Virus record (IMG/VR): IMGVR_UViG_3300025818_000050 | Coordinates: 1 to 39,396 of that record | Origin: a virus | Length of the DNA: 39,396 nt | Reading direction: 5' to 3' (one strand) | Shown: in pieces, positions 1-39,396 of the stretch | Numbering within the stretch: position 1 is the first letter of the stretch | How the letters are laid out: every line of letters starts with the position of its first letter | Made by a program: the position numbers and the translations under genes | Notes under the pieces: generated by a model | Databases searched by the model: none | The model's input: the letters and a program-made list of their open reading frames with translations, nothing else | Told to the model about the DNA's origin: nothing

Positions 1-110
1 CCTGTTAGATCGTGTGCGACATTTCTACCTGCCTTTTTATTAACAAGTTTCATTAAATCTTGCATAGCCACTCGTCCGGGCTTAGTGTCTGTTTTTGCTT
101 TCGCAGCCAT
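1..110 (-). CDS. Probable RecA/UvsX-like recombinase, N-terminal fragment
   Basis: The first 36 codons of a gene that runs off the left edge, starting with ATG at 108-110. A GGAGA ribosome binding site lies six to seven bases upstream. The start overlaps the end of the methylase gene by 29 bases. The visible residues include a basic, Lys-rich start, then QDLMKLVNKKAG and NVAHDLTG. This resembles the start of RecA/UvsX-type recombinases of T4-like phages, where a short helix precedes a 'VAxDL' segment and the ATPase core. The Walker motifs would lie outside the window, so the function is inferred from this short stretch and from the neighbouring gp32-like and polymerase genes. It could be another replication protein. 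Confidence 0.45.
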   Translation of the reverse strand, partial: MAAKAKTDTKPGRVAMQDLMKLVNKKAGRNVAHDLT

Positions 111-996
111 TCTTTTCTCCTATCATTAGAATTTCCCTAGCCTTTTTGGCGCTATGGCTTCCATCGGCGTTCTTCTTCCTGCGACCTGCCGTGTAAGTAA
201 CGTCGAAATAGACGATCTTGTTGTTGCCGCAACGAGACTCAAAGAAGTTATCTCCCACATCTCTATTAGACATCATAACGTATGCTCCCTTGGCTGTCAA
301 ATCATTTAAGAACGTAATTACGGCTTCTTGTAAATGATCATCAAAATCAACACCATACTGAGTGAAGGAGCCTCGGTATGGGGGATCTAAGAACACATAT
401 GCGTTATCTTTAATGGCGCTCATGGTGTCTCTGAAATCTCCCGTCATTAACTTGCATCTTTTGAGGGCTTTTGACCACTCCAAAACATTGTCTTTGTCGT
501 ATACACTATCTTTTTGGTTTAATAGCCCGCAAGGTGTACCAAACCTGTTGTTGGTGTTTTGGTTAATTTGCCAGATGCCGTTAAAGCCTGTTTTCATTAG
601 GAAATACAATGTTGCGGCTTCTTGTGTTTTGCTCCAACCTTCATAATCATAAGCGTGCTGTCTTCGGAGTTCATAATAAAAAGACTTCCTGTTTTCTTTG
701 TTTAAAGGAAGGTATGCCTCCGATAGTCCGTCTAAGTGTTCTGTAAATTTATTTACATCCTTCTTGATGGCGGCGTATATGGCCATAATGCTTTCGTTTG
801 AGTCATTGAGAACAAATGATGCATTTGGGTTCTTTTCATAAGCCCATATAAACATAGCACCAGCACCTAAGAACGGCTCTACATATTGTTCGAACTCATC
901 TGGTAGTGTGTTTTGTTCTGTGTATTTTTTAATAAGCCGGGTCTTGCCCCCGGCCCACATAAATAAAGGCTTCATATGTCGCAGTGGTGTTTTCAT
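82..996 (-). CDS. dam: DNA adenine N6-methyltransferase (Dam/D12 class)
   Basis: A 304-residue S-adenosylmethionine-dependent DNA adenine methylase of the D12/Dam class. The order is that of the alpha group: the FMWAGGK motif near residues 12-18, the cofactor-binding PFLGAGAMF (41-49), a variable target-recognition region (about 75-185) and the catalytic DPPY (204-207). Family knowledge says such phage enzymes methylate adenine in a short site, often GATC, and protect phage DNA from host restriction or mark replication. The target here cannot be read from sequence. The ATG at 996 has only a weak AGGG upstream. A second ATG at codon 8 has none. An intrinsic terminator lies immediately upstream, so it is probably expressed by read-through or from its own unseen promoter. 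Length is usual for the family. Confidence 0.93.
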   Translation of the reverse strand: MKTPLRHMKPLFMWAGGKTRLIKKYTEQNTLPDEFEQYVEPFLGAGAMFIWAYEKNPNASFVLNDSNESIMAIYAAIKKDVNKFTEHLDGLSEAYLPLNKENRKSFYYELRRQHAYDYEGWSKTQEAATLYFLMKTGFNGIWQINQNTNNRFGTPCGLLNQKDSVYDKDNVLEWSKALKRCKLMTGDFRDTMSAIKDNAYVFLDPPYRGSFTQYGVDFDDHLQEAVITFLNDLTAKGAYVMMSNRDVGDNFFESRCGNNKIVYFDVTYTAGRRKKNADGSHSAKKAREILMIGEKNGCESKNRH

Positions 997-1004
997 TATG
1001 CCCT

Positions 1005-1039
1005 AAAAAATGCGGCAGACTTTACACCGGTCTGCCAGC
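1005..1039 (-). terminator. Intrinsic terminator after the Thr-rich membrane protein gene
   Basis: On the minus strand GGCAGAC pairs with GTCTGCC around a nine-base loop. Two more G-C pairs extend the stem across a one-base bulge, and A then six T follow. It lies between the small membrane protein gene and the methylase, separating gp32-side transcription from the methylase/recombinase genes. Confidence 0.8.
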
Positions 1040-1047
1040 GGCTTTTA

Positions 1048-1314
1048 CTACTCTGTAGTTGTCTCACTCTCTGTTGTGCCGGCGGTCTCTCCCTCAGCAC
1101 TAGTGGTTTCTGTCTCCGTTGTAGTGGTAGCAGAAACCTCCACAGATTCGGTGGTGGTCGTGGTTGTTGCTTCTGTAGCAGTCTCGGTGGTATCCGTAGA
1201 TACTGCTGCTGGATCAACTTCACAGGTGCCGTATGCGGTCGCAATGACGAGAGCGCCTCCGACAAATGTTACCCTGACCTTCCATGAAGACCATTGTGAT
1301 TTCAACCAATCCAT
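1048..1314 (-). CDS. Small single-pass membrane protein with Thr/Glu-rich tail
   Basis: An 88-residue protein of unknown function. Residues 1-13 are short, aromatic and basic (several Trp). Residues 14-29 form one hydrophobic segment (VTFVGGALVIATAYGT). A Cys follows at 31. The rest (about 34-88) is almost entirely Thr, Glu, Ser, Ala and Val. The predicted product is a membrane-anchored protein with a disordered acidic tail. No proper lipobox precedes the Cys. The ATG at 1314 has GGAG eight bases upstream. A hairpin lies upstream and a strong terminator just after its stop, so it ends the gp32-side transcript. The low-complexity DNA gives long open frames on the other strand, which I regard as shadows. 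Confidence 0.7.
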   Translation of the reverse strand: MDWLKSQWSSWKVRVTFVGGALVIATAYGTCEVDPAAVSTDTTETATEATTTTTTESVEVSATTTTETETTSAEGETAGTTESETTTE

Positions 1315-1344
1315 AGTATTACTCCTTTTTGATTAGTAAAATTA

Positions 1345-1368
1345 AGCAGAGTATTAACCCGCTCTGCT
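1345..1368 (-). other. Hairpin (weak terminator-like) downstream of the gp32-like gene
   Basis: A seven-base perfect stem (AGCAGAG / CTCTGCT) with a ten-base loop in the gap between the gp32-like gene and the membrane protein gene. It is followed by TTAATTTT rather than a clean T run, so it would terminate weakly, stabilise the mRNA 3' end or act as a processing site. Confidence 0.5.
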
Positions 1369-1391
1369 ATCGGTATCTCAAACTAAATGGC

Positions 1392-2159
1392 TTACTTTCC
1401 GTTCATCAGTTCGTCGAAGGCTTTATCTACGTCACTAGTGGCATTTCCATATGCTACAGTTTCGCGAGAACGGGATTCGGCACTTTGGGTGCCTGAAAGT
1501 TGCTCATCGAGAATACTGTCGATCTCTTGTGGAGTGTGGCGCTCAAAGAGAGATCCGAAGTCAGGCATACGATCGAGGAGGGCAGGGATCGCTTCCGTAT
1601 CTTCGAGCAATGGGGACGTGTTTCGCCTCATCTTCATGTTAGTTTGAGGGTATGCGCCCGGTGTGGTGGGCTTAGTGTAAGTCAGCGTGATGTCAGTACC
1701 CTCACTGGCATCTGTGATGTCCCCATATTCGGGGTCGAGGATATATCCAAGAAGCAACTCGTAAGCCTTCTTGCCGTATCCATAAATCTTTACTCCCTCT
1801 TCCTCTCGTCCACGAACGAGTACTGGTGAGAAGTAACGTGCTCGGACAAACAGAGACTTCGCAAGTTGCTTGCTAGCGTCGTCGTTGTTCTCCGTCGCGT
1901 CCTTCCAGACCGAAGAGGCAAACTCGCAAATTGGGCAGTTCTCGCCAAAGTTGCGCTTGGGACAAAGAATGCCGCCCTTGTGCTCGCCCACGTTATAGTG
2001 GAAGAACATCTCCTTAAGCGGATCTCCATCTGAAGTCGGTACAATGCGGATGTCGGTGTCTCCCTCATCGGGCTTAAACCACACCGAATCGCCCTTGTCG
2101 GCTCCCTCACCACGAAGTGTGGCAAGTTTCTTTCTCATTAGTTCCATATTGATTGACAT
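1392..2159 (-). CDS. 32: gp32-like single-stranded DNA-binding protein
   Basis: A 255-residue T4 gp32-type protein that coats single-stranded DNA during replication and recombination. The start MSINMELMRKKLATLR resembles the basic N-terminal cooperativity arm. Next comes a zinc-binding ribbon with H54 or H60, C66, C75 and C78, spaced like the His-Cys-Cys-Cys site of T4 gp32. A basic and aromatic OB-fold-like core follows, with ARYFSPVLVRGREEEGVKIYGYGK near 107-130. A short acidic tail (DVDKAFDEL) ends the protein, as expected for partner binding. T4 gp32 is about 300 residues, so this is slightly compact. GGAG precedes the ATG. It sits with polymerase and probable recombinase genes, the expected partners. 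A hairpin in its leader could be regulatory. Confidence 0.88.
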   Translation of the reverse strand: MSINMELMRKKLATLRGEGADKGDSVWFKPDEGDTDIRIVPTSDGDPLKEMFFHYNVGEHKGGILCPKRNFGENCPICEFASSVWKDATENNDDASKQLAKSLFVRARYFSPVLVRGREEEGVKIYGYGKKAYELLLGYILDPEYGDITDASEGTDITLTYTKPTTPGAYPQTNMKMRRNTSPLLEDTEAIPALLDRMPDFGSLFERHTPQEIDSILDEQLSGTQSAESRSRETVAYGNATSDVDKAFDELMNGK

Positions 2160-2185
2160 TACTTTTTTCTCCTATTGTTTAAAGT

Positions 2186-2206
2186 ATGCAGTGCGTTCCA
2201 CAGCAT
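2186..2206 (-). promoter_or_regulatory. Leader hairpin upstream of the gp32-like gene
   Basis: An inverted repeat in the 55-base gap before the gp32-like start codon. ATGC and GTG pair with CAC and GCAT around one mismatch, with a five-base loop. It ends about 26 bases upstream of the ATG. T4 gene 32 mRNA is known to carry a leader pseudoknot used for autogenous translational control, so a comparable role is possible here. The stem is short, and this is only a suggestion. Confidence 0.3.
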
Positions 2207-2214
2207 CTAATGTA

Positions 2215-3081
2215 TCACTCTTGTTCTAGCCTGTCAAGAGTATTTTGTTGATTTTGTATTGCGTTAGTATGGGCAACGCAGAACCCAAAGTCTGGTAAGT
2301 GTGTCTCGTAGATTGCATACGAAATCTTGCGGTAAGCATTCCGAGGCTTAGTTTTCAAAATGTCTACCAACTTCTTATGCAATCCTTTTTCCTTTTCTAA
2401 TCTTTCTTCATTTATACACATATAATAACATAATTCTCTCTCCGCGTCAAGGTCAAAAAGCCATTTTTCTTCAAGTTTCTTCATACTCAAAATTGAAACA
2501 GATCGTATCTTGTTGATTTCCTGTGGTCTTGAAACATTGCCGACATGAGGCTCTGTGTGCTCAAAGTAGTTGAGATAATGCACGCTTGAGAAGATCGTCT
2601 CGTTTAGCATATCATAGTAGTTTTTAAGGTTTATATTTTCAAGGACTCTCTCGATCATTTCGTTTGAAATTATAGTGAGAGAGCGAAACAAGCCGGAACG
2701 TGCGTATTCTTGCAGAATGCCGTATGTGGCGTTTTCTACAAGCCTTGGAACACCCGTTAACAACTCAATATCAGGCTTGATGTAAAATACATCCAACTCC
2801 TTATCTTTTATTTGTTCAAGGATGCCGAGAGAGTAGATAGAACTCATAGATGAACCTACGACAAAGACTTGAACCCGATCTTTTATTTTCTTGAAAAAAG
2901 TTTTTAAGTTCGGGACGTTGTTTTCGTATTCTTCTGGTGTTCCGTAAGTCTCTAGCTTGTATTCGTTCTTTTCTGTGCCTTCTAGGCTGCTGCCCAACTT
3001 ATACGTATCGTATTGAGGCAGAGAGTCAAACCTACTAGCAATAGCAGACCCAGCGTTACCGATCCCAACTATTGAAATCAT
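2215..3081 (-). CDS. Divergent tubulin/FtsZ-like protein (degenerate GTP loop)
   Basis: A 288-residue protein that I read as a remote FtsZ/tubulin relative. The start ISIVGIGNAGSAIASRF parallels the FtsZ T1 segment (IKVIGVGGGGGNAV). Residues 70-95 (VQVFVVGSSMSS then a helix) sit where FtsZ has VFIxxGMGGGTGTG. DVFYIKPDIELLTGVPRL (97-114) parallels the VxVVTKPFxFEGxxR segment. LFRSLTIISNEMIERVL then INLKNYYDMLNETIF (131-164) parallels the helix and strand reading 'VDSLITIPNDKLL...ISLLDAFGAANDVL'. The signature glycines are replaced by Ser/Met/Ile, so ordinary GTP hydrolysis is doubtful. The alternative is an NAD-type Rossmann protein, because GIGNAG also fits GxGxxG. Its ATG overlaps the polymerase stop (ATGA), implying coupled translation. 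Confidence 0.5.
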   Translation of the reverse strand: MISIVGIGNAGSAIASRFDSLPQYDTYKLGSSLEGTEKNEYKLETYGTPEEYENNVPNLKTFFKKIKDRVQVFVVGSSMSSIYSLGILEQIKDKELDVFYIKPDIELLTGVPRLVENATYGILQEYARSGLFRSLTIISNEMIERVLENINLKNYYDMLNETIFSSVHYLNYFEHTEPHVGNVSRPQEINKIRSVSILSMKKLEEKWLFDLDAERELCYYMCINEERLEKEKGLHKKLVDILKTKPRNAYRKISYAIYETHLPDFGFCVAHTNAIQNQQNTLDRLEQE

Positions 3082-4262
3082 ACGTTCAGATCCTCTAACT
3101 CGTAGTAGTTCTTTCCAGCCTTTAAATTAACCATAAACTTGTCGAGTTTGTTTTGAGCAAATACTTCCTTGATCTCTGGTATCATTTCTCTGTCTTCGTC
3201 TGATAAGTCGATGACCAACTCGTCATGAACGATATGAGATATGAAACTCTTCTTACCACTAAGAAGTTTATCTATTGTTACTGCTCTTTCCAAGACTATA
3301 TCAGATGTCGTGCTTTGAATTAAATAATTTAGTGCTTTTCTCTGCTCTACTTTTATCTCCCTACCGAGGGGCGTCTTGACGGCTTCTCCATCATAATACT
3401 TTTTAAGGACGCCATCCTTATCATACACACCCGTCTTGATATCAATGGAGATCGGATCATAAAGCCAAGCGAAGAACCTTGTTTTTGCTTCTTCTCTGCT
3501 GGTTCCTGCTTCAAATAGATGATGACAGTTCCAGTCATGAACATCAAGTTGTGGCTGGGTTTCACCAGACAAAGCCAACAGCGTTCTAACTTCTGCTCCG
3601 TTGTAGTCTAAGGACAAAAACCAGTCGTTGTGGGGATGGACGATCTTTCGGAGGTCTTTCTTCATCGTCAATATTGGGAAAGAGTCCTTGTTGGTCGTCA
3701 AGCGTCCCGTGACTGTGCCGTAGATGTTGTAGTCTATGTAACTGCCGACACTTAAAATTCTCTGCAACTCGTTTCTGTTCATTGTCCGCGTAAACAGCGA
3801 CTTGCTGTTAGATATATCAATATTCAGCTTCTGGTGCCTAAGTTTTTGTGTGAGTTTTGCTATATCGCACATAAACTCATAGTTTTCTGGCTTTTCGTAT
3901 GTTTCAAACACGTGTTGAGTGATCTTGTTTTTGATCTCGCAAAACTGGATCAGCGAGTCTTGCGGAATAAGGTCAAAAATGCAGTGCTCGTTGAAGTCGA
4001 TCTTGGCGATCTGAAATGACTTGTAAAATGCCGACATCTTGCGTCTGGAGCCTTCATATTCCTTTTGCAGATGTTCTGGGCATACTTCTCCGAGCGACTG
4101 GCCGTTGCAAATAAGCCAAGCGTAGTCGATGTTGTCGTCAGAAATAAAGCCGCCGGGGCGCCAAGTGCGATCAAGCCCGTCTGGGATATCTTGGAAGTAT
4201 AGCCTTCCGTCTTTATATACTCCGACACATTCTGTTTTGTCATCAAGTGTTTGAAAGTACAT
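3078..4262 (-). CDS. Family A DNA polymerase, polymerase domain only
   Basis: A 394-residue DNA polymerase I-type catalytic domain. GTVTGRLT (182-189) marks the primer-grip region. Motif A is SLDYNGAEVR with catalytic D219. Motif B keeps R256, K260, F264 and Y268 in the RxxxKxxxFxxxY spacing, although the usual Gly after Tyr is Asp. The LIQSTTSDI helix is at 314-322, and motif C is VHDE with D347. The first 110 or so residues match neither a 5' nuclease nor a 3'-5' proofreading exonuclease and contain no DxE pair. The protein is much shorter than complete phage family A polymerases (usually 550-900 residues), yet all catalytic residues are intact. Proofreading would need a separate protein. 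It starts 20 bases inside the preceding structural gene, with GAGAGGG upstream. Confidence 0.9.
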   Translation of the reverse strand: MYFQTLDDKTECVGVYKDGRLYFQDIPDGLDRTWRPGGFISDDNIDYAWLICNGQSLGEVCPEHLQKEYEGSRRKMSAFYKSFQIAKIDFNEHCIFDLIPQDSLIQFCEIKNKITQHVFETYEKPENYEFMCDIAKLTQKLRHQKLNIDISNSKSLFTRTMNRNELQRILSVGSYIDYNIYGTVTGRLTTNKDSFPILTMKKDLRKIVHPHNDWFLSLDYNGAEVRTLLALSGETQPQLDVHDWNCHHLFEAGTSREEAKTRFFAWLYDPISIDIKTGVYDKDGVLKKYYDGEAVKTPLGREIKVEQRKALNYLIQSTTSDIVLERAVTIDKLLSGKKSFISHIVHDELVIDLSDEDREMIPEIKEVFAQNKLDKFMVNLKAGKNYYELEDLNV

Positions 4263-5469
4263 TTACCCTCTCTTGTTCTGATACTTTAACACGATAGATC
4301 AAGTCTGTCAAGGAACCGCTGTTATTGTACGTCTCGGCTATCAGTTTTTCAAAAACGGCGATCACTTTGCTTTCGGGGGCGTTATTGAACATCTGGCTAC
4401 AGTCCCTTTGCAGATTTTCTTTTTGCATTTCGTTGAGATTGACTTCTTTTTCTTCCATAAGCCTAATCTTCATATATAATTTCAAAAAGTCTGCTTTGCT
4501 GAAAGTTTCCATAAGCGTTTCCATGGTGTAATTTACAGGAGTTACGATTCTTGATATTACGTTTCCATTTTGGCAGTATTCTTTTTCCACATATTCGTTT
4601 TTTATTTCATTATACATTGCAAGAAATAAATTAGCAAAATTTTCATAAAATGTAATGTGCGCCGGCATATAATTAAACGCCAAAACAACATCAGTACTTA
4701 ATCTACCATATCTTCTAGCGTATTGAATCATCTCCGGTGACCCAAGATCGGCTACAAGGCGCCAGGGATTGTTGGCGTCCACCAAAAAACCATAACTCCT
4801 ACAAGCATTTAGGTAAAACTCCCAGTTTGGGCTGTTTTTGAATTTTTCAATCTTTTGCTCATCGTTACTATAGTCCAAAGATGCAATATTTATTACCAAA
4901 CCTGTGGCTTCCATCGTGCATCGGCGGCTTTTTATGAAGGCTGGGTATGAAATAGGTCCGATATTCATCACATCTTCTAATATTGCCTCAAAATGAGTTA
5001 TAAATTCTTGAAAATTTTTAAAATTGAGTTCTCGATCCGTGAAAATATCAATTATAAAATTTTTGATACTTCTAAAATAATCACTGTACTGTTTTCTTGG
5101 GCTTTCGTATGCTTTATTGGCTTCCAAAGTAGTCAAATACTGGTCATTTGCTGAAATCTGTCCCGACATAACTTTGTTTCTAAATTGTGCATTTAAATCG
5201 TTAAATGCATCTGCAACAAAATCCATTGCTTGGAAGCCATTCGCATCTGCTTTGTTTGTAACTGCTAGATTCTTAAGCGAGGTTGCATTTAAATTTATTT
5301 CAATCGGCGTATAGTTTCGACTGACGCGACCATAGAGGTATTTTTCGGCAAACAAAAAGTTTATTAAATTAGTGTACTCGGCACTGACCATATCACTTTC
5401 ATAAATCAATCTTTTATCAAAAAGTTCTATGGTGCTTTCGTTATTGCTTCTTTTATAAAAAGTAGACAT
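4243..5469 (-). CDS. Unrecognised protein, probably virion structural or baseplate
   Basis: A 408-residue soluble protein with no signal or membrane segment. It is rich in aromatic residues and Asn, mixed alpha/beta, and the central part (about 165-255) looks strongly structured: ATGLVINIASLDYSND, then NWEFYLNACRSYGFLVD and NNPWRLVADLGSPEM. I do not recognise a domain. Position argues for a tail or baseplate component, since it directly follows the large hub-like gene with an 11-base gap, and the polymerase gene starts inside its 3' end. The DNA is visibly richer in A and T than the capsid and sheath genes. A replication role is less likely but cannot be excluded. Confidence 0.75.
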   Translation of the reverse strand: MSTFYKRSNNESTIELFDKRLIYESDMVSAEYTNLINFLFAEKYLYGRVSRNYTPIEINLNATSLKNLAVTNKADANGFQAMDFVADAFNDLNAQFRNKVMSGQISANDQYLTTLEANKAYESPRKQYSDYFRSIKNFIIDIFTDRELNFKNFQEFITHFEAILEDVMNIGPISYPAFIKSRRCTMEATGLVINIASLDYSNDEQKIEKFKNSPNWEFYLNACRSYGFLVDANNPWRLVADLGSPEMIQYARRYGRLSTDVVLAFNYMPAHITFYENFANLFLAMYNEIKNEYVEKEYCQNGNVISRIVTPVNYTMETLMETFSKADFLKLYMKIRLMEEKEVNLNEMQKENLQRDCSQMFNNAPESKVIAVFEKLIAETYNNSGSLTDLIYRVKVSEQERVNVLSNT

Positions 5470-5480
5470 TATTTAATTCC

Positions 5481-8400
5481 TTATGTTTGCTGTTGTCCGA
5501 CCTGATCTATTTGAGCGCGCGCTTCTAGCACTAATTTGCACACAGAGTTAGTTTGCTCAGTGGCGCCACATTTTCGCATTGAGGACTGACTTGTTTGATC
5601 TTCTAGCTTTTCGCCATCCGGCGGACGTGGAGACTTCATAATACCATTTAGCCAAATGCACTGTAGTTGTGTTGTTCTTTCGCCTTCGGCTATTCTATGA
5701 GACGCTTTGGTTACCATGTAATAGCCGCCTACACCATAACGAGTAATCTCAAACCTATCAATCGATTGATTTTTATCATAGTCGTCGTGCTTGGTTTCGT
5801 ATTCTCCAGTGCCCAGATCTGGTGCAAAGCCTCTAGGATCGACAAATATGATCGTGCCTGGATAAACACTTGGATACAAGAACATATCGATGTTAGCATT
5901 ATAAATCTCTCTCAACTGCATTAGTCCATCATACCCTTCTTGTTCATATCTCATTTCTTTCAACATTGGTGTGGATGTTTTCTCTAATTTGATGTTTTTT
6001 ACAATTCCTGATGATTGCCCAAGAACATAGTGGTTAATACCAGCCACTTGATCATCGCCTCTATCGGCAGTCATGGTGTTAGTTGGCGAACTTCTACCAG
6101 CATAATAAACCATCCAATTTTTTTGTTTTGCATGCCCACCGTTTCCGGAAAGTGCGAAGGCACGATCTCCCTGAACGTTTAAAATGGAATCGTGCGTAGA
6201 GTCTGGATCTCGCACATTGCTCCTAGCCGAAGAACACCACATATCAATGACTTTGTCTGCTGGTGCGTTTTCATTTTGCTTTTTGATAAGTTCAGATATT
6301 TCGTCATTATCAGATTTAGGATCTCCGTATGATACCACTGTTGTGCTGTGGAACTGGACTGGTTGTGTTGTTTTTACGCCGCCGCATGTTTTGTCGTTTA
6401 AAAAGACCGAGACGTAATTTTTAATGAATGCGTCTATAAAACTAGCCAAGTTATAACTTCTTCTATCTTTGGTGAGCATCTTATCAGCCATCCACTCGGA
6501 AAAGTATTTTACAGATATCGGAATCTCGCCTATAGAAACGTGTGTGTATTCGTTGTTGTTAGCAGGATTTCTAATTTCTATTGGACCAAGCAAGACTCTC
6601 AATTTTTTAAAGTTCTCAATTGCTCTTTTTAAGTTTTCTTTTTCTAACTTTATTATTCTTTCATCTGATTCTTTTTTATATTCTTCCCCAAGTTTGTTTA
6701 ATACCTGCTCATACGCCGGAAAAGAAGAATCTATACCTTCCAATATTATATCTATTAAATCATATAAAAAGAACATTGTGACTTGTCTGTGTGTTGCCGA
6801 ACTGATTGCCTTGTTGGCTGTAGATGAGATGTCTGAGTCTTGGTCTAGTTGTTTTTCAATATCATCTATTTTTCTTTTTATATCTTGTTGTGCTTCGGGT
6901 CTTGTTTCTGTTCCTAATTTATTTTGTAGTGCTGCTAATTCGTTTCTAACCGACTCTTCATTTAAAATAACATTTTCTGAATTATAAAAGGGAGGCATAT
7001 AAGCATTGGACATTGCTGTGTTTAGTTCCTCGTAAGGAATATTGTAGTAATAAACTTTATCTGCTTTGAAGAGTTTTGTAAGCAAAATCTTCATATTATC
7101 AGTTTTTAGTTTTCTAATTGCGTTTGCATCTTCTTGCTCTTCGGATGGTTTTTGATTTGCCTCTTTTCTACGTGCCGACTTTATCTTTTTCTCAATTTTG
7201 TTTTTAAAAATATCTCTAGTGATTTTATTATCGTCGGAGAATATATCGAAATATGATGCGTCAAAATAATCTTGGATGTATGCCTGATAGTCTATGTTTA
7301 AAAGCACTCTACCATCGTCTTCAAAACTAAACTCATGAATGGTCGGAATCAAATCATATGAAGAATAACACGCTGAAACTGCTTTTTGATATTTTGTTCT
7401 TTCGGTTTCCGAAAGTTTTCTTGATATATTCAGATTATCGGGAATTGCATAGCCAACGACTGCTTTAAGTCTAAAATTAACATCATAAGAGCCATCATAA
7501 GAAACATCAGCAGAATCTGTAAAACACTCAGCCGGATCGTTTTCTTTTTTATCTTTTGTTGTACCTGTCCTCAACGCCAAGTCGGCATATTTGAAAGTCC
7601 CTCCAGGGGTACGTCGATCTTTTAAAATTTCAGAGAAGGTTGTCGCATGTATAGATAACCTTGCTGATATCATTCTCTTTGCCGCAAATGGATCGCTACC
7701 TTCAAGCGTCCACTCAAAACTCTTTAAACCAATACCGTAGCCACGAGCGTTTTTGTTCATAAATGCTTTTTTAATTTCGTCTTGTGTGGTGGTGCCGGGA
7801 AATGTTATTTCTATTTCGTCTTGTGTTTTTCCTTCTTCATCCATTATCACTTTGTAAAGCCTGACTGTTGGCTGCAAACTTGATAATATATAACCCGGAA
7901 TATCAAACATGCCCGAAACTGACGTTGGCTGCGTTAAACGATTCATAAACGCATAAGGATCTCCGCCGCACATTATGGAGCAGTTCTTTTTATTGTCTCC
8001 AACATATGGAAGTATGGTTCTTTTGGGAAAAGTGGAAGAGTTTCTTATTTCTATTAAACTGTATACATTCTTTTGGATATAGCACTGTTCTCTAAATGAA
8101 AGATTTAGATAATTTTCGTTTGGGGCAAGGGCTGCTGCGATGGCTGCGGCTGCTTGTTCTGCTGCTTCTGCTGACCGGCGAGCGCGGGCATCTGCCGTGG
8201 CTCTTACTCCTGCTAAACCAGCCCTAACTAATCCACCGAAGGCTGGTCCAAAGATCGCACCTGCGGCGGCGGAAGCGACACGGGTTACTAATCCTATGTT
8301 TTCTTGGGTCCCTACTTTCTTGTCTGCCTCCTCTTGTATTTTTGCTTGTATTGTATGATATTCAAGAATAGCCTTCTGTGCAGCGCCATTGGCTTCTTCT

Positions 8401-8765
8401 AGTTGCTTTATAATATCATTATATATCGCAGCAGCATCGGGATTTTCCTGTTTTAAAGGCTCCAAAACTTCAGTTATTACTCTAACAGTTTCGTCGTTAA
8501 TTGCAACGCCTTCGTCACTGGCTCCTTTACTAATTATCGGAGAAACACTTTCAGAAACTCCACCGGCCACCATGCTGGTATTAAAATTCTCACTGTTGCC
8601 CACCCCTATCGAGGACATCGTCGCATTAGCACCAAGAAATAAATCGGTGGCTTTATCGATATTTTCAATTACTTTGGAGCCGTTTTCTTCAATGTATGCT
8701 CCTGACTCAGGGAAGTTTTCTTTATCAAAGCCAGGAATACCAAGTTGTTCAAAAATATCAGCCAT
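5481..8765 (-). CDS. Large baseplate hub-like structural protein
   Basis: A 1094-residue protein, the largest in the window. It has a variable N-terminus and an Ala-rich helical stretch around 150-215 (VTRVASAAAGAIFGPAFGG, then many Ala/Arg). A mixed central region contains charged helices (about 520-720). The C-terminal region reads YPSVYPGTIIFVDPRGF, then GVGGYYMVTKASHRIAEGE and TTQLQCIWL. That last pattern resembles the end of the hub beta domain in gp27/VgrG/late-control-D proteins ('pG..v.v', 'yyvvkvsH.i..g.y.t.l'). I infer the central baseplate hub joining tube and spike. An AGGAG site lies in the end of the LysM gene, three bases upstream. No lysozyme domain was seen. The Ala-rich segment might contact membrane. 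Confidence 0.65.
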   Translation of the reverse strand: MADIFEQLGIPGFDKENFPESGAYIEENGSKVIENIDKATDLFLGANATMSSIGVGNSENFNTSMVAGGVSESVSPIISKGASDEGVAINDETVRVITEVLEPLKQENPDAAAIYNDIIKQLEEANGAAQKAILEYHTIQAKIQEEADKKVGTQENIGLVTRVASAAAGAIFGPAFGGLVRAGLAGVRATADARARRSAEAAEQAAAAIAAALAPNENYLNLSFREQCYIQKNVYSLIEIRNSSTFPKRTILPYVGDNKKNCSIMCGGDPYAFMNRLTQPTSVSGMFDIPGYILSSLQPTVRLYKVIMDEEGKTQDEIEITFPGTTTQDEIKKAFMNKNARGYGIGLKSFEWTLEGSDPFAAKRMISARLSIHATTFSEILKDRRTPGGTFKYADLALRTGTTKDKKENDPAECFTDSADVSYDGSYDVNFRLKAVVGYAIPDNLNISRKLSETERTKYQKAVSACYSSYDLIPTIHEFSFEDDGRVLLNIDYQAYIQDYFDASYFDIFSDDNKITRDIFKNKIEKKIKSARRKEANQKPSEEQEDANAIRKLKTDNMKILLTKLFKADKVYYYNIPYEELNTAMSNAYMPPFYNSENVILNEESVRNELAALQNKLGTETRPEAQQDIKRKIDDIEKQLDQDSDISSTANKAISSATHRQVTMFFLYDLIDIILEGIDSSFPAYEQVLNKLGEEYKKESDERIIKLEKENLKRAIENFKKLRVLLGPIEIRNPANNNEYTHVSIGEIPISVKYFSEWMADKMLTKDRRSYNLASFIDAFIKNYVSVFLNDKTCGGVKTTQPVQFHSTTVVSYGDPKSDNDEISELIKKQNENAPADKVIDMWCSSARSNVRDPDSTHDSILNVQGDRAFALSGNGGHAKQKNWMVYYAGRSSPTNTMTADRGDDQVAGINHYVLGQSSGIVKNIKLEKTSTPMLKEMRYEQEGYDGLMQLREIYNANIDMFLYPSVYPGTIIFVDPRGFAPDLGTGEYETKHDDYDKNQSIDRFEITRYGVGGYYMVTKASHRIAEGERTTQLQCIWLNGIMKSPRPPDGEKLEDQTSQSSMRKCGATEQTNSVCKLVLEARAQIDQVGQQQT

Positions 8766-8768
8766 CTA

Positions 8769-9110
8769 TCAACCAACTCCTAGCAATTGTATTATTTCCT
8801 GAGCACTTAAAGGAATCGTTATTAAGTCACCTGGAGAGATGTCGCCTTCTGTTGGGCGTCCATTATACCACGCGATAATCCACCATAACTTTGGATCTCC
8901 ATAATATCGAGCAGCCAGATTATAATACCTATCCGCAGCAGTCCAAACGTGTGTTGTTGTTGCGATATTAGCGCGATCTACCACGCTTGGATGATACAAA
9001 ACAGGGGTCTCGTAGTGAGTAAGACCCTTTTCTTTGTTTCTGCTTTTTCTGAGGGGCTGATAGTACTCGCTGCTGTTTAATAATTTTCTATGTGTATTGT
9101 ATCTGGACAT
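8769..9110 (-). CDS. 53: gp53-like baseplate wedge protein with LysM-type domain
   Basis: A 113-residue baseplate protein. After a basic N-terminal 50 residues comes a LysM-like module (about 51-103): ATTTHVWTAADRYYNLAARYYGD, KLWWIIAWYNG, then SPGDLITIP. This is the 'Y.V..gDtl..IA..yyg....w..I...N.....i.pG..l.iP' pattern. T4 gp53, which locks baseplate wedges together around the hub, also carries a LysM fold, and LysM proteins hold the same place in many simpler contractile tails. It lies between the tube-cap gene and the hub-like gene, as expected. LysM can also bind peptidoglycan, but here the location favours a structural role. The start has an AAAGAGA site upstream. Confidence 0.82.
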   Translation of the reverse strand: MSRYNTHRKLLNSSEYYQPLRKSRNKEKGLTHYETPVLYHPSVVDRANIATTTHVWTAADRYYNLAARYYGDPKLWWIIAWYNGRPTEGDISPGDLITIPLSAQEIIQLLGVG

Positions 9111-9123
9111 TGTTTTGTTCTCT

Positions 9124-10197
9124 TTAATCTATATAACTGGAGAGATCACCCTCGGCAGCGACATATCCCTCGATAGCACTTTCCAAATAATCAAGTTTAT
9201 TTTGCTGACGGTCTGAAAGTGTTTCGCCGGCATCCTTTTTTCTATTGAGCCGTTCCGCTCTTTTAATATCTTTTTCAAACCTTTTTTTCCCAAACATTCC
9301 ATTGTATCCGCGGGCTACTGCATTTGCTCTGTCTTGCTCGGCGGCTTCTCGACCTCGTTCTTTGGCTTGACGATCTGCAATTTTTGCATCGTATCCTCCG
9401 ATAGGAAACTGAGATTTTTCTATTTCCAAAGGCGCATTGTAAGGAAACGAGTTATCTTTGAAATAGCTAAACTGTTCTTCGGCTTCGAGGTCTTCAAACG
9501 GCCCCCATCCCAAAACAGATTCGTGAATAACTTTAAAATCTATGCTAACCTCAATCAACTTTGGTAAAATTGTGTTTGGTGCTGTTTGGATAACGCCAGC
9601 GGCGGCATTTTCGAGATTGTGATTAATGTTCACACTTGTAATCACACCAAGCAAGCCTTGTGAGGGATTGTTTGCCGAAACGTATTTATCAAATAAGAGA
9701 CCAGCGGAGCCATAGTCGCGGTACTCGGATGATGTTCCAGACGACACCAAATTCATTAACTTCAATCTTACAAGCGGACTTTGAGAGAGCGTATTAATGT
9801 TACTGCCGAGATCAGCATAGTTGGGATAAAGGAACTGGGCGAGTTTTTGAACTCTTCCTAAGTTCTCATATGCTTCGCCAATTGTATCAGCAGGAATCTT
9901 CCAACCCAAGGTTATATTTCTTGTTGTGTTCTTAAAAGTATAAATTGGGTCAGTTCTACCAAATACAGTATCAGGAGTCCAGTCTGAAGAATAGTTTTCA
10001 CTAAATGTTGTGATAAAGGCTTTGAAAAATACGTCGGTCTCGGATGGAACATGAAAAAACGACAGCACAGCCTCTGCCTGATTAGCAAGACCATCGGTGG
10101 TTGCCGGACTAAGATGACCAGCGTCAGGGCCGTCATCCAATTGCGATCCTAGCGTAATGTTTTTGTAATTTTGCTGTTTAAATATTCCTTGAGACAT
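9124..10197 (-). CDS. Baseplate-tail tube junction (tube cap) protein, gp48/gp54-like
   Basis: A 357-residue protein of the kind that joins baseplate to tail tube. Recognisable segments are FKAFITTFSENYSSDWTPDTVFGRTDPIYTF near 60-90, then RNITLGWKIPADTIGEAYENL and KLAQFLYPNY. These describe a tube-like beta fold that recurs in T4 gp48/gp54-like proteins. LLGVITSVNINHNLENAAAG and LPKLIEVSIDFKVIHE (about 185-230) complete the fold. The C-terminal 100 residues are highly charged, mainly Lys, Arg, Glu and Ala, and probably helical. It follows the tape measure gene, the usual order (29, 48, 54 in T4), and precedes the gp53-like gene by 13 bases. The assignment to gp48 rather than gp54 is uncertain. 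Confidence 0.75.
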   Translation of the reverse strand: MSQGIFKQQNYKNITLGSQLDDGPDAGHLSPATTDGLANQAEAVLSFFHVPSETDVFFKAFITTFSENYSSDWTPDTVFGRTDPIYTFKNTTRNITLGWKIPADTIGEAYENLGRVQKLAQFLYPNYADLGSNINTLSQSPLVRLKLMNLVSSGTSSEYRDYGSAGLLFDKYVSANNPSQGLLGVITSVNINHNLENAAAGVIQTAPNTILPKLIEVSIDFKVIHESVLGWGPFEDLEAEEQFSYFKDNSFPYNAPLEIEKSQFPIGGYDAKIADRQAKERGREAAEQDRANAVARGYNGMFGKKRFEKDIKRAERLNRKKDAGETLSDRQQNKLDYLESAIEGYVAAEGDLSSYID

Positions 10198-10215
10198 TTA
10201 CTATATTTTCCTTTC

Positions 10216-12753
10216 TCAGATTATGACGGTCGTGCCCTTTCCTTGTATTCTTCTTTTAAATTCGTTATCGACCGCCACAACCGCCTCGCTAGCCATTTGC
10301 TTGCCGTCAATATATACTTTAACATCAATATTTGTATCTTTTTGGTTTTGTGCCGCCATTTGTGGTGCTGGCGCTGTTGTTGCATTATTGTTGGCGGCAG
10401 CAGCGGTGACCATTACGGCTGCTGCTCCAAGTTTCAATGTATCGACGCCGTTGATGGCGTCCATAATAGTCTGAATATTAGTAGCAACTCCATCGGATGT
10501 GACTCCTACATCTACACCACCCATTTTTGATAACTCTTTAATGGTATCTGTATTAATCTCATTCAGCGCGCTAGCAACAGAAGATATTCCAGAAGCCATT
10601 GCAGCCAAACCAAGACCCGCTGCTGCAAAGCCAGCAGAACCAAGCACAAGTGTGCTAACGAAACCTGTAAAGAGTGCTGTATTCTCGGCGTTCATTGCGC
10701 TAAACATCGATGCAAGACCCTCTCCCATATATCCGATACCAGCGGCTGCTACGCCTATACCACCACCAATCAATAATATAGCAGCACCAAGACCTAACAT
10801 TGGGGCAAAGGCAGCCTTACCAGCAACAGCGAGTCCTACAAGGGCGACGCCGAAGATCAGCATCGTGCGCATTAGTGCGTTAATTGCTTCATTAAGTCCA
10901 GAGATCTGCTCCGCACTCAATGACGAAAAGGCTTCAGCCAAGTTTGCTAAACCATTTGCAGCAAAACCAATTCCGGCAGCAGCCATACCAATAGCCGCAC
11001 CAAATGCGAGCGTTGGTCCGACTAGTTTGGACATGCCTGTGGATGCAATTGGTGCGCCTTTTCCGAGAACAACAAGTTGTGCTACCCACATACCAAGAGC
11101 ACCGGCACCCTTAAGAACTGTAAGTGCGATAAAACCATATAATATCTTATCTAAATGCGGTATCAAAAAAACAACAAATTTTGTAACATTAACAATACCC
11201 TTACCAAACCGTTGTATCGCCTCTTCATTTCCTTCCAGTTGTTTTACTAAGCCTTCGAAAACATCAATAAGAGGCGTAACAACCGGTATCATGCTAGCAA
11301 GTAGAGACTTAAAGCGCTCTTGAATATTTTGAATTGATTTTGTTCGTTCTTGAAGAGCAAGAATCTCATCTGATGATTTCTCTGTTGCTCCTGCTAGTGT
11401 ATCAAAGTTCCCAGACATTAAAAGCGCGAGATCAGCGGTACTTTCAATACCTTCGATAGCGTTAACATAGAATTTCTTTTCAAAGTAATCCATATCGTCA
11501 AATGTCTTACCTGTTCTCAACACAGCATCACGGATCATCTCAAAGCGCTTGGCTGGCTCTTTCGCCATCATAAGATCCATAGCATTAACAAAGTTACCGC
11601 CTAGCGCAGCGTTAAGTCTACCTGCGGAGGTGGCGGCGTCCTCAAAAGTATCAAAACCGTCTGAAATTGCTATTAGTTTTTCTATTTGCAAGCCGGTTGT
11701 CTTTGAGACAACAGCCAGATCTTTAAAGGCATCCACACCAGAAGCACCAAATGCAGCCACTTCATCTCCAGCGGTAACAAAATCTTGAGCCATCTGTTGT
11801 GGAGTTACTCCAATTTGCATTGCTAGGGAGTTTAAGTCTCTACTAACTGCTGCGGCTTCTGCACCGCTCAATCCAAACGCCTTTACTCCAAGTTGAGTGG
11901 CTTTTGCGTAATCAGATAGGCTAACACCCTGCTTCTCCAGCAAAGCGCCTGTATTCGCAATGTCGCGCTGGTTTTGTTGAGACATAAGAGAAAACTCGGA
12001 CATCTCGCCGCGAAGTGCAGTGTGTGCTTTATAGACTTCATCTACTTGCACACCATAGAAAGCCATTGATTGAATATCGCCGCTAATCGCCTTAGCCATT
12101 TCTTCGGAAGCGCCAGTTGAAGCCATAAAGGACTTTGCTGCTTCATCGGTCTTGAATGCTAGGCTAATCATTGTATCTATAAGACCAAGTGCGACACCCT
12201 TTAGGGCGCCTATCGCTGCTTTTTGAAAGCCAAGTTGCCTTACTTGCTTAACCATACTAACAATATTTTGTGTATTTACCAGACTGTGTGTTTCATAGAC
12301 TTGCACGAGTCCTTTCATTGTGTTAGTGAGCGATTCGGTTGAGGCTATTTTTTCTTCGTCTGCTTTTATTGCTTTTTCAGTCTCTTCAATATATTTTTGT
12401 TTTTTTGCTATTAACTTTTTTACTGCTTCCTCTTGAGCGGCAGTGTACAAATTATTTTTCTGATTAATTTGAAGTGTGATTTGTGCTATTTCTATTTCAT
12501 TTTTTGCTTGATCTATGCCTATTCTTCTTTGCTCAGCCAATTTTTTTTCAGAGTCAGCCATTGCGTTGGCCACTTGCTCTTGGCGTTCGAGGGCATCTGA
12601 TGTTTCCTTAAGGCCAGCGAGGTACTTATTTAATCTGTCGATAGATTCGGCGTCTCCAGTGGTAGCACCCGTTCCGGAAGCGCCAGCAGCACTATTAATA
12701 GCGCCAATGATAGCTGCTTTAATTGCTTCTAAATCTGCTCTATTGATAGCCAC
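10216..12753 (-). CDS. Tail tape measure protein
   Basis: An 845-residue tape measure protein that sets tail length and is ejected with DNA. Residues 1-150 are Ala/Lys/Glu-rich helices with coiled-coil character. The middle (about 170-480) is helical with many small residues. From about 530 to 720 it has several long hydrophobic Gly/Ala stretches (for example TLAFGAAIGMAAAGIGFAA and LLIGGGIGVAAAGIGYMG) typical of tape measures that insert in the host membrane. The start is GTG at 12751-12753 with AAGGAA upstream. I see no good ATG alternative nearby. A terminator and a promoter-like ACTATTTA element lie directly upstream, so it appears to be uncoupled from the preceding tail genes. No peptidase or lysozyme domain was seen. 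Confidence 0.9.
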   Translation of the reverse strand: MAINRADLEAIKAAIIGAINSAAGASGTGATTGDAESIDRLNKYLAGLKETSDALERQEQVANAMADSEKKLAEQRRIGIDQAKNEIEIAQITLQINQKNNLYTAAQEEAVKKLIAKKQKYIEETEKAIKADEEKIASTESLTNTMKGLVQVYETHSLVNTQNIVSMVKQVRQLGFQKAAIGALKGVALGLIDTMISLAFKTDEAAKSFMASTGASEEMAKAISGDIQSMAFYGVQVDEVYKAHTALRGEMSEFSLMSQQNQRDIANTGALLEKQGVSLSDYAKATQLGVKAFGLSGAEAAAVSRDLNSLAMQIGVTPQQMAQDFVTAGDEVAAFGASGVDAFKDLAVVSKTTGLQIEKLIAISDGFDTFEDAATSAGRLNAALGGNFVNAMDLMMAKEPAKRFEMIRDAVLRTGKTFDDMDYFEKKFYVNAIEGIESTADLALLMSGNFDTLAGATEKSSDEILALQERTKSIQNIQERFKSLLASMIPVVTPLIDVFEGLVKQLEGNEEAIQRFGKGIVNVTKFVVFLIPHLDKILYGFIALTVLKGAGALGMWVAQLVVLGKGAPIASTGMSKLVGPTLAFGAAIGMAAAGIGFAANGLANLAEAFSSLSAEQISGLNEAINALMRTMLIFGVALVGLAVAGKAAFAPMLGLGAAILLIGGGIGVAAAGIGYMGEGLASMFSAMNAENTALFTGFVSTLVLGSAGFAAAGLGLAAMASGISSVASALNEINTDTIKELSKMGGVDVGVTSDGVATNIQTIMDAINGVDTLKLGAAAVMVTAAAANNNATTAPAPQMAAQNQKDTNIDVKVYIDGKQMASEAVVAVDNEFKRRIQGKGTTVII

Positions 12754-12772
12754 GAAAAAGTTCCTTACTCAA

Positions 12773-12780
12773 TAAATAGT
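12773..12780 (-). promoter_or_regulatory. ACTATTTA promoter-like element before the tape measure gene
   Basis: ACTATTTA on the coding strand, 19 bases before the GTG start of the tape measure gene and six bases after the T run of the preceding terminator. It belongs to the nine-member set described in the findings. Promoter function is inferred from position and recurrence. Confidence 0.55.
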
Positions 12781-12786
12781 AGCCAC

Positions 12787-12813
12787 AAAAAAAGACAAGG
12801 TTTTACCCTTGTC
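12787..12813 (-). terminator. Intrinsic terminator between the gp51-position frame and the tape measure
   Basis: GACAAGG pairs with CCTTGTC around a six-base loop, followed by seven T on the minus strand. The TAA stop of the preceding gene at 12803 lies inside the loop, so a terminating ribosome would cover the stem. It isolates the tape measure gene from the upstream transcript. Confidence 0.85.
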
Positions 12814-13057
12814 CATATTTTTTGCTAAATGTTTGTGGCATTTGCGGTTGATTGCTATCAGACAATGTGTATGATTGCGAGTTTCTTCCGCCTTTGCTCT
12901 TAGAGGCATTTTCTATTGCTTCTTTTTCTGCTTCTAGTTGTTTTACTAGCCTCTCAACAAACCACTTACGCAGACCTATAGGTAGGTTATATGCTTCCGA
13001 TAATGACCAGCCTCCTGAGTATTTTAAGAAGAAGAACTGCTCATATACGTTCTCCAT
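12803..13057 (-). CDS. gp51-position small tail protein, possible frameshift product
   Basis: A small helical protein of 84 residues if started at the ATG at 13057. The core reads YEQFFFLKYSGGWSLSEAYNLPIGLRKWFVERLVKQ, followed by a polar Ser/Gln/Asn-rich tail. It holds the place of T4 gene 51, after gene 26 and before the tape measure, which is also where other tails encode assembly chaperones. The open frame continues upstream through the end of the gp26-like gene to about 13138, but the only start there is a TTG without a ribosome binding site. The ATG at 13057 lies four bases after the gp26 stop and also has no clear binding site. Expression is thus by coupled re-initiation or by frameshift at the T7 run (13076-13082). 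Confidence 0.7.
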   Translation of the reverse strand: MENVYEQFFFLKYSGGWSLSEAYNLPIGLRKWFVERLVKQLEAEKEAIENASKSKGGRNSQSYTLSDSNQPQMPQTFSKKYGQG

Positions 13058-13061
13058 ATAA

Positions 13062-13928
13062 TCAGGTGTTAGGCCAAAAAAAGTCTGCCGTAAGTGGCAC
13101 CTCCAATTCACTTTCGTAATCACACTCTGAACATTCAAAGTGTTGAGTTAAATCAACGTTAGGGCTAGCTGCCTTATACGCATTACGAAGGTGACGCACG
13201 TCTACTGATGGAATGTTTTGTACAACATAGTTGACTGCCTCTGATGTTGTATTTCCGTTAACTGCTACAATCATATTAACAAGTTGTCTTGTAACGTTCT
13301 TCTCGTGTGTTCGCTTGTTCTTGCGATCAAGTTCGATACCTTCAAGAAGAAACTTCTCATCTGCTCCCGTCATGATCTTGAATGTAATTTCTAGACCTGT
13401 TCGGGGGAGACGAGTAACAAATGTTCCGTTGCCTGTGGGGGTTGTGTCTATTCCTTCATCGGCTAAGTCGTCTCCGGAGTAAACACTGGCTTTGTTTAAG
13501 TCAAAACTGTACTCTTGTGCTGTTGCGCAAGAAGGACACGTGACTTTTGTGTTGTAGTCGTTGCCATATGCTGAAATACGCGCTGCAATAATGAGCGCGT
13601 TTCTATCACCGACCAATAAGCTATCAGCGTTGATGCTTTTATCGGTAATAATGCTGCTAAGAACTCTGTCCAAAGCAACTCCCTTTCTAAGCAATGACCT
13701 AGAAGTCAGCATATCCTCTTCTTTTGCGGTCATTTGCTTAATTTCGATTGAGTCTCTGCCGTGCAAGGGATGCCCTACTGGGTAGAAGGCACCTCTTGAA
13801 GGTAGATCCACGATCTCCGTTGGAATGATGAACGAAAAGTCACCACTCTCTGTGTTTTGAGCTAATTGTTGTGGCTCGGCAGTGTCTGAAGTAAACTGCG
13901 AGCCCAACCTATCACTATTTCTTGACAA
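13062..13928 (-). CDS. 26: T4 gp26-like baseplate/tail assembly protein
   Basis: A 288-residue member of the T4 baseplate gp26-like family. After a polar start comes the family signature: LPSRGAFYP, HPL, then IEIKQMTAKEEDMLTS (about 42-76), followed by GVALDRVLSSIITDKSIN and LLVGDRNALIIAARISAYG. Two CxxC pairs (C131/C134 and C266/C269) suggest a zinc knuckle. The start codon is TTG at 13926-13928 with a strong AGAGGTG site five bases upstream and no nearby in-frame ATG. An extended -10 promoter lies about 33 bases upstream. Its last codons contain a run of seven T that could shift ribosomes into the next frame. In the analogous place other tails have chaperones expressed by frameshift. Confidence 0.85.
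   Translation of the reverse strand: MSRNSDRLGSQFTSDTAEPQQLAQNTESGDFSFIIPTEIVDLPSRGAFYPVGHPLHGRDSIEIKQMTAKEEDMLTSRSLLRKGVALDRVLSSIITDKSINADSLLVGDRNALIIAARISAYGNDYNTKVTCPSCATAQEYSFDLNKASVYSGDDLADEGIDTTPTGNGTFVTRLPRTGLEITFKIMTGADEKFLLEGIELDRKNKRTHEKNVTRQLVNMIVAVNGNTTSEAVNYVVQNIPSVDVRHLRNAYKAASPNVDLTQHFECSECDYESELEVPLTADFFWPNT
13076..13104 (-). other. Candidate frameshift site: T7 run with upstream internal SD
   Basis: Near the end of the gp26-like gene the frame reads GAC TTT TTT TGG. A +1 or -2 slip on the seven T at 13076-13082 enters the next frame (TTT GGC CTA) with no stop before 12803. An internal GGAGGTG (13098-13104) lies 17 bases upstream of the run and could pause ribosomes. The shift is predicted, not shown. 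Confidence 0.4.
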
Positions 13929-13960
13929 TATACACCTCTTTTGAAATATTGTGTGAGACT

Positions 13961-13969
13961 ATTATAGCA
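13961..13969 (-). promoter_or_regulatory. Extended -10 sigma70-type promoter before the gp26-like gene
   Basis: TGCTATAAT on the coding strand matches the extended -10 consensus TGnTATAAT exactly. It lies 32 bases before the TTG start. No good -35 box is seen at the usual spacing, which extended -10 promoters tolerate. Host RNA polymerase could use it directly. Confidence 0.55.
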
Positions 13970-13989
13970 TGTTTAAATGTTGTGTTGTA

Positions 13990-14580
13990 CTATGATTGGA
14001 AAAATGTGCTTTGACCATCACCAGCGGTAGCGCGTGAAGGACCACCGGGGGTTTGAAGTCGTGCCCAGTCGTATCTGATCTCAAGGGTCATCTCAACCAA
14101 GTCATCATTTCCATAAGCCATGTCGCCATACTTCACGGTTGTAATGAAAGCGTTCCAAAGAGTCCACTTCTCAATCTCGTTACCGTCGCCATCAATTTGT
14201 GAGATGTAAACTGCACCGAGAGCGCCTGCTGATTTTGCCTTCGACATAGTACCGAGTGAGTTCGGGTTAGAAGGAGGGTTGTAGCCAGAAAGGTTAACAA
14301 TATCTGAAAGTGTAGCGGACATGTCGGGATCACGGGGATCAACAAGAGTCATACTAATCGGATCCCAAGTCACGGTACCAGGATAGTAGAACGTGTGGTT
14401 CAAGTATTGGTGCTCCGATGTAGCAACAGAAAAGGACGGCTTGTTCACTGACTTAGCATACCAGAGAAGAGAACCTCCTTGTGGCGCACTAATTCCTGTG
14501 AATTCTACCTTGAACCTAAACTGACGCTTAGGATCTTTGAGTTCGGTGTTTTCGGCAAAGTTGTCTGACCAGAATGGCAT
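13990..14580 (-). CDS. 19: Tail tube protein (gp19-like)
   Basis: A 196-residue tail tube monomer of the T4 gp19 type, forming the inner tube through which DNA passes. Its start, MPFWSDNFAENTELKDPKRQ, leads into FRFKVEF. SVNKPSFSV, then NHTFYYPGTVTWDPISMTLVDP (about 45-82), and the end AYGNDDLVEMTLEIRYDWA fit the single-sheet tube fold, in which a strand pair and a DPR loop recur. Length is close to the family norm (about 160-200). It directly follows the sheath gene, the universal order in contractile tails. It has its own ACTATTTA element and a TAGGAG binding site, consistent with very high, separate expression. Confidence 0.92.
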   Translation of the reverse strand: MPFWSDNFAENTELKDPKRQFRFKVEFTGISAPQGGSLLWYAKSVNKPSFSVATSEHQYLNHTFYYPGTVTWDPISMTLVDPRDPDMSATLSDIVNLSGYNPPSNPNSLGTMSKAKSAGALGAVYISQIDGDGNEIEKWTLWNAFITTVKYGDMAYGNDDLVEMTLEIRYDWARLQTPGGPSRATAGDGQSTFFQS

Positions 14581-14605
14581 TTTAATTGGCTCCTATATTC
14601 AATTT

Positions 14606-14613
14606 TAAATAGT
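14606..14613 (-). promoter_or_regulatory. ACTATTTA promoter-like element before the tail tube gene
   Basis: ACTATTTA on the coding strand, within GAATACTATTTAAAATTG, 25 bases before the tube start codon. The five preceding bases (GAATA) are identical to those at the scaffold gene element. Confidence 0.55.
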
Positions 14614-14626
14614 ATTCAGATTATTT

Positions 14627-17605
14627 TTAGTCATCAAATGATGCGCCGGTAGAGGCAATCACGAAGTCGATCGCAATGTATTCGATCGCACGTGCTGGCT
14701 TCACCATGATTTTCGCATACATGATGTTTTGATCAATAAGATCGGGGGTTGTTGTTGACTCATCAAGAATCAACTTGTAGTCAGAGATACCGAAGTTACT
14801 CTTAACATTTGCAAGGAACGGTTCAACAAGACCGATGAAGCGGTTCCATGTAGTTTGGACATTCTGCTCAAAGAGAATTTGTGTAGAGATTCTGGAGATT
14901 TCCTTCTTGAGGTAGATAACCAGTCTTCTCACATTGATTCTATCAAGTGCAGATTGACTTTCTTGGAGGGTTTTCTGACCGAAGACCACAATTCCGGTTG
15001 ATGGGAAAGAGGCGATCGGGTTGATGTTGGCTTCGTAAAGAAGATCTCTTTGCTTAGAGGTGAGCTTCTCAGTAACAGAACTAATTGGAATACCAGCAGC
15101 GCCATCGGAGAGTCCGCCTCTGTTAAAGCCCGCAGGTGCAAACCAAAGCTGTGCTTTTCTTTCTGAGCTAGCTAGCACACCGAGCATTGCGGCACTTGGT
15201 GGAAGCCAGACAGCAGCACCGGTTCTTTCATCTCTTGTTTGTACCCAAGGGTAGAAGGTGCAGCCGTAAGAAGAGTTAATTCTTCTGTCTCTAAGCGCAG
15301 TTGCTGCCGCCGTTGGAGTGGTAGCAATACGAGATGCCTTCGTGCTCCTAGTGCTGTAGTTGCCTTCTGCCGCTGGTAAGTACACATCGGGGAGGTCGAT
15401 AACTGCGAGGGCGTCCGCTCTTTCTTCGCACACGTTGATCATATGCTGAGTAAGAGATGTATTGGTAAGTCCGGGCATTGCAAGAAGGTTGGTTTCTACA
15501 ACCTCTGGATCTGCTACGGTATCGATTGCTCTCTTAATAGTGTAGTAAGCGGCGCTCGTCTTTTCTGTACCGCTGCTCATACCATCGTTGTAGAGAGGAT
15601 CGGGAAGTTTAATGTTGAAGCCGTCAAATCCACCCCACAGCGGCGCGGTGAAGTTGTTGAATCCGGCATCAATAAGATCCTTGTAGGTCTTTCCGGAGAG
15701 TGCCGTGTATGATGTTGCATCGGCTCTCGAACCAGAGCGGTAGAACATTGTCGGATCTCCAACACCAGCATTAGCATCAACAACATTATCTAAGGTGAAG
15801 ACGTATGCGAAGGAATCAAGTCCACCATATGTAGCTGCGGTCGGATCTGCCTTATCAGCAAACTGGTTTGAAAGCATAGAATGAACACCGGGGACACTTC
15901 TATCGTATCTGGTAGAGTCTGCTGTTCTGCCGACATCCATTCCGAAGAATGCGTTACGTGGGTCAGAGATACCACCATCAGAAGCAGAGTTGCGAAGTCG
16001 AACTTCTGGATAAGTCAGTTTAAGCGCGATCGTCGAACCTGTAAGTGCGCCAGATAATGCAATGTTGGTTGTTTCATCGATGTTGCTGAAGACTCCCTGA
16101 TCGGAACCGGTGAGGATTCGCATAAATACATCTGAGCCAACCGGGTTGGTCGCGAATCCGTGAATTCCCTCATCAGATACCAGCACCTCGCCAACATCCT
16201 TATACTTCGGAGGACCATAGTAACCGAACGGAAGAAGAGTCTCCATACCAGAAGCACCAGCAGCAACGTCTGCGGCAACATCAACATAGATGTACTTGGA
16301 CTGGTTCGGGTACTCACCGTAAGTCTTAAGTCTTCTCTCGCTCTCAACCCAAGCAGTGTATTGATCACCAATCTTGCGACCAATATAGTTAGCAGATGAT
16401 GGATCAAGGTTACAGTTATCGAATCTCTCAAGGATTTGTTGTGCGCCATCTGTATCAGAGATAGAGCGAACAAGAACCGAGAATGAACCATAGTCAGTTG
16501 TGCTGTTGTTTGAGTAGCGAATGTTAGAGATAGAAATCTTAACATTGTTGTTCAACCAAGCACCGTGTCCACGACCAATAAGTCGGAATAACTTTGTGGT
16601 CTTGCTAACAACGTTGAAGTCACCAGCAACACCAGTATCTTGGCTAATGAACCAGCCAGCGACTGCTTCGCGGGCTTGTGCAGTGGAGCCGTATCGGTTT
16701 GCTGGAGAGGTATCTGTTGAACTACTAAGGTGGATCGGAAGGATAACTCCAAACATTGCAGAAGACACGTTACTAACTGAATCTCTAATTTCTTGTTCGT
16801 ATGACTCACCAAGCCAGTATGATAATTCAGATGCCTCTGGGTAGAAGTTACCGCTCGGTGCTAATTGAGGGTTCGTGTTAAACACTCTGCGAATAAAGTT
16901 TTGGCTGTTATCGTCTAAGTTGAAGTCGTATACTCTTTCGGTACCAGTGTCTCCGCTGCTCCAAACTGCCTTGAAGAGACCATTGCTATCTGATTCGATA
17001 ACAGTTCCGATTGCCTTGTAGTTAACACGGTCAGCAGAAGATCCAGAGCCAATTGCGTTTCCAGAAAGCATCATCATACCAGAGTCCAAATACCAAACCG
17101 CAGCCAATGAGGCAGTGTTAGCGGTTCGGGTAACGTCGATGGAGCCAGTTGAATCTAAACTTGCAGAAGCCATAACGAATAAACCGAAAGCACCACCACC
17201 AGCAGCGCCTATCAAGTTATCGGTACGCCAGCCAGCTTGTGCTTGACCCGCACCAGCACTGAAACCTGTTGCGTCTGGGTGCTGATGACCAAGTGTTCTA
17301 ACATAAGTAAGAGGTGCTACACCAGCGTTCAAGAAGCCTTTTGCTGCGTAGGTACCGTAGATGGGGGATTGGATATCCTGACCGTCACGGTAGACGTCTC
17401 CGCCTGCTTGACCTGGGACAGTGTCTCCAAACATGCTAACGAAATCAGAGTAAGCCTCAACCTTGATCGGCTGCATAGCTAAACCGCTGGTAGCACGACC
17501 GATAACCGTGGGTCCAATGACATCGGGTCTTCTCGGGATAAAAGAGTTATCAATCTCGTTGATGAAAACTCCGGGGGAAACAAATTTAAATTTCTTTACT
17601 GACAT
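14627..17605 (-). CDS. 18: Tail sheath protein (gp18-like), enlarged
   Basis: A 992-residue contractile sheath subunit. The N-terminus has the sheath signature SPGVFINEIDNSFIP, GPTVIGRATSGLA and the YAAKGFLNAGVAPLTYVR segment (about 85-104). The C-terminal third is the conserved core: FYPWVQTRDE, WLPPSAAMLGVLA, NINPIASFPSTGIVVFGQKTLQ, INVRRLVIYLKKEI and FEQN. The core domains interlock around the tube and rearrange on contraction. T4 gp18 has 659 residues, so the extra 300 or so lie in the middle (about 110-650), presumably surface-exposed insertion domains. The ATG at 17605 is preceded by AGAGGA. An ACTATTTA element lies 54 bases upstream. The gene is well conserved in reading frame throughout. 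Confidence 0.95.
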   Translation of the reverse strand: MSVKKFKFVSPGVFINEIDNSFIPRRPDVIGPTVIGRATSGLAMQPIKVEAYSDFVSMFGDTVPGQAGGDVYRDGQDIQSPIYGTYAAKGFLNAGVAPLTYVRTLGHQHPDATGFSAGAGQAQAGWRTDNLIGAAGGGAFGLFVMASASLDSTGSIDVTRTANTASLAAVWYLDSGMMMLSGNAIGSGSSADRVNYKAIGTVIESDSNGLFKAVWSSGDTGTERVYDFNLDDNSQNFIRRVFNTNPQLAPSGNFYPEASELSYWLGESYEQEIRDSVSNVSSAMFGVILPIHLSSSTDTSPANRYGSTAQAREAVAGWFISQDTGVAGDFNVVSKTTKLFRLIGRGHGAWLNNNVKISISNIRYSNNSTTDYGSFSVLVRSISDTDGAQQILERFDNCNLDPSSANYIGRKIGDQYTAWVESERRLKTYGEYPNQSKYIYVDVAADVAAGASGMETLLPFGYYGPPKYKDVGEVLVSDEGIHGFATNPVGSDVFMRILTGSDQGVFSNIDETTNIALSGALTGSTIALKLTYPEVRLRNSASDGGISDPRNAFFGMDVGRTADSTRYDRSVPGVHSMLSNQFADKADPTAATYGGLDSFAYVFTLDNVVDANAGVGDPTMFYRSGSRADATSYTALSGKTYKDLIDAGFNNFTAPLWGGFDGFNIKLPDPLYNDGMSSGTEKTSAAYYTIKRAIDTVADPEVVETNLLAMPGLTNTSLTQHMINVCEERADALAVIDLPDVYLPAAEGNYSTRSTKASRIATTPTAAATALRDRRINSSYGCTFYPWVQTRDERTGAAVWLPPSAAMLGVLASSERKAQLWFAPAGFNRGGLSDGAAGIPISSVTEKLTSKQRDLLYEANINPIASFPSTGIVVFGQKTLQESQSALDRINVRRLVIYLKKEISRISTQILFEQNVQTTWNRFIGLVEPFLANVKSNFGISDYKLILDESTTTPDLIDQNIMYAKIMVKPARAIEYIAIDFVIASTGASFDD

Positions 17606-17659
17606 GATTAGACAATCCTCTTGTATTTATTTGTCTTGAAAGACGTAACAATCATTACC

Positions 17660-17667
17660 TAAATAGT
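17660..17667 (-). promoter_or_regulatory. ACTATTTA promoter-like element before the sheath gene
   Basis: ACTATTTA on the coding strand in the 117-base gap between the neck gene and the sheath gene, 54 bases before the sheath start codon. Apart from a second A/T-rich stretch (ACAAATAAATACAAG) nearer the start, I see no other feature in this gap. Confidence 0.5.
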
Positions 17668-17722
17668 GTTTTGCATTTCAAAAGGATGAACGAACAATAT
17701 AAATTAAAGTTTAGTTCCTGAA

Positions 17723-18598
17723 TTAATCTTCCAAAAACGACGGCTGACCAGGAATTACTGCGGACTCTCTGGGGAAAGTTACCTCTACAACACTCTCATC
17801 GACCTTTACTATGGGTCGATCATCATTATCTCCCTCGCCAATTAGATAACCTAAAACACGTATATTAATTGCTGTTTCGAACATCCTCATATCCTCTGCG
17901 AGGTTTGATGCATTGTTATTGTGGGTGAACGTTTGGTCAATGAATGACTCATATATGTGCCCATTCCTTCTCATAAGGAAAGAATTTATTTGTCCTGTTC
18001 TCGTCATAAAGGGCTGCATCAACTGGTTCATTTGTTCTTGGTATTCAGTTTTAATTGTTATCTTGTATTCTACATTAACATAGACAGGGATAGGAATGGA
18101 CAAACTTTGGATAACCACTCTTTTGTTGACTCTCGGGAAATGCTGTTGTAGTGTTCCCTCGGTATTGGTTCTTGTTCCAGCAGCGACGGCAAAGTTACGA
18201 GTTTTATCTTGTTTTACTCTTCTCGCAATAACCATTCTACCGCTTCTGCCTTTGTGATCTTGCGAAAAGGTGTGCGCTTGGAACGATCCTTTGCGATCGG
18301 GATCTTTGATAATGTTCGCTCTTTCAACGCTAATAAGCGGAAGAACTAAACTGCCTCTTTCGTCTCGTAAGGACTTTTCATTTTTTATTTGGAATGCGCG
18401 TTCTGGTGCTTGCCATAAAACTGGAACTCTCTCGTAGCCAGCGTTTGTTTTTGCGGATAAGTCAAGATCCTCTTTGACCCACGACATTAGCGCCATATCA
18501 ATTGTCTCTATGGTTGAGGAAAGCATTCCTATTTCTTTTAATGTAACATCTGTTGCCTCTGGGGGCAACTGTGCAAAGTCAAAGTTATCAGGTAGCAT
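17723..18598 (-). CDS. Neck or tail-completion protein
   Basis: A 291-residue structural protein without membrane segments. Notable parts are SIPIPVYVNVEYKITIKTEYQEQMNQLMQPF, then the NGHIYESFIDQTF segment and the MFETAINIRVLGYLIGEG segment in the last third. It ends with EVTFPRES. I do not recognise a named family with certainty. Position between connector genes and sheath suggests a tail-completion, sheath-stabilising or neck role (like T4 gp3, gp15 or gp14). I chose the ATG at 18598 because AGAGGA lies seven bases upstream and the overlap with the previous gene is then only 11 bases. A longer frame to 18655 exists but has no comparable site. Confidence 0.8.
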   Translation of the reverse strand: MLPDNFDFAQLPPEATDVTLKEIGMLSSTIETIDMALMSWVKEDLDLSAKTNAGYERVPVLWQAPERAFQIKNEKSLRDERGSLVLPLISVERANIIKDPDRKGSFQAHTFSQDHKGRSGRMVIARRVKQDKTRNFAVAAGTRTNTEGTLQQHFPRVNKRVVIQSLSIPIPVYVNVEYKITIKTEYQEQMNQLMQPFMTRTGQINSFLMRRNGHIYESFIDQTFTHNNNASNLAEDMRMFETAINIRVLGYLIGEGDNDDRPIVKVDESVVEVTFPRESAVIPGQPSFLED

Positions 18599-19076
18599 CG
18601 AATAGTCCTCTTCTTGCTCGCTTGCAGATCGCAACGACTTCAAATGTATGATCAACTTGACCGAACAGTTTTCTGTCTTCCGATAACTTAACTATCTCGT
18701 AATATGTTTTACCATATAAAACAAAGTCTCCCTCGCGGACAAAGACATCCTGATCTTCTGTGAGTCTTCTTCTGTGGAAGTATACTGTAATAGCGTATTC
18801 TTTGTCCACGCCCACATCTTGAAGATACGATGTCGCTTCTTCATCAAACTTAACCAAAGCATAAACTCTAACTGGTGGGAGATATGTTTTCTCTATTGCT
18901 TCTCCGTAGAGTTCGTGGAAGTTTGTTGTTTCCATATCAATAGAGTAGTAAAGGATCTGTTGTCCGATAACCTTTTCAATAAGTTCATCGTTAACCTGCT
19001 TTACTAGATCTCGCTCTTTCTTTCCTAAGAAGAGCGGTGGGGGCGGCTGCTCTGGTCTGTTCCATTCATTTGACAT
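18588..19076 (-). CDS. Head-tail connector / neck protein (gp14 position)
   Basis: A 162-residue protein. After a Pro-rich start (RPEQPPPPLFLGKKERDLVKQV) come a helix and a small beta-rich domain: GQQILYYSID, LPPVRVYALVKFDEEA, YAITVYFHRRRLTED, VREGDFVLYGKTYYEIVKL and HTFEVVAICKRAR. This is the general build of head-completion or stopper proteins that bridge the portal ring and the tail. It lies between the gp13-like gene and another neck gene, with gaps of 5 bases upstream and an 11-base overlap downstream, so the three are probably translated as a unit. Correspondence to T4 gp14 is by position only. Confidence 0.75.
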   Translation of the reverse strand: MSNEWNRPEQPPPPLFLGKKERDLVKQVNDELIEKVIGQQILYYSIDMETTNFHELYGEAIEKTYLPPVRVYALVKFDEEATSYLQDVGVDKEYAITVYFHRRRLTEDQDVFVREGDFVLYGKTYYEIVKLSEDRKLFGQVDHTFEVVAICKRARRGLFDAT

Positions 19077-19081
19077 TTATA

Positions 19082-20356
19082 TTACCCCACGAAAATTGGT
19101 AAAGGAGAGTTCTTAAATAAGTTCTGCGCTGCGTCTGCTGTTTCTGCGTCGTACTTGGCGAGTTCTTTGTATTCAGTCTCCTTCAACATATCCATTAACT
19201 TATCTTTTAGTTGTTGCTGCTCGTCCTTTGCTTGCGATAAAAGATCGGAGTGGTTCAGTGTGACTGACTCTCCGGGGATCGGGATAGTTGTAAACTTGCC
19301 TCGGATCTGACCAAGCATTTCTTTGCAGAGCGCGAGACAATACTTTCTGATCCACTGTTTACCGATAGCATTGATGTTCTCATATGGAATGTTATCAAAA
19401 GGCAATGTGTTTATATTGTTAACACCGTCTACACCATCCTCGTATTCAGAGTTGGGTGTAAAAACATCCATATCCTGTACATAGAACCTGACCCACATGC
19501 TATCCACTGACGTGAAGTCCCAGTGACCGGGCTCTGGATACAGTCTTAAATTGTTGTTTATGATCTCATAAGAATAATGAGATGTGCGTGTATAGATGTT
19601 GTCTTCATACATAATTGCTTGAAGCTTGTTTTGCCACGTTGGTATCAGTTCGAATGTTGAGTCATCAGAAAATTGACCGTATGTGGTCATATTACCCACA
19701 ACACCGATACCACCATAGTAACCAAAGAATCTCCACATAGCTCTTGGAGTCTTATAATATACTTTTGTTATTATAACTCTCTTGCCGTCCACTTTACCAG
19801 AAAATGGAACTGAACGACCCTGGTCATCCACGCCGGCAGCCGAGGCGCTATTAATGATCTCTTGTAGATCATAGTCTTGTCTCTTTGCTGTCGGCTTAAA
19901 GGAAGCCGAGTACTGCGGGATAGTTCCTCCGACTCCAGCCATAGCCGCCATACCATCGCCAACTTTATTAGCGTATGAAGATTGAAACCTTGGGTAACGC
20001 AAGTTACCACTAACAGGACCAGTCAACAACACACCATCGTGATCAAAAGTTCCTGTTGTGTTCCCAAGTGCAGTCGATATTACATTCTTGCTTTGGTGCA
20101 AGTTAATGATATATGAGTACTCCAACACAGCTTCTTCATAAGCAGCATATACATTTGACGGAGTAAGTTCAATATCGACAACATCGCCACCAAGCTTCTT
20201 ATAAACATAAGCAACTTGGTCTGATGCGCCACTTAAGAAGTTTGCGGAAGCAGTGTATATGCCGAACGGGCACGCAGCACTAACAGCGTCGGCTGATCCA
20301 GTAGACGTTAGTACGATCGCGCTCTGAGTTGATTTTGGACTTAAATTCGTTGGCAC
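19082..20356 (-). CDS. Neck/head-completion adaptor protein (gp13-like)
   Basis: A 424-residue protein. The N-terminal 75 or so residues are Ser/Thr/Ala-rich. A helical segment then reads PSNVYAAYEEAVLEYSYIINLHQSKNV (about 66-92). A beta-rich middle includes RAMWRFFGYYGGIGVVGNM. The C-terminal helical region reads IRKYCLALCKEMLGQIRGKF and DEQQQLKDKLMDMLKETEY. The adaptor-like helices at both ends and the location straight after the capsid module fit the gp13-type neck protein that closes the filled head. The start is GTG at 20354-20356 with GGAGA nine bases upstream. No in-frame ATG competes near it. Function by position and general build, not by a diagnostic motif. Confidence 0.75.
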   Translation of the reverse strand: MPTNLSPKSTQSAIVLTSTGSADAVSAACPFGIYTASANFLSGASDQVAYVYKKLGGDVVDIELTPSNVYAAYEEAVLEYSYIINLHQSKNVISTALGNTTGTFDHDGVLLTGPVSGNLRYPRFQSSYANKVGDGMAAMAGVGGTIPQYSASFKPTAKRQDYDLQEIINSASAAGVDDQGRSVPFSGKVDGKRVIITKVYYKTPRAMWRFFGYYGGIGVVGNMTTYGQFSDDSTFELIPTWQNKLQAIMYEDNIYTRTSHYSYEIINNNLRLYPEPGHWDFTSVDSMWVRFYVQDMDVFTPNSEYEDGVDGVNNINTLPFDNIPYENINAIGKQWIRKYCLALCKEMLGQIRGKFTTIPIPGESVTLNHSDLLSQAKDEQQQLKDKLMDMLKETEYKELAKYDAETADAAQNLFKNSPLPIFVG

Positions 20357-20373
20357 TCACCGATTCTCCTATG

Positions 20374-20583
20374 TTACTTGCTGCGTCTTGATGATTTCTT
20401 AGCTTTAGCAGGCTTCATCTTGTTCTCGACAACTTCAGCTTCTGGCTCGGGGGCTTCTTCGACGGCTTCTTCTACAGCAACTGGCTCTGGAGCCTTTTCA
20501 ACAGCAGCAGGAGCCGGTGCTTCAGCGGCGGCGGGTGCTGCGTTTCTTCTTTGCAATAAGATGCGTTTCCATTTCTTACCCAT
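20374..20583 (-). CDS. Small Ala/Pro/Glu-rich protein with basic ends
   Basis: A 69-residue low-complexity protein. The N-terminus MGKKWKRILLQRRN is strongly basic. The middle is Ala/Pro/Glu/Val-rich with repeated EAPxP and VEEA units, and the end KPAKAKKSSRRSK is again basic. It is probably disordered. Function is unknown; the place between capsid and neck genes, its own ACTACTTA element, and a TAGGAG binding site suggest a virion-associated or assembly peptide. The reverse strand also has an open frame of 74 codons, which is a shadow of the repetitive codons. Confidence 0.65.
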   Translation of the reverse strand: MGKKWKRILLQRRNAAPAAAEAPAPAAVEKAPEPVAVEEAVEEAPEPEAEVVENKMKPAKAKKSSRRSK

Positions 20584-20614
20584 AATAAGTTCTCCTATAT
20601 AATAAAGGCATTAA

Positions 20615-20622
20615 TAAGTAGT
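20615..20622 (-). promoter_or_regulatory. ACTACTTA promoter-like element before the small APE-rich gene
   Basis: ACTACTTA on the coding strand, 31 bases before the start codon of the small protein and about 30 bases after the terminator behind the capsid gene. It would restart transcription for the neck genes. Confidence 0.5.
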
Positions 20623-20653
20623 TTGCCGTACAACAAAAGTGTGAGGATGTCTC

Positions 20654-20691
20654 AAAAAATAAAAAAGCCCCCTTGCCGAAACAAGGGAGCT
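20654..20691 (-). terminator. Intrinsic terminator after the major capsid gene
   Basis: A ten-base stem (AGCTCCCTTG / CAAGGGGGCT, one G-T pair) with a six-base loop, followed on the minus strand by TTTTTATTTTTT. It lies 22 bases after the capsid stop codon. It is the strongest terminator in the window and fits a very abundant transcript. Confidence 0.93.
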
Positions 20692-20713
20692 TCTTATATG
20701 AGTTTAGTGGCTA

Positions 20714-22474
20714 TTAAGCGCCGCTCTCTCCGATGAGACCGCGGACGATAACAAGACCGTACATGTCAGGACGCACCATCTTCTTAGCGTAGCGAGTCAT
20801 GACGCCCTTACGGGGTACGAAGTCTTCAGGTCCGAAGATCGTAGGAGTGGTTTGCAGTGGGACGTATGGAGCGTACACGTAACCGCTTTCAAGGAAAGAA
20901 GTTCCGCGGCGACCAACGAGAACCACGTTACGCAAGAAGTAAGGATCGACGTAAACATCGAACTTCTTAGTAAGCGCACCAACCTTCATCGCGCCGATGG
21001 AACCACGCTCGTCGTCAGCAGTGACGGAAGCACGGAAACCAGCGGTGAACTCAAGGATGTTAGCAACTTCAGGTCCGCAGACGATGAAGTTAGCACCACC
21101 ACGAAGAGTCTTGCGGTGAATTTGAGCAGAAACATCGTTGATGGTCTCAACGAGAGTCTCGTACCACTCGCTAACGGTACCGGTGAAGTCCGGAGCCTTA
21201 GCAGATGCACCAATCTCAGCACCCGTGTCGCGGTTAACGAACAAGCCCGGAGAACGTGACCAGTACTTGGTACCAGCAGTTGCACCCTTAACGAGGTCTT
21301 CAAGGATCTCACGGTCGATCTCAAGAGCAATTTGCTCAGAAAGGATCGAAGTAAGCTCGACCTCCGCATCAAGGTTGTGGTAGGCGTTAAGGTCTTGACC
21401 TAACTCCGGTGTCCACTTAGCCTTGAGCTTCTTGGTGACTGCGGTAACAGCAACGCTGTCCACCTTGATGTCGATCTCAGGGATGTTTTGGTTGTTCTCA
21501 AGACCCCATGGATCATCACCAACGACAGAACCAAGAGCACCGCCGGCGATGAAGTCATCCTTCTGCGGGAAGGTGGTGGTGTGGGCTGCGGATGCAGTAA
21601 TGATACCTTGAAGTTGAGCAGCAGTTGCCGAACCATCGTATGATGCAAGGACCATAAGACCGGTGGTTTGGCTAGAACCACTGAGACGGGTGAGACGACG
21701 AAGTTGAACACCACGCTGTCCACCACCAGCGGAACTGGTTGTGTTAAGACCTGCGTTAGAACCAGAAGCATCTTGAAGAGTAACTGCAACGAAGTCATCT
21801 TCGTTGAAGCCAGTCAAGTCGCTAACGGTGAAGGTCGCAACAGCAACAGTTGCAATACCAGATTGCGCCTCAAGCTCAGGATCGTGTTGAACAAGCTTGG
21901 GAAGCTCACCAGCAGAAGCACTGTAAATACTTGCTGTAACGAACGTAAGAGCAAGAGAAACAGAACCGGTTGGCGAAGCATAACCGTTGTTAAGGTTATA
22001 CGGACCTTCCTCGGCATCGGCTCCACTGATGACCACACCGCCTGTGATTTGCGATGCAATGCGACCACCACCGTACACGGAATCCTCGGAACCATCGGTA
22101 CCGTATCCAAGACGGGGGAGACCTGCACCGTTAGAAGAAACAGTGAAGTCAAGGAAGAAAATGAGACCACTTGGGAGACTCATTGGTTGAACAGAAACAA
22201 GATCGTTTGCGATCAAGCCTGCGAAAACACGGCGCACAATGGGGAATGCGACGGCTGCAAAGCCCTCAACATCGCCACCGGCCATGGTGGAACTCTCACG
22301 AAGAAGTTCCTTTGCTTGGTTTTCAAGCAAGCGAGCCATCGAGCCACGAGTCGAATCCGAGTCGAGACCTTCAAGAAGACCTGTCTTCTCCCACTTGGAA
22401 AGAAGAGCGGAGCCTTCGGCGCGCATATCACGGTTGACTACACCTTCAGTCAACCTTTCGATAATACTAGACAT
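20714..22474 (-). CDS. 23: Major capsid protein (gp23-like)
   Basis: A 586-residue T4 gp23-type major capsid protein. The signature lies near residues 46-115: LLENQAKELLRESSTM, GDVEGFAAVAFPIVRRVFAGLIANDLVSVQPMSLPSGLIFFLDF. Further conserved parts are KLKAKWTPELGQDLNAYHNLDAEVELTSILSEQIALEIDREIL (about 345-390), the ANFIVCGPEVANILE segment and the end YAPYVPLQTTPTIFGPEDFVPRKGVMTRYAKKM. The N-terminal 50 or so residues probably act as a scaffold-interacting peptide removed by the prohead protease, as in T4. Slightly longer than gp23 (521), with an extra Gly/Ser-rich insert around 230-300. The start has a near-perfect ribosome binding site. Confidence 0.96.
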   Translation of the reverse strand: MSSIIERLTEGVVNRDMRAEGSALLSKWEKTGLLEGLDSDSTRGSMARLLENQAKELLRESSTMAGGDVEGFAAVAFPIVRRVFAGLIANDLVSVQPMSLPSGLIFFLDFTVSSNGAGLPRLGYGTDGSEDSVYGGGRIASQITGGVVISGADAEEGPYNLNNGYASPTGSVSLALTFVTASIYSASAGELPKLVQHDPELEAQSGIATVAVATFTVSDLTGFNEDDFVAVTLQDASGSNAGLNTTSSAGGGQRGVQLRRLTRLSGSSQTTGLMVLASYDGSATAAQLQGIITASAAHTTTFPQKDDFIAGGALGSVVGDDPWGLENNQNIPEIDIKVDSVAVTAVTKKLKAKWTPELGQDLNAYHNLDAEVELTSILSEQIALEIDREILEDLVKGATAGTKYWSRSPGLFVNRDTGAEIGASAKAPDFTGTVSEWYETLVETINDVSAQIHRKTLRGGANFIVCGPEVANILEFTAGFRASVTADDERGSIGAMKVGALTKKFDVYVDPYFLRNVVLVGRRGTSFLESGYVYAPYVPLQTTPTIFGPEDFVPRKGVMTRYAKKMVRPDMYGLVIVRGLIGESGA

Positions 22475-22477
22475 TTA

Positions 22478-22488
22478 ATCACCTCCTT
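22478..22488 (-). promoter_or_regulatory. Near-perfect Shine-Dalgarno of the capsid gene
   Basis: AAGGAGGTGAT, complementary to the full 3' end of bacterial 16S rRNA, lies three bases before the capsid ATG. It is the strongest ribosome binding site in the window and fits the most abundant phage protein. It also indicates a host that uses ordinary Shine-Dalgarno initiation. Confidence 0.85.
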
Positions 22489-22499
22489 TTTTTTATAAA

Positions 22500-23678
22500 T
22501 TATGATTTTATTCCAGCTAATCGACGCATTCTATCTGAGAATGCATCTTGTGGTTGTGCTGCCTCTTTACGAGTAGCACGAATAACAGAAGCTTTATGAC
22601 CGATCGCCTCGCTAAGTGATTGTGGGCTGTGCTTAGGCTTAGCCTCCACTGCGCTTTGAAGCGTTTCAAAGATAGTCTTTGCTTCTGCTACAGAACCGGC
22701 GCTAGAAATAGCATCGACAATTTTATCTTTTTGTCGCTCATTTAAGGAGGTATTTCTCAATACTCGGTTCGTATAAAGTAAGCGAGCGTTAGAGAGGTTA
22801 ACCTCATAAAGGTTCTCCTTGATCTCTTCAACAACTTGCTTATATTTATCCAACTGCGCTTTCAATGAATTGTTCTCATCTTCAAGTTCAGTTAATGATT
22901 CGTTTAAATCTTCTTCGGAGTCGTCGTCTTCTTCGAGTGTATCATCAGATGCCTCGGCGGCTAACTCCATTTCTTGTTCGTCTTTTAATTGTGACGTAGG
23001 ACGACCTGCCCAACCGGAAAGGTCAAAGCCCATATCAGCGGTGAGCTTTTCCATAATAGCATCAACGAGAGCATCGGCATCAACTTCTTCTTCCAAGTCG
23101 TCCATTTGCTCATCGTCCGCTTCTGCTTTTGCGGCGTCGTCTTCAACATCCACGTCCATTTCTTCTTTCATTTCTTTGGCGTCTTTGGCTGCCTTCTTCA
23201 TGGGCTCTTCCTTGTCGCCATCTTTGTCTAAGTCGAGATAGTCTGGCTTAGCGCCTTCCTCGTTAAGGTCGATCTCAACTTCCTCATCCTCTTCAAGAGT
23301 CTTGGCTAATTGCTCAATTGACTCTTGGAGGGCGCCAAGGTCGATGTTAAGTTCAACTTCTTCACCAGAGTTAGGCAAGTCGGAGAGGTTGTCGCCTTCG
23401 TTCTGTGAGAAGTCGTCGGTTGCAGCGAGAGGAACTTCGTCTTCGGTTACTTCGGTGTCTGCTGGTGCTGCTTCTTCTTCGCCCAAACCTAAGTCGGGAG
23501 TTTCGGTGGGCGCGGCGTCTAGACCGGCAGCAAGATCTTCTTCTTGCTCTAAAAGTGCTTCGAGGGTCTTTTTGACCTCGTCAGAATACTTTTCAATAAT
23601 TGTGCTTTCAGCATTTTTAAGTGCGCTTTCGCGAAGTGCCTTAGCATCGACAATAGCCTCACCAAGTAAACTAGACAT
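22500..23678 (-). CDS. 22: Prohead core scaffold protein (gp22-like)
   Basis: A 392-residue, very acidic, helical scaffold protein. Residues 1-60 form charged helices (ALKNAESTIIEKYSDEVKKTLEALLEQEEDL). The middle (about 60-255) is dominated by Glu and Asp. A coiled coil follows (SLTELEDENNSLKAQLDKYKQVVEEIKENLYEVNLSNARLLYTNRVL, about 260-310), then NERQKDKIVDAISSA and a basic, Ser-rich end. T4 gp22 has the same acidic helical build and is degraded by the prohead protease once the shell is built. It sits just before the capsid gene, as in T4. An ACTATTTA element lies 33 bases upstream of a GGAGAG binding site and ATG, so scaffold and capsid probably share one transcript. Confidence 0.88.
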   Translation of the reverse strand: MSSLLGEAIVDAKALRESALKNAESTIIEKYSDEVKKTLEALLEQEEDLAAGLDAAPTETPDLGLGEEEAAPADTEVTEDEVPLAATDDFSQNEGDNLSDLPNSGEEVELNIDLGALQESIEQLAKTLEEDEEVEIDLNEEGAKPDYLDLDKDGDKEEPMKKAAKDAKEMKEEMDVDVEDDAAKAEADDEQMDDLEEEVDADALVDAIMEKLTADMGFDLSGWAGRPTSQLKDEQEMELAAEASDDTLEEDDDSEEDLNESLTELEDENNSLKAQLDKYKQVVEEIKENLYEVNLSNARLLYTNRVLRNTSLNERQKDKIVDAISSAGSVAEAKTIFETLQSAVEAKPKHSPQSLSEAIGHKASVIRATRKEAAQPQDAFSDRMRRLAGIKS

Positions 23679-23711
23679 GAATTCTCTCCTTATTTCGACA
23701 ATAATTCAAAA

Positions 23712-23719
23712 TAAATAGT
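23712..23719 (-). promoter_or_regulatory. ACTATTTA promoter-like element before scaffold and capsid genes
   Basis: ACTATTTA on the coding strand, within GAATACTATTTATTTTG, 33 bases before the scaffold start codon. The transcript it would drive runs to the terminator at 20654-20691. Confidence 0.55.
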
Positions 23720-23756
23720 ATTCACGCTCACAAAAGTCCATTTTTTGCAGCCTAAG

Positions 23757-26120
23757 TTATTCTTGATCAAATTCCCATACACAAGTAATGTTTACACGAC
23801 CCGGAGTATTAAAGAGTTCGTAGCGGATACCAATAACATCGCCGGCAGCAAATAATGCTGAGCCAGTAAACGGGAAGGTGGTGGTTGTTGACGCGACTGG
23901 ACCGGTCAAGCTTGATACTTCAACAATAGAACCATCGTCAACTGCATCTTGTCCATCAACTGCAACATAAAGAGTTAAACTTGAGGTGCCTCCGGATTGG
24001 TCATTGCTGCTTCTAAGAAATATTTTCTTAAGAGTTCCATTAAAAGGCGCAATCATTTGGTGCCTATAGTCAGCAGTTGGGGTGTCTACTTCAGTAAGAT
24101 CATAGAATGGTATAAAGCCTGTGTGTGGTGCACCACCACTATCAACAAACCCATGGGTTGTATACTCAAGAATACTGCCTCTTACAGAGCCCGTGACAGT
24201 TAAGCTGCCTGATATTGATGTAGAGCCTGAAACCGCAAGCGTATGTGTTGGTGCGCTAGTATTAATACCTACTCTATCTGCTGCTCCGCTAACATATAAC
24301 ATATGTGTATTGTTATCGCTCTCAACACGGAAGTCCATTAAAGAATCGGAGCCCTCATTGATAACAACTTCTGGATTAATGCTACCGGGCAGTGTAGATA
24401 AGCCTGTAATACGTATAGCTTCTTTTGATGCTCCGCCGTCGTTTGTTTTGAAAACTATGCTTTTATTTAACACAAAATTTTCAATAATGACATTGTCACT
24501 AGTATTAACACCAATACTAGCTGCGGGTGTTGCGCCGTCGTTCAATATTAGCGTTGGTGTGTTTGAGCCTATTATAACCTCTCCAGAACCACTGACTTGG
24601 AATACAGGGTTGTGGCTGTCTGACTGAGCGTGGATAAGTTTTTCAATGTCTGTTCCGACAAAGTTCGCAACACCGTCGAATGCTGCACCACCAACTGTAA
24701 TTTGACCAGAACCAGAAACACCGAGAGCAATGCGACCACCATCGGCGTCTGCTGCTTGCATTAGAGCAAGTGTCTTATTACTTGTATCCGAAGGTCTGAT
24801 AGCAAGCATACCATCTAATGCACCGTAGCCAAATTTGTCGCCAATTGCTATATGCGGTTGAGATCCTGTGACGTGAATACCAAGAGAACTGCTGATAAAT
24901 GTTCCTGCGGATAAGCCAACAGATGCGCTTATCGATCCGCTAGCAAGAACGTCGGAGCCAATTGTTGCATTACCATCAACGTGTAGAGTGCTCGATCCAG
25001 AGTAAGCACCTACGTTTGTGATACCATTTGCCGTTAAGGACTCCATTATTGTTGAGCCTGAAACTGTAAGATCGTTTCCTAGTATTGTTGCTCCGACAAA
25101 CTGTGCTGTTCCAGAACCGGAAATGTTTCCTTGAACAAATGTATCGTCTCTTAAACTAATATCGTATCCCAAGTTACCAACGTGAATAACGTCATCAGAG
25201 TGAACTCCAATTAACGATACGTTAGAGTTGGTGGTTGAGTAGCCTTGGAAGAACTGGTTGTTCAATCGAATATTGACGTTACCGCTTACGGCTGTGGTTC
25301 CGTTAACTTCGAGTGTTGAGTCAAGCGGAATGGTATTAATACCAACTCTATTTGCAGACGACGAAACGTATATTGTGTTGTCTTGCACAGAACAATCACT
25401 ATCATTTCCGACAAACAAGTAGCCTTTATCTAAGTTTGGGGTTGCGTTAGATCTACCAGCACCGCCAACTTTAATTTGGTTATCGCCACCTCCACCATTG
25501 CGAACAACCTGACCAATATTTTGTAATAAATTATTTGAACCAGTTGGTCGAGTTGTTGTCAAGGATCCAGAAACGCCACCTGAGCCCGTTTGAACAAACA
25601 CAGGATCTCCTTCGGCAAATGTTTCGCCAGGAAATAATGTGCTTAAATTCAGGTTTCCAATCGACCCAAAAGTGACAACTTGAACAGAAGCGCCTTGTGC
25701 TGCGTTGGAGCCAGCAAGACCAAAAGCAGGCATTTTGGTGGCGTCGTCCGCTGCTGCAAGAGCCACTGTTGGTGTTTGTCCCGCTACACCTTTAATATAA
25801 ACTACTTGACCTCTCGATATTGAATCACCTTCGTCATTAACAGCGTCAAAACGAATGGCACCCTCAACATCACCAACTACCTCTTCGACATATAATCTGC
25901 TCCATTCTAAGTCTACAGACCCAAGATCATTAGTTAGTGTAACACTTGGGACAATATTCACTGACGACGTAATCGCAGAACCAGAAACAATAAATCTTTG
26001 TTGACCATTTGTTTTGATTGCTACAAAATCGTTTTCAAAGTCTATCTGAACGTCGTTTGGGTCACCCTCGTACTGGATATCTCCGGTATGCTGGGAACCT
26101 TTCTGATTATTATATGCCAT
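23757..26120 (-). CDS. Fibre-like structural protein with Gly/Ser repeats (MAY family)
   Basis: A 787-residue protein starting MAYNNQKG, as do three other genes in this block. The N-terminal 200 residues are beta-rich and include a region like a phage stalk domain (SRGQVVYIKGVAGQTPTVALAAADDA). The long middle (about 250-670) is made of short beta repeats of the type 'VSGSGxxxV' and 'RVGINTxxPxxTLxVSGSTSISGS', typical of triple-stranded beta fibres. The last 120 residues form a separate jelly-roll-like domain (GFIPFYDLTEVDTPTADYRH, FNGTLKKIFLRSS, LTLYVAVDG, FAAGDVIGIRYELF) unlike the ends of its neighbours. I infer a tail fibre or capsid fibre. Receptor binding would be at that C-terminal domain, but this is unproven. 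Confidence 0.75.
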   Translation of the reverse strand: MAYNNQKGSQHTGDIQYEGDPNDVQIDFENDFVAIKTNGQQRFIVSGSAITSSVNIVPSVTLTNDLGSVDLEWSRLYVEEVVGDVEGAIRFDAVNDEGDSISRGQVVYIKGVAGQTPTVALAAADDATKMPAFGLAGSNAAQGASVQVVTFGSIGNLNLSTLFPGETFAEGDPVFVQTGSGGVSGSLTTTRPTGSNNLLQNIGQVVRNGGGGDNQIKVGGAGRSNATPNLDKGYLFVGNDSDCSVQDNTIYVSSSANRVGINTIPLDSTLEVNGTTAVSGNVNIRLNNQFFQGYSTTNSNVSLIGVHSDDVIHVGNLGYDISLRDDTFVQGNISGSGTAQFVGATILGNDLTVSGSTIMESLTANGITNVGAYSGSSTLHVDGNATIGSDVLASGSISASVGLSAGTFISSSLGIHVTGSQPHIAIGDKFGYGALDGMLAIRPSDTSNKTLALMQAADADGGRIALGVSGSGQITVGGAAFDGVANFVGTDIEKLIHAQSDSHNPVFQVSGSGEVIIGSNTPTLILNDGATPAASIGVNTSDNVIIENFVLNKSIVFKTNDGGASKEAIRITGLSTLPGSINPEVVINEGSDSLMDFRVESDNNTHMLYVSGAADRVGINTSAPTHTLAVSGSTSISGSLTVTGSVRGSILEYTTHGFVDSGGAPHTGFIPFYDLTEVDTPTADYRHQMIAPFNGTLKKIFLRSSNDQSGGTSSLTLYVAVDGQDAVDDGSIVEVSSLTGPVASTTTTFPFTGSALFAAGDVIGIRYELFNTPGRVNITCVWEFDQE

Positions 26121-26137
26121 TTATTACTTCCTTTTAT

Positions 26138-27265
26138 TTATTTGCCTTTTGAGCTTATAACCCACCAAGCCACTCCATCGGACTGAAGAGAGCGGGACGA
26201 GTGGTTTGTTTTTATAATCATTTCATCTGTCAAGTCTATTGCACCCTCTACGGCTTTTAAAACTACTGGGTATGTACCTTTCTTTGACTCGCCACTGGTG
26301 GTCATCTTAACGTTGATAATTCTTCCGGCATTGTTACGCGCAGGAGGCAGCATCACAGTAACTGGGCTGCTGTTCGTGTCACACAGTAACGTATAGTCTT
26401 CACTTTGCGCTTCATAAATTCTGCTAGCAATTGTCTTTATGTTATTATAAACAGCGCCATTACAATAAAGCGACTTGTTTACTTTGAAAGAGCTAGCGTC
26501 AACCTTTCCATCAACCTTTAAAGTATCAGATGCTAAGTCATATGAGAGTTTTGAAGTTGCCGTAAAGCCTCGTTTGTCTTTTATTTGCACGTCCCCAATG
26601 CCGCCGGCAGCTTGGTGTATTTTGTGTGATACATAACTTTCATAGAAATTCAAAAGTGTTGTGCTTGTTGTGTTTTTGTGAGATATGTCCGACACTAACA
26701 GCAGATCATTATCACTTAAGTTTTGACCGCTGATGTTTATTTTGTCCATATTCTCTAAGTCAATTGCTAACTTTGAGCCTTTAACCGTTAAACCGCCGTT
26801 TGTAGATAAGTCAATTGATAATCCATCCTCTTCAGCGAGTATACCTGCACCGCAGTTAACTTGTACGTTTCCGTGTACAGAATGTAGTCCACTTCCAATG
26901 CGAATAGAGTCAGCATGAACTTTGCCTGTAATTTTATCTGCTGGAATATCGACGAGGTTTGCTGCTGAGCCATGAAACTCTTCTGCGTGAATGGTGTTTG
27001 TTTTTAATGTCTCACCATCAAAAGTGAGTTTGTCGCTTGCCCTTGCTGTGTTTTCGTCTTCAAACGTAAGTAAGGCACCCTTGCTTCCACCAACAATGTT
27101 TTTAATTGCCACATCTTTCATTGTTGCACAAGGACTTTGTGCATCTGTATCATAAAACACACTTGCGCTTATTGTATTTTTGAAGACTTTTACGCCATCT
27201 ATTTCTTGATCTCCGTATTGATCCACGGAGCCTTCAACTATTCCCTTGAGAACATTGTAAGCCAT
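26138..27265 (-). CDS. Fibre-like structural protein (MAY family)
   Basis: A 375-residue protein starting MAYNVLKGIVEGSVDQYGDQEIDGVKVF. The middle (about 50-260) is beta-rich with phrases such as ADKITGKVHADSIRIGSGLHSVHGNVQVNCGAG and GLTVKGSKLAIDLENMDKINISG. The C-terminus from about 290 (YEAQSEDYTLLC, SPVTVMLPPARNNAGRIINVKM, SDGVAWWVIS) matches the end domain of the genes at 30113, 31170 and 27605. In tail fibres of other phages this 'TLP...G....vk...iDG...l...g..W.v' end is a small beta tip. An ACTATTTA-related element (CCTATTTA) lies 18 bases upstream, followed by a GAGAGGA binding site. Function inferred. Confidence 0.72.
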   Translation of the reverse strand: MAYNVLKGIVEGSVDQYGDQEIDGVKVFKNTISASVFYDTDAQSPCATMKDVAIKNIVGGSKGALLTFEDENTARASDKLTFDGETLKTNTIHAEEFHGSAANLVDIPADKITGKVHADSIRIGSGLHSVHGNVQVNCGAGILAEEDGLSIDLSTNGGLTVKGSKLAIDLENMDKINISGQNLSDNDLLLVSDISHKNTTSTTLLNFYESYVSHKIHQAAGGIGDVQIKDKRGFTATSKLSYDLASDTLKVDGKVDASSFKVNKSLYCNGAVYNNIKTIASRIYEAQSEDYTLLCDTNSSPVTVMLPPARNNAGRIINVKMTTSGESKKGTYPVVLKAVEGAIDLTDEMIIKTNHSSRSLQSDGVAWWVISSKGK

Positions 27266-27283
27266 TTTATTTCCTCTCGTCTA

Positions 27284-27291
27284 TAAATAGG
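27284..27291 (-). promoter_or_regulatory. CCTATTTA promoter-like element (one mismatch)
   Basis: CCTATTTA on the coding strand, 18 bases before the start codon of the 375-residue fibre-like gene. It differs from the common form at the first base. Confidence 0.4.
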
Positions 27292-27522
27292 TTATAAATT
27301 CGTTTTATCTCTGATAATAAATGCGCCGTAATTAGTATGGAACTCCGGGTGATATTCAAACCCGTGTTCGTCTAGTATGCCGAATACGATCTCTCGCATC
27401 ATCTCGGAGTCACCTGTTATGATCTTCAGAGGAGCGTCGTTCATTAAAATAAAGTTTACAACTTTGTTTTCAACGTCTCGATGATATTCTCCGTGCAGAT
27501 CCAAAGTCTTGATATTAGTCAC
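27292..27522 (-). CDS. Smr-like mini-protein
   Basis: A 76-residue protein that looks like a reduced Smr (small MutS-related) domain. LDLHG at residues 7-11 is the family's first motif. IITGDSEMMREIVFGILDEHGF (34-55) lies where Smr has 'I.HGkGtG.Lr..v...L...', and GAFIIRD is the last strand. Smr domains bind and nick DNA or cleave RNA; the usual HGKG..G loop is shortened here to TGDS, so activity is uncertain. The start must lie before LDLHG, and the only codon is GTG at 27520-27522, without a ribosome binding site. Directly upstream are an ACTATTTA element (five-base gap) and a terminator. It stands alone among fibre genes and may be leaderless. Confidence 0.65.
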   Translation of the reverse strand: MTNIKTLDLHGEYHRDVENKVVNFILMNDAPLKIITGDSEMMREIVFGILDEHGFEYHPEFHTNYGAFIIRDKTNL

Positions 27523-27527
27523 AGATA

Positions 27528-27535
27528 TAAATAGT
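27528..27535 (-). promoter_or_regulatory. ACTATTTA promoter-like element before the Smr-like gene
   Basis: ACTATTTA on the coding strand, one base after the T run of the terminator and only five bases before the GTG start. If it acts as a -10-type element, the transcript would begin at or inside the start codon. Confidence 0.5.
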
Positions 27536-27536
27536 C

Positions 27537-27569
27537 AAAAAAAAGGATGCCCCCACAAGGAGGGCATCC
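27537..27569 (-). terminator. Intrinsic terminator after the 796-residue repeat protein gene
   Basis: GGATGCCC pairs with GGGCATCC, with two more inner G-C pairs, and eight T follow on the minus strand. It ends the transcript of the highly biased repeat-protein gene. Confidence 0.93.
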
Positions 27570-27583
27570 AGTAAATAAGACAA

Positions 27584-27612
27584 TCTTCTAGATTGTAAGC
27601 AATCTTAGAAGA
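27584..27612 (-). other. Second hairpin at the stop codon of the repeat protein gene
   Basis: TCTTCTAGATTG and CAATCTTAGAAGA form a twelve-base stem with one bulge and a four-base loop. The stem includes the TAA stop codon at 27605-27607. It precedes the terminator, giving a double 3' structure that may protect the mRNA from 3' exonucleases. Confidence 0.55.
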
Positions 27613-29995
27613 CGATCCAGACGTTGTTACCAACGTACTGCATAGCGATAGCAGCGCCATCGGACTCAAGTACAACACTTGCTTGACCATCAATGAGGTG
27701 CGAAGTGCCGCCGTCAACAGCAACGATAAGATCGTTACCACCGAGGGATGCTGGAGCCTTAACACGAACCACGTCACCGTTAGAAGGTGCAGATGGAAGA
27801 GTAAGGGTACGATCAGCAGAGAGAGTAACAGTACCGAAGTTCATACCCTCAACAAGAGTTGCGTTAGCATCAGCGAACGACTGGGTTACGCCAGCCTCTG
27901 TCGAGAGAACGCCGTTGGTTGCGGAAAGACCGGAACCAGCCATTGCAGCCACAAGGTCAGCGATGCTTTCCTTGCGAGAAGCGTTGCTGTCGTCAGCGTC
28001 CACGATAGCAATGCTATCAGCAGCCACATCAACAGTAGCAGCGGTCAACTCGTTGAGGTCAACATCGAGGTTACCAGAACCGTCTTGAGCAAGACCAACA
28101 CCAGCGACAGCAGGAGCAAGCATAGCGCCTGTAACACCGTCAGCCTTGATACGAAGAGTATCAGCGTTGATCTCGATAGACGAGTCGTCAACGTTCACAC
28201 TGAAGTCACCATCAGCGACAGCAAGACCGTCACCAGCGGTGAAGTGTGCGCGGACCTCAGCAGCCGAAGGACCAGTGTAAGTGATCACACCAGTTGAGTT
28301 GTCGTATGAGAGAGAGCCGTCGCCACCAGAGTCAGTTACAGAGATAGCAGCGCGAGCACGTGCATCAGTGAAGTAAAGGTTGGAACCTTCAGTAAGATCG
28401 CCAGTGTCCTTGGTTGCAAGAACGTCGTCCCATGAACCAGAGAATGCGACAGCGCTGATGCTGATCTCACCAGTTGCCGAAGCGTAGTCAACCATCTCAC
28501 CGCCCGAAAGGAGACCGCGAGCAGAACCACTGAAGAGAGCCTCGTCCATTGCGAAGTTACCGCTACCATCATAAGTGATGAAACGAGCAGCTTCCATGGT
28601 AAGAGCGTTGTGGACGCGAGCGTCAGTGTAGTAAAGGTTAGAGCCTTCAGCAAGATCGCCAGTATCAGCAGCAGCCATCTTAGCGTCCCAGCGGACATCA
28701 GCAGAAGCCGAGAACAAAGCAGCGTCGATTGCAACTTCGCCATCAGTGATGGTGATCATCTCGCCACCAGAGAAGTGGGCACGCACTTCAGCAGCACTTG
28801 GTCCAGTGTAAGTTAAAACACCTGTGCTGTTGTCGTAAGCCAACGATCCGTCACCGCCAGCGTCAGTAACACTGATAGCTTGACGAGCGCGGGCATCGGT
28901 GAAGTAAAGGTTAGAACCTTCAGCAAGATCACCAGTGTCGGCAGCAGCCATCTTAGCATCCCAACGAACATCAGCAGAAGCAGAGAAGACAGCAGCATCG
29001 ACTGCAATCTCACCCGAAGCAATGCTGATCATCTCACCTGCGGAGAAGTGAGCACGAACTTCAGCAGCGGATGGACCTGTGTAAGTGATAACGCCTGTGG
29101 AGTTATCGTATGCAAGGGAGCCATCACCACCAGCATCAGTCACGCTAATAGCTTGACGGGCGCGAGCGTCGGTGAAGTAAAGGTTGCTAGAACCCTCAGA
29201 AAGATCGTCAGTGTCTTTGGTTGCGAGGACGGCATCCCAAGAGCCAGAGAACTCAGCACCGTCGATAGAAACAACACCAGAAGAGATGTCGATCATCTCA
29301 CCACCAGAGAAGTGCGAACGGACAGCAGCAGCAGCCGAAGCATCGCCAACGATGTCGAGAGTAGAACCAGACATTGCAGCACCAACTACGCTAAGAACAC
29401 CAGTGCTGCTGTTGTAGCTAAGGATGTCAGCATCCTCGCTGATAGCAGCGCGAGCGCGAGCGTCGGTGTAGTAAAGGTTGCTAGAACCTTCAGCAAGATC
29501 ATCAGTGTCGTGAGTTGCAAGAACATCAGCGAACGAACCGGTGAACTCACCAACTTGAACGTAGTCTTGAGCAAGCTTAGCGTCAGAGATAGAGCCAGCA
29601 AGCATAGCATCGGTAATACCGAGAGCCTTGACTTGAAGTGTGTCGGCGCTGATCTCGATTGAAGAATCATCAACGTTAACTTGAAGTTGATCGGCGCTTT
29701 CGCTAAGACCGTTGCCTGCAACAGCAGCCATAAGGTCGCCAACTGCTTCTTTCTTCATGAGGCCATCGGCATCAAGGAAGTAAAGGCTGTCGGACTGTAC
29801 GTCGATAGCAGCATCAGCAACACCATCGAGCTTAACGGTACCGCCAATTTGCAAGTTACCGGAGCCAGAGAGCGCGCCATTGTCGCGATCTACAGTGAGA
29901 CGAATTGAACCATCGTCATCTTTAATAATAAGACCACCCTCTTGAGTAAGGGAGCCGCTCATGACGGCAGGTCCTAATTGAAATTTATAAGCCAT
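27605..29995 (-). CDS. Repeat-rich fibre-like protein, 796 aa (MAY family)
   Basis: A 796-residue structural protein starting MAYKFQLGPAVMSGS. Residues 163-616 hold five tandem copies (86-98 residues) built around DTxDLxEGSxNLYFTDARARxAIS, then SLxYDNSTGVITYTGPSAAEVRAHFSxGEM. The 'LYFTDARAR' phrase is widespread in phage tail fibres. Flanks are duplicated too: NVDDSSIEISADTLQVKALG (108-127) against NVDDSSIEINADTLRIKADG (601-620). The end (from about 728) is the shared tip: RTLTLPSAPSNGDVVRVKA, LIDGQASVVLESDGAAIAMQYVGNNVWIVF. Codons are strongly biased like the capsid gene, a GGAGGG site precedes the ATG, and hairpins lie at both mRNA ends, so I infer a very abundant virion protein. It is probably a fibre or decoration. 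Confidence 0.82.
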   Translation of the reverse strand: MAYKFQLGPAVMSGSLTQEGGLIIKDDDGSIRLTVDRDNGALSGSGNLQIGGTVKLDGVADAAIDVQSDSLYFLDADGLMKKEAVGDLMAAVAGNGLSESADQLQVNVDDSSIEISADTLQVKALGITDAMLAGSISDAKLAQDYVQVGEFTGSFADVLATHDTDDLAEGSSNLYYTDARARAAISEDADILSYNSSTGVLSVVGAAMSGSTLDIVGDASAAAAVRSHFSGGEMIDISSGVVSIDGAEFSGSWDAVLATKDTDDLSEGSSNLYFTDARARQAISVTDAGGDGSLAYDNSTGVITYTGPSAAEVRAHFSAGEMISIASGEIAVDAAVFSASADVRWDAKMAAADTGDLAEGSNLYFTDARARQAISVTDAGGDGSLAYDNSTGVLTYTGPSAAEVRAHFSGGEMITITDGEVAIDAALFSASADVRWDAKMAAADTGDLAEGSNLYYTDARVHNALTMEAARFITYDGSGNFAMDEALFSGSARGLLSGGEMVDYASATGEISISAVAFSGSWDDVLATKDTGDLTEGSNLYFTDARARAAISVTDSGGDGSLSYDNSTGVITYTGPSAAEVRAHFTAGDGLAVADGDFSVNVDDSSIEINADTLRIKADGVTGAMLAPAVAGVGLAQDGSGNLDVDLNELTAATVDVAADSIAIVDADDSNASRKESIADLVAAMAGSGLSATNGVLSTEAGVTQSFADANATLVEGMNFGTVTLSADRTLTLPSAPSNGDVVRVKAPASLGGNDLIVAVDGGTSHLIDGQASVVLESDGAAIAMQYVGNNVWIVF
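28148..29509 (-). repeat. Five tandem protein-coding repeats (about 260-295 bp each)
   Basis: Five in-frame copies inside the 796-residue gene at residues 163-260, 261-352, 353-443, 444-529 and 530-616. Copies two and three are the most alike, even at DNA level, and copy four is the most diverged and lacks the STGVITYTGPSAA segment. This fits expansion by unequal recombination. Confidence 0.85.
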
Positions 29996-30034
29996 TTTAA
30001 AAACCCTCCATTTATAGTTTTTTATGGTTTAGGC

Positions 30035-30079
30035 GGATAAGTAAACTTATCCAAATTCGATGCACGGAAGCCATGCATC
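30035..30079 (-). promoter_or_regulatory. Twin hairpins in the leader of the repeat protein mRNA
   Basis: Two inverted repeats in the 117-base gap before the 796-residue gene: an eight-base perfect stem at 30035-30052 (GGATAAGT / ACTTATCC) and an interrupted stem at 30059-30079 (GATGCA / TGCATC plus two inner pairs). They follow the ACTACTTA element and leave the GGAGGG binding site free. Such 5' stems often stabilise mRNA. Confidence 0.6.
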
Positions 30080-30084
30080 ACTAT

Positions 30085-30092
30085 TAAGTAGT
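30085..30092 (-). promoter_or_regulatory. ACTACTTA promoter-like element before the 796-residue gene
   Basis: ACTACTTA on the coding strand, 89 bases before the start codon, just upstream of the two leader hairpins. A transcript starting shortly after it would carry a hairpin at its 5' end. Confidence 0.5.
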
Positions 30093-30112
30093 ATGTTTTG
30101 GGTCTTAAATTT

Positions 30113-31150
30113 TTAGCAGATAAAGAATTTATCGGTGCCGTTACAATAAAGCTGGATCGATGCGAAAGGTGACTCTAAAATAACTGAATTTTGACCGTCA
30201 ATTAAATCTGAATCTGATACTTGAATTGTTATGTTATTTGTGTTCGCGGATCCGCCTTCATCTTTTACAACAAACGTTTGACCAGTCTCCAAAAGACTGG
30301 CGCTTGGTAGCGTCAAAGACACAGGGTTTTGTGATGTATCAACGCCAAGATAATAGTCTTGTGCGCTTAAAGAATAGTTTCCAGATACAAGACTTCTATT
30401 GTAAACTACGCCACCGTGTATCTTGATACAAGCAGCATTTAAGTCAAGCTGAAAACCATTATCCATATGGATGCCTTTGTTTACTAAGTGCATATGACCA
30501 ATTTGCATACCCTGCTCTAAAGTGCCTGAGCCATATTGCAAATGACCATCACGGACGCTTAGTCTATCTGTTCCAAAGTGGATTGTGCTGCTTGAAATAT
30601 ATAACGATCCCCAAGGATTTGATGGTGAACCAAGGTTATAAATATCTGCTTGTGCTGGTATCAGATCTCCTTCTACTGTTCCTGTTCCAAACATCTCCAA
30701 GTTACCAGTCAAATATAAGTTTGAAGAACTAAACAGCAAGTTTGCTGAGCCAGTGAAGTCCCCATCAACATAATCATGATACTGAATAGAGTGTGCTGGT
30801 CCTTCAGCAGCAACATTATCGGCTCTAATATTAGTTAAATTGCTTCCGTCTCCATAATATACGGATGCAGATATACCGATGCTAGCACTAATATCGCCTA
30901 CAACATTTAATGTATCACCGTCAAACGTAAGGTTGGTTTCGCACGTTATTGTATTTGCATCACCATTAACGTTAGTTAAAAGCGAGTTATTTGTTGCGTT
31001 ATAAACGCGAGGCACATTGATGATGTTTGCGCCATCAGAAGTCGATAAATTGCCGGAAACAATTGGAACAATAACGTTTCCATTATGATCCTGTCTGGGG
31101 AGGAAATGGTTTGGCTGTAAGACTGTGCCAGATAGATTGTTGTAAGCCAT
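30113..31150 (-). CDS. Fibre-like structural protein (MAY family)
   Basis: A 345-residue protein starting MAYNNLSGTVLQPNHFLPRQ. The middle has fibre-type beta phrases (NLTFDGDTLNVVGDISASIGISASVYYGDGSNLTNI, about 70-110; LFSSSNLYLTGNLEMFGTGTVEGDL, about 143-165). The end domain (from about 262: NYSLSAQDYYLGV, PVSLTLPSASLLETGQTFVVKDEGG, LIDGQNSVILESPFASIQLYCNGTDKFFIC) is shared with neighbouring genes. 'YGDGSNLTNI' is a common tail-fibre motif. I infer a fibre or appendage protein. The gene is 19 bases downstream of the next fibre-like gene and has a TTAAAGGAG site before the ATG. Confidence 0.74.
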   Translation of the reverse strand: MAYNNLSGTVLQPNHFLPRQDHNGNVIVPIVSGNLSTSDGANIINVPRVYNATNNSLLTNVNGDANTITCETNLTFDGDTLNVVGDISASIGISASVYYGDGSNLTNIRADNVAAEGPAHSIQYHDYVDGDFTGSANLLFSSSNLYLTGNLEMFGTGTVEGDLIPAQADIYNLGSPSNPWGSLYISSSTIHFGTDRLSVRDGHLQYGSGTLEQGMQIGHMHLVNKGIHMDNGFQLDLNAACIKIHGGVVYNRSLVSGNYSLSAQDYYLGVDTSQNPVSLTLPSASLLETGQTFVVKDEGGSANTNNITIQVSDSDLIDGQNSVILESPFASIQLYCNGTDKFFIC

Positions 31151-31169
31151 TTGTCGTCTCCTTTAATAA

Positions 31170-31865
31170 TTAGAAGACAAACCAATTGCTTCCATTTGAA
31201 TACAAACTAATTGCAGGCATTGTACCTGTTAAGATATAAGTTGGATCACCATCAAATGTATATGTATCGTCCACAGAGCGAGTTAACGTAATGTTTGAAA
31301 GTCCGCGGGCGGTCGTTACTTCATCTTTAATAACCAATATCGCTCCAGCAGAAAAGTCAGCAGGACTTGGTATGGTAACATATACATTTGCTGGCGGAGT
31401 TACAACAGCATTTATACCAAGTACGTGATCTGAAGTAGACGCAGTGTGGTGGCTGCTTGTTACATTTGTGTAGTTACCGCCGAAGCCTTTAACAAAAGTT
31501 TGTTGCGAATAACTACTGGCTGATAAGATGGCTGTTGTGCCTGACCAGATCTCCAAACTTCCTGTACGCGAGTGAATATCATCTATCGTGTCGCCAAAGA
31601 ATGTTGAGCCTGTGGCGTCGATAATTGTTATATCTCGATATTGAAAAACACTGGCGCTGACTGTGCCGGTGACTATCAAGTTACCCGATAAGACCGCCGT
31701 ATTAGTGGTGTAGTTATACGTAAAGTCAAGAGAACCGCTGGACACACCTGTGCCCGATGCCGTCATAAATTGTACGGAATAAATTGGTCCTTCAGAACCT
31801 TCTCCGCCTCCGCCACCGCCACCGGAGCCGGAACAGTTTACATATGCCCAGCCAAAGTTAGCCAT
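31170..31865 (-). CDS. Fibre-like structural protein with poly-Gly hinge
   Basis: A 231-residue protein. The N-terminus MANFGWAYVNCSG is followed by a run of Gly (residues 14-21), a probable flexible hinge. Residues 28-110 are beta-rich (GPIYSVQFMTASGTGVSSGS, LIVTGTVSASVFQYRDITIID). The last 85 residues form the shared tip (VYVTIPSPADFSAGAILVIKDE, ILTGTMPAISLYSNGSNWFVF). It differs from the other members in its N-terminus, so it may attach to a different partner. The start codon lies four bases after the stop of the upstream decoration-like gene, whose end supplies GGAG. Confidence 0.72.
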   Translation of the reverse strand: MANFGWAYVNCSGSGGGGGGGEGSEGPIYSVQFMTASGTGVSSGSLDFTYNYTTNTAVLSGNLIVTGTVSASVFQYRDITIIDATGSTFFGDTIDDIHSRTGSLEIWSGTTAILSASSYSQQTFVKGFGGNYTNVTSSHHTASTSDHVLGINAVVTPPANVYVTIPSPADFSAGAILVIKDEVTTARGLSNITLTRSVDDTYTFDGDPTYILTGTMPAISLYSNGSNWFVF

Positions 31866-31869
31866 CGGG

Positions 31870-32295
31870 CTAGCCTACTCCTGCTGACCCTGACCAGCTT
31901 GGACCATCGTCGGTTGCAGTGCGCGAAGATCCAATATTTGTTAAGCCTGCAACAACATCTACGTTAGTTGATCCAGATATCACTATTCTAGATACTTTGA
32001 GTTCCAAAACGCCGCTATCACCCGTGGCGCCATTGGCATCGACATCAGCTTTTGCTACTGTAAAATAGTTTCCTGACCCTTGGGTACCCGCGATAGAAAA
32101 AGCTACTGTGCAATCGTTAACTGTGTCTTTGTTGATGATTTTAACCCAACGAGCGACGTATGGAAAATCTATCACACAATCTGTTATAGGTCGTGCATCC
32201 AGTTTGCAATTAATGCTTCCTGTAGCATAAGGCTGTCCGCTGACTTGATAAGCACCGACATGACTTAAGCCCGGTTCTGTATTCCAACTTCCCAT
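31870..32295 (-). CDS. Probable small decoration or capsid-associated protein
   Basis: A 141-residue beta-rich protein. Start MGSWNTEPGLSHVGAYQVSGQPYATGSIN, then VIDFPYVARWVKIINKD, CTVAFSIAGTQGSGNYFTVAK and LELKVSRIVISGSTNVDVVAGLTNI. The sequence reads as a single compact beta sandwich of about 125 residues with a Ser/Gly tail. I do not recognise a named family; the place downstream of prohead genes, its own ACTATTTA element and a strong GAAGGAG binding site suggest an abundant surface protein of the capsid. A fibre-attachment role is also possible because fibre genes follow directly. Confidence 0.68.
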   Translation of the reverse strand: MGSWNTEPGLSHVGAYQVSGQPYATGSINCKLDARPITDCVIDFPYVARWVKIINKDTVNDCTVAFSIAGTQGSGNYFTVAKADVDANGATGDSGVLELKVSRIVISGSTNVDVVAGLTNIGSSRTATDDGPSWSGSAGVG

Positions 32296-32328
32296 TATAA
32301 AACTCCTTCAAAATTTTGATTTACAATA

Positions 32329-32336
32329 TAAATAGT
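32329..32336 (-). promoter_or_regulatory. ACTATTTA promoter-like element at the end of the bS21 gene
   Basis: ACTATTTA on the coding strand, within GACTATTTATATTG, overlapping the last base of the bS21 stop codon and 33 bases before the decoration-like gene. It would start the transcript for the fibre-like gene block. Confidence 0.55.
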
Positions 32337-32581
32337 CATTTATTTTTTCTAGTGCGTCTTTGTTGAGCACGAACACGTTTTTGTTCTTCTCTGAACCGGG
32401 CACGTTGAGCGCGTTCTTGTTTTTCTTTCTTCTTTACAGAAGGCTTCTTATATCTTCTTCTTTCTCTTACTTCTTCTACGATTCTTTCTTTTTTAACTTT
32501 CTTTAAGAATCTTCTAATTAATCTTTCGTTGTTTTCTTTTGGGTGTCTCGGTGTTACGACGACTTGTGATCCTTTTTTCAT
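32336..32581 (-). CDS. rpsU: Ribosomal protein bS21 homologue
   Basis: An 81-residue, extremely basic protein that matches bacterial ribosomal protein bS21. Its core ENNERLIRRFLKKVKKERIVEEVRERRRYKKPSVKKK parallels E. coli S21 ([20 protein letters not shown], then the segment ending EVRRREFYEKPT). A long Arg/Lys-rich helix follows, as in S21. bS21 sits on the small subunit platform near the anti-Shine-Dalgarno and helps recognise mRNA. bS21 genes have been reported in several phages, including a pelagiphage, where they are thought to replace the host protein and favour phage mRNA. The ATG overlaps the preceding gene region tightly (TGA-A-ATG), so it is translated with head-assembly genes. A nucleic-acid-binding virion protein is the alternative. 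Confidence 0.85.
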   Translation of the reverse strand: MKKGSQVVVTPRHPKENNERLIRRFLKKVKKERIVEEVRERRRYKKPSVKKKEKQERAQRARFREEQKRVRAQQRRTRKNK

Positions 32582-32582
32582 T

Positions 32583-32978
32583 TCAGTCCTGCTTTAATCT
32601 TTCCCAGATTTTTGAAGAAGTCCCAATGATGGAACTTATATCTACACCAGCATCATCAGGAGCACCAAGGTCTGGGGTACCGGGTGTTGAAGCTGCTTCT
32701 TTTATAGGCGTTGTGCCTTCAAAGATGTCGATACCATTATAAGCATCTTTATTTATTGCATTCATTAATTTTCTGCGGTGTTCTGCGAGATCTTGTGTTG
32801 GGGCTGCTTTTGGCGCTGGTTGGGGTGCTCGTTGTTTTTGTTCTACTACAACGTTAGAGTTCAGCCCTTTGGCGACCTCGGAAACCACATTCGACAAAAG
32901 CCCTTCTTCCAAAAGGACTTCGTGTATACATTCTTTAACAAGTGGTTTAATGATATTCTTTAAATCACTTTTCTTCAT
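32583..32978 (-). CDS. Small unrecognised head-module protein
   Basis: A 131-residue protein. Residues 1-45 form amphipathic helices (MKKSDLKNIIKPLVKECIHEVLLEEGLLSNVVSEVAKGL). A Pro/Ala/Gln linker (about 50-62) and a helix (LAEHRRKLMNAINKDAYNG) follow, then a polar Pro/Gly/Asp part and a short C-terminal helix. The short-helix plus disordered build fits an internal or core protein of the prohead. It overlaps the protease gene by 14 bases, uses GAGG eight bases upstream, and is followed by bS21 with a one-base gap. Function not known. Confidence 0.7.
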   Translation of the reverse strand: MKKSDLKNIIKPLVKECIHEVLLEEGLLSNVVSEVAKGLNSNVVVEQKQRAPQPAPKAAPTQDLAEHRRKLMNAINKDAYNGIDIFEGTTPIKEAASTPGTPDLGAPDDAGVDISSIIGTSSKIWERLKQD

Positions 32979-33573
32979 TTAAAACCTCGTTTAACAATCT
33001 ATTGATTTTATCTGCTTTTGTGAAAACTTTATTTTGGTAGTCCTTGGCTTCTTTCATCATAAATGCGCCGGGGGTTGATGGTTCAGAAACCATATCAAAG
33101 CATATCAATTGGAAGTCGTCTTCAACAATTGTTCTGCCTTTCTCTTCTCTAACGGATCCCATACCGCGAGATGAAACGCCCACAGTAACACCACCATTAA
33201 CAAGTTCTTTCAAAATCTTTCCAGATGGCGTATCAAGAACTTTAATTTTACCCATTACGTTCTTGCCTTCCATCCATATTTCTGTGACCATGTGGGAGCA
33301 GTTTCTCAAGTTAATAACTGAGTCGTCTGGGTGATCAAGTTCGCCAAGTGCTCTGTTTTCTTTTACAAGTTTTTGGTAGTTTTGGACTTCACGTACCATC
33401 GTGCTGTGCTGATAAACCCTACCGTTTCCGTTTTGAGTTTCGGTCATTTGCATAATACCAGAAAGGATCATGCCGCCGTCAGCAACATAACGCTTTTCAT
33501 CCTCAGTCAAGAGGTCTTGACAAACTCCGCCATCGCATAAAGCAAAATACTCTCTTAATAACTTCTGACCCAT
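32965..33573 (-). CDS. 21: Prohead core protease (gp21-like)
   Basis: A 202-residue prohead maturation serine protease of the T4 gp21 type, which cleaves scaffold and the capsid N-terminus. Conserved parts: NGNGRVYQ (48-55), the catalytic His in ELDHP (H81), the SHMVTEIWMEGKNVMGKIKVLDTPSG strand pair (93-118), the catalytic Ser in VGVSSRGMGS (S134 or S135), and FDMVSEPSTPGAFM (159-172). Length is typical. It lies upstream of scaffold and capsid genes, but separated from them by the fibre block, unlike in T4. AGGGGAG precedes the ATG. Confident from the catalytic triad region and location. Confidence 0.92.
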   Translation of the reverse strand: MGQKLLREYFALCDGGVCQDLLTEDEKRYVADGGMILSGIMQMTETQNGNGRVYQHSTMVREVQNYQKLVKENRALGELDHPDDSVINLRNCSHMVTEIWMEGKNVMGKIKVLDTPSGKILKELVNGGVTVGVSSRGMGSVREEKGRTIVEDDFQLICFDMVSEPSTPGAFMMKEAKDYQNKVFTKADKINRLLNEVLNEEK

Positions 33574-33585
33574 AGCTAACTCCCC

Positions 33586-33951
33586 TTACAACAGCGTCTC
33601 ACTGGCTGAAGCATCCACTTGTTTGTCCAAGTGGCAGTTGTCTGGATTTGCGTGTTTGTGCTCATATTTAACTCCATTGTCTCCAAATACCATGTTTAAT
33701 ACATAAGATGTTCCTGATGATAACCAACCAAGTAAGAAATAATTAGTTATAGAAACCTCAAAACTAAATAGTTCCGTGAACGGAGAAAGTAGCATTAAAA
33801 ACCAGCCGACGTGAAAGCCCATACACATTGGGCACTTAAACAGTTGCCCAAGTCTGCCTTCGGTTGGTCTTATTCCATCAAAAACCTTTCCGTACACCAT
33901 TATTTGTGTTAGCCCATAGGCGCACAATATAAACACTATAAGTTCTGTCAT
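33586..33951 (-). CDS. Small membrane protein with CPMC motif
   Basis: A 121-residue protein with about three hydrophobic segments: 2-22 (TELIVFILCAYGLTQIMVYG), 47-66 and 69-90. Between the first two is GQLFKCPMCMGFHVGWF, a CxxC next to Gly-Phe that recurs in small phage and bacterial membrane proteins of unknown function (DUF1360-like). The last 30 residues are polar and His/Asp-rich. The gene lies in the head-assembly module between two unknown genes, overlapping the previous stop by four bases (ATGA), so it is co-translated. Its role might be at the host membrane during assembly, but nothing in the sequence settles this. Confidence 0.72.
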   Translation of the reverse strand: MTELIVFILCAYGLTQIMVYGKVFDGIRPTEGRLGQLFKCPMCMGFHVGWFLMLLSPFTELFSFEVSITNYFLLGWLSSGTSYVLNMVFGDNGVKYEHKHANPDNCHLDKQVDASASETLL

Positions 33952-34400
33952 TTTTTTACCGTTGTGTTGTTAAATTTGCTGGCTATAAATTTTTGTAACA
34001 TACTTGTTGTATTAATGTTTTTAAGACTTGTATTTGGATCCATTTTTTCTAATTGATCGGATAAAAAATTTAGAAATGCTTTTTCAATATCATCATCAAC
34101 TATTTTTGATACATTTGGATCAATTTGCATCGCTTGAAGGGCCGCGGGTGGTTTTTTGTCCGACAAGTCGCCACCATATAAAGACGCACCAAAATCGGCA
34201 GCGTCTAATCCGGCTGAGATAAAATCTGCTAAGTCTCCCACACCCGGCAATGCTAATTTTGCCACAAGCTTACCGCCGGCTTTTAAGGCCTTATCCTTTT
34301 TAACAGTTTTAATAATCTGTAAAAGCTGACCAACAGTTTGAATATCTTCGGTAATTGTGCTTTGGCGCCAATTTTCCATTATCATTTTCATATCAGACAT
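33948..34400 (-). CDS. Unrecognised head-module protein
   Basis: A 150-residue protein. It begins MSDMKMIMENWRQSTITEDIQTVGQLLQ, followed by a Lys-rich helix and the small-residue segment KLALPGVGDLADFISAGLDAADFGASLYGG (about 48-77), which is amphipathic and could touch membrane or pack in a helical bundle. The C-terminal half is helical and charged. No family is recognised. It is flanked by short gaps on both sides and ends with a four-base overlap with the membrane protein gene, suggesting the two work together. Confidence 0.68.
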   Translation of the reverse strand: MSDMKMIMENWRQSTITEDIQTVGQLLQIIKTVKKDKALKAGGKLVAKLALPGVGDLADFISAGLDAADFGASLYGGDLSDKKPPAALQAMQIDPNVSKIVDDDIEKAFLNFLSDQLEKMDPNTSLKNINTTSMLQKFIASKFNNTTVKK

Positions 34401-34409
34401 AGCGCTTCC

Positions 34410-34949
34410 CTATACAGTATACATATAACCAAGCGAGTATGGATCTCTTACATACCCTTGGCGGATAGAACCTTGCTCAACTTCTTGTGGAACCTCGCCT
34501 AACTCTGTTGAGTGTGTCTTGTCTGGATGAAGTAGCTCATCATCAGCCATAGAAACTATTGCTTCTGTCTGCTCAAAGTATGGACGCTCTTCTTCGATAA
34601 AGTTGTGAATGTTGATAAGCGCCAATTTTGCAGCACTAGCATCAGGATCGGCAGACTCTTCAAGCATTCCCTCAAGAGAACCATAGAACGCTCCGCCTTG
34701 AATGCTTTCTGCAACAACAATACCGCGCTTTCTTAAGTGCGCGAATAATCTGTTTTGTGCTCCATAAACCAAGTCGCTCATAGTTTCTTTTGGAAACACA
34801 ACAACTTTGTTCTTTGATGGCGATAAAACAATATCAATGTCGCCGTGGTCAAAGATCATAAGATCACCATTGACGGACTTTCTTAAGTCCATTTCAAGGC
34901 GAACTTTTTTTGCGTTCGCTTCTTTTCCGATCTTAATTATTACTGCCAT
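34410..34949 (-). CDS. Unrecognised head-module protein
   Basis: A 179-residue soluble protein with a beta-rich N-terminal half (MAVIIKIGKEANAKKVRLEMDLRKSVNGDLMIFDHGDIDIVLSP) and a helical second half (MSDLVYGAQNRLFAHLRKRGIVVAESIQGG, LALINIHNFIEEERPYFEQTEAIVSM). No catalytic motif is seen. Its start lies inside the preceding gene by 17 bases. The location between portal and prohead protease genes suggests an accessory of head assembly. I do not recognise a function. Confidence 0.7.
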   Translation of the reverse strand: MAVIIKIGKEANAKKVRLEMDLRKSVNGDLMIFDHGDIDIVLSPSKNKVVVFPKETMSDLVYGAQNRLFAHLRKRGIVVAESIQGGAFYGSLEGMLEESADPDASAAKLALINIHNFIEEERPYFEQTEAIVSMADDELLHPDKTHSTELGEVPQEVEQGSIRQGYVRDPYSLGYMYTV

Positions 34950-35763
34950 TGGACATTTCCTTTACTAACTCTTGTGTCTTTAAAACGGTCAGAAGGATAT
35001 CATCGTTTATTTGTGCCTTCTTAAACCCTTCAAGTTTTTCAATTATTTGGCTTGCCTTTTGCTTCATCTCTGCGTCTTCAGTAAACATCTCGCCTGTGGA
35101 AGACTCTGTAATAACCTTTTTAAGTCTTACGATCTCTTCGTTTAAAAACATCTTTAACGATACAGCGTTATCTGTAAAGGAAGTTATGTAATGAGATAAA
35201 AGTTGCTTTTGCTCTTCGGATAAAGTCTCTGAATATTTTTCATTAAACTTTCCTACAAAGCAAGACACCGTGGTGTTATCAATTTCTTCGTTGGCTACGT
35301 TTTCCGGAGCGTTCTTCGTCATATTCTCGACAATGGTGCTTTCCAACATAACACGTGTTTTTGGCGGCAACTTGTCGCAGAAGATCTGATCGATAGTTGC
35401 TAAGGTCTTGTAGTTAGGAACAAAGTTAGAAAACACAGACGGAGAAAGAGTTGTGTTGATATCGTTGATTAGTTCTGTTTGCTTCTTGAACAAACCGTGT
35501 GGGTCGATTAAGCGTGAAGCCATTTTTGCTTCGGTGAGGATCTTTTCACTTATTTGGGCATTTAAACTTTGGTTTTCATAAAGCGAACGATAACATTCAA
35601 GATGCTTCTTCAACTCCGAGTCAGCAGTAAAGTGCTTCTTGATGATCTGAACAACTTTATGTTGCTTATCGGTATCACCTTTTATGATAGCAACTGTTGC
35701 TTCTCTTAATAATGATTCGAAAACAAAAGCGGTGTTCCTCTTTTTGTTGTGCTTAATCTTCAT
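34933..35763 (-). CDS. Unrecognised helical head-module protein
   Basis: A 276-residue, mostly helical, charged protein. It starts MKIKHNKKRNTAFVFESLLREATVAII, followed by helices to about residue 100, a segment PSVFSNFVPNYKTLATIDQIFCDKL (about 107-132) and a long C-terminal helical region rich in Lys and Glu. No membrane segment or enzyme motif is visible. It starts 11 bases inside the portal gene and precedes another unknown, so it is translated with the portal. A prohead core component, comparable in place to T4 gp67/gp68, is possible, but the sequence gives no direct sign. Confidence 0.7.
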   Translation of the reverse strand: MKIKHNKKRNTAFVFESLLREATVAIIKGDTDKQHKVVQIIKKHFTADSELKKHLECYRSLYENQSLNAQISEKILTEAKMASRLIDPHGLFKKQTELINDINTTLSPSVFSNFVPNYKTLATIDQIFCDKLPPKTRVMLESTIVENMTKNAPENVANEEIDNTTVSCFVGKFNEKYSETLSEEQKQLLSHYITSFTDNAVSLKMFLNEEIVRLKKVITESSTGEMFTEDAEMKQKASQIIEKLEGFKKAQINDDILLTVLKTQELVKEMSNGSNN

Positions 35764-37720
35764 TTTTTTGCTCCGTTAATATATTTTCTTTTTTTTCTAA
35801 AACATCTACAAGTTGACGCATTGTGTTGTTAACTTCAAGTATTTGTCTTTCTTGATCTTGTTCTTTCAAAGAATAAGTAGAATCTTGTTGTTCATAAATA
35901 CCACGCGCCAGAGATCTTAATTCTGACGCGCCTAGATTGTTGGTTCTATATGTGTTAGTTTCCGGTGAAGCAATGCGCGCATAGTTTCTACTTCTAGCGC
36001 CTGCTGGGCGTGAGTCTGTCTTCACGGGATAGTATACTTTACCTTTTGCACCGGGAGTCAGTCTAGGTGCGTTACGGGAGCCGGGAGGTACTGCGAGGAG
36101 CGGAGACTCTTCTCCGCCACCTGCGGGCTCTTCGGCTGGAGCTTCTCCGCCACCAACTTCGCCGGCTGGTATTTCTTCTGGTCCCCCGCCAAGGTCTGCT
36201 TCTAACTCAGCGCCGAGATCTCCACCACCAAGTTCACCTCCGAGAGCGCCACCGCCGCCTGTTGCAGCAGCTTCAGCAACAACTTGAAGCGCAGCATCGT
36301 GCTTGCGGTCGTAGTACATTTCTCTTTGGTTTCTGATGAACTCTTCGTGGTTCATACCAAAGATGTTCTCTGAAACCCAGCGGCGTGAGAAGTAGCCTTC
36401 TGTTGCTGAACCAGCGATGTCGAACTTTGCTTTCCAGTGCTCGATCTCTTGAAGTTCCGCGATCTTAGATGGGTTATTGAGAGATAACGAAAAAGACAGC
36501 AAGTCATCGCCGCGGAAACCAAGAGTATAAAGGTGGATAATACCGACCTTTTCAAGTTCTGAAATAACAACTCTTTGAAGTCTTTGGATTGTTCTTGCGA
36601 AACGAATGTCCTTTTGTGCGAGTGTGGTCTTGTCTTCTGTTGCGCCTTCGCCCATCGTGAGATACGACTGGGGAATTTTTAGCGCGGAAAATAACTTGTC
36701 GCGGAGATACTTCACATCATCAATCGCTGTGATGTTTTGCGCACCTGCAAGTGTTTGGATATCGGTTGCAGAGCCAGCGCGAATAGGAATGAAGTAGTCT
36801 TCCTCGATGGACATCGGGTTGTAGCGAAGGTCAACGCGACCAGTTTCAGAATCTACAACAGAGTTTCTCTTAAGTTGTGAGACGATCTTTTGCATGTATC
36901 CTTCAACATCTTGCGGAGGAACAGCACCAACATCGATCTTGAATACGCGGCGCTCTGATGAGCGGACGACGCGATAAGCCATCATTGCGTCTTCCATAAG
37001 TGTAAGCTGACGCCAAATACGACGTGCTGGCTCAAGAATAGAAGTGCCGTATGGCGCATACTTATCGTTTCCAAGGATACGGAAGTGAGCGATCTGCCAG
37101 TTCTCAAAAGTCATACCAGCAGAGTTCCACTGATATTGAATATAGTTAGGGTTTGTTGCGTCTCCGCCTTCAAGCCTCTCGATCTCCGATGAGGGCAACG
37201 CGATAACAGACTGAACACCATACTTGTCATCAATGTCTAGATATAAGAAGAAGTCGCCATATTTGCACATTGTGCGCGACCAACCAAACAAGTTGTATTG
37301 AACGTTAAGAATGTTTTCATACAAAATAGCCAACACTGCTTTTATTTCTTCGTTGGGGCATTTGATGTTAAGCATTGGACGAAGATCTGAATATGTCGTC
37401 ATCTCGTCTGCATAGATATCAAGCGACGATGCGATCTCTGGTGTGTATTCCATTTGATCAAAGTCAACGTAGCGTTCGGAGCGGCGCTGGTTTGCGATGG
37501 CATTTGTTGCAACTGTATCTAATGGGTTATAAAGCGACTTCTTAAACTGCTGTCCAGATGCCGACTTGAATCTGCTGGAAAACTTGTCAAGGTGTTGTCT
37601 GCGAATACGACGACCAGACTGAGAGCGGTAATTAATGATTGGTCCGGAGAATAACCTTGTTAGAGACTTGAACAATTCCGATTGTCTGTTCTTTGGATTT
37701 TTATCAAACTTATTAGCCAT
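35753..37720 (-). CDS. 20: Portal vertex protein (gp20-like)
   Basis: A 655-residue portal protein that forms the dodecameric ring for packaging and tail attachment. Recognisable parts are YVDFDQMEYTPEIASSLDIYADEMT, the NILNVQYNLFGWSRTMCKYGDFFLYLDID segment, GTSILEPARRIWRQLTLMEDAMMAYRVVRSSERRVFKIDVG (about 225-265), IRAGSATDIQTL, KYLRDKLFSALKIPQSYL and TTLAQKDIRFARTIQRLQR. These are standard for T4 gp20-like portals. T4 gp20 has 524 residues; the extra length is a Gly/Ala/Pro/Glu-rich stretch (about 483-553) and a charged C-terminal helix. The gene follows the terminase by eight bases, as usual for a packaging pair. Confidence 0.95.
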   Translation of the reverse strand: MANKFDKNPKNRQSELFKSLTRLFSGPIINYRSQSGRRIRRQHLDKFSSRFKSASGQQFKKSLYNPLDTVATNAIANQRRSERYVDFDQMEYTPEIASSLDIYADEMTTYSDLRPMLNIKCPNEEIKAVLAILYENILNVQYNLFGWSRTMCKYGDFFLYLDIDDKYGVQSVIALPSSEIERLEGGDATNPNYIQYQWNSAGMTFENWQIAHFRILGNDKYAPYGTSILEPARRIWRQLTLMEDAMMAYRVVRSSERRVFKIDVGAVPPQDVEGYMQKIVSQLKRNSVVDSETGRVDLRYNPMSIEEDYFIPIRAGSATDIQTLAGAQNITAIDDVKYLRDKLFSALKIPQSYLTMGEGATEDKTTLAQKDIRFARTIQRLQRVVISELEKVGIIHLYTLGFRGDDLLSFSLSLNNPSKIAELQEIEHWKAKFDIAGSATEGYFSRRWVSENIFGMNHEEFIRNQREMYYDRKHDAALQVVAEAAATGGGGALGGELGGGDLGAELEADLGGGPEEIPAGEVGGGEAPAEEPAGGGEESPLLAVPPGSRNAPRLTPGAKGKVYYPVKTDSRPAGARSRNYARIASPETNTYRTNNLGASELRSLARGIYEQQDSTYSLKEQDQERQILEVNNTMRQLVDVLEKKENILTEQKNED

Positions 37721-37728
37721 TTATTTTC

Positions 37729-39312
37729 TCACTTTATAATCCAACTGTATTGGTCGTATATGTTTTTAGCTTCATTCATTTTATCAAAAATGTTATCTTT
37801 CTTGTAGCCTGTTTGACCTTTAACTTGTGTATTCATGGTAGTTTTCGAGCTTATTATAGCATCAGCAAAAGCCTTTTGATAATTTAATTCTCGGGCGCTT
37901 GTTTGTAATGCTGTATCTCTAACCCAGCAAGCAATTGCGAGAGCCATGATGAGGTCATCATGGTATCCTTTCATTGCTTGTGGTTTACCATTCCTCCAAA
38001 TAAAAGTCTTCATCTCGTTAATAGTGCGAGTAGAATATATGGTAATTAGTTTATTTCTGATAAACTCCTCTAATTTCGCGACGATAAGAGGTCGGGTCTT
38101 CATAGAGGTAGTAAAACCCGGAACAGCAGAGTTTCTTACCTCTGCTTGATGTTGTTCTATATACTCGTGTGTTGACTTGATAGAGTGATATAAGTTTGGA
38201 TACTCGTGGTCAATTAATTTTGTTAAGACAGAAAAGCCGATGTTATTGTTCTCAACAACAAGCATAGCATTTCCAAACTCTCTTCCAACTTGATTTAATA
38301 TATCAGCATACATGTCTAGCGTTGGTTTGCCTTGATATTCTCCGACAACTTCTAGCGTTTCTAGTTTAACAATGTGGAATGTGGAGTGGTCTGCTCCATC
38401 ACCACGAGCAACGTCTGCAACCATTAGATAATTGCAAGTAGGATCGAACTCTTCCCATATCCAAAAGTTTCTATCAAAGCCAGTTCTGTATTTTGGTTCT
38501 TTGATTTTTGTGAGCAGCCATTCCATGCATTCGGGGTCAATGACGGTTTCGCCTGACGTATTGAAGTTGCATTCTAACTCTTGCGCTATTTGACGCTTGG
38601 ACATGTTCTTGGTTTCTTTTTTATACCAAGCCTCGTCTCTGTCGGGATGAACATCCCAAGGTAACGTTGTTAGATGAAAATTGTTAGCGCCTGCTTCTGC
38701 GTCGGTGCAAGTTTTGTGAAACCAGTTACCAACACCGTTTGGCGTTGAAAGCGCAATGCAGCGACCACCAGTAGACAGCGTGGGATACAAACCAGTCCAC
38801 AACTCTTCAAGACCTTCAATGTGTGCTGCCTCATCAAGCACGAGCAAAGACAGTGCTTCGGAACGACCAGCATCGCCAGAGGTCGATGCCGCCTTAATAG
38901 ATGAGCCATTAGACAACTCAAAAGACGTGCGGTTATCAACAGAGATAGTAGCAATACGAATCCACTGCGGCAAGTTCTTCATAATGTTCTTGACTTTCTT
39001 GACCAAGTTACCAGCAGTAGCAAACTTGGTAGCCATAACAAGAATAGACTTATCTCTGTGAAAAAGCATAAGCCAAGTAATGTATCCAGCAGTAATAGTG
39101 GAAATACCTAACTGACGTGCTTTCAAGATAACATTAAAACGATGATCGTTGAAGTCTTGAAGCAGGACATCTTGGAAGTCATATGTATCAAATAAGATAA
39201 GCCCGTGCATCGGGTGAGATATACGGGCATAGGTTTTTAGAAAGTAAACGGGATCTTTACCGCACTTGAGTATTTCTTTGACTTGTTGTTTTCTGTCTAA
39301 CTGGAAACTCAT
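37729..39312 (-). CDS. 17: Terminase large subunit (gp17-like)
   Basis: A 527-residue packaging ATPase and nuclease. The ATPase half has the Walker A-like KARQLGIST (64-72), the Walker B LLVLDE (156-161) and the coupling motif ALST (187-190). The RNase H-like nuclease half has its acidic residues at D300 (LMVADVARG), E354 (LVVENN) and D452/D453 (HDDLIMALA). The adaptor and linker elements typical of T4 gp17 are shorter; gp17 has 610 residues. The start ATG overlaps the stop of the upstream gene (ATGA). It cuts concatemeric DNA and drives it into the prohead through the portal encoded next. Confidence 0.96.
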   Translation of the reverse strand: MSFQLDRKQQVKEILKCGKDPVYFLKTYARISHPMHGLILFDTYDFQDVLLQDFNDHRFNVILKARQLGISTITAGYITWLMLFHRDKSILVMATKFATAGNLVKKVKNIMKNLPQWIRIATISVDNRTSFELSNGSSIKAASTSGDAGRSEALSLLVLDEAAHIEGLEELWTGLYPTLSTGGRCIALSTPNGVGNWFHKTCTDAEAGANNFHLTTLPWDVHPDRDEAWYKKETKNMSKRQIAQELECNFNTSGETVIDPECMEWLLTKIKEPKYRTGFDRNFWIWEEFDPTCNYLMVADVARGDGADHSTFHIVKLETLEVVGEYQGKPTLDMYADILNQVGREFGNAMLVVENNNIGFSVLTKLIDHEYPNLYHSIKSTHEYIEQHQAEVRNSAVPGFTTSMKTRPLIVAKLEEFIRNKLITIYSTRTINEMKTFIWRNGKPQAMKGYHDDLIMALAIACWVRDTALQTSARELNYQKAFADAIISSKTTMNTQVKGQTGYKKDNIFDKMNEAKNIYDQYSWIIK

Positions 39313-39396
39313 ACATTTTCTGCTAGCATTTCTCTTATCATTTGTTTCAGTTCTTCAAGTTTGAAACCGGCAACTGGTCTGCCTTCTGCGCCGGGG
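39309..39396 (-). CDS. C-terminal end of an upstream gene (possibly small terminase)
   Basis: The last 28 or so codons of a gene entering from the right edge. The visible end is polar, then a charged helix (FKLEELKQMIREMLAENV). Its TGA at 39309-39311 overlaps the terminase ATG by ATGA, so the two are translationally coupled. A small terminase subunit would be expected here, but the fragment is too short to identify. Confidence 0.55.
   Translation of the reverse strand, partial: PGAEGRPVAGFKLEELKQMIREMLAENV

Follow-up and report, generated by a model that had tools for sequence, protein, structure and literature searches.

A gene for a protein predicted to have the tubulin/FtsZ fold is carried by many uncultured T4-like phages between their DNA polymerase and single-strand DNA-binding protein genes. 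The window, i.e. the whole stretch of DNA that was analysed, is a virus record of 39,396 bases with its long ORFs mostly on the minus strand. The gene, here called D, was found at 2215..3081 on that strand, with an ATG start, and encodes a pseudo-tubulin of 288 aa that lacks the usual GTPase motifs. By structure prediction, D belongs to a new family with this fold. Its motifs and gene neighbourhood suggest that it serves the phage replisome as a non-enzymatic, non-hydrolysing accessory or scaffold, a role to which we give a probability of about 0.5.

The gene upstream of D encodes a polA-like family A DNA polymerase of 394 aa (3078..4262, minus strand; PF00476, E 1.8e-15), and the polymerase stop codon and the ATG of D overlap by 4 bp. 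Downstream lies a gp32-like single-strand DNA-binding protein gene (ssb; 1392..2159, minus strand; PF08804, E 2e-16), with a Dam-type adenine methylase nearby (82-996). Read along the minus strand, the gene order is terminase large subunit (37729..39312, minus strand), a region that by eye resembles structural genes, an ORF of 408 aa and unknown family on the polymerase side of D, polA, D, ssb and methylase. The window polymerase is small, and Pfam shows a DNA_pol_A match only, with no exonuclease domain. Fibre-like ORFs follow one another at 23757-31865; their lengths are very unequal, their repeats and C-terminal stretches look alike by eye, and they are perhaps a diversifying adhesin cluster.

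Relatives were collected by a sequence query with D (72 loci), by a profile query (at least 559 relatives in one collection, the best 80 of which were used) and by querying with the member that was the most distant at that point (53 loci, including that member's own contig). From 184 locus entries, in which some contigs occur twice, 177 with an ORF and 172 full-length copies were obtained, and 127 distinct D proteins were aligned. D is under purifying selection, with a median dN/dS of about 0.08 from the 5 of 595 pairs that were usable (dS < 1.5). These relatives, the dN/dS values and the strictly kept neighbours described below confirm the minus-strand ORF at 2215-3081 as a genuine gene, beyond chance. 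One copy, L217 (G056 43205-44044), has a single in-frame TGA, which may be a sequencing error or the mark of a broken copy. A scan of genome contigs for D returned no relative, and hence no host.

Profiles from Pfam, PHROGs, NCBIfam, PADLOC and the PDB were compared with window D, its relatives and the alignments A1 or A4. No significant tubulin match was obtained, and the backing that the first-pass annotation had looked for in PF00091 and PDB profiles did not materialise. PF00091 was absent among the 13 families matched at E 1 by the 35 members of A1, and two of ten divergent members matched it below cut-off (E 0.044-0.059). Over all weak D matches its E values ranged from 0.0045 (the best) to 0.06, located at the T1 loop; three relatives had such non-significant matches at the T1 glycines. 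A tail ORF in the window, unrelated to D, matched PF00091 by chance at E 0.0059; since this is equally good, the weak D matches are no evidence on their own. Alignment with hhalign of the D family to the FtsZ-like family encoded by the same phages (see below) covered 28-31 columns only, at T1, with E 0.06-0.11. Neither protein had a clear PHROG match. Weak NAD-binding matches were equally common in D (10 of the 35 members matched F420_oxidored, with E 0.03 at best). F420 oxidoreductase, GARS_N, cysteine synthase, uteroglobin and TrkA_N were set aside as the identity of D, all being weak, fragment-only matches. As no profile joins D to the tubulins above chance, homology rests on the predicted fold and the order of motifs.

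Two AlphaFold2 models were compared with known structures. The first was made for window D with A1, an alignment of 35 natural sequences, and yielded five models with pLDDT of 65 to 88, the best having pLDDT 88 and pTM 0.88. The second (pLDDT 93.5, pTM 0.91) was headed by L230, a relative 35% identical to window D, and its alignment shares members with the first. In Foldseek searches of the PDB, all 50 matches listed for window D were FtsZ or TubZ (best E 3.1e-12), with the FtsZ entries 1w58 and 1w59 at the top, and the 50 listed for the L230-headed model were FtsZ, TubZ or tubulin. DALI-like re-alignment (VIA) of the Foldseek matches placed archaeal CetZ (3zid) first for both models, with Z 23.4, rmsd 3.4 and 265 aligned residues for window D and Z 25.6, rmsd 2.7 and 258 aligned residues for the L230-headed model. 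TubZ (4ei7) scored Z 22.4 and 24.2, respectively, and eukaryotic tubulins about 21 with window D. CetZ binds nucleotide and forms filaments, and the PDB titles of the CetZ matches name a GTPgS or GDP ligand and a protofilament. The top DALI-like rows for window D span residues 1-288; thus both domains are covered. The first-pass annotation had called D a divergent relative of tubulin and FtsZ from a segment order that followed FtsZ over residues 1-170, and had proposed a comparison of structure models. Both models support it, with CetZ, TubZ, FtsZ and tubulin matched along the chain, and the tubulin-like order of secondary-structure elements runs beyond residue 170 to the C-terminus.

The core helix H7 was assigned by DSSP to residues 152-175 of the window D model (2557..2628, minus strand). 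It ends at 175 in this model and at 173 in the L230-headed one, and the long strand that follows starts at 192 and 191, respectively. Helix H8 is absent between H7 and this strand in both predicted structures. A GTPase-type N-terminal domain, H7 and a C-terminal domain, i.e. the tubulin/FtsZ fold, are thus predicted for D, as well supported as prediction allows. Against a library of viral structures, the best five matches of the window D model were FtsZ, cell division, tubulin-like or nameless proteins, and the matches included a tubulin-like protein of an Edwardsiella phage. Rossmann-type epimerases and dehydratases appeared only from rank 6, at E 8.8e-4 and weaker, over about half of the chain. 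Among the 50 PDB matches listed per model, there was no dehydrogenase or other Rossmann fold without a tubulin C-terminal domain, the outcome that the first-pass annotation had named as contrary to its claim. A protein unrelated to tubulin, with a Rossmann-type fold that converged on a similar outline, would suit the failure of the sequence profiles and the weak matches to F420_oxidored, TrkA_N and other NAD-binding families. It is very improbable in view of the whole-chain matches of two models, which include both domains and the core helix H7, and of a GGGTVSG at the T4 position of L230.

All segments on which the first-pass annotation relied are present in the translation of D: VGIGNAG at residues 5-11, VFVVG at 72-76, GSSMSSIYS at 76-84, IKPDIELLTGVPRL at 101-114 and SLTIISNEMIERVLENINLKNYYDMLNETI at 134-163. 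The T1 glycine loop (VGIGNAGS, residues 5-12; 3046..3069, minus strand) is kept across the family, with Gly6 in 126/127 and Gly8 in 127/127 proteins. Asn140, at the position of the T6-loop Asn (2662..2664, minus strand), and Asn160 in H7 (2602-2604, minus strand) are each found in 127/127. D thus has a T6 Asn and a polar H7 residue at guanine-contact positions, placed by order and spacing; we take these to be the positions of FtsZ N166 and D187, which contact guanine in FtsZ and tubulin. Residues invariant or nearly so (126 or 127 of 127) further include Leu85, Pro103, Gln124, Tyr126, Arg128, Ser129 and His168.

FtsZ proteins carry the motifs GGGTG[T/S]G and NxDxx[D/E] (PMC12583498, excerpt). 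In window D the former is replaced at the T4 position by GSSMSSIYS (2830..2856, minus strand; column counts), and GGGTG, GGGTG[T/S]G and the relaxed GGGTG[TS][GS] were each found in 0/127 D proteins. Columns spaced as G-x-G-x-x-[ST]-[GASC] occur in 25/127, and the GGGTVSG of L230 is the D form nearest to the GTP-binding signature; T4 in the distant clades looks like an eroded signature, to judge from these sequences. Residues 176-191 of window D (2509..2556, minus strand), where FtsZ has the T7 loop and H8, contain neither NxDxx[D/E] nor Dxx[D/E], nor a helix. Over the columns of residues 171-200, after H7, NxDxx[D/E] was found in 0/127 proteins and the looser Dxx[D/E] in 22/127, window D not among them. 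Fifteen of these 22 have an FDxx[D/E]-type motif and belong to the L235 clade (L235, L237, L239 and kin), e.g. FDSKE at the T7 place of L239, compared with FDSKD in the phage's FtsZ-like protein. It is possible that this motif is a remnant of the hydrolysis motif. The T7 motif is lost in window D, but its loss is incomplete across the family. The strict motifs are a harsh yardstick, as the phage's own FtsZ-like protein reads GGGTGSS at T4 and has strict GGGTG[TS]G in 0/22 sequences and NxDxx[DE] anywhere in 6/22; GGGTG[TS][GS] and SFDSxD are present in 22/22.

The proposal that D has lost or changed its nucleotide pocket thus stands in part: the T4 signature is gone and there is no T7 motif, but D retains the T1 glycines and an Asn at each of two guanine-contact positions. 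The retention of the T1 glycines, Asn140 and Asn160 in 126-127 of 127 proteins, the T4-like spacing in 25 and the Dxx[D/E] after H7 in 22, FDSKE among them, would also agree with an autonomous GTP-binding filament or switch protein with a changed pocket and interface, in which hydrolysis is maybe kept in some clades. We consider this rather unlikely, as GGGTG is missing from all 127 proteins, H8 is absent from the models, and window D has mostly Ser at T4 and no Dxx[D/E].

Neighbours were counted over 122 D loci; since near-identical loci occur among them, these counts lack independence. Where the contig had room, polA was upstream of D in 109/109 loci, ssb downstream in 117/117 and the 408-aa gene upstream in 86/86; the methylase downstream is variable (24/92 relatives with room). 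Of the 115 loci that have a polA match, 113 show the 4-bp overlap of polA stop and D start, and D is therefore probably translationally coupled to the polymerase. The coupling to a DNA polymerase noted in the first-pass annotation is shown as gene linkage. Among the 53 divergent loci, ssb was downstream in 50/50 and polA no more than 400 bp upstream in 40/45. The five misses are four members of the L270 clade (L270, L272, L273 and L275), with polA about 670 bp upstream, and L245, without a polA match. In L272 an orotidine-5-phosphate decarboxylase-like gene (5330-6004; PF00215, E 2.2e-11) lies between polA and D.

Small host-attack genes usually lie in variable early regions. This counts against D as an antagonist of host FtsZ, a dead tubulin that would poison or block division filaments, and the fixed position between polA and ssb across clades likewise suits a role in replication better than one in host takeover. 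D does have the same fold as the target that it would attack, and some phage products, such as lambda Kil, are known to interfere with host FtsZ (PMC9372555, excerpt); on balance an antagonist is improbable.

A second, near-canonical FtsZ-like gene, which encodes a protein of 379 aa, is carried by the same phages; in L280 (5376-6509) it was located 4.0 kb past the window end at 39396. Its product matches PF00091 above cut-off and TIGR00065 (ftsZ) at E 4.7e-14, below cut-off. The gene comes after a gp47-gp46-like gene (named by eye, with a weak SMC_N match); the gp46-like and FtsZ-like genes overlap by 4 bp in L125 and L191 and are separated by 10 bp in L126 and 206 bp in L124. The window's last bases are common to six contigs at 98 to 100% identity: three contain the FtsZ-like gene in full, 4.0 to 4.3 kb past the window end, one contains part of it and two end earlier. 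Phages nearly identical to that of the window thus carry the FtsZ-like gene, about 41 kb from D when the distances are summed. A tblastn search with the FtsZ-like protein (query L124) gave no match in INPHARED or the plasmid set.

Altogether 80 FtsZ-like loci were collected, of which 29 are in contigs of at least 40 kb; 28 of these were searched for D (L137, which has about 18 kb of downstream sequence, was left out). D was found in 9/28, in each case on the strand of the FtsZ-like gene and 39.1 to 42.5 kb downstream of it. The other 19 contigs stop within 37.4 kb of the FtsZ-like gene start, so that 9/9 contigs with room (at least 39 kb) have D. The converse search of 48 D-bearing records, mostly too short, found the FtsZ-like gene in 3. 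The gene is absent, by PF00091 and its own profile, from G073 (156,945 bp) and G074 (57,734 bp), which belong to divergent D clades; both have gp46 and the terminase, and other genes fill the interval between them. The FtsZ-like gene as an obligate partner of D was consequently dropped. D is the more widespread of the two, and polA and ssb are its constant company.

Divergence was compared over 28 pairs from eight of the nine contigs in which both genes occur, G056 being left out. Median pairwise identity was 60.7% for D, 54.2% for polA, 76.1% for ssb and 91.7% for the FtsZ-like protein, the last ranging from 86.9 to 98.4%. D thus diverges about as fast as the polymerase. These data bear on a two-tubulin cytoskeleton, in which D would be the unequal partner of the FtsZ-like protein and would tune its filament as a cap, nucleator or co-polymer subunit. 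The joint occurrence of the genes on one strand in all nine contigs with room, and in contigs that extend the window, speaks for such a partner; G073 and G074, with other genes in the slot after gp46/47, the mismatch in pace between the two proteins, and the loss of T4, T7 and H8 in window D, by which both usual longitudinal faces are altered, speak against it. The partnership is accordingly doubtful.

The phage tubulins known so far are GTPases that assemble into filaments and move or centre DNA. PhuZ and phiKZ TubZ resemble D in being phage-encoded proteins of the tubulin fold, but they build canonical protofilaments and have a catalytic Asp in their T7 loop (PMC3678025, excerpt), whereas window D is without the T4 and T7 motifs and H8 and lies in a polymerase operon. 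The TubZ of plasmids and phages (type III partition) is close to D in structure, as the Z scores of 4ei7 show; it is a filament-forming GTPase that segregates DNA with partner proteins (PMC7762940, excerpt), whereas D is without the usual GTPase motifs and has polA and ssb as neighbours. With FtsZ, D shares the order of elements T1-T4-T5-T6-H7-C-domain, but neither GGGTG[T/S]G nor NxDxx[D/E]. The phages' own FtsZ-like protein is of the same fold class as D; its gene adjoins gp46/47 and that of D adjoins polA, and hhalign joins the two proteins at T1 only.

Viral population 18 of AdsorpSeq, an uncultured circular phage contig, is likewise an environmental phage with an FtsZ homolog; a nucleus-forming protein was not found in it, and a degenerate second protein of the tubulin fold is not mentioned in the excerpt available (PMC7452251). 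Jumbo phages have been described with two kinds of FtsZ/tubulin (PMC7824862, excerpt) and PhiKZ-related marine jumbo phages with a tubulin (PMC9123017, excerpt); the Far-T4 phages are given no FtsZ in the excerpted main text of PMC4360716. Excerpts of PMC9871819, PMC5628999 and PMC3349469 were also included in the comparison. Among the open-licence PMC matches listed, none described a phage whose polymerase operon contains a degenerate tubulin.

A tblastn search of INPHARED with D gave no match. Flavobacterium phage immuto (48%) and Microcystis phage Mel-JY01 (44.5%) are the closest isolates when compared by terminase. In immuto the interval from polA to ssb holds two ORFs, of 151 and 171 aa; in Mel-JY01, ORFs of 147, 110 and 428 aa come between a polymerase identified by eye (no Pfam match) and ssb. 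The post-polymerase ORFs of 147-151 aa in immuto and Mel-JY01 (L288 1346-1801 and L286 2313-2756) look alike by eye and are another occupant of the D slot. Their identification as RegA was dropped, being unsupported by Pfam and PHROGs. PF00091 was not found in either isolate, and a search there for D, run without a positive control, was also empty. The T4-type clamp domain PF02916, for which D might stand in, had no match in 9 records, again without a positive control.

The replisome accessory is the reading that we prefer. The D family is predicted to keep the GTPase-type N-terminal domain, H7 and the C-terminal domain of the tubulin fold. Because window D has lost the T4 signature loop, the T7 motif and H8, it should neither hydrolyse GTP nor polymerise into the usual head-to-tail filament. 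Its two invariant Asn at guanine-contact positions suggest that binding of a guanine nucleotide, as a switch or a structural ligand, may have been retained. The order polA-D-ssb is kept almost throughout the family, and together with the 4-bp overlap this makes an accessory of the replisome the most likely function; D would be translationally coupled to the small family A polymerase and would act as an accessory or scaffold. Less firmly, in the clade of the window D may also link the replication complex to FtsZ-like filaments. A stronger form of this link, in which a two-tubulin T4-like lineage would combine a near-canonical FtsZ-like filament with a catalytically dead tubulin as an integral replisome subunit that tethers or positions replicating DNA on the filament, is put forward as a tentative possibility. 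If true, this would, as far as we know, be the first case in which a DNA replication machine includes a protein of the tubulin fold.

The D family suggests that a tubulin fold lost its GTPase signature and became a fixture of the replication operon in a lineage of uncultured phages that is widely sampled. The gene order over about 41 kb can serve to recognise a group of phages that have two tubulin-fold genes. Should D bind the polymerase, a cytoskeletal protein would have become part of the replisome, and D would offer a concrete handle on how replication is organised in phages other than the nucleus-forming ones.

Follow-up and report, generated by a model that had tools for sequence, protein, structure and literature searches.

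The question raised by this locus is how the open reading frame that overlaps the end of a gp26-like gene is expressed. The window, a 39-kb record (39,396 nt) of a marine virus of bacteria, carries the pair on its minus strand (Table 1). An earlier note had proposed from the letters that ribosomes slip at a T run just before the stop codon, where the gene ends ...GCA GAC TTT TTT TGG CCT AAC ACC TGA with seven T at 13082-13076. The features on which that proposal relied are all in place: the run itself, a +1/-2 frame that is open from the run to its TAA, and two possible starts of the second frame, TTG 13138 and ATG 13057, neither of which is preceded by a ribosome site. The internal GGAGGTG that it placed 17 nt upstream is also present, and conserved; measured from GGAGGT the distance is 16 nt, an immaterial difference. 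In the -1 reading, the run continues as TTG GCC TAA and stops after two codons, so that +1 or -2 shifts alone can join the two ORFs. With C_TTT_TTT at the run and the -1 frame closed, the X_XXY_YYZ pattern of -1 frameshifting does not occur at this site.

Table 1. Elements of the gp26-like/gp51-like junction in the window
Feature	Position	Strand	Remarks
gp26-like gene, TAC-N (0 frame)	13062..13928	-	288 aa, TTG start; PF12322 E=9.8e-19; phrog_150 baseplate hub E=3.7e-19; AF2 pLDDT 92.7
GGAGGT, internal Shine-Dalgarno-like	13099..13104	-	16 nt before the T run; conserved
Hairpin directly 5' of the slip site	13086..13099	-	window: TGCC-ACTTAC-GGCA; most relatives: CCGC-N5-GCGG
Slip site GAC TTT TTT TGG	13074..13085	-	putative +1 after the second TTT (13079-13077), T 13076 skipped
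+1-frame continuation GLTPDYMENV..., gp51-like C-terminal domain of TAC-NC	12803..13075	-	stop TAA 12805-12803
0-frame stop TGA	13062..13064	-	sequence

Location and family of the gene pair

A gp19-like tail tube gene (13990-14580) lies upstream of the gp26-like gene, and an 845-aa ORF (10216-12753), a tape measure by position only, lies downstream of the pair; a tape measure is annotated at the corresponding place in Flavobacterium immuto. These flanks are those expected of a tail assembly chaperone. Portal and terminase genes are found further along the window. The TTG start of the gp26-like gene (13926-13928, minus strand) is preceded by GAGGTG. At the other end of the pair (12793-12814, minus strand), a hairpin resembling an intrinsic terminator, GGACAAGGGTAAAACCTTGTCT, with a T run after it, overlaps the second-frame stop just before the tape-measure-position gene.

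The gp26-like protein scores 68.3 bits against PF12322, for which the cut-off is 24.5, and is thus a member of the family. PF12322 is matched by both gp26 and gp51 of T4, while residues 147-246 of T4 gp51 match phrog_634, which fits the view that T4 encodes the short and the long chaperone as separate genes (PMC10885494). Among 58 relatives, 1 matches phrog_634, at 0.0015. When the two halves of the fused protein were modelled apart, the best PDB match of the first was the HK97 TAC 2OB9, a weak one (E 0.37, prob 0.66). The model of the second, a helical domain, is similar to Gp51 of Prochlorococcus phage P-HM1, with a TMt of 0.81 but an E of 0.35. Profile comparison with the single T4 gp26 and gp51 sequences gave weak matches, and a sequence search of the PDB returned nothing meaningful. 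No match was found in the plasmid collection, and no relative in a scan of genome contigs with SP-15 gp26. The pair appears to correspond to the T4 gp26/gp51 tail assembly chaperones, and family and position together suggest a chaperone function.

The second domain also comes near DUF6760 (PF20546), with 17-20 bits that fall short of the curated cut-off of 27; at E<0.01, 15 of the 58 relatives are matched. This sub-threshold likeness is seen at 12803-13075 (minus strand) of the window and at 2059-2310 of locus L066. DUF6760 occurs in bacterial contractile injection loci, and the same frameshift might also occur there. In the annotations of SP-15, LIS04 and RM378 (L085, L087 and L089), the second half starts at an internal codon or is omitted; public records give it in truncated form (a 39-aa fragment in SP-15) or not at all (LIS04).

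Conservation of the overlap among relatives

We compared about 180 relatives, more than half of which were retrieved with the upstream gene alone; since the loci, mostly metagenomic contigs, come largely from related phages, their counts are not independent. The close set comprises 80 IMG/VR loci from a search with the second-frame protein and is biased by that query, whereas the far set of 100 loci came from searches with gp26-like proteins alone and is free of this bias. Codon-level comparisons used 46 non-redundant close relatives (less than 90% identical in nucleotides, the window included).

The overlapping frame and the slip site are kept in all 80 close loci, and the junction was seen in 96 of the 100 far loci. 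Of the far loci, 89 have a YTT_T(GG/AC) site and a +1 frame that stays open past the 0-frame stop, among them L120, whose +1 ORF ends after 7 codons and which probably lacks the second domain. Three other far loci (L139, L161 and L162) carry A_AAT_TTC with a -1 frame instead, and in two (L092 and L159) the downstream frame looks broken. In L180 and L185 the slip site is lost and the second gene is separate with its own ATG, which, judged from the sequences, is a natural loss of the frameshift. A sequencing error in the homopolymer was rejected, as isolates, too, and hundreds of independent contigs conserve the run.

The Phe-Phe pair reads TTT TTT in 45 of the 46 close relatives and TTC TTT in the remaining one, and synonymous conservation in the last 12 codons is the highest of the gene, apart from its first codons; the run thus goes far beyond chance. 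In the +1 frame, four residues encoded between the run and ATG 13057 (G, L, T and Y) are the same in 46/46 despite synonymous codon changes (CTG/CTA, ACC/ACG/ACA/ACT, TAT/TAC), and the 0-frame residues that overlap them differ among relatives (P/T/S, D/N, R/A/T/Q/S). Residues fixed under synonymous change in one frame, and varying in the other, indicate purifying selection on the +1 frame in this interval.

The earlier note had looked to homologues for three things: conservation of the T run, selection on the second frame before ATG 13057, and a clear start of the second gene. The slip site proved conserved and the second frame constrained, and many relatives lack a credible start, as described below. 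A programmed frameshift that joins the gp26-like and gp51-like frames is much the best explanation of this pattern. Ribosomes almost certainly skip one base near the end of the gp26-like gene, which would yield a short and a long chaperone with a common N-terminal part, the arrangement that characterizes tail assembly chaperones. Thus the gp26-like gene and the next ORF very probably constitute one tail assembly chaperone gene that contains a programmed +1 frameshift.

Upstream hairpin, alternative starts and direction of the proposed shift

Directly before the slip site lies a hairpin that the earlier note had missed, and it is a stronger element than the conserved GGAGGT. Its folding energy in the window is -5.2 kcal/mol, against -1.0 for synonymous shuffles. 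Over the six codons before Phe-Phe, the mean is -6.2 against -1.1 kcal/mol, and the natural sequence is the more stable in 46/46 close relatives; 42 control windows within the gene gave an excess of -0.11 +- 0.19 kcal/mol. In 39 far loci that are less than 72% identical, the excess at the site is -1.98 kcal/mol and is already back at background level (-0.08 +- 0.16) 5 codons upstream. Later searches, whose +1 loci overlap the earlier far set, again gave a hairpin excess at +1 sites (n=63) and none at 29 non-redundant -1 T_TTT_TTC sites. Downstream structure did not discriminate between the two kinds of site, with a mean z of about -1.4 at both in a calculation that was not codon-aware.

The conserved stretch upstream of the run includes the codons GAG, CCG and GCG, in a region where the +1 frame often has stops. 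The wobble bases of CCG and GCG take part in the CCGC/GCGG stem, and in the window the stem is shifted to TGCC/GGCA. No covariation or compensatory change of the hairpin was found in one fixed register, where the stem codons are constrained; the case for it is built on the shuffles and on the fact that unlike sequences reach the same structure. The codon GAG of GGAGGT, which is located directly 5' of the hairpin, is used in 46/46 relatives as compared to 42% GAG use across the gene, and the energy of this element lies below that of synonymous shuffles. In far loci, a weaker Shine-Dalgarno-like signal is found 22-26 nt upstream.

A hairpin beside the E site is reported to stimulate +1 and attenuate -1 frameshifting on 70S ribosomes, replacing an internal Shine-Dalgarno duplex (Huang, Cho and Chang 2018, PMC6321510). 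By analogy, the hairpin described here would stimulate the shift, and this small structure probably drives the skip. The frameshift could instead be real and the hairpin a by-product of another constraint, with the slip driven by the U run, by a slow UGG or UAC codon or by the internal Shine-Dalgarno sequence. This fits the invariance of GGAGGT in the close clade, the lack of fixed-register covariation and the far loci, of which about two thirds lack a hairpin that is significant on its own and a few lack one altogether. However, we consider it unlikely, though a serious rival, in view of the unanimity of the close clade, the position-specific peak in divergent loci and the absence of the excess at -1 sites.

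Far less probable is an independent second gene whose translation begins at ATG 13057, through coupling or reinitiation at the gp26-like stop. The ATG stands only 4 bases past the TGA and is kept in 43 of the 46 close relatives, and in L180 and L185 the second gene is indeed separate. Yet the other 3 of the 46 have ATA or ATT, the ATG of the window has no ribosome site, and the four +1-frame residues held invariant lie before it. Moreover, in 37 of the 89 far loci the interval between the upstream stop and codon 12 past the site contains neither ATG nor GTG nor TTG; many far loci open the +1 frame just 3-5 codons ahead of the site. L066, L072 and L074, with a frame stop 4 codons upstream, are startless until codon 18.

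With translation of the second frame by slippage preferred, its direction has to be settled. The earlier note treated +1 and -2 as equals; the site variants favour +1. Far sites read TTT TTT TGG CCT (52), TTC TTT TGG (15), TTT TTT TAC (13) or TTT CTT TGG (5), besides minor forms. Among isolates, the site is TTT TTT TGG in Mel-JY01 and RM378, TTT CTT TGG in Flavobacterium immuto, TTT TTT CAC in SP-15 and TTC TTT CGT in GXN1, and in all five the next frame is at +1. All 89 far +1 sites have YTT_T, in which the P-site codon can re-pair one base 3'. A P-site CTT, or TTT after TTC, re-pairs one base forward and not two back, and since these variants fit +1 only, they favour it over -2. A -2 shift of the phage Mu type, which would add one Phe, is allowed by the seven T of the run, but TTT CTT TGG and TTC TTT TGG, as well as TTT CTA in L083, cannot re-pair at -2 and can at +1; P-site re-pairing two bases 5' is thus not open to relatives with these sites. 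The upstream hairpin would also be expected to hinder backward movement (PMC6321510), and we rate the -2 shift slightly below even the independent gene. The comparative evidence therefore supports both the frameshift and its +1 direction. Least probable of all is slippage of RNA polymerase into a mixed mRNA pool, which suits the seven-T homopolymer of most relatives but not TTTCTTT in 5 and TTCTTTT in 16 far relatives, where no more than three or four T stand in a row, nor the conserved in-phase codon position and hairpin.

In the proposed +1 mechanism, most ribosomes would complete the 0 frame and make TAC-N. Some would shift at GAC UUU UUU UGG, the Phe-tRNA in the P site moving from one UUU to the UUU one base downstream, and resume at GGC CUA ACA ... 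to produce TAC-NC, whose C-terminal domain, helical and gp51-like, would comprise about 90 residues. While Phe-tRNA is on UUU and UGG or UAC waits in the A site, the hairpin may refold just behind the ribosome, beside the E site, promoting a forward slip and hindering a backward one; GGAGGU in front of it possibly assists. If they act like lambda gpG/gpGT, the short and long forms would serve to load the tape measure protein and to bring in tube subunits.

Comparison with known frameshift systems

The earlier note held that frameshifting had not been shown for T4-like gp26/51. As far as the citing papers convey, this stands for experiment but not for prediction: frameshifting of the pair was proposed for some T4-like groups by Vladimirov, Gautam and Davidson in 2022 (cited in PMC10885494 and PMC12846349), and one of these papers calls its poly-T signals -1 (PMC12846349). 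Our locus shares with those groups the same gene pair, predicted short and long forms with a common N-terminal part and a poly-T motif. It differs from T4 itself, which has two separate genes, and, in being +1 with an upstream hairpin, from the signals as cited, although the original study may already list +1 cases. A review describes the chaperone frameshift as conserved among long-tailed phages except T4, and the lambda-type counterparts as -1, -2 or +1 in different phages, with the archaeal virus HSTV-2 likely +1 (PMC5009743). Unlike our pair, lambda gpG/gpGT belongs to another protein family by sequence and shifts by -1.

Among relatives of the window, cyanophage-like loci (L191 and L275-L354) have the same pair and homologous Phe-Phe codons, but a -1 T_TTT_TTC_G site (80 loci) with GGAGGG about 9-10 nt upstream and no excess hairpin, a layout like that of dnaX. 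In a tree of 64 gp26-like proteins, the A_AAT_TTC -1 clade (support 100/100) lies inside the +1 group and the separate-gene pair beside Flavobacterium immuto; with long branches, the deep order is unsure. The same pair also stands in a -1 relation in LR756511.1 (L086, near 4700) and Stenotrophomonas phage RAS14 (L194, near 2730), with the in-phase heptamers G_GGT_TTT and T_TTT_TTT. On balance, we lean towards the view that such +1 sites form a class which occurs in nature and is widely conserved, with an RNA hairpin that refolds behind the ribosome as its main stimulator. At this one gene pair the direction would then have switched several times together with the stimulator, which is a hairpin for +1 and, for -1, a Shine-Dalgarno sequence about 10 nt away.

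We found no earlier report, in the open-access papers searched, of the +1 sites, the upstream hairpin and the contrast with -1 sites. The data support the T4-lineage gp26/gp51 pair as a tail assembly chaperone that many relatives would make by frameshifting. They also offer a natural recoding experiment, in which homologous Phe-Phe codons are paired with a hairpin at +1 sites and with an internal Shine-Dalgarno at -1 sites, and the determinants of direction can be tested by exchanging short elements in a reporter.

A known counterpart in mechanism is E. coli prfB (RF2), which likewise has YUU in the P site followed by U, a +1 shift and a duplex adjoining the E site; CTT_T is the prfB pair itself. 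However, in prfB the A-site codon is UGA and the Shine-Dalgarno sequence is beside the shift site, closer to it than 16 nt, whereas here UGG or UAC, neither of them a stop, occupies the A site and a hairpin stands beside the site. A prfB-type Shine-Dalgarno about 3 nt from the shift codon is absent from this site: the end of GGAGGT and the first Phe codon are 16 nt apart, and the hairpin intervenes. In this putative substitution of a hairpin beside the E site for the Shine-Dalgarno duplex, the locus resembles the engineered hairpins of PMC6321510, which differ from it in being constructs only, RF2 left out.
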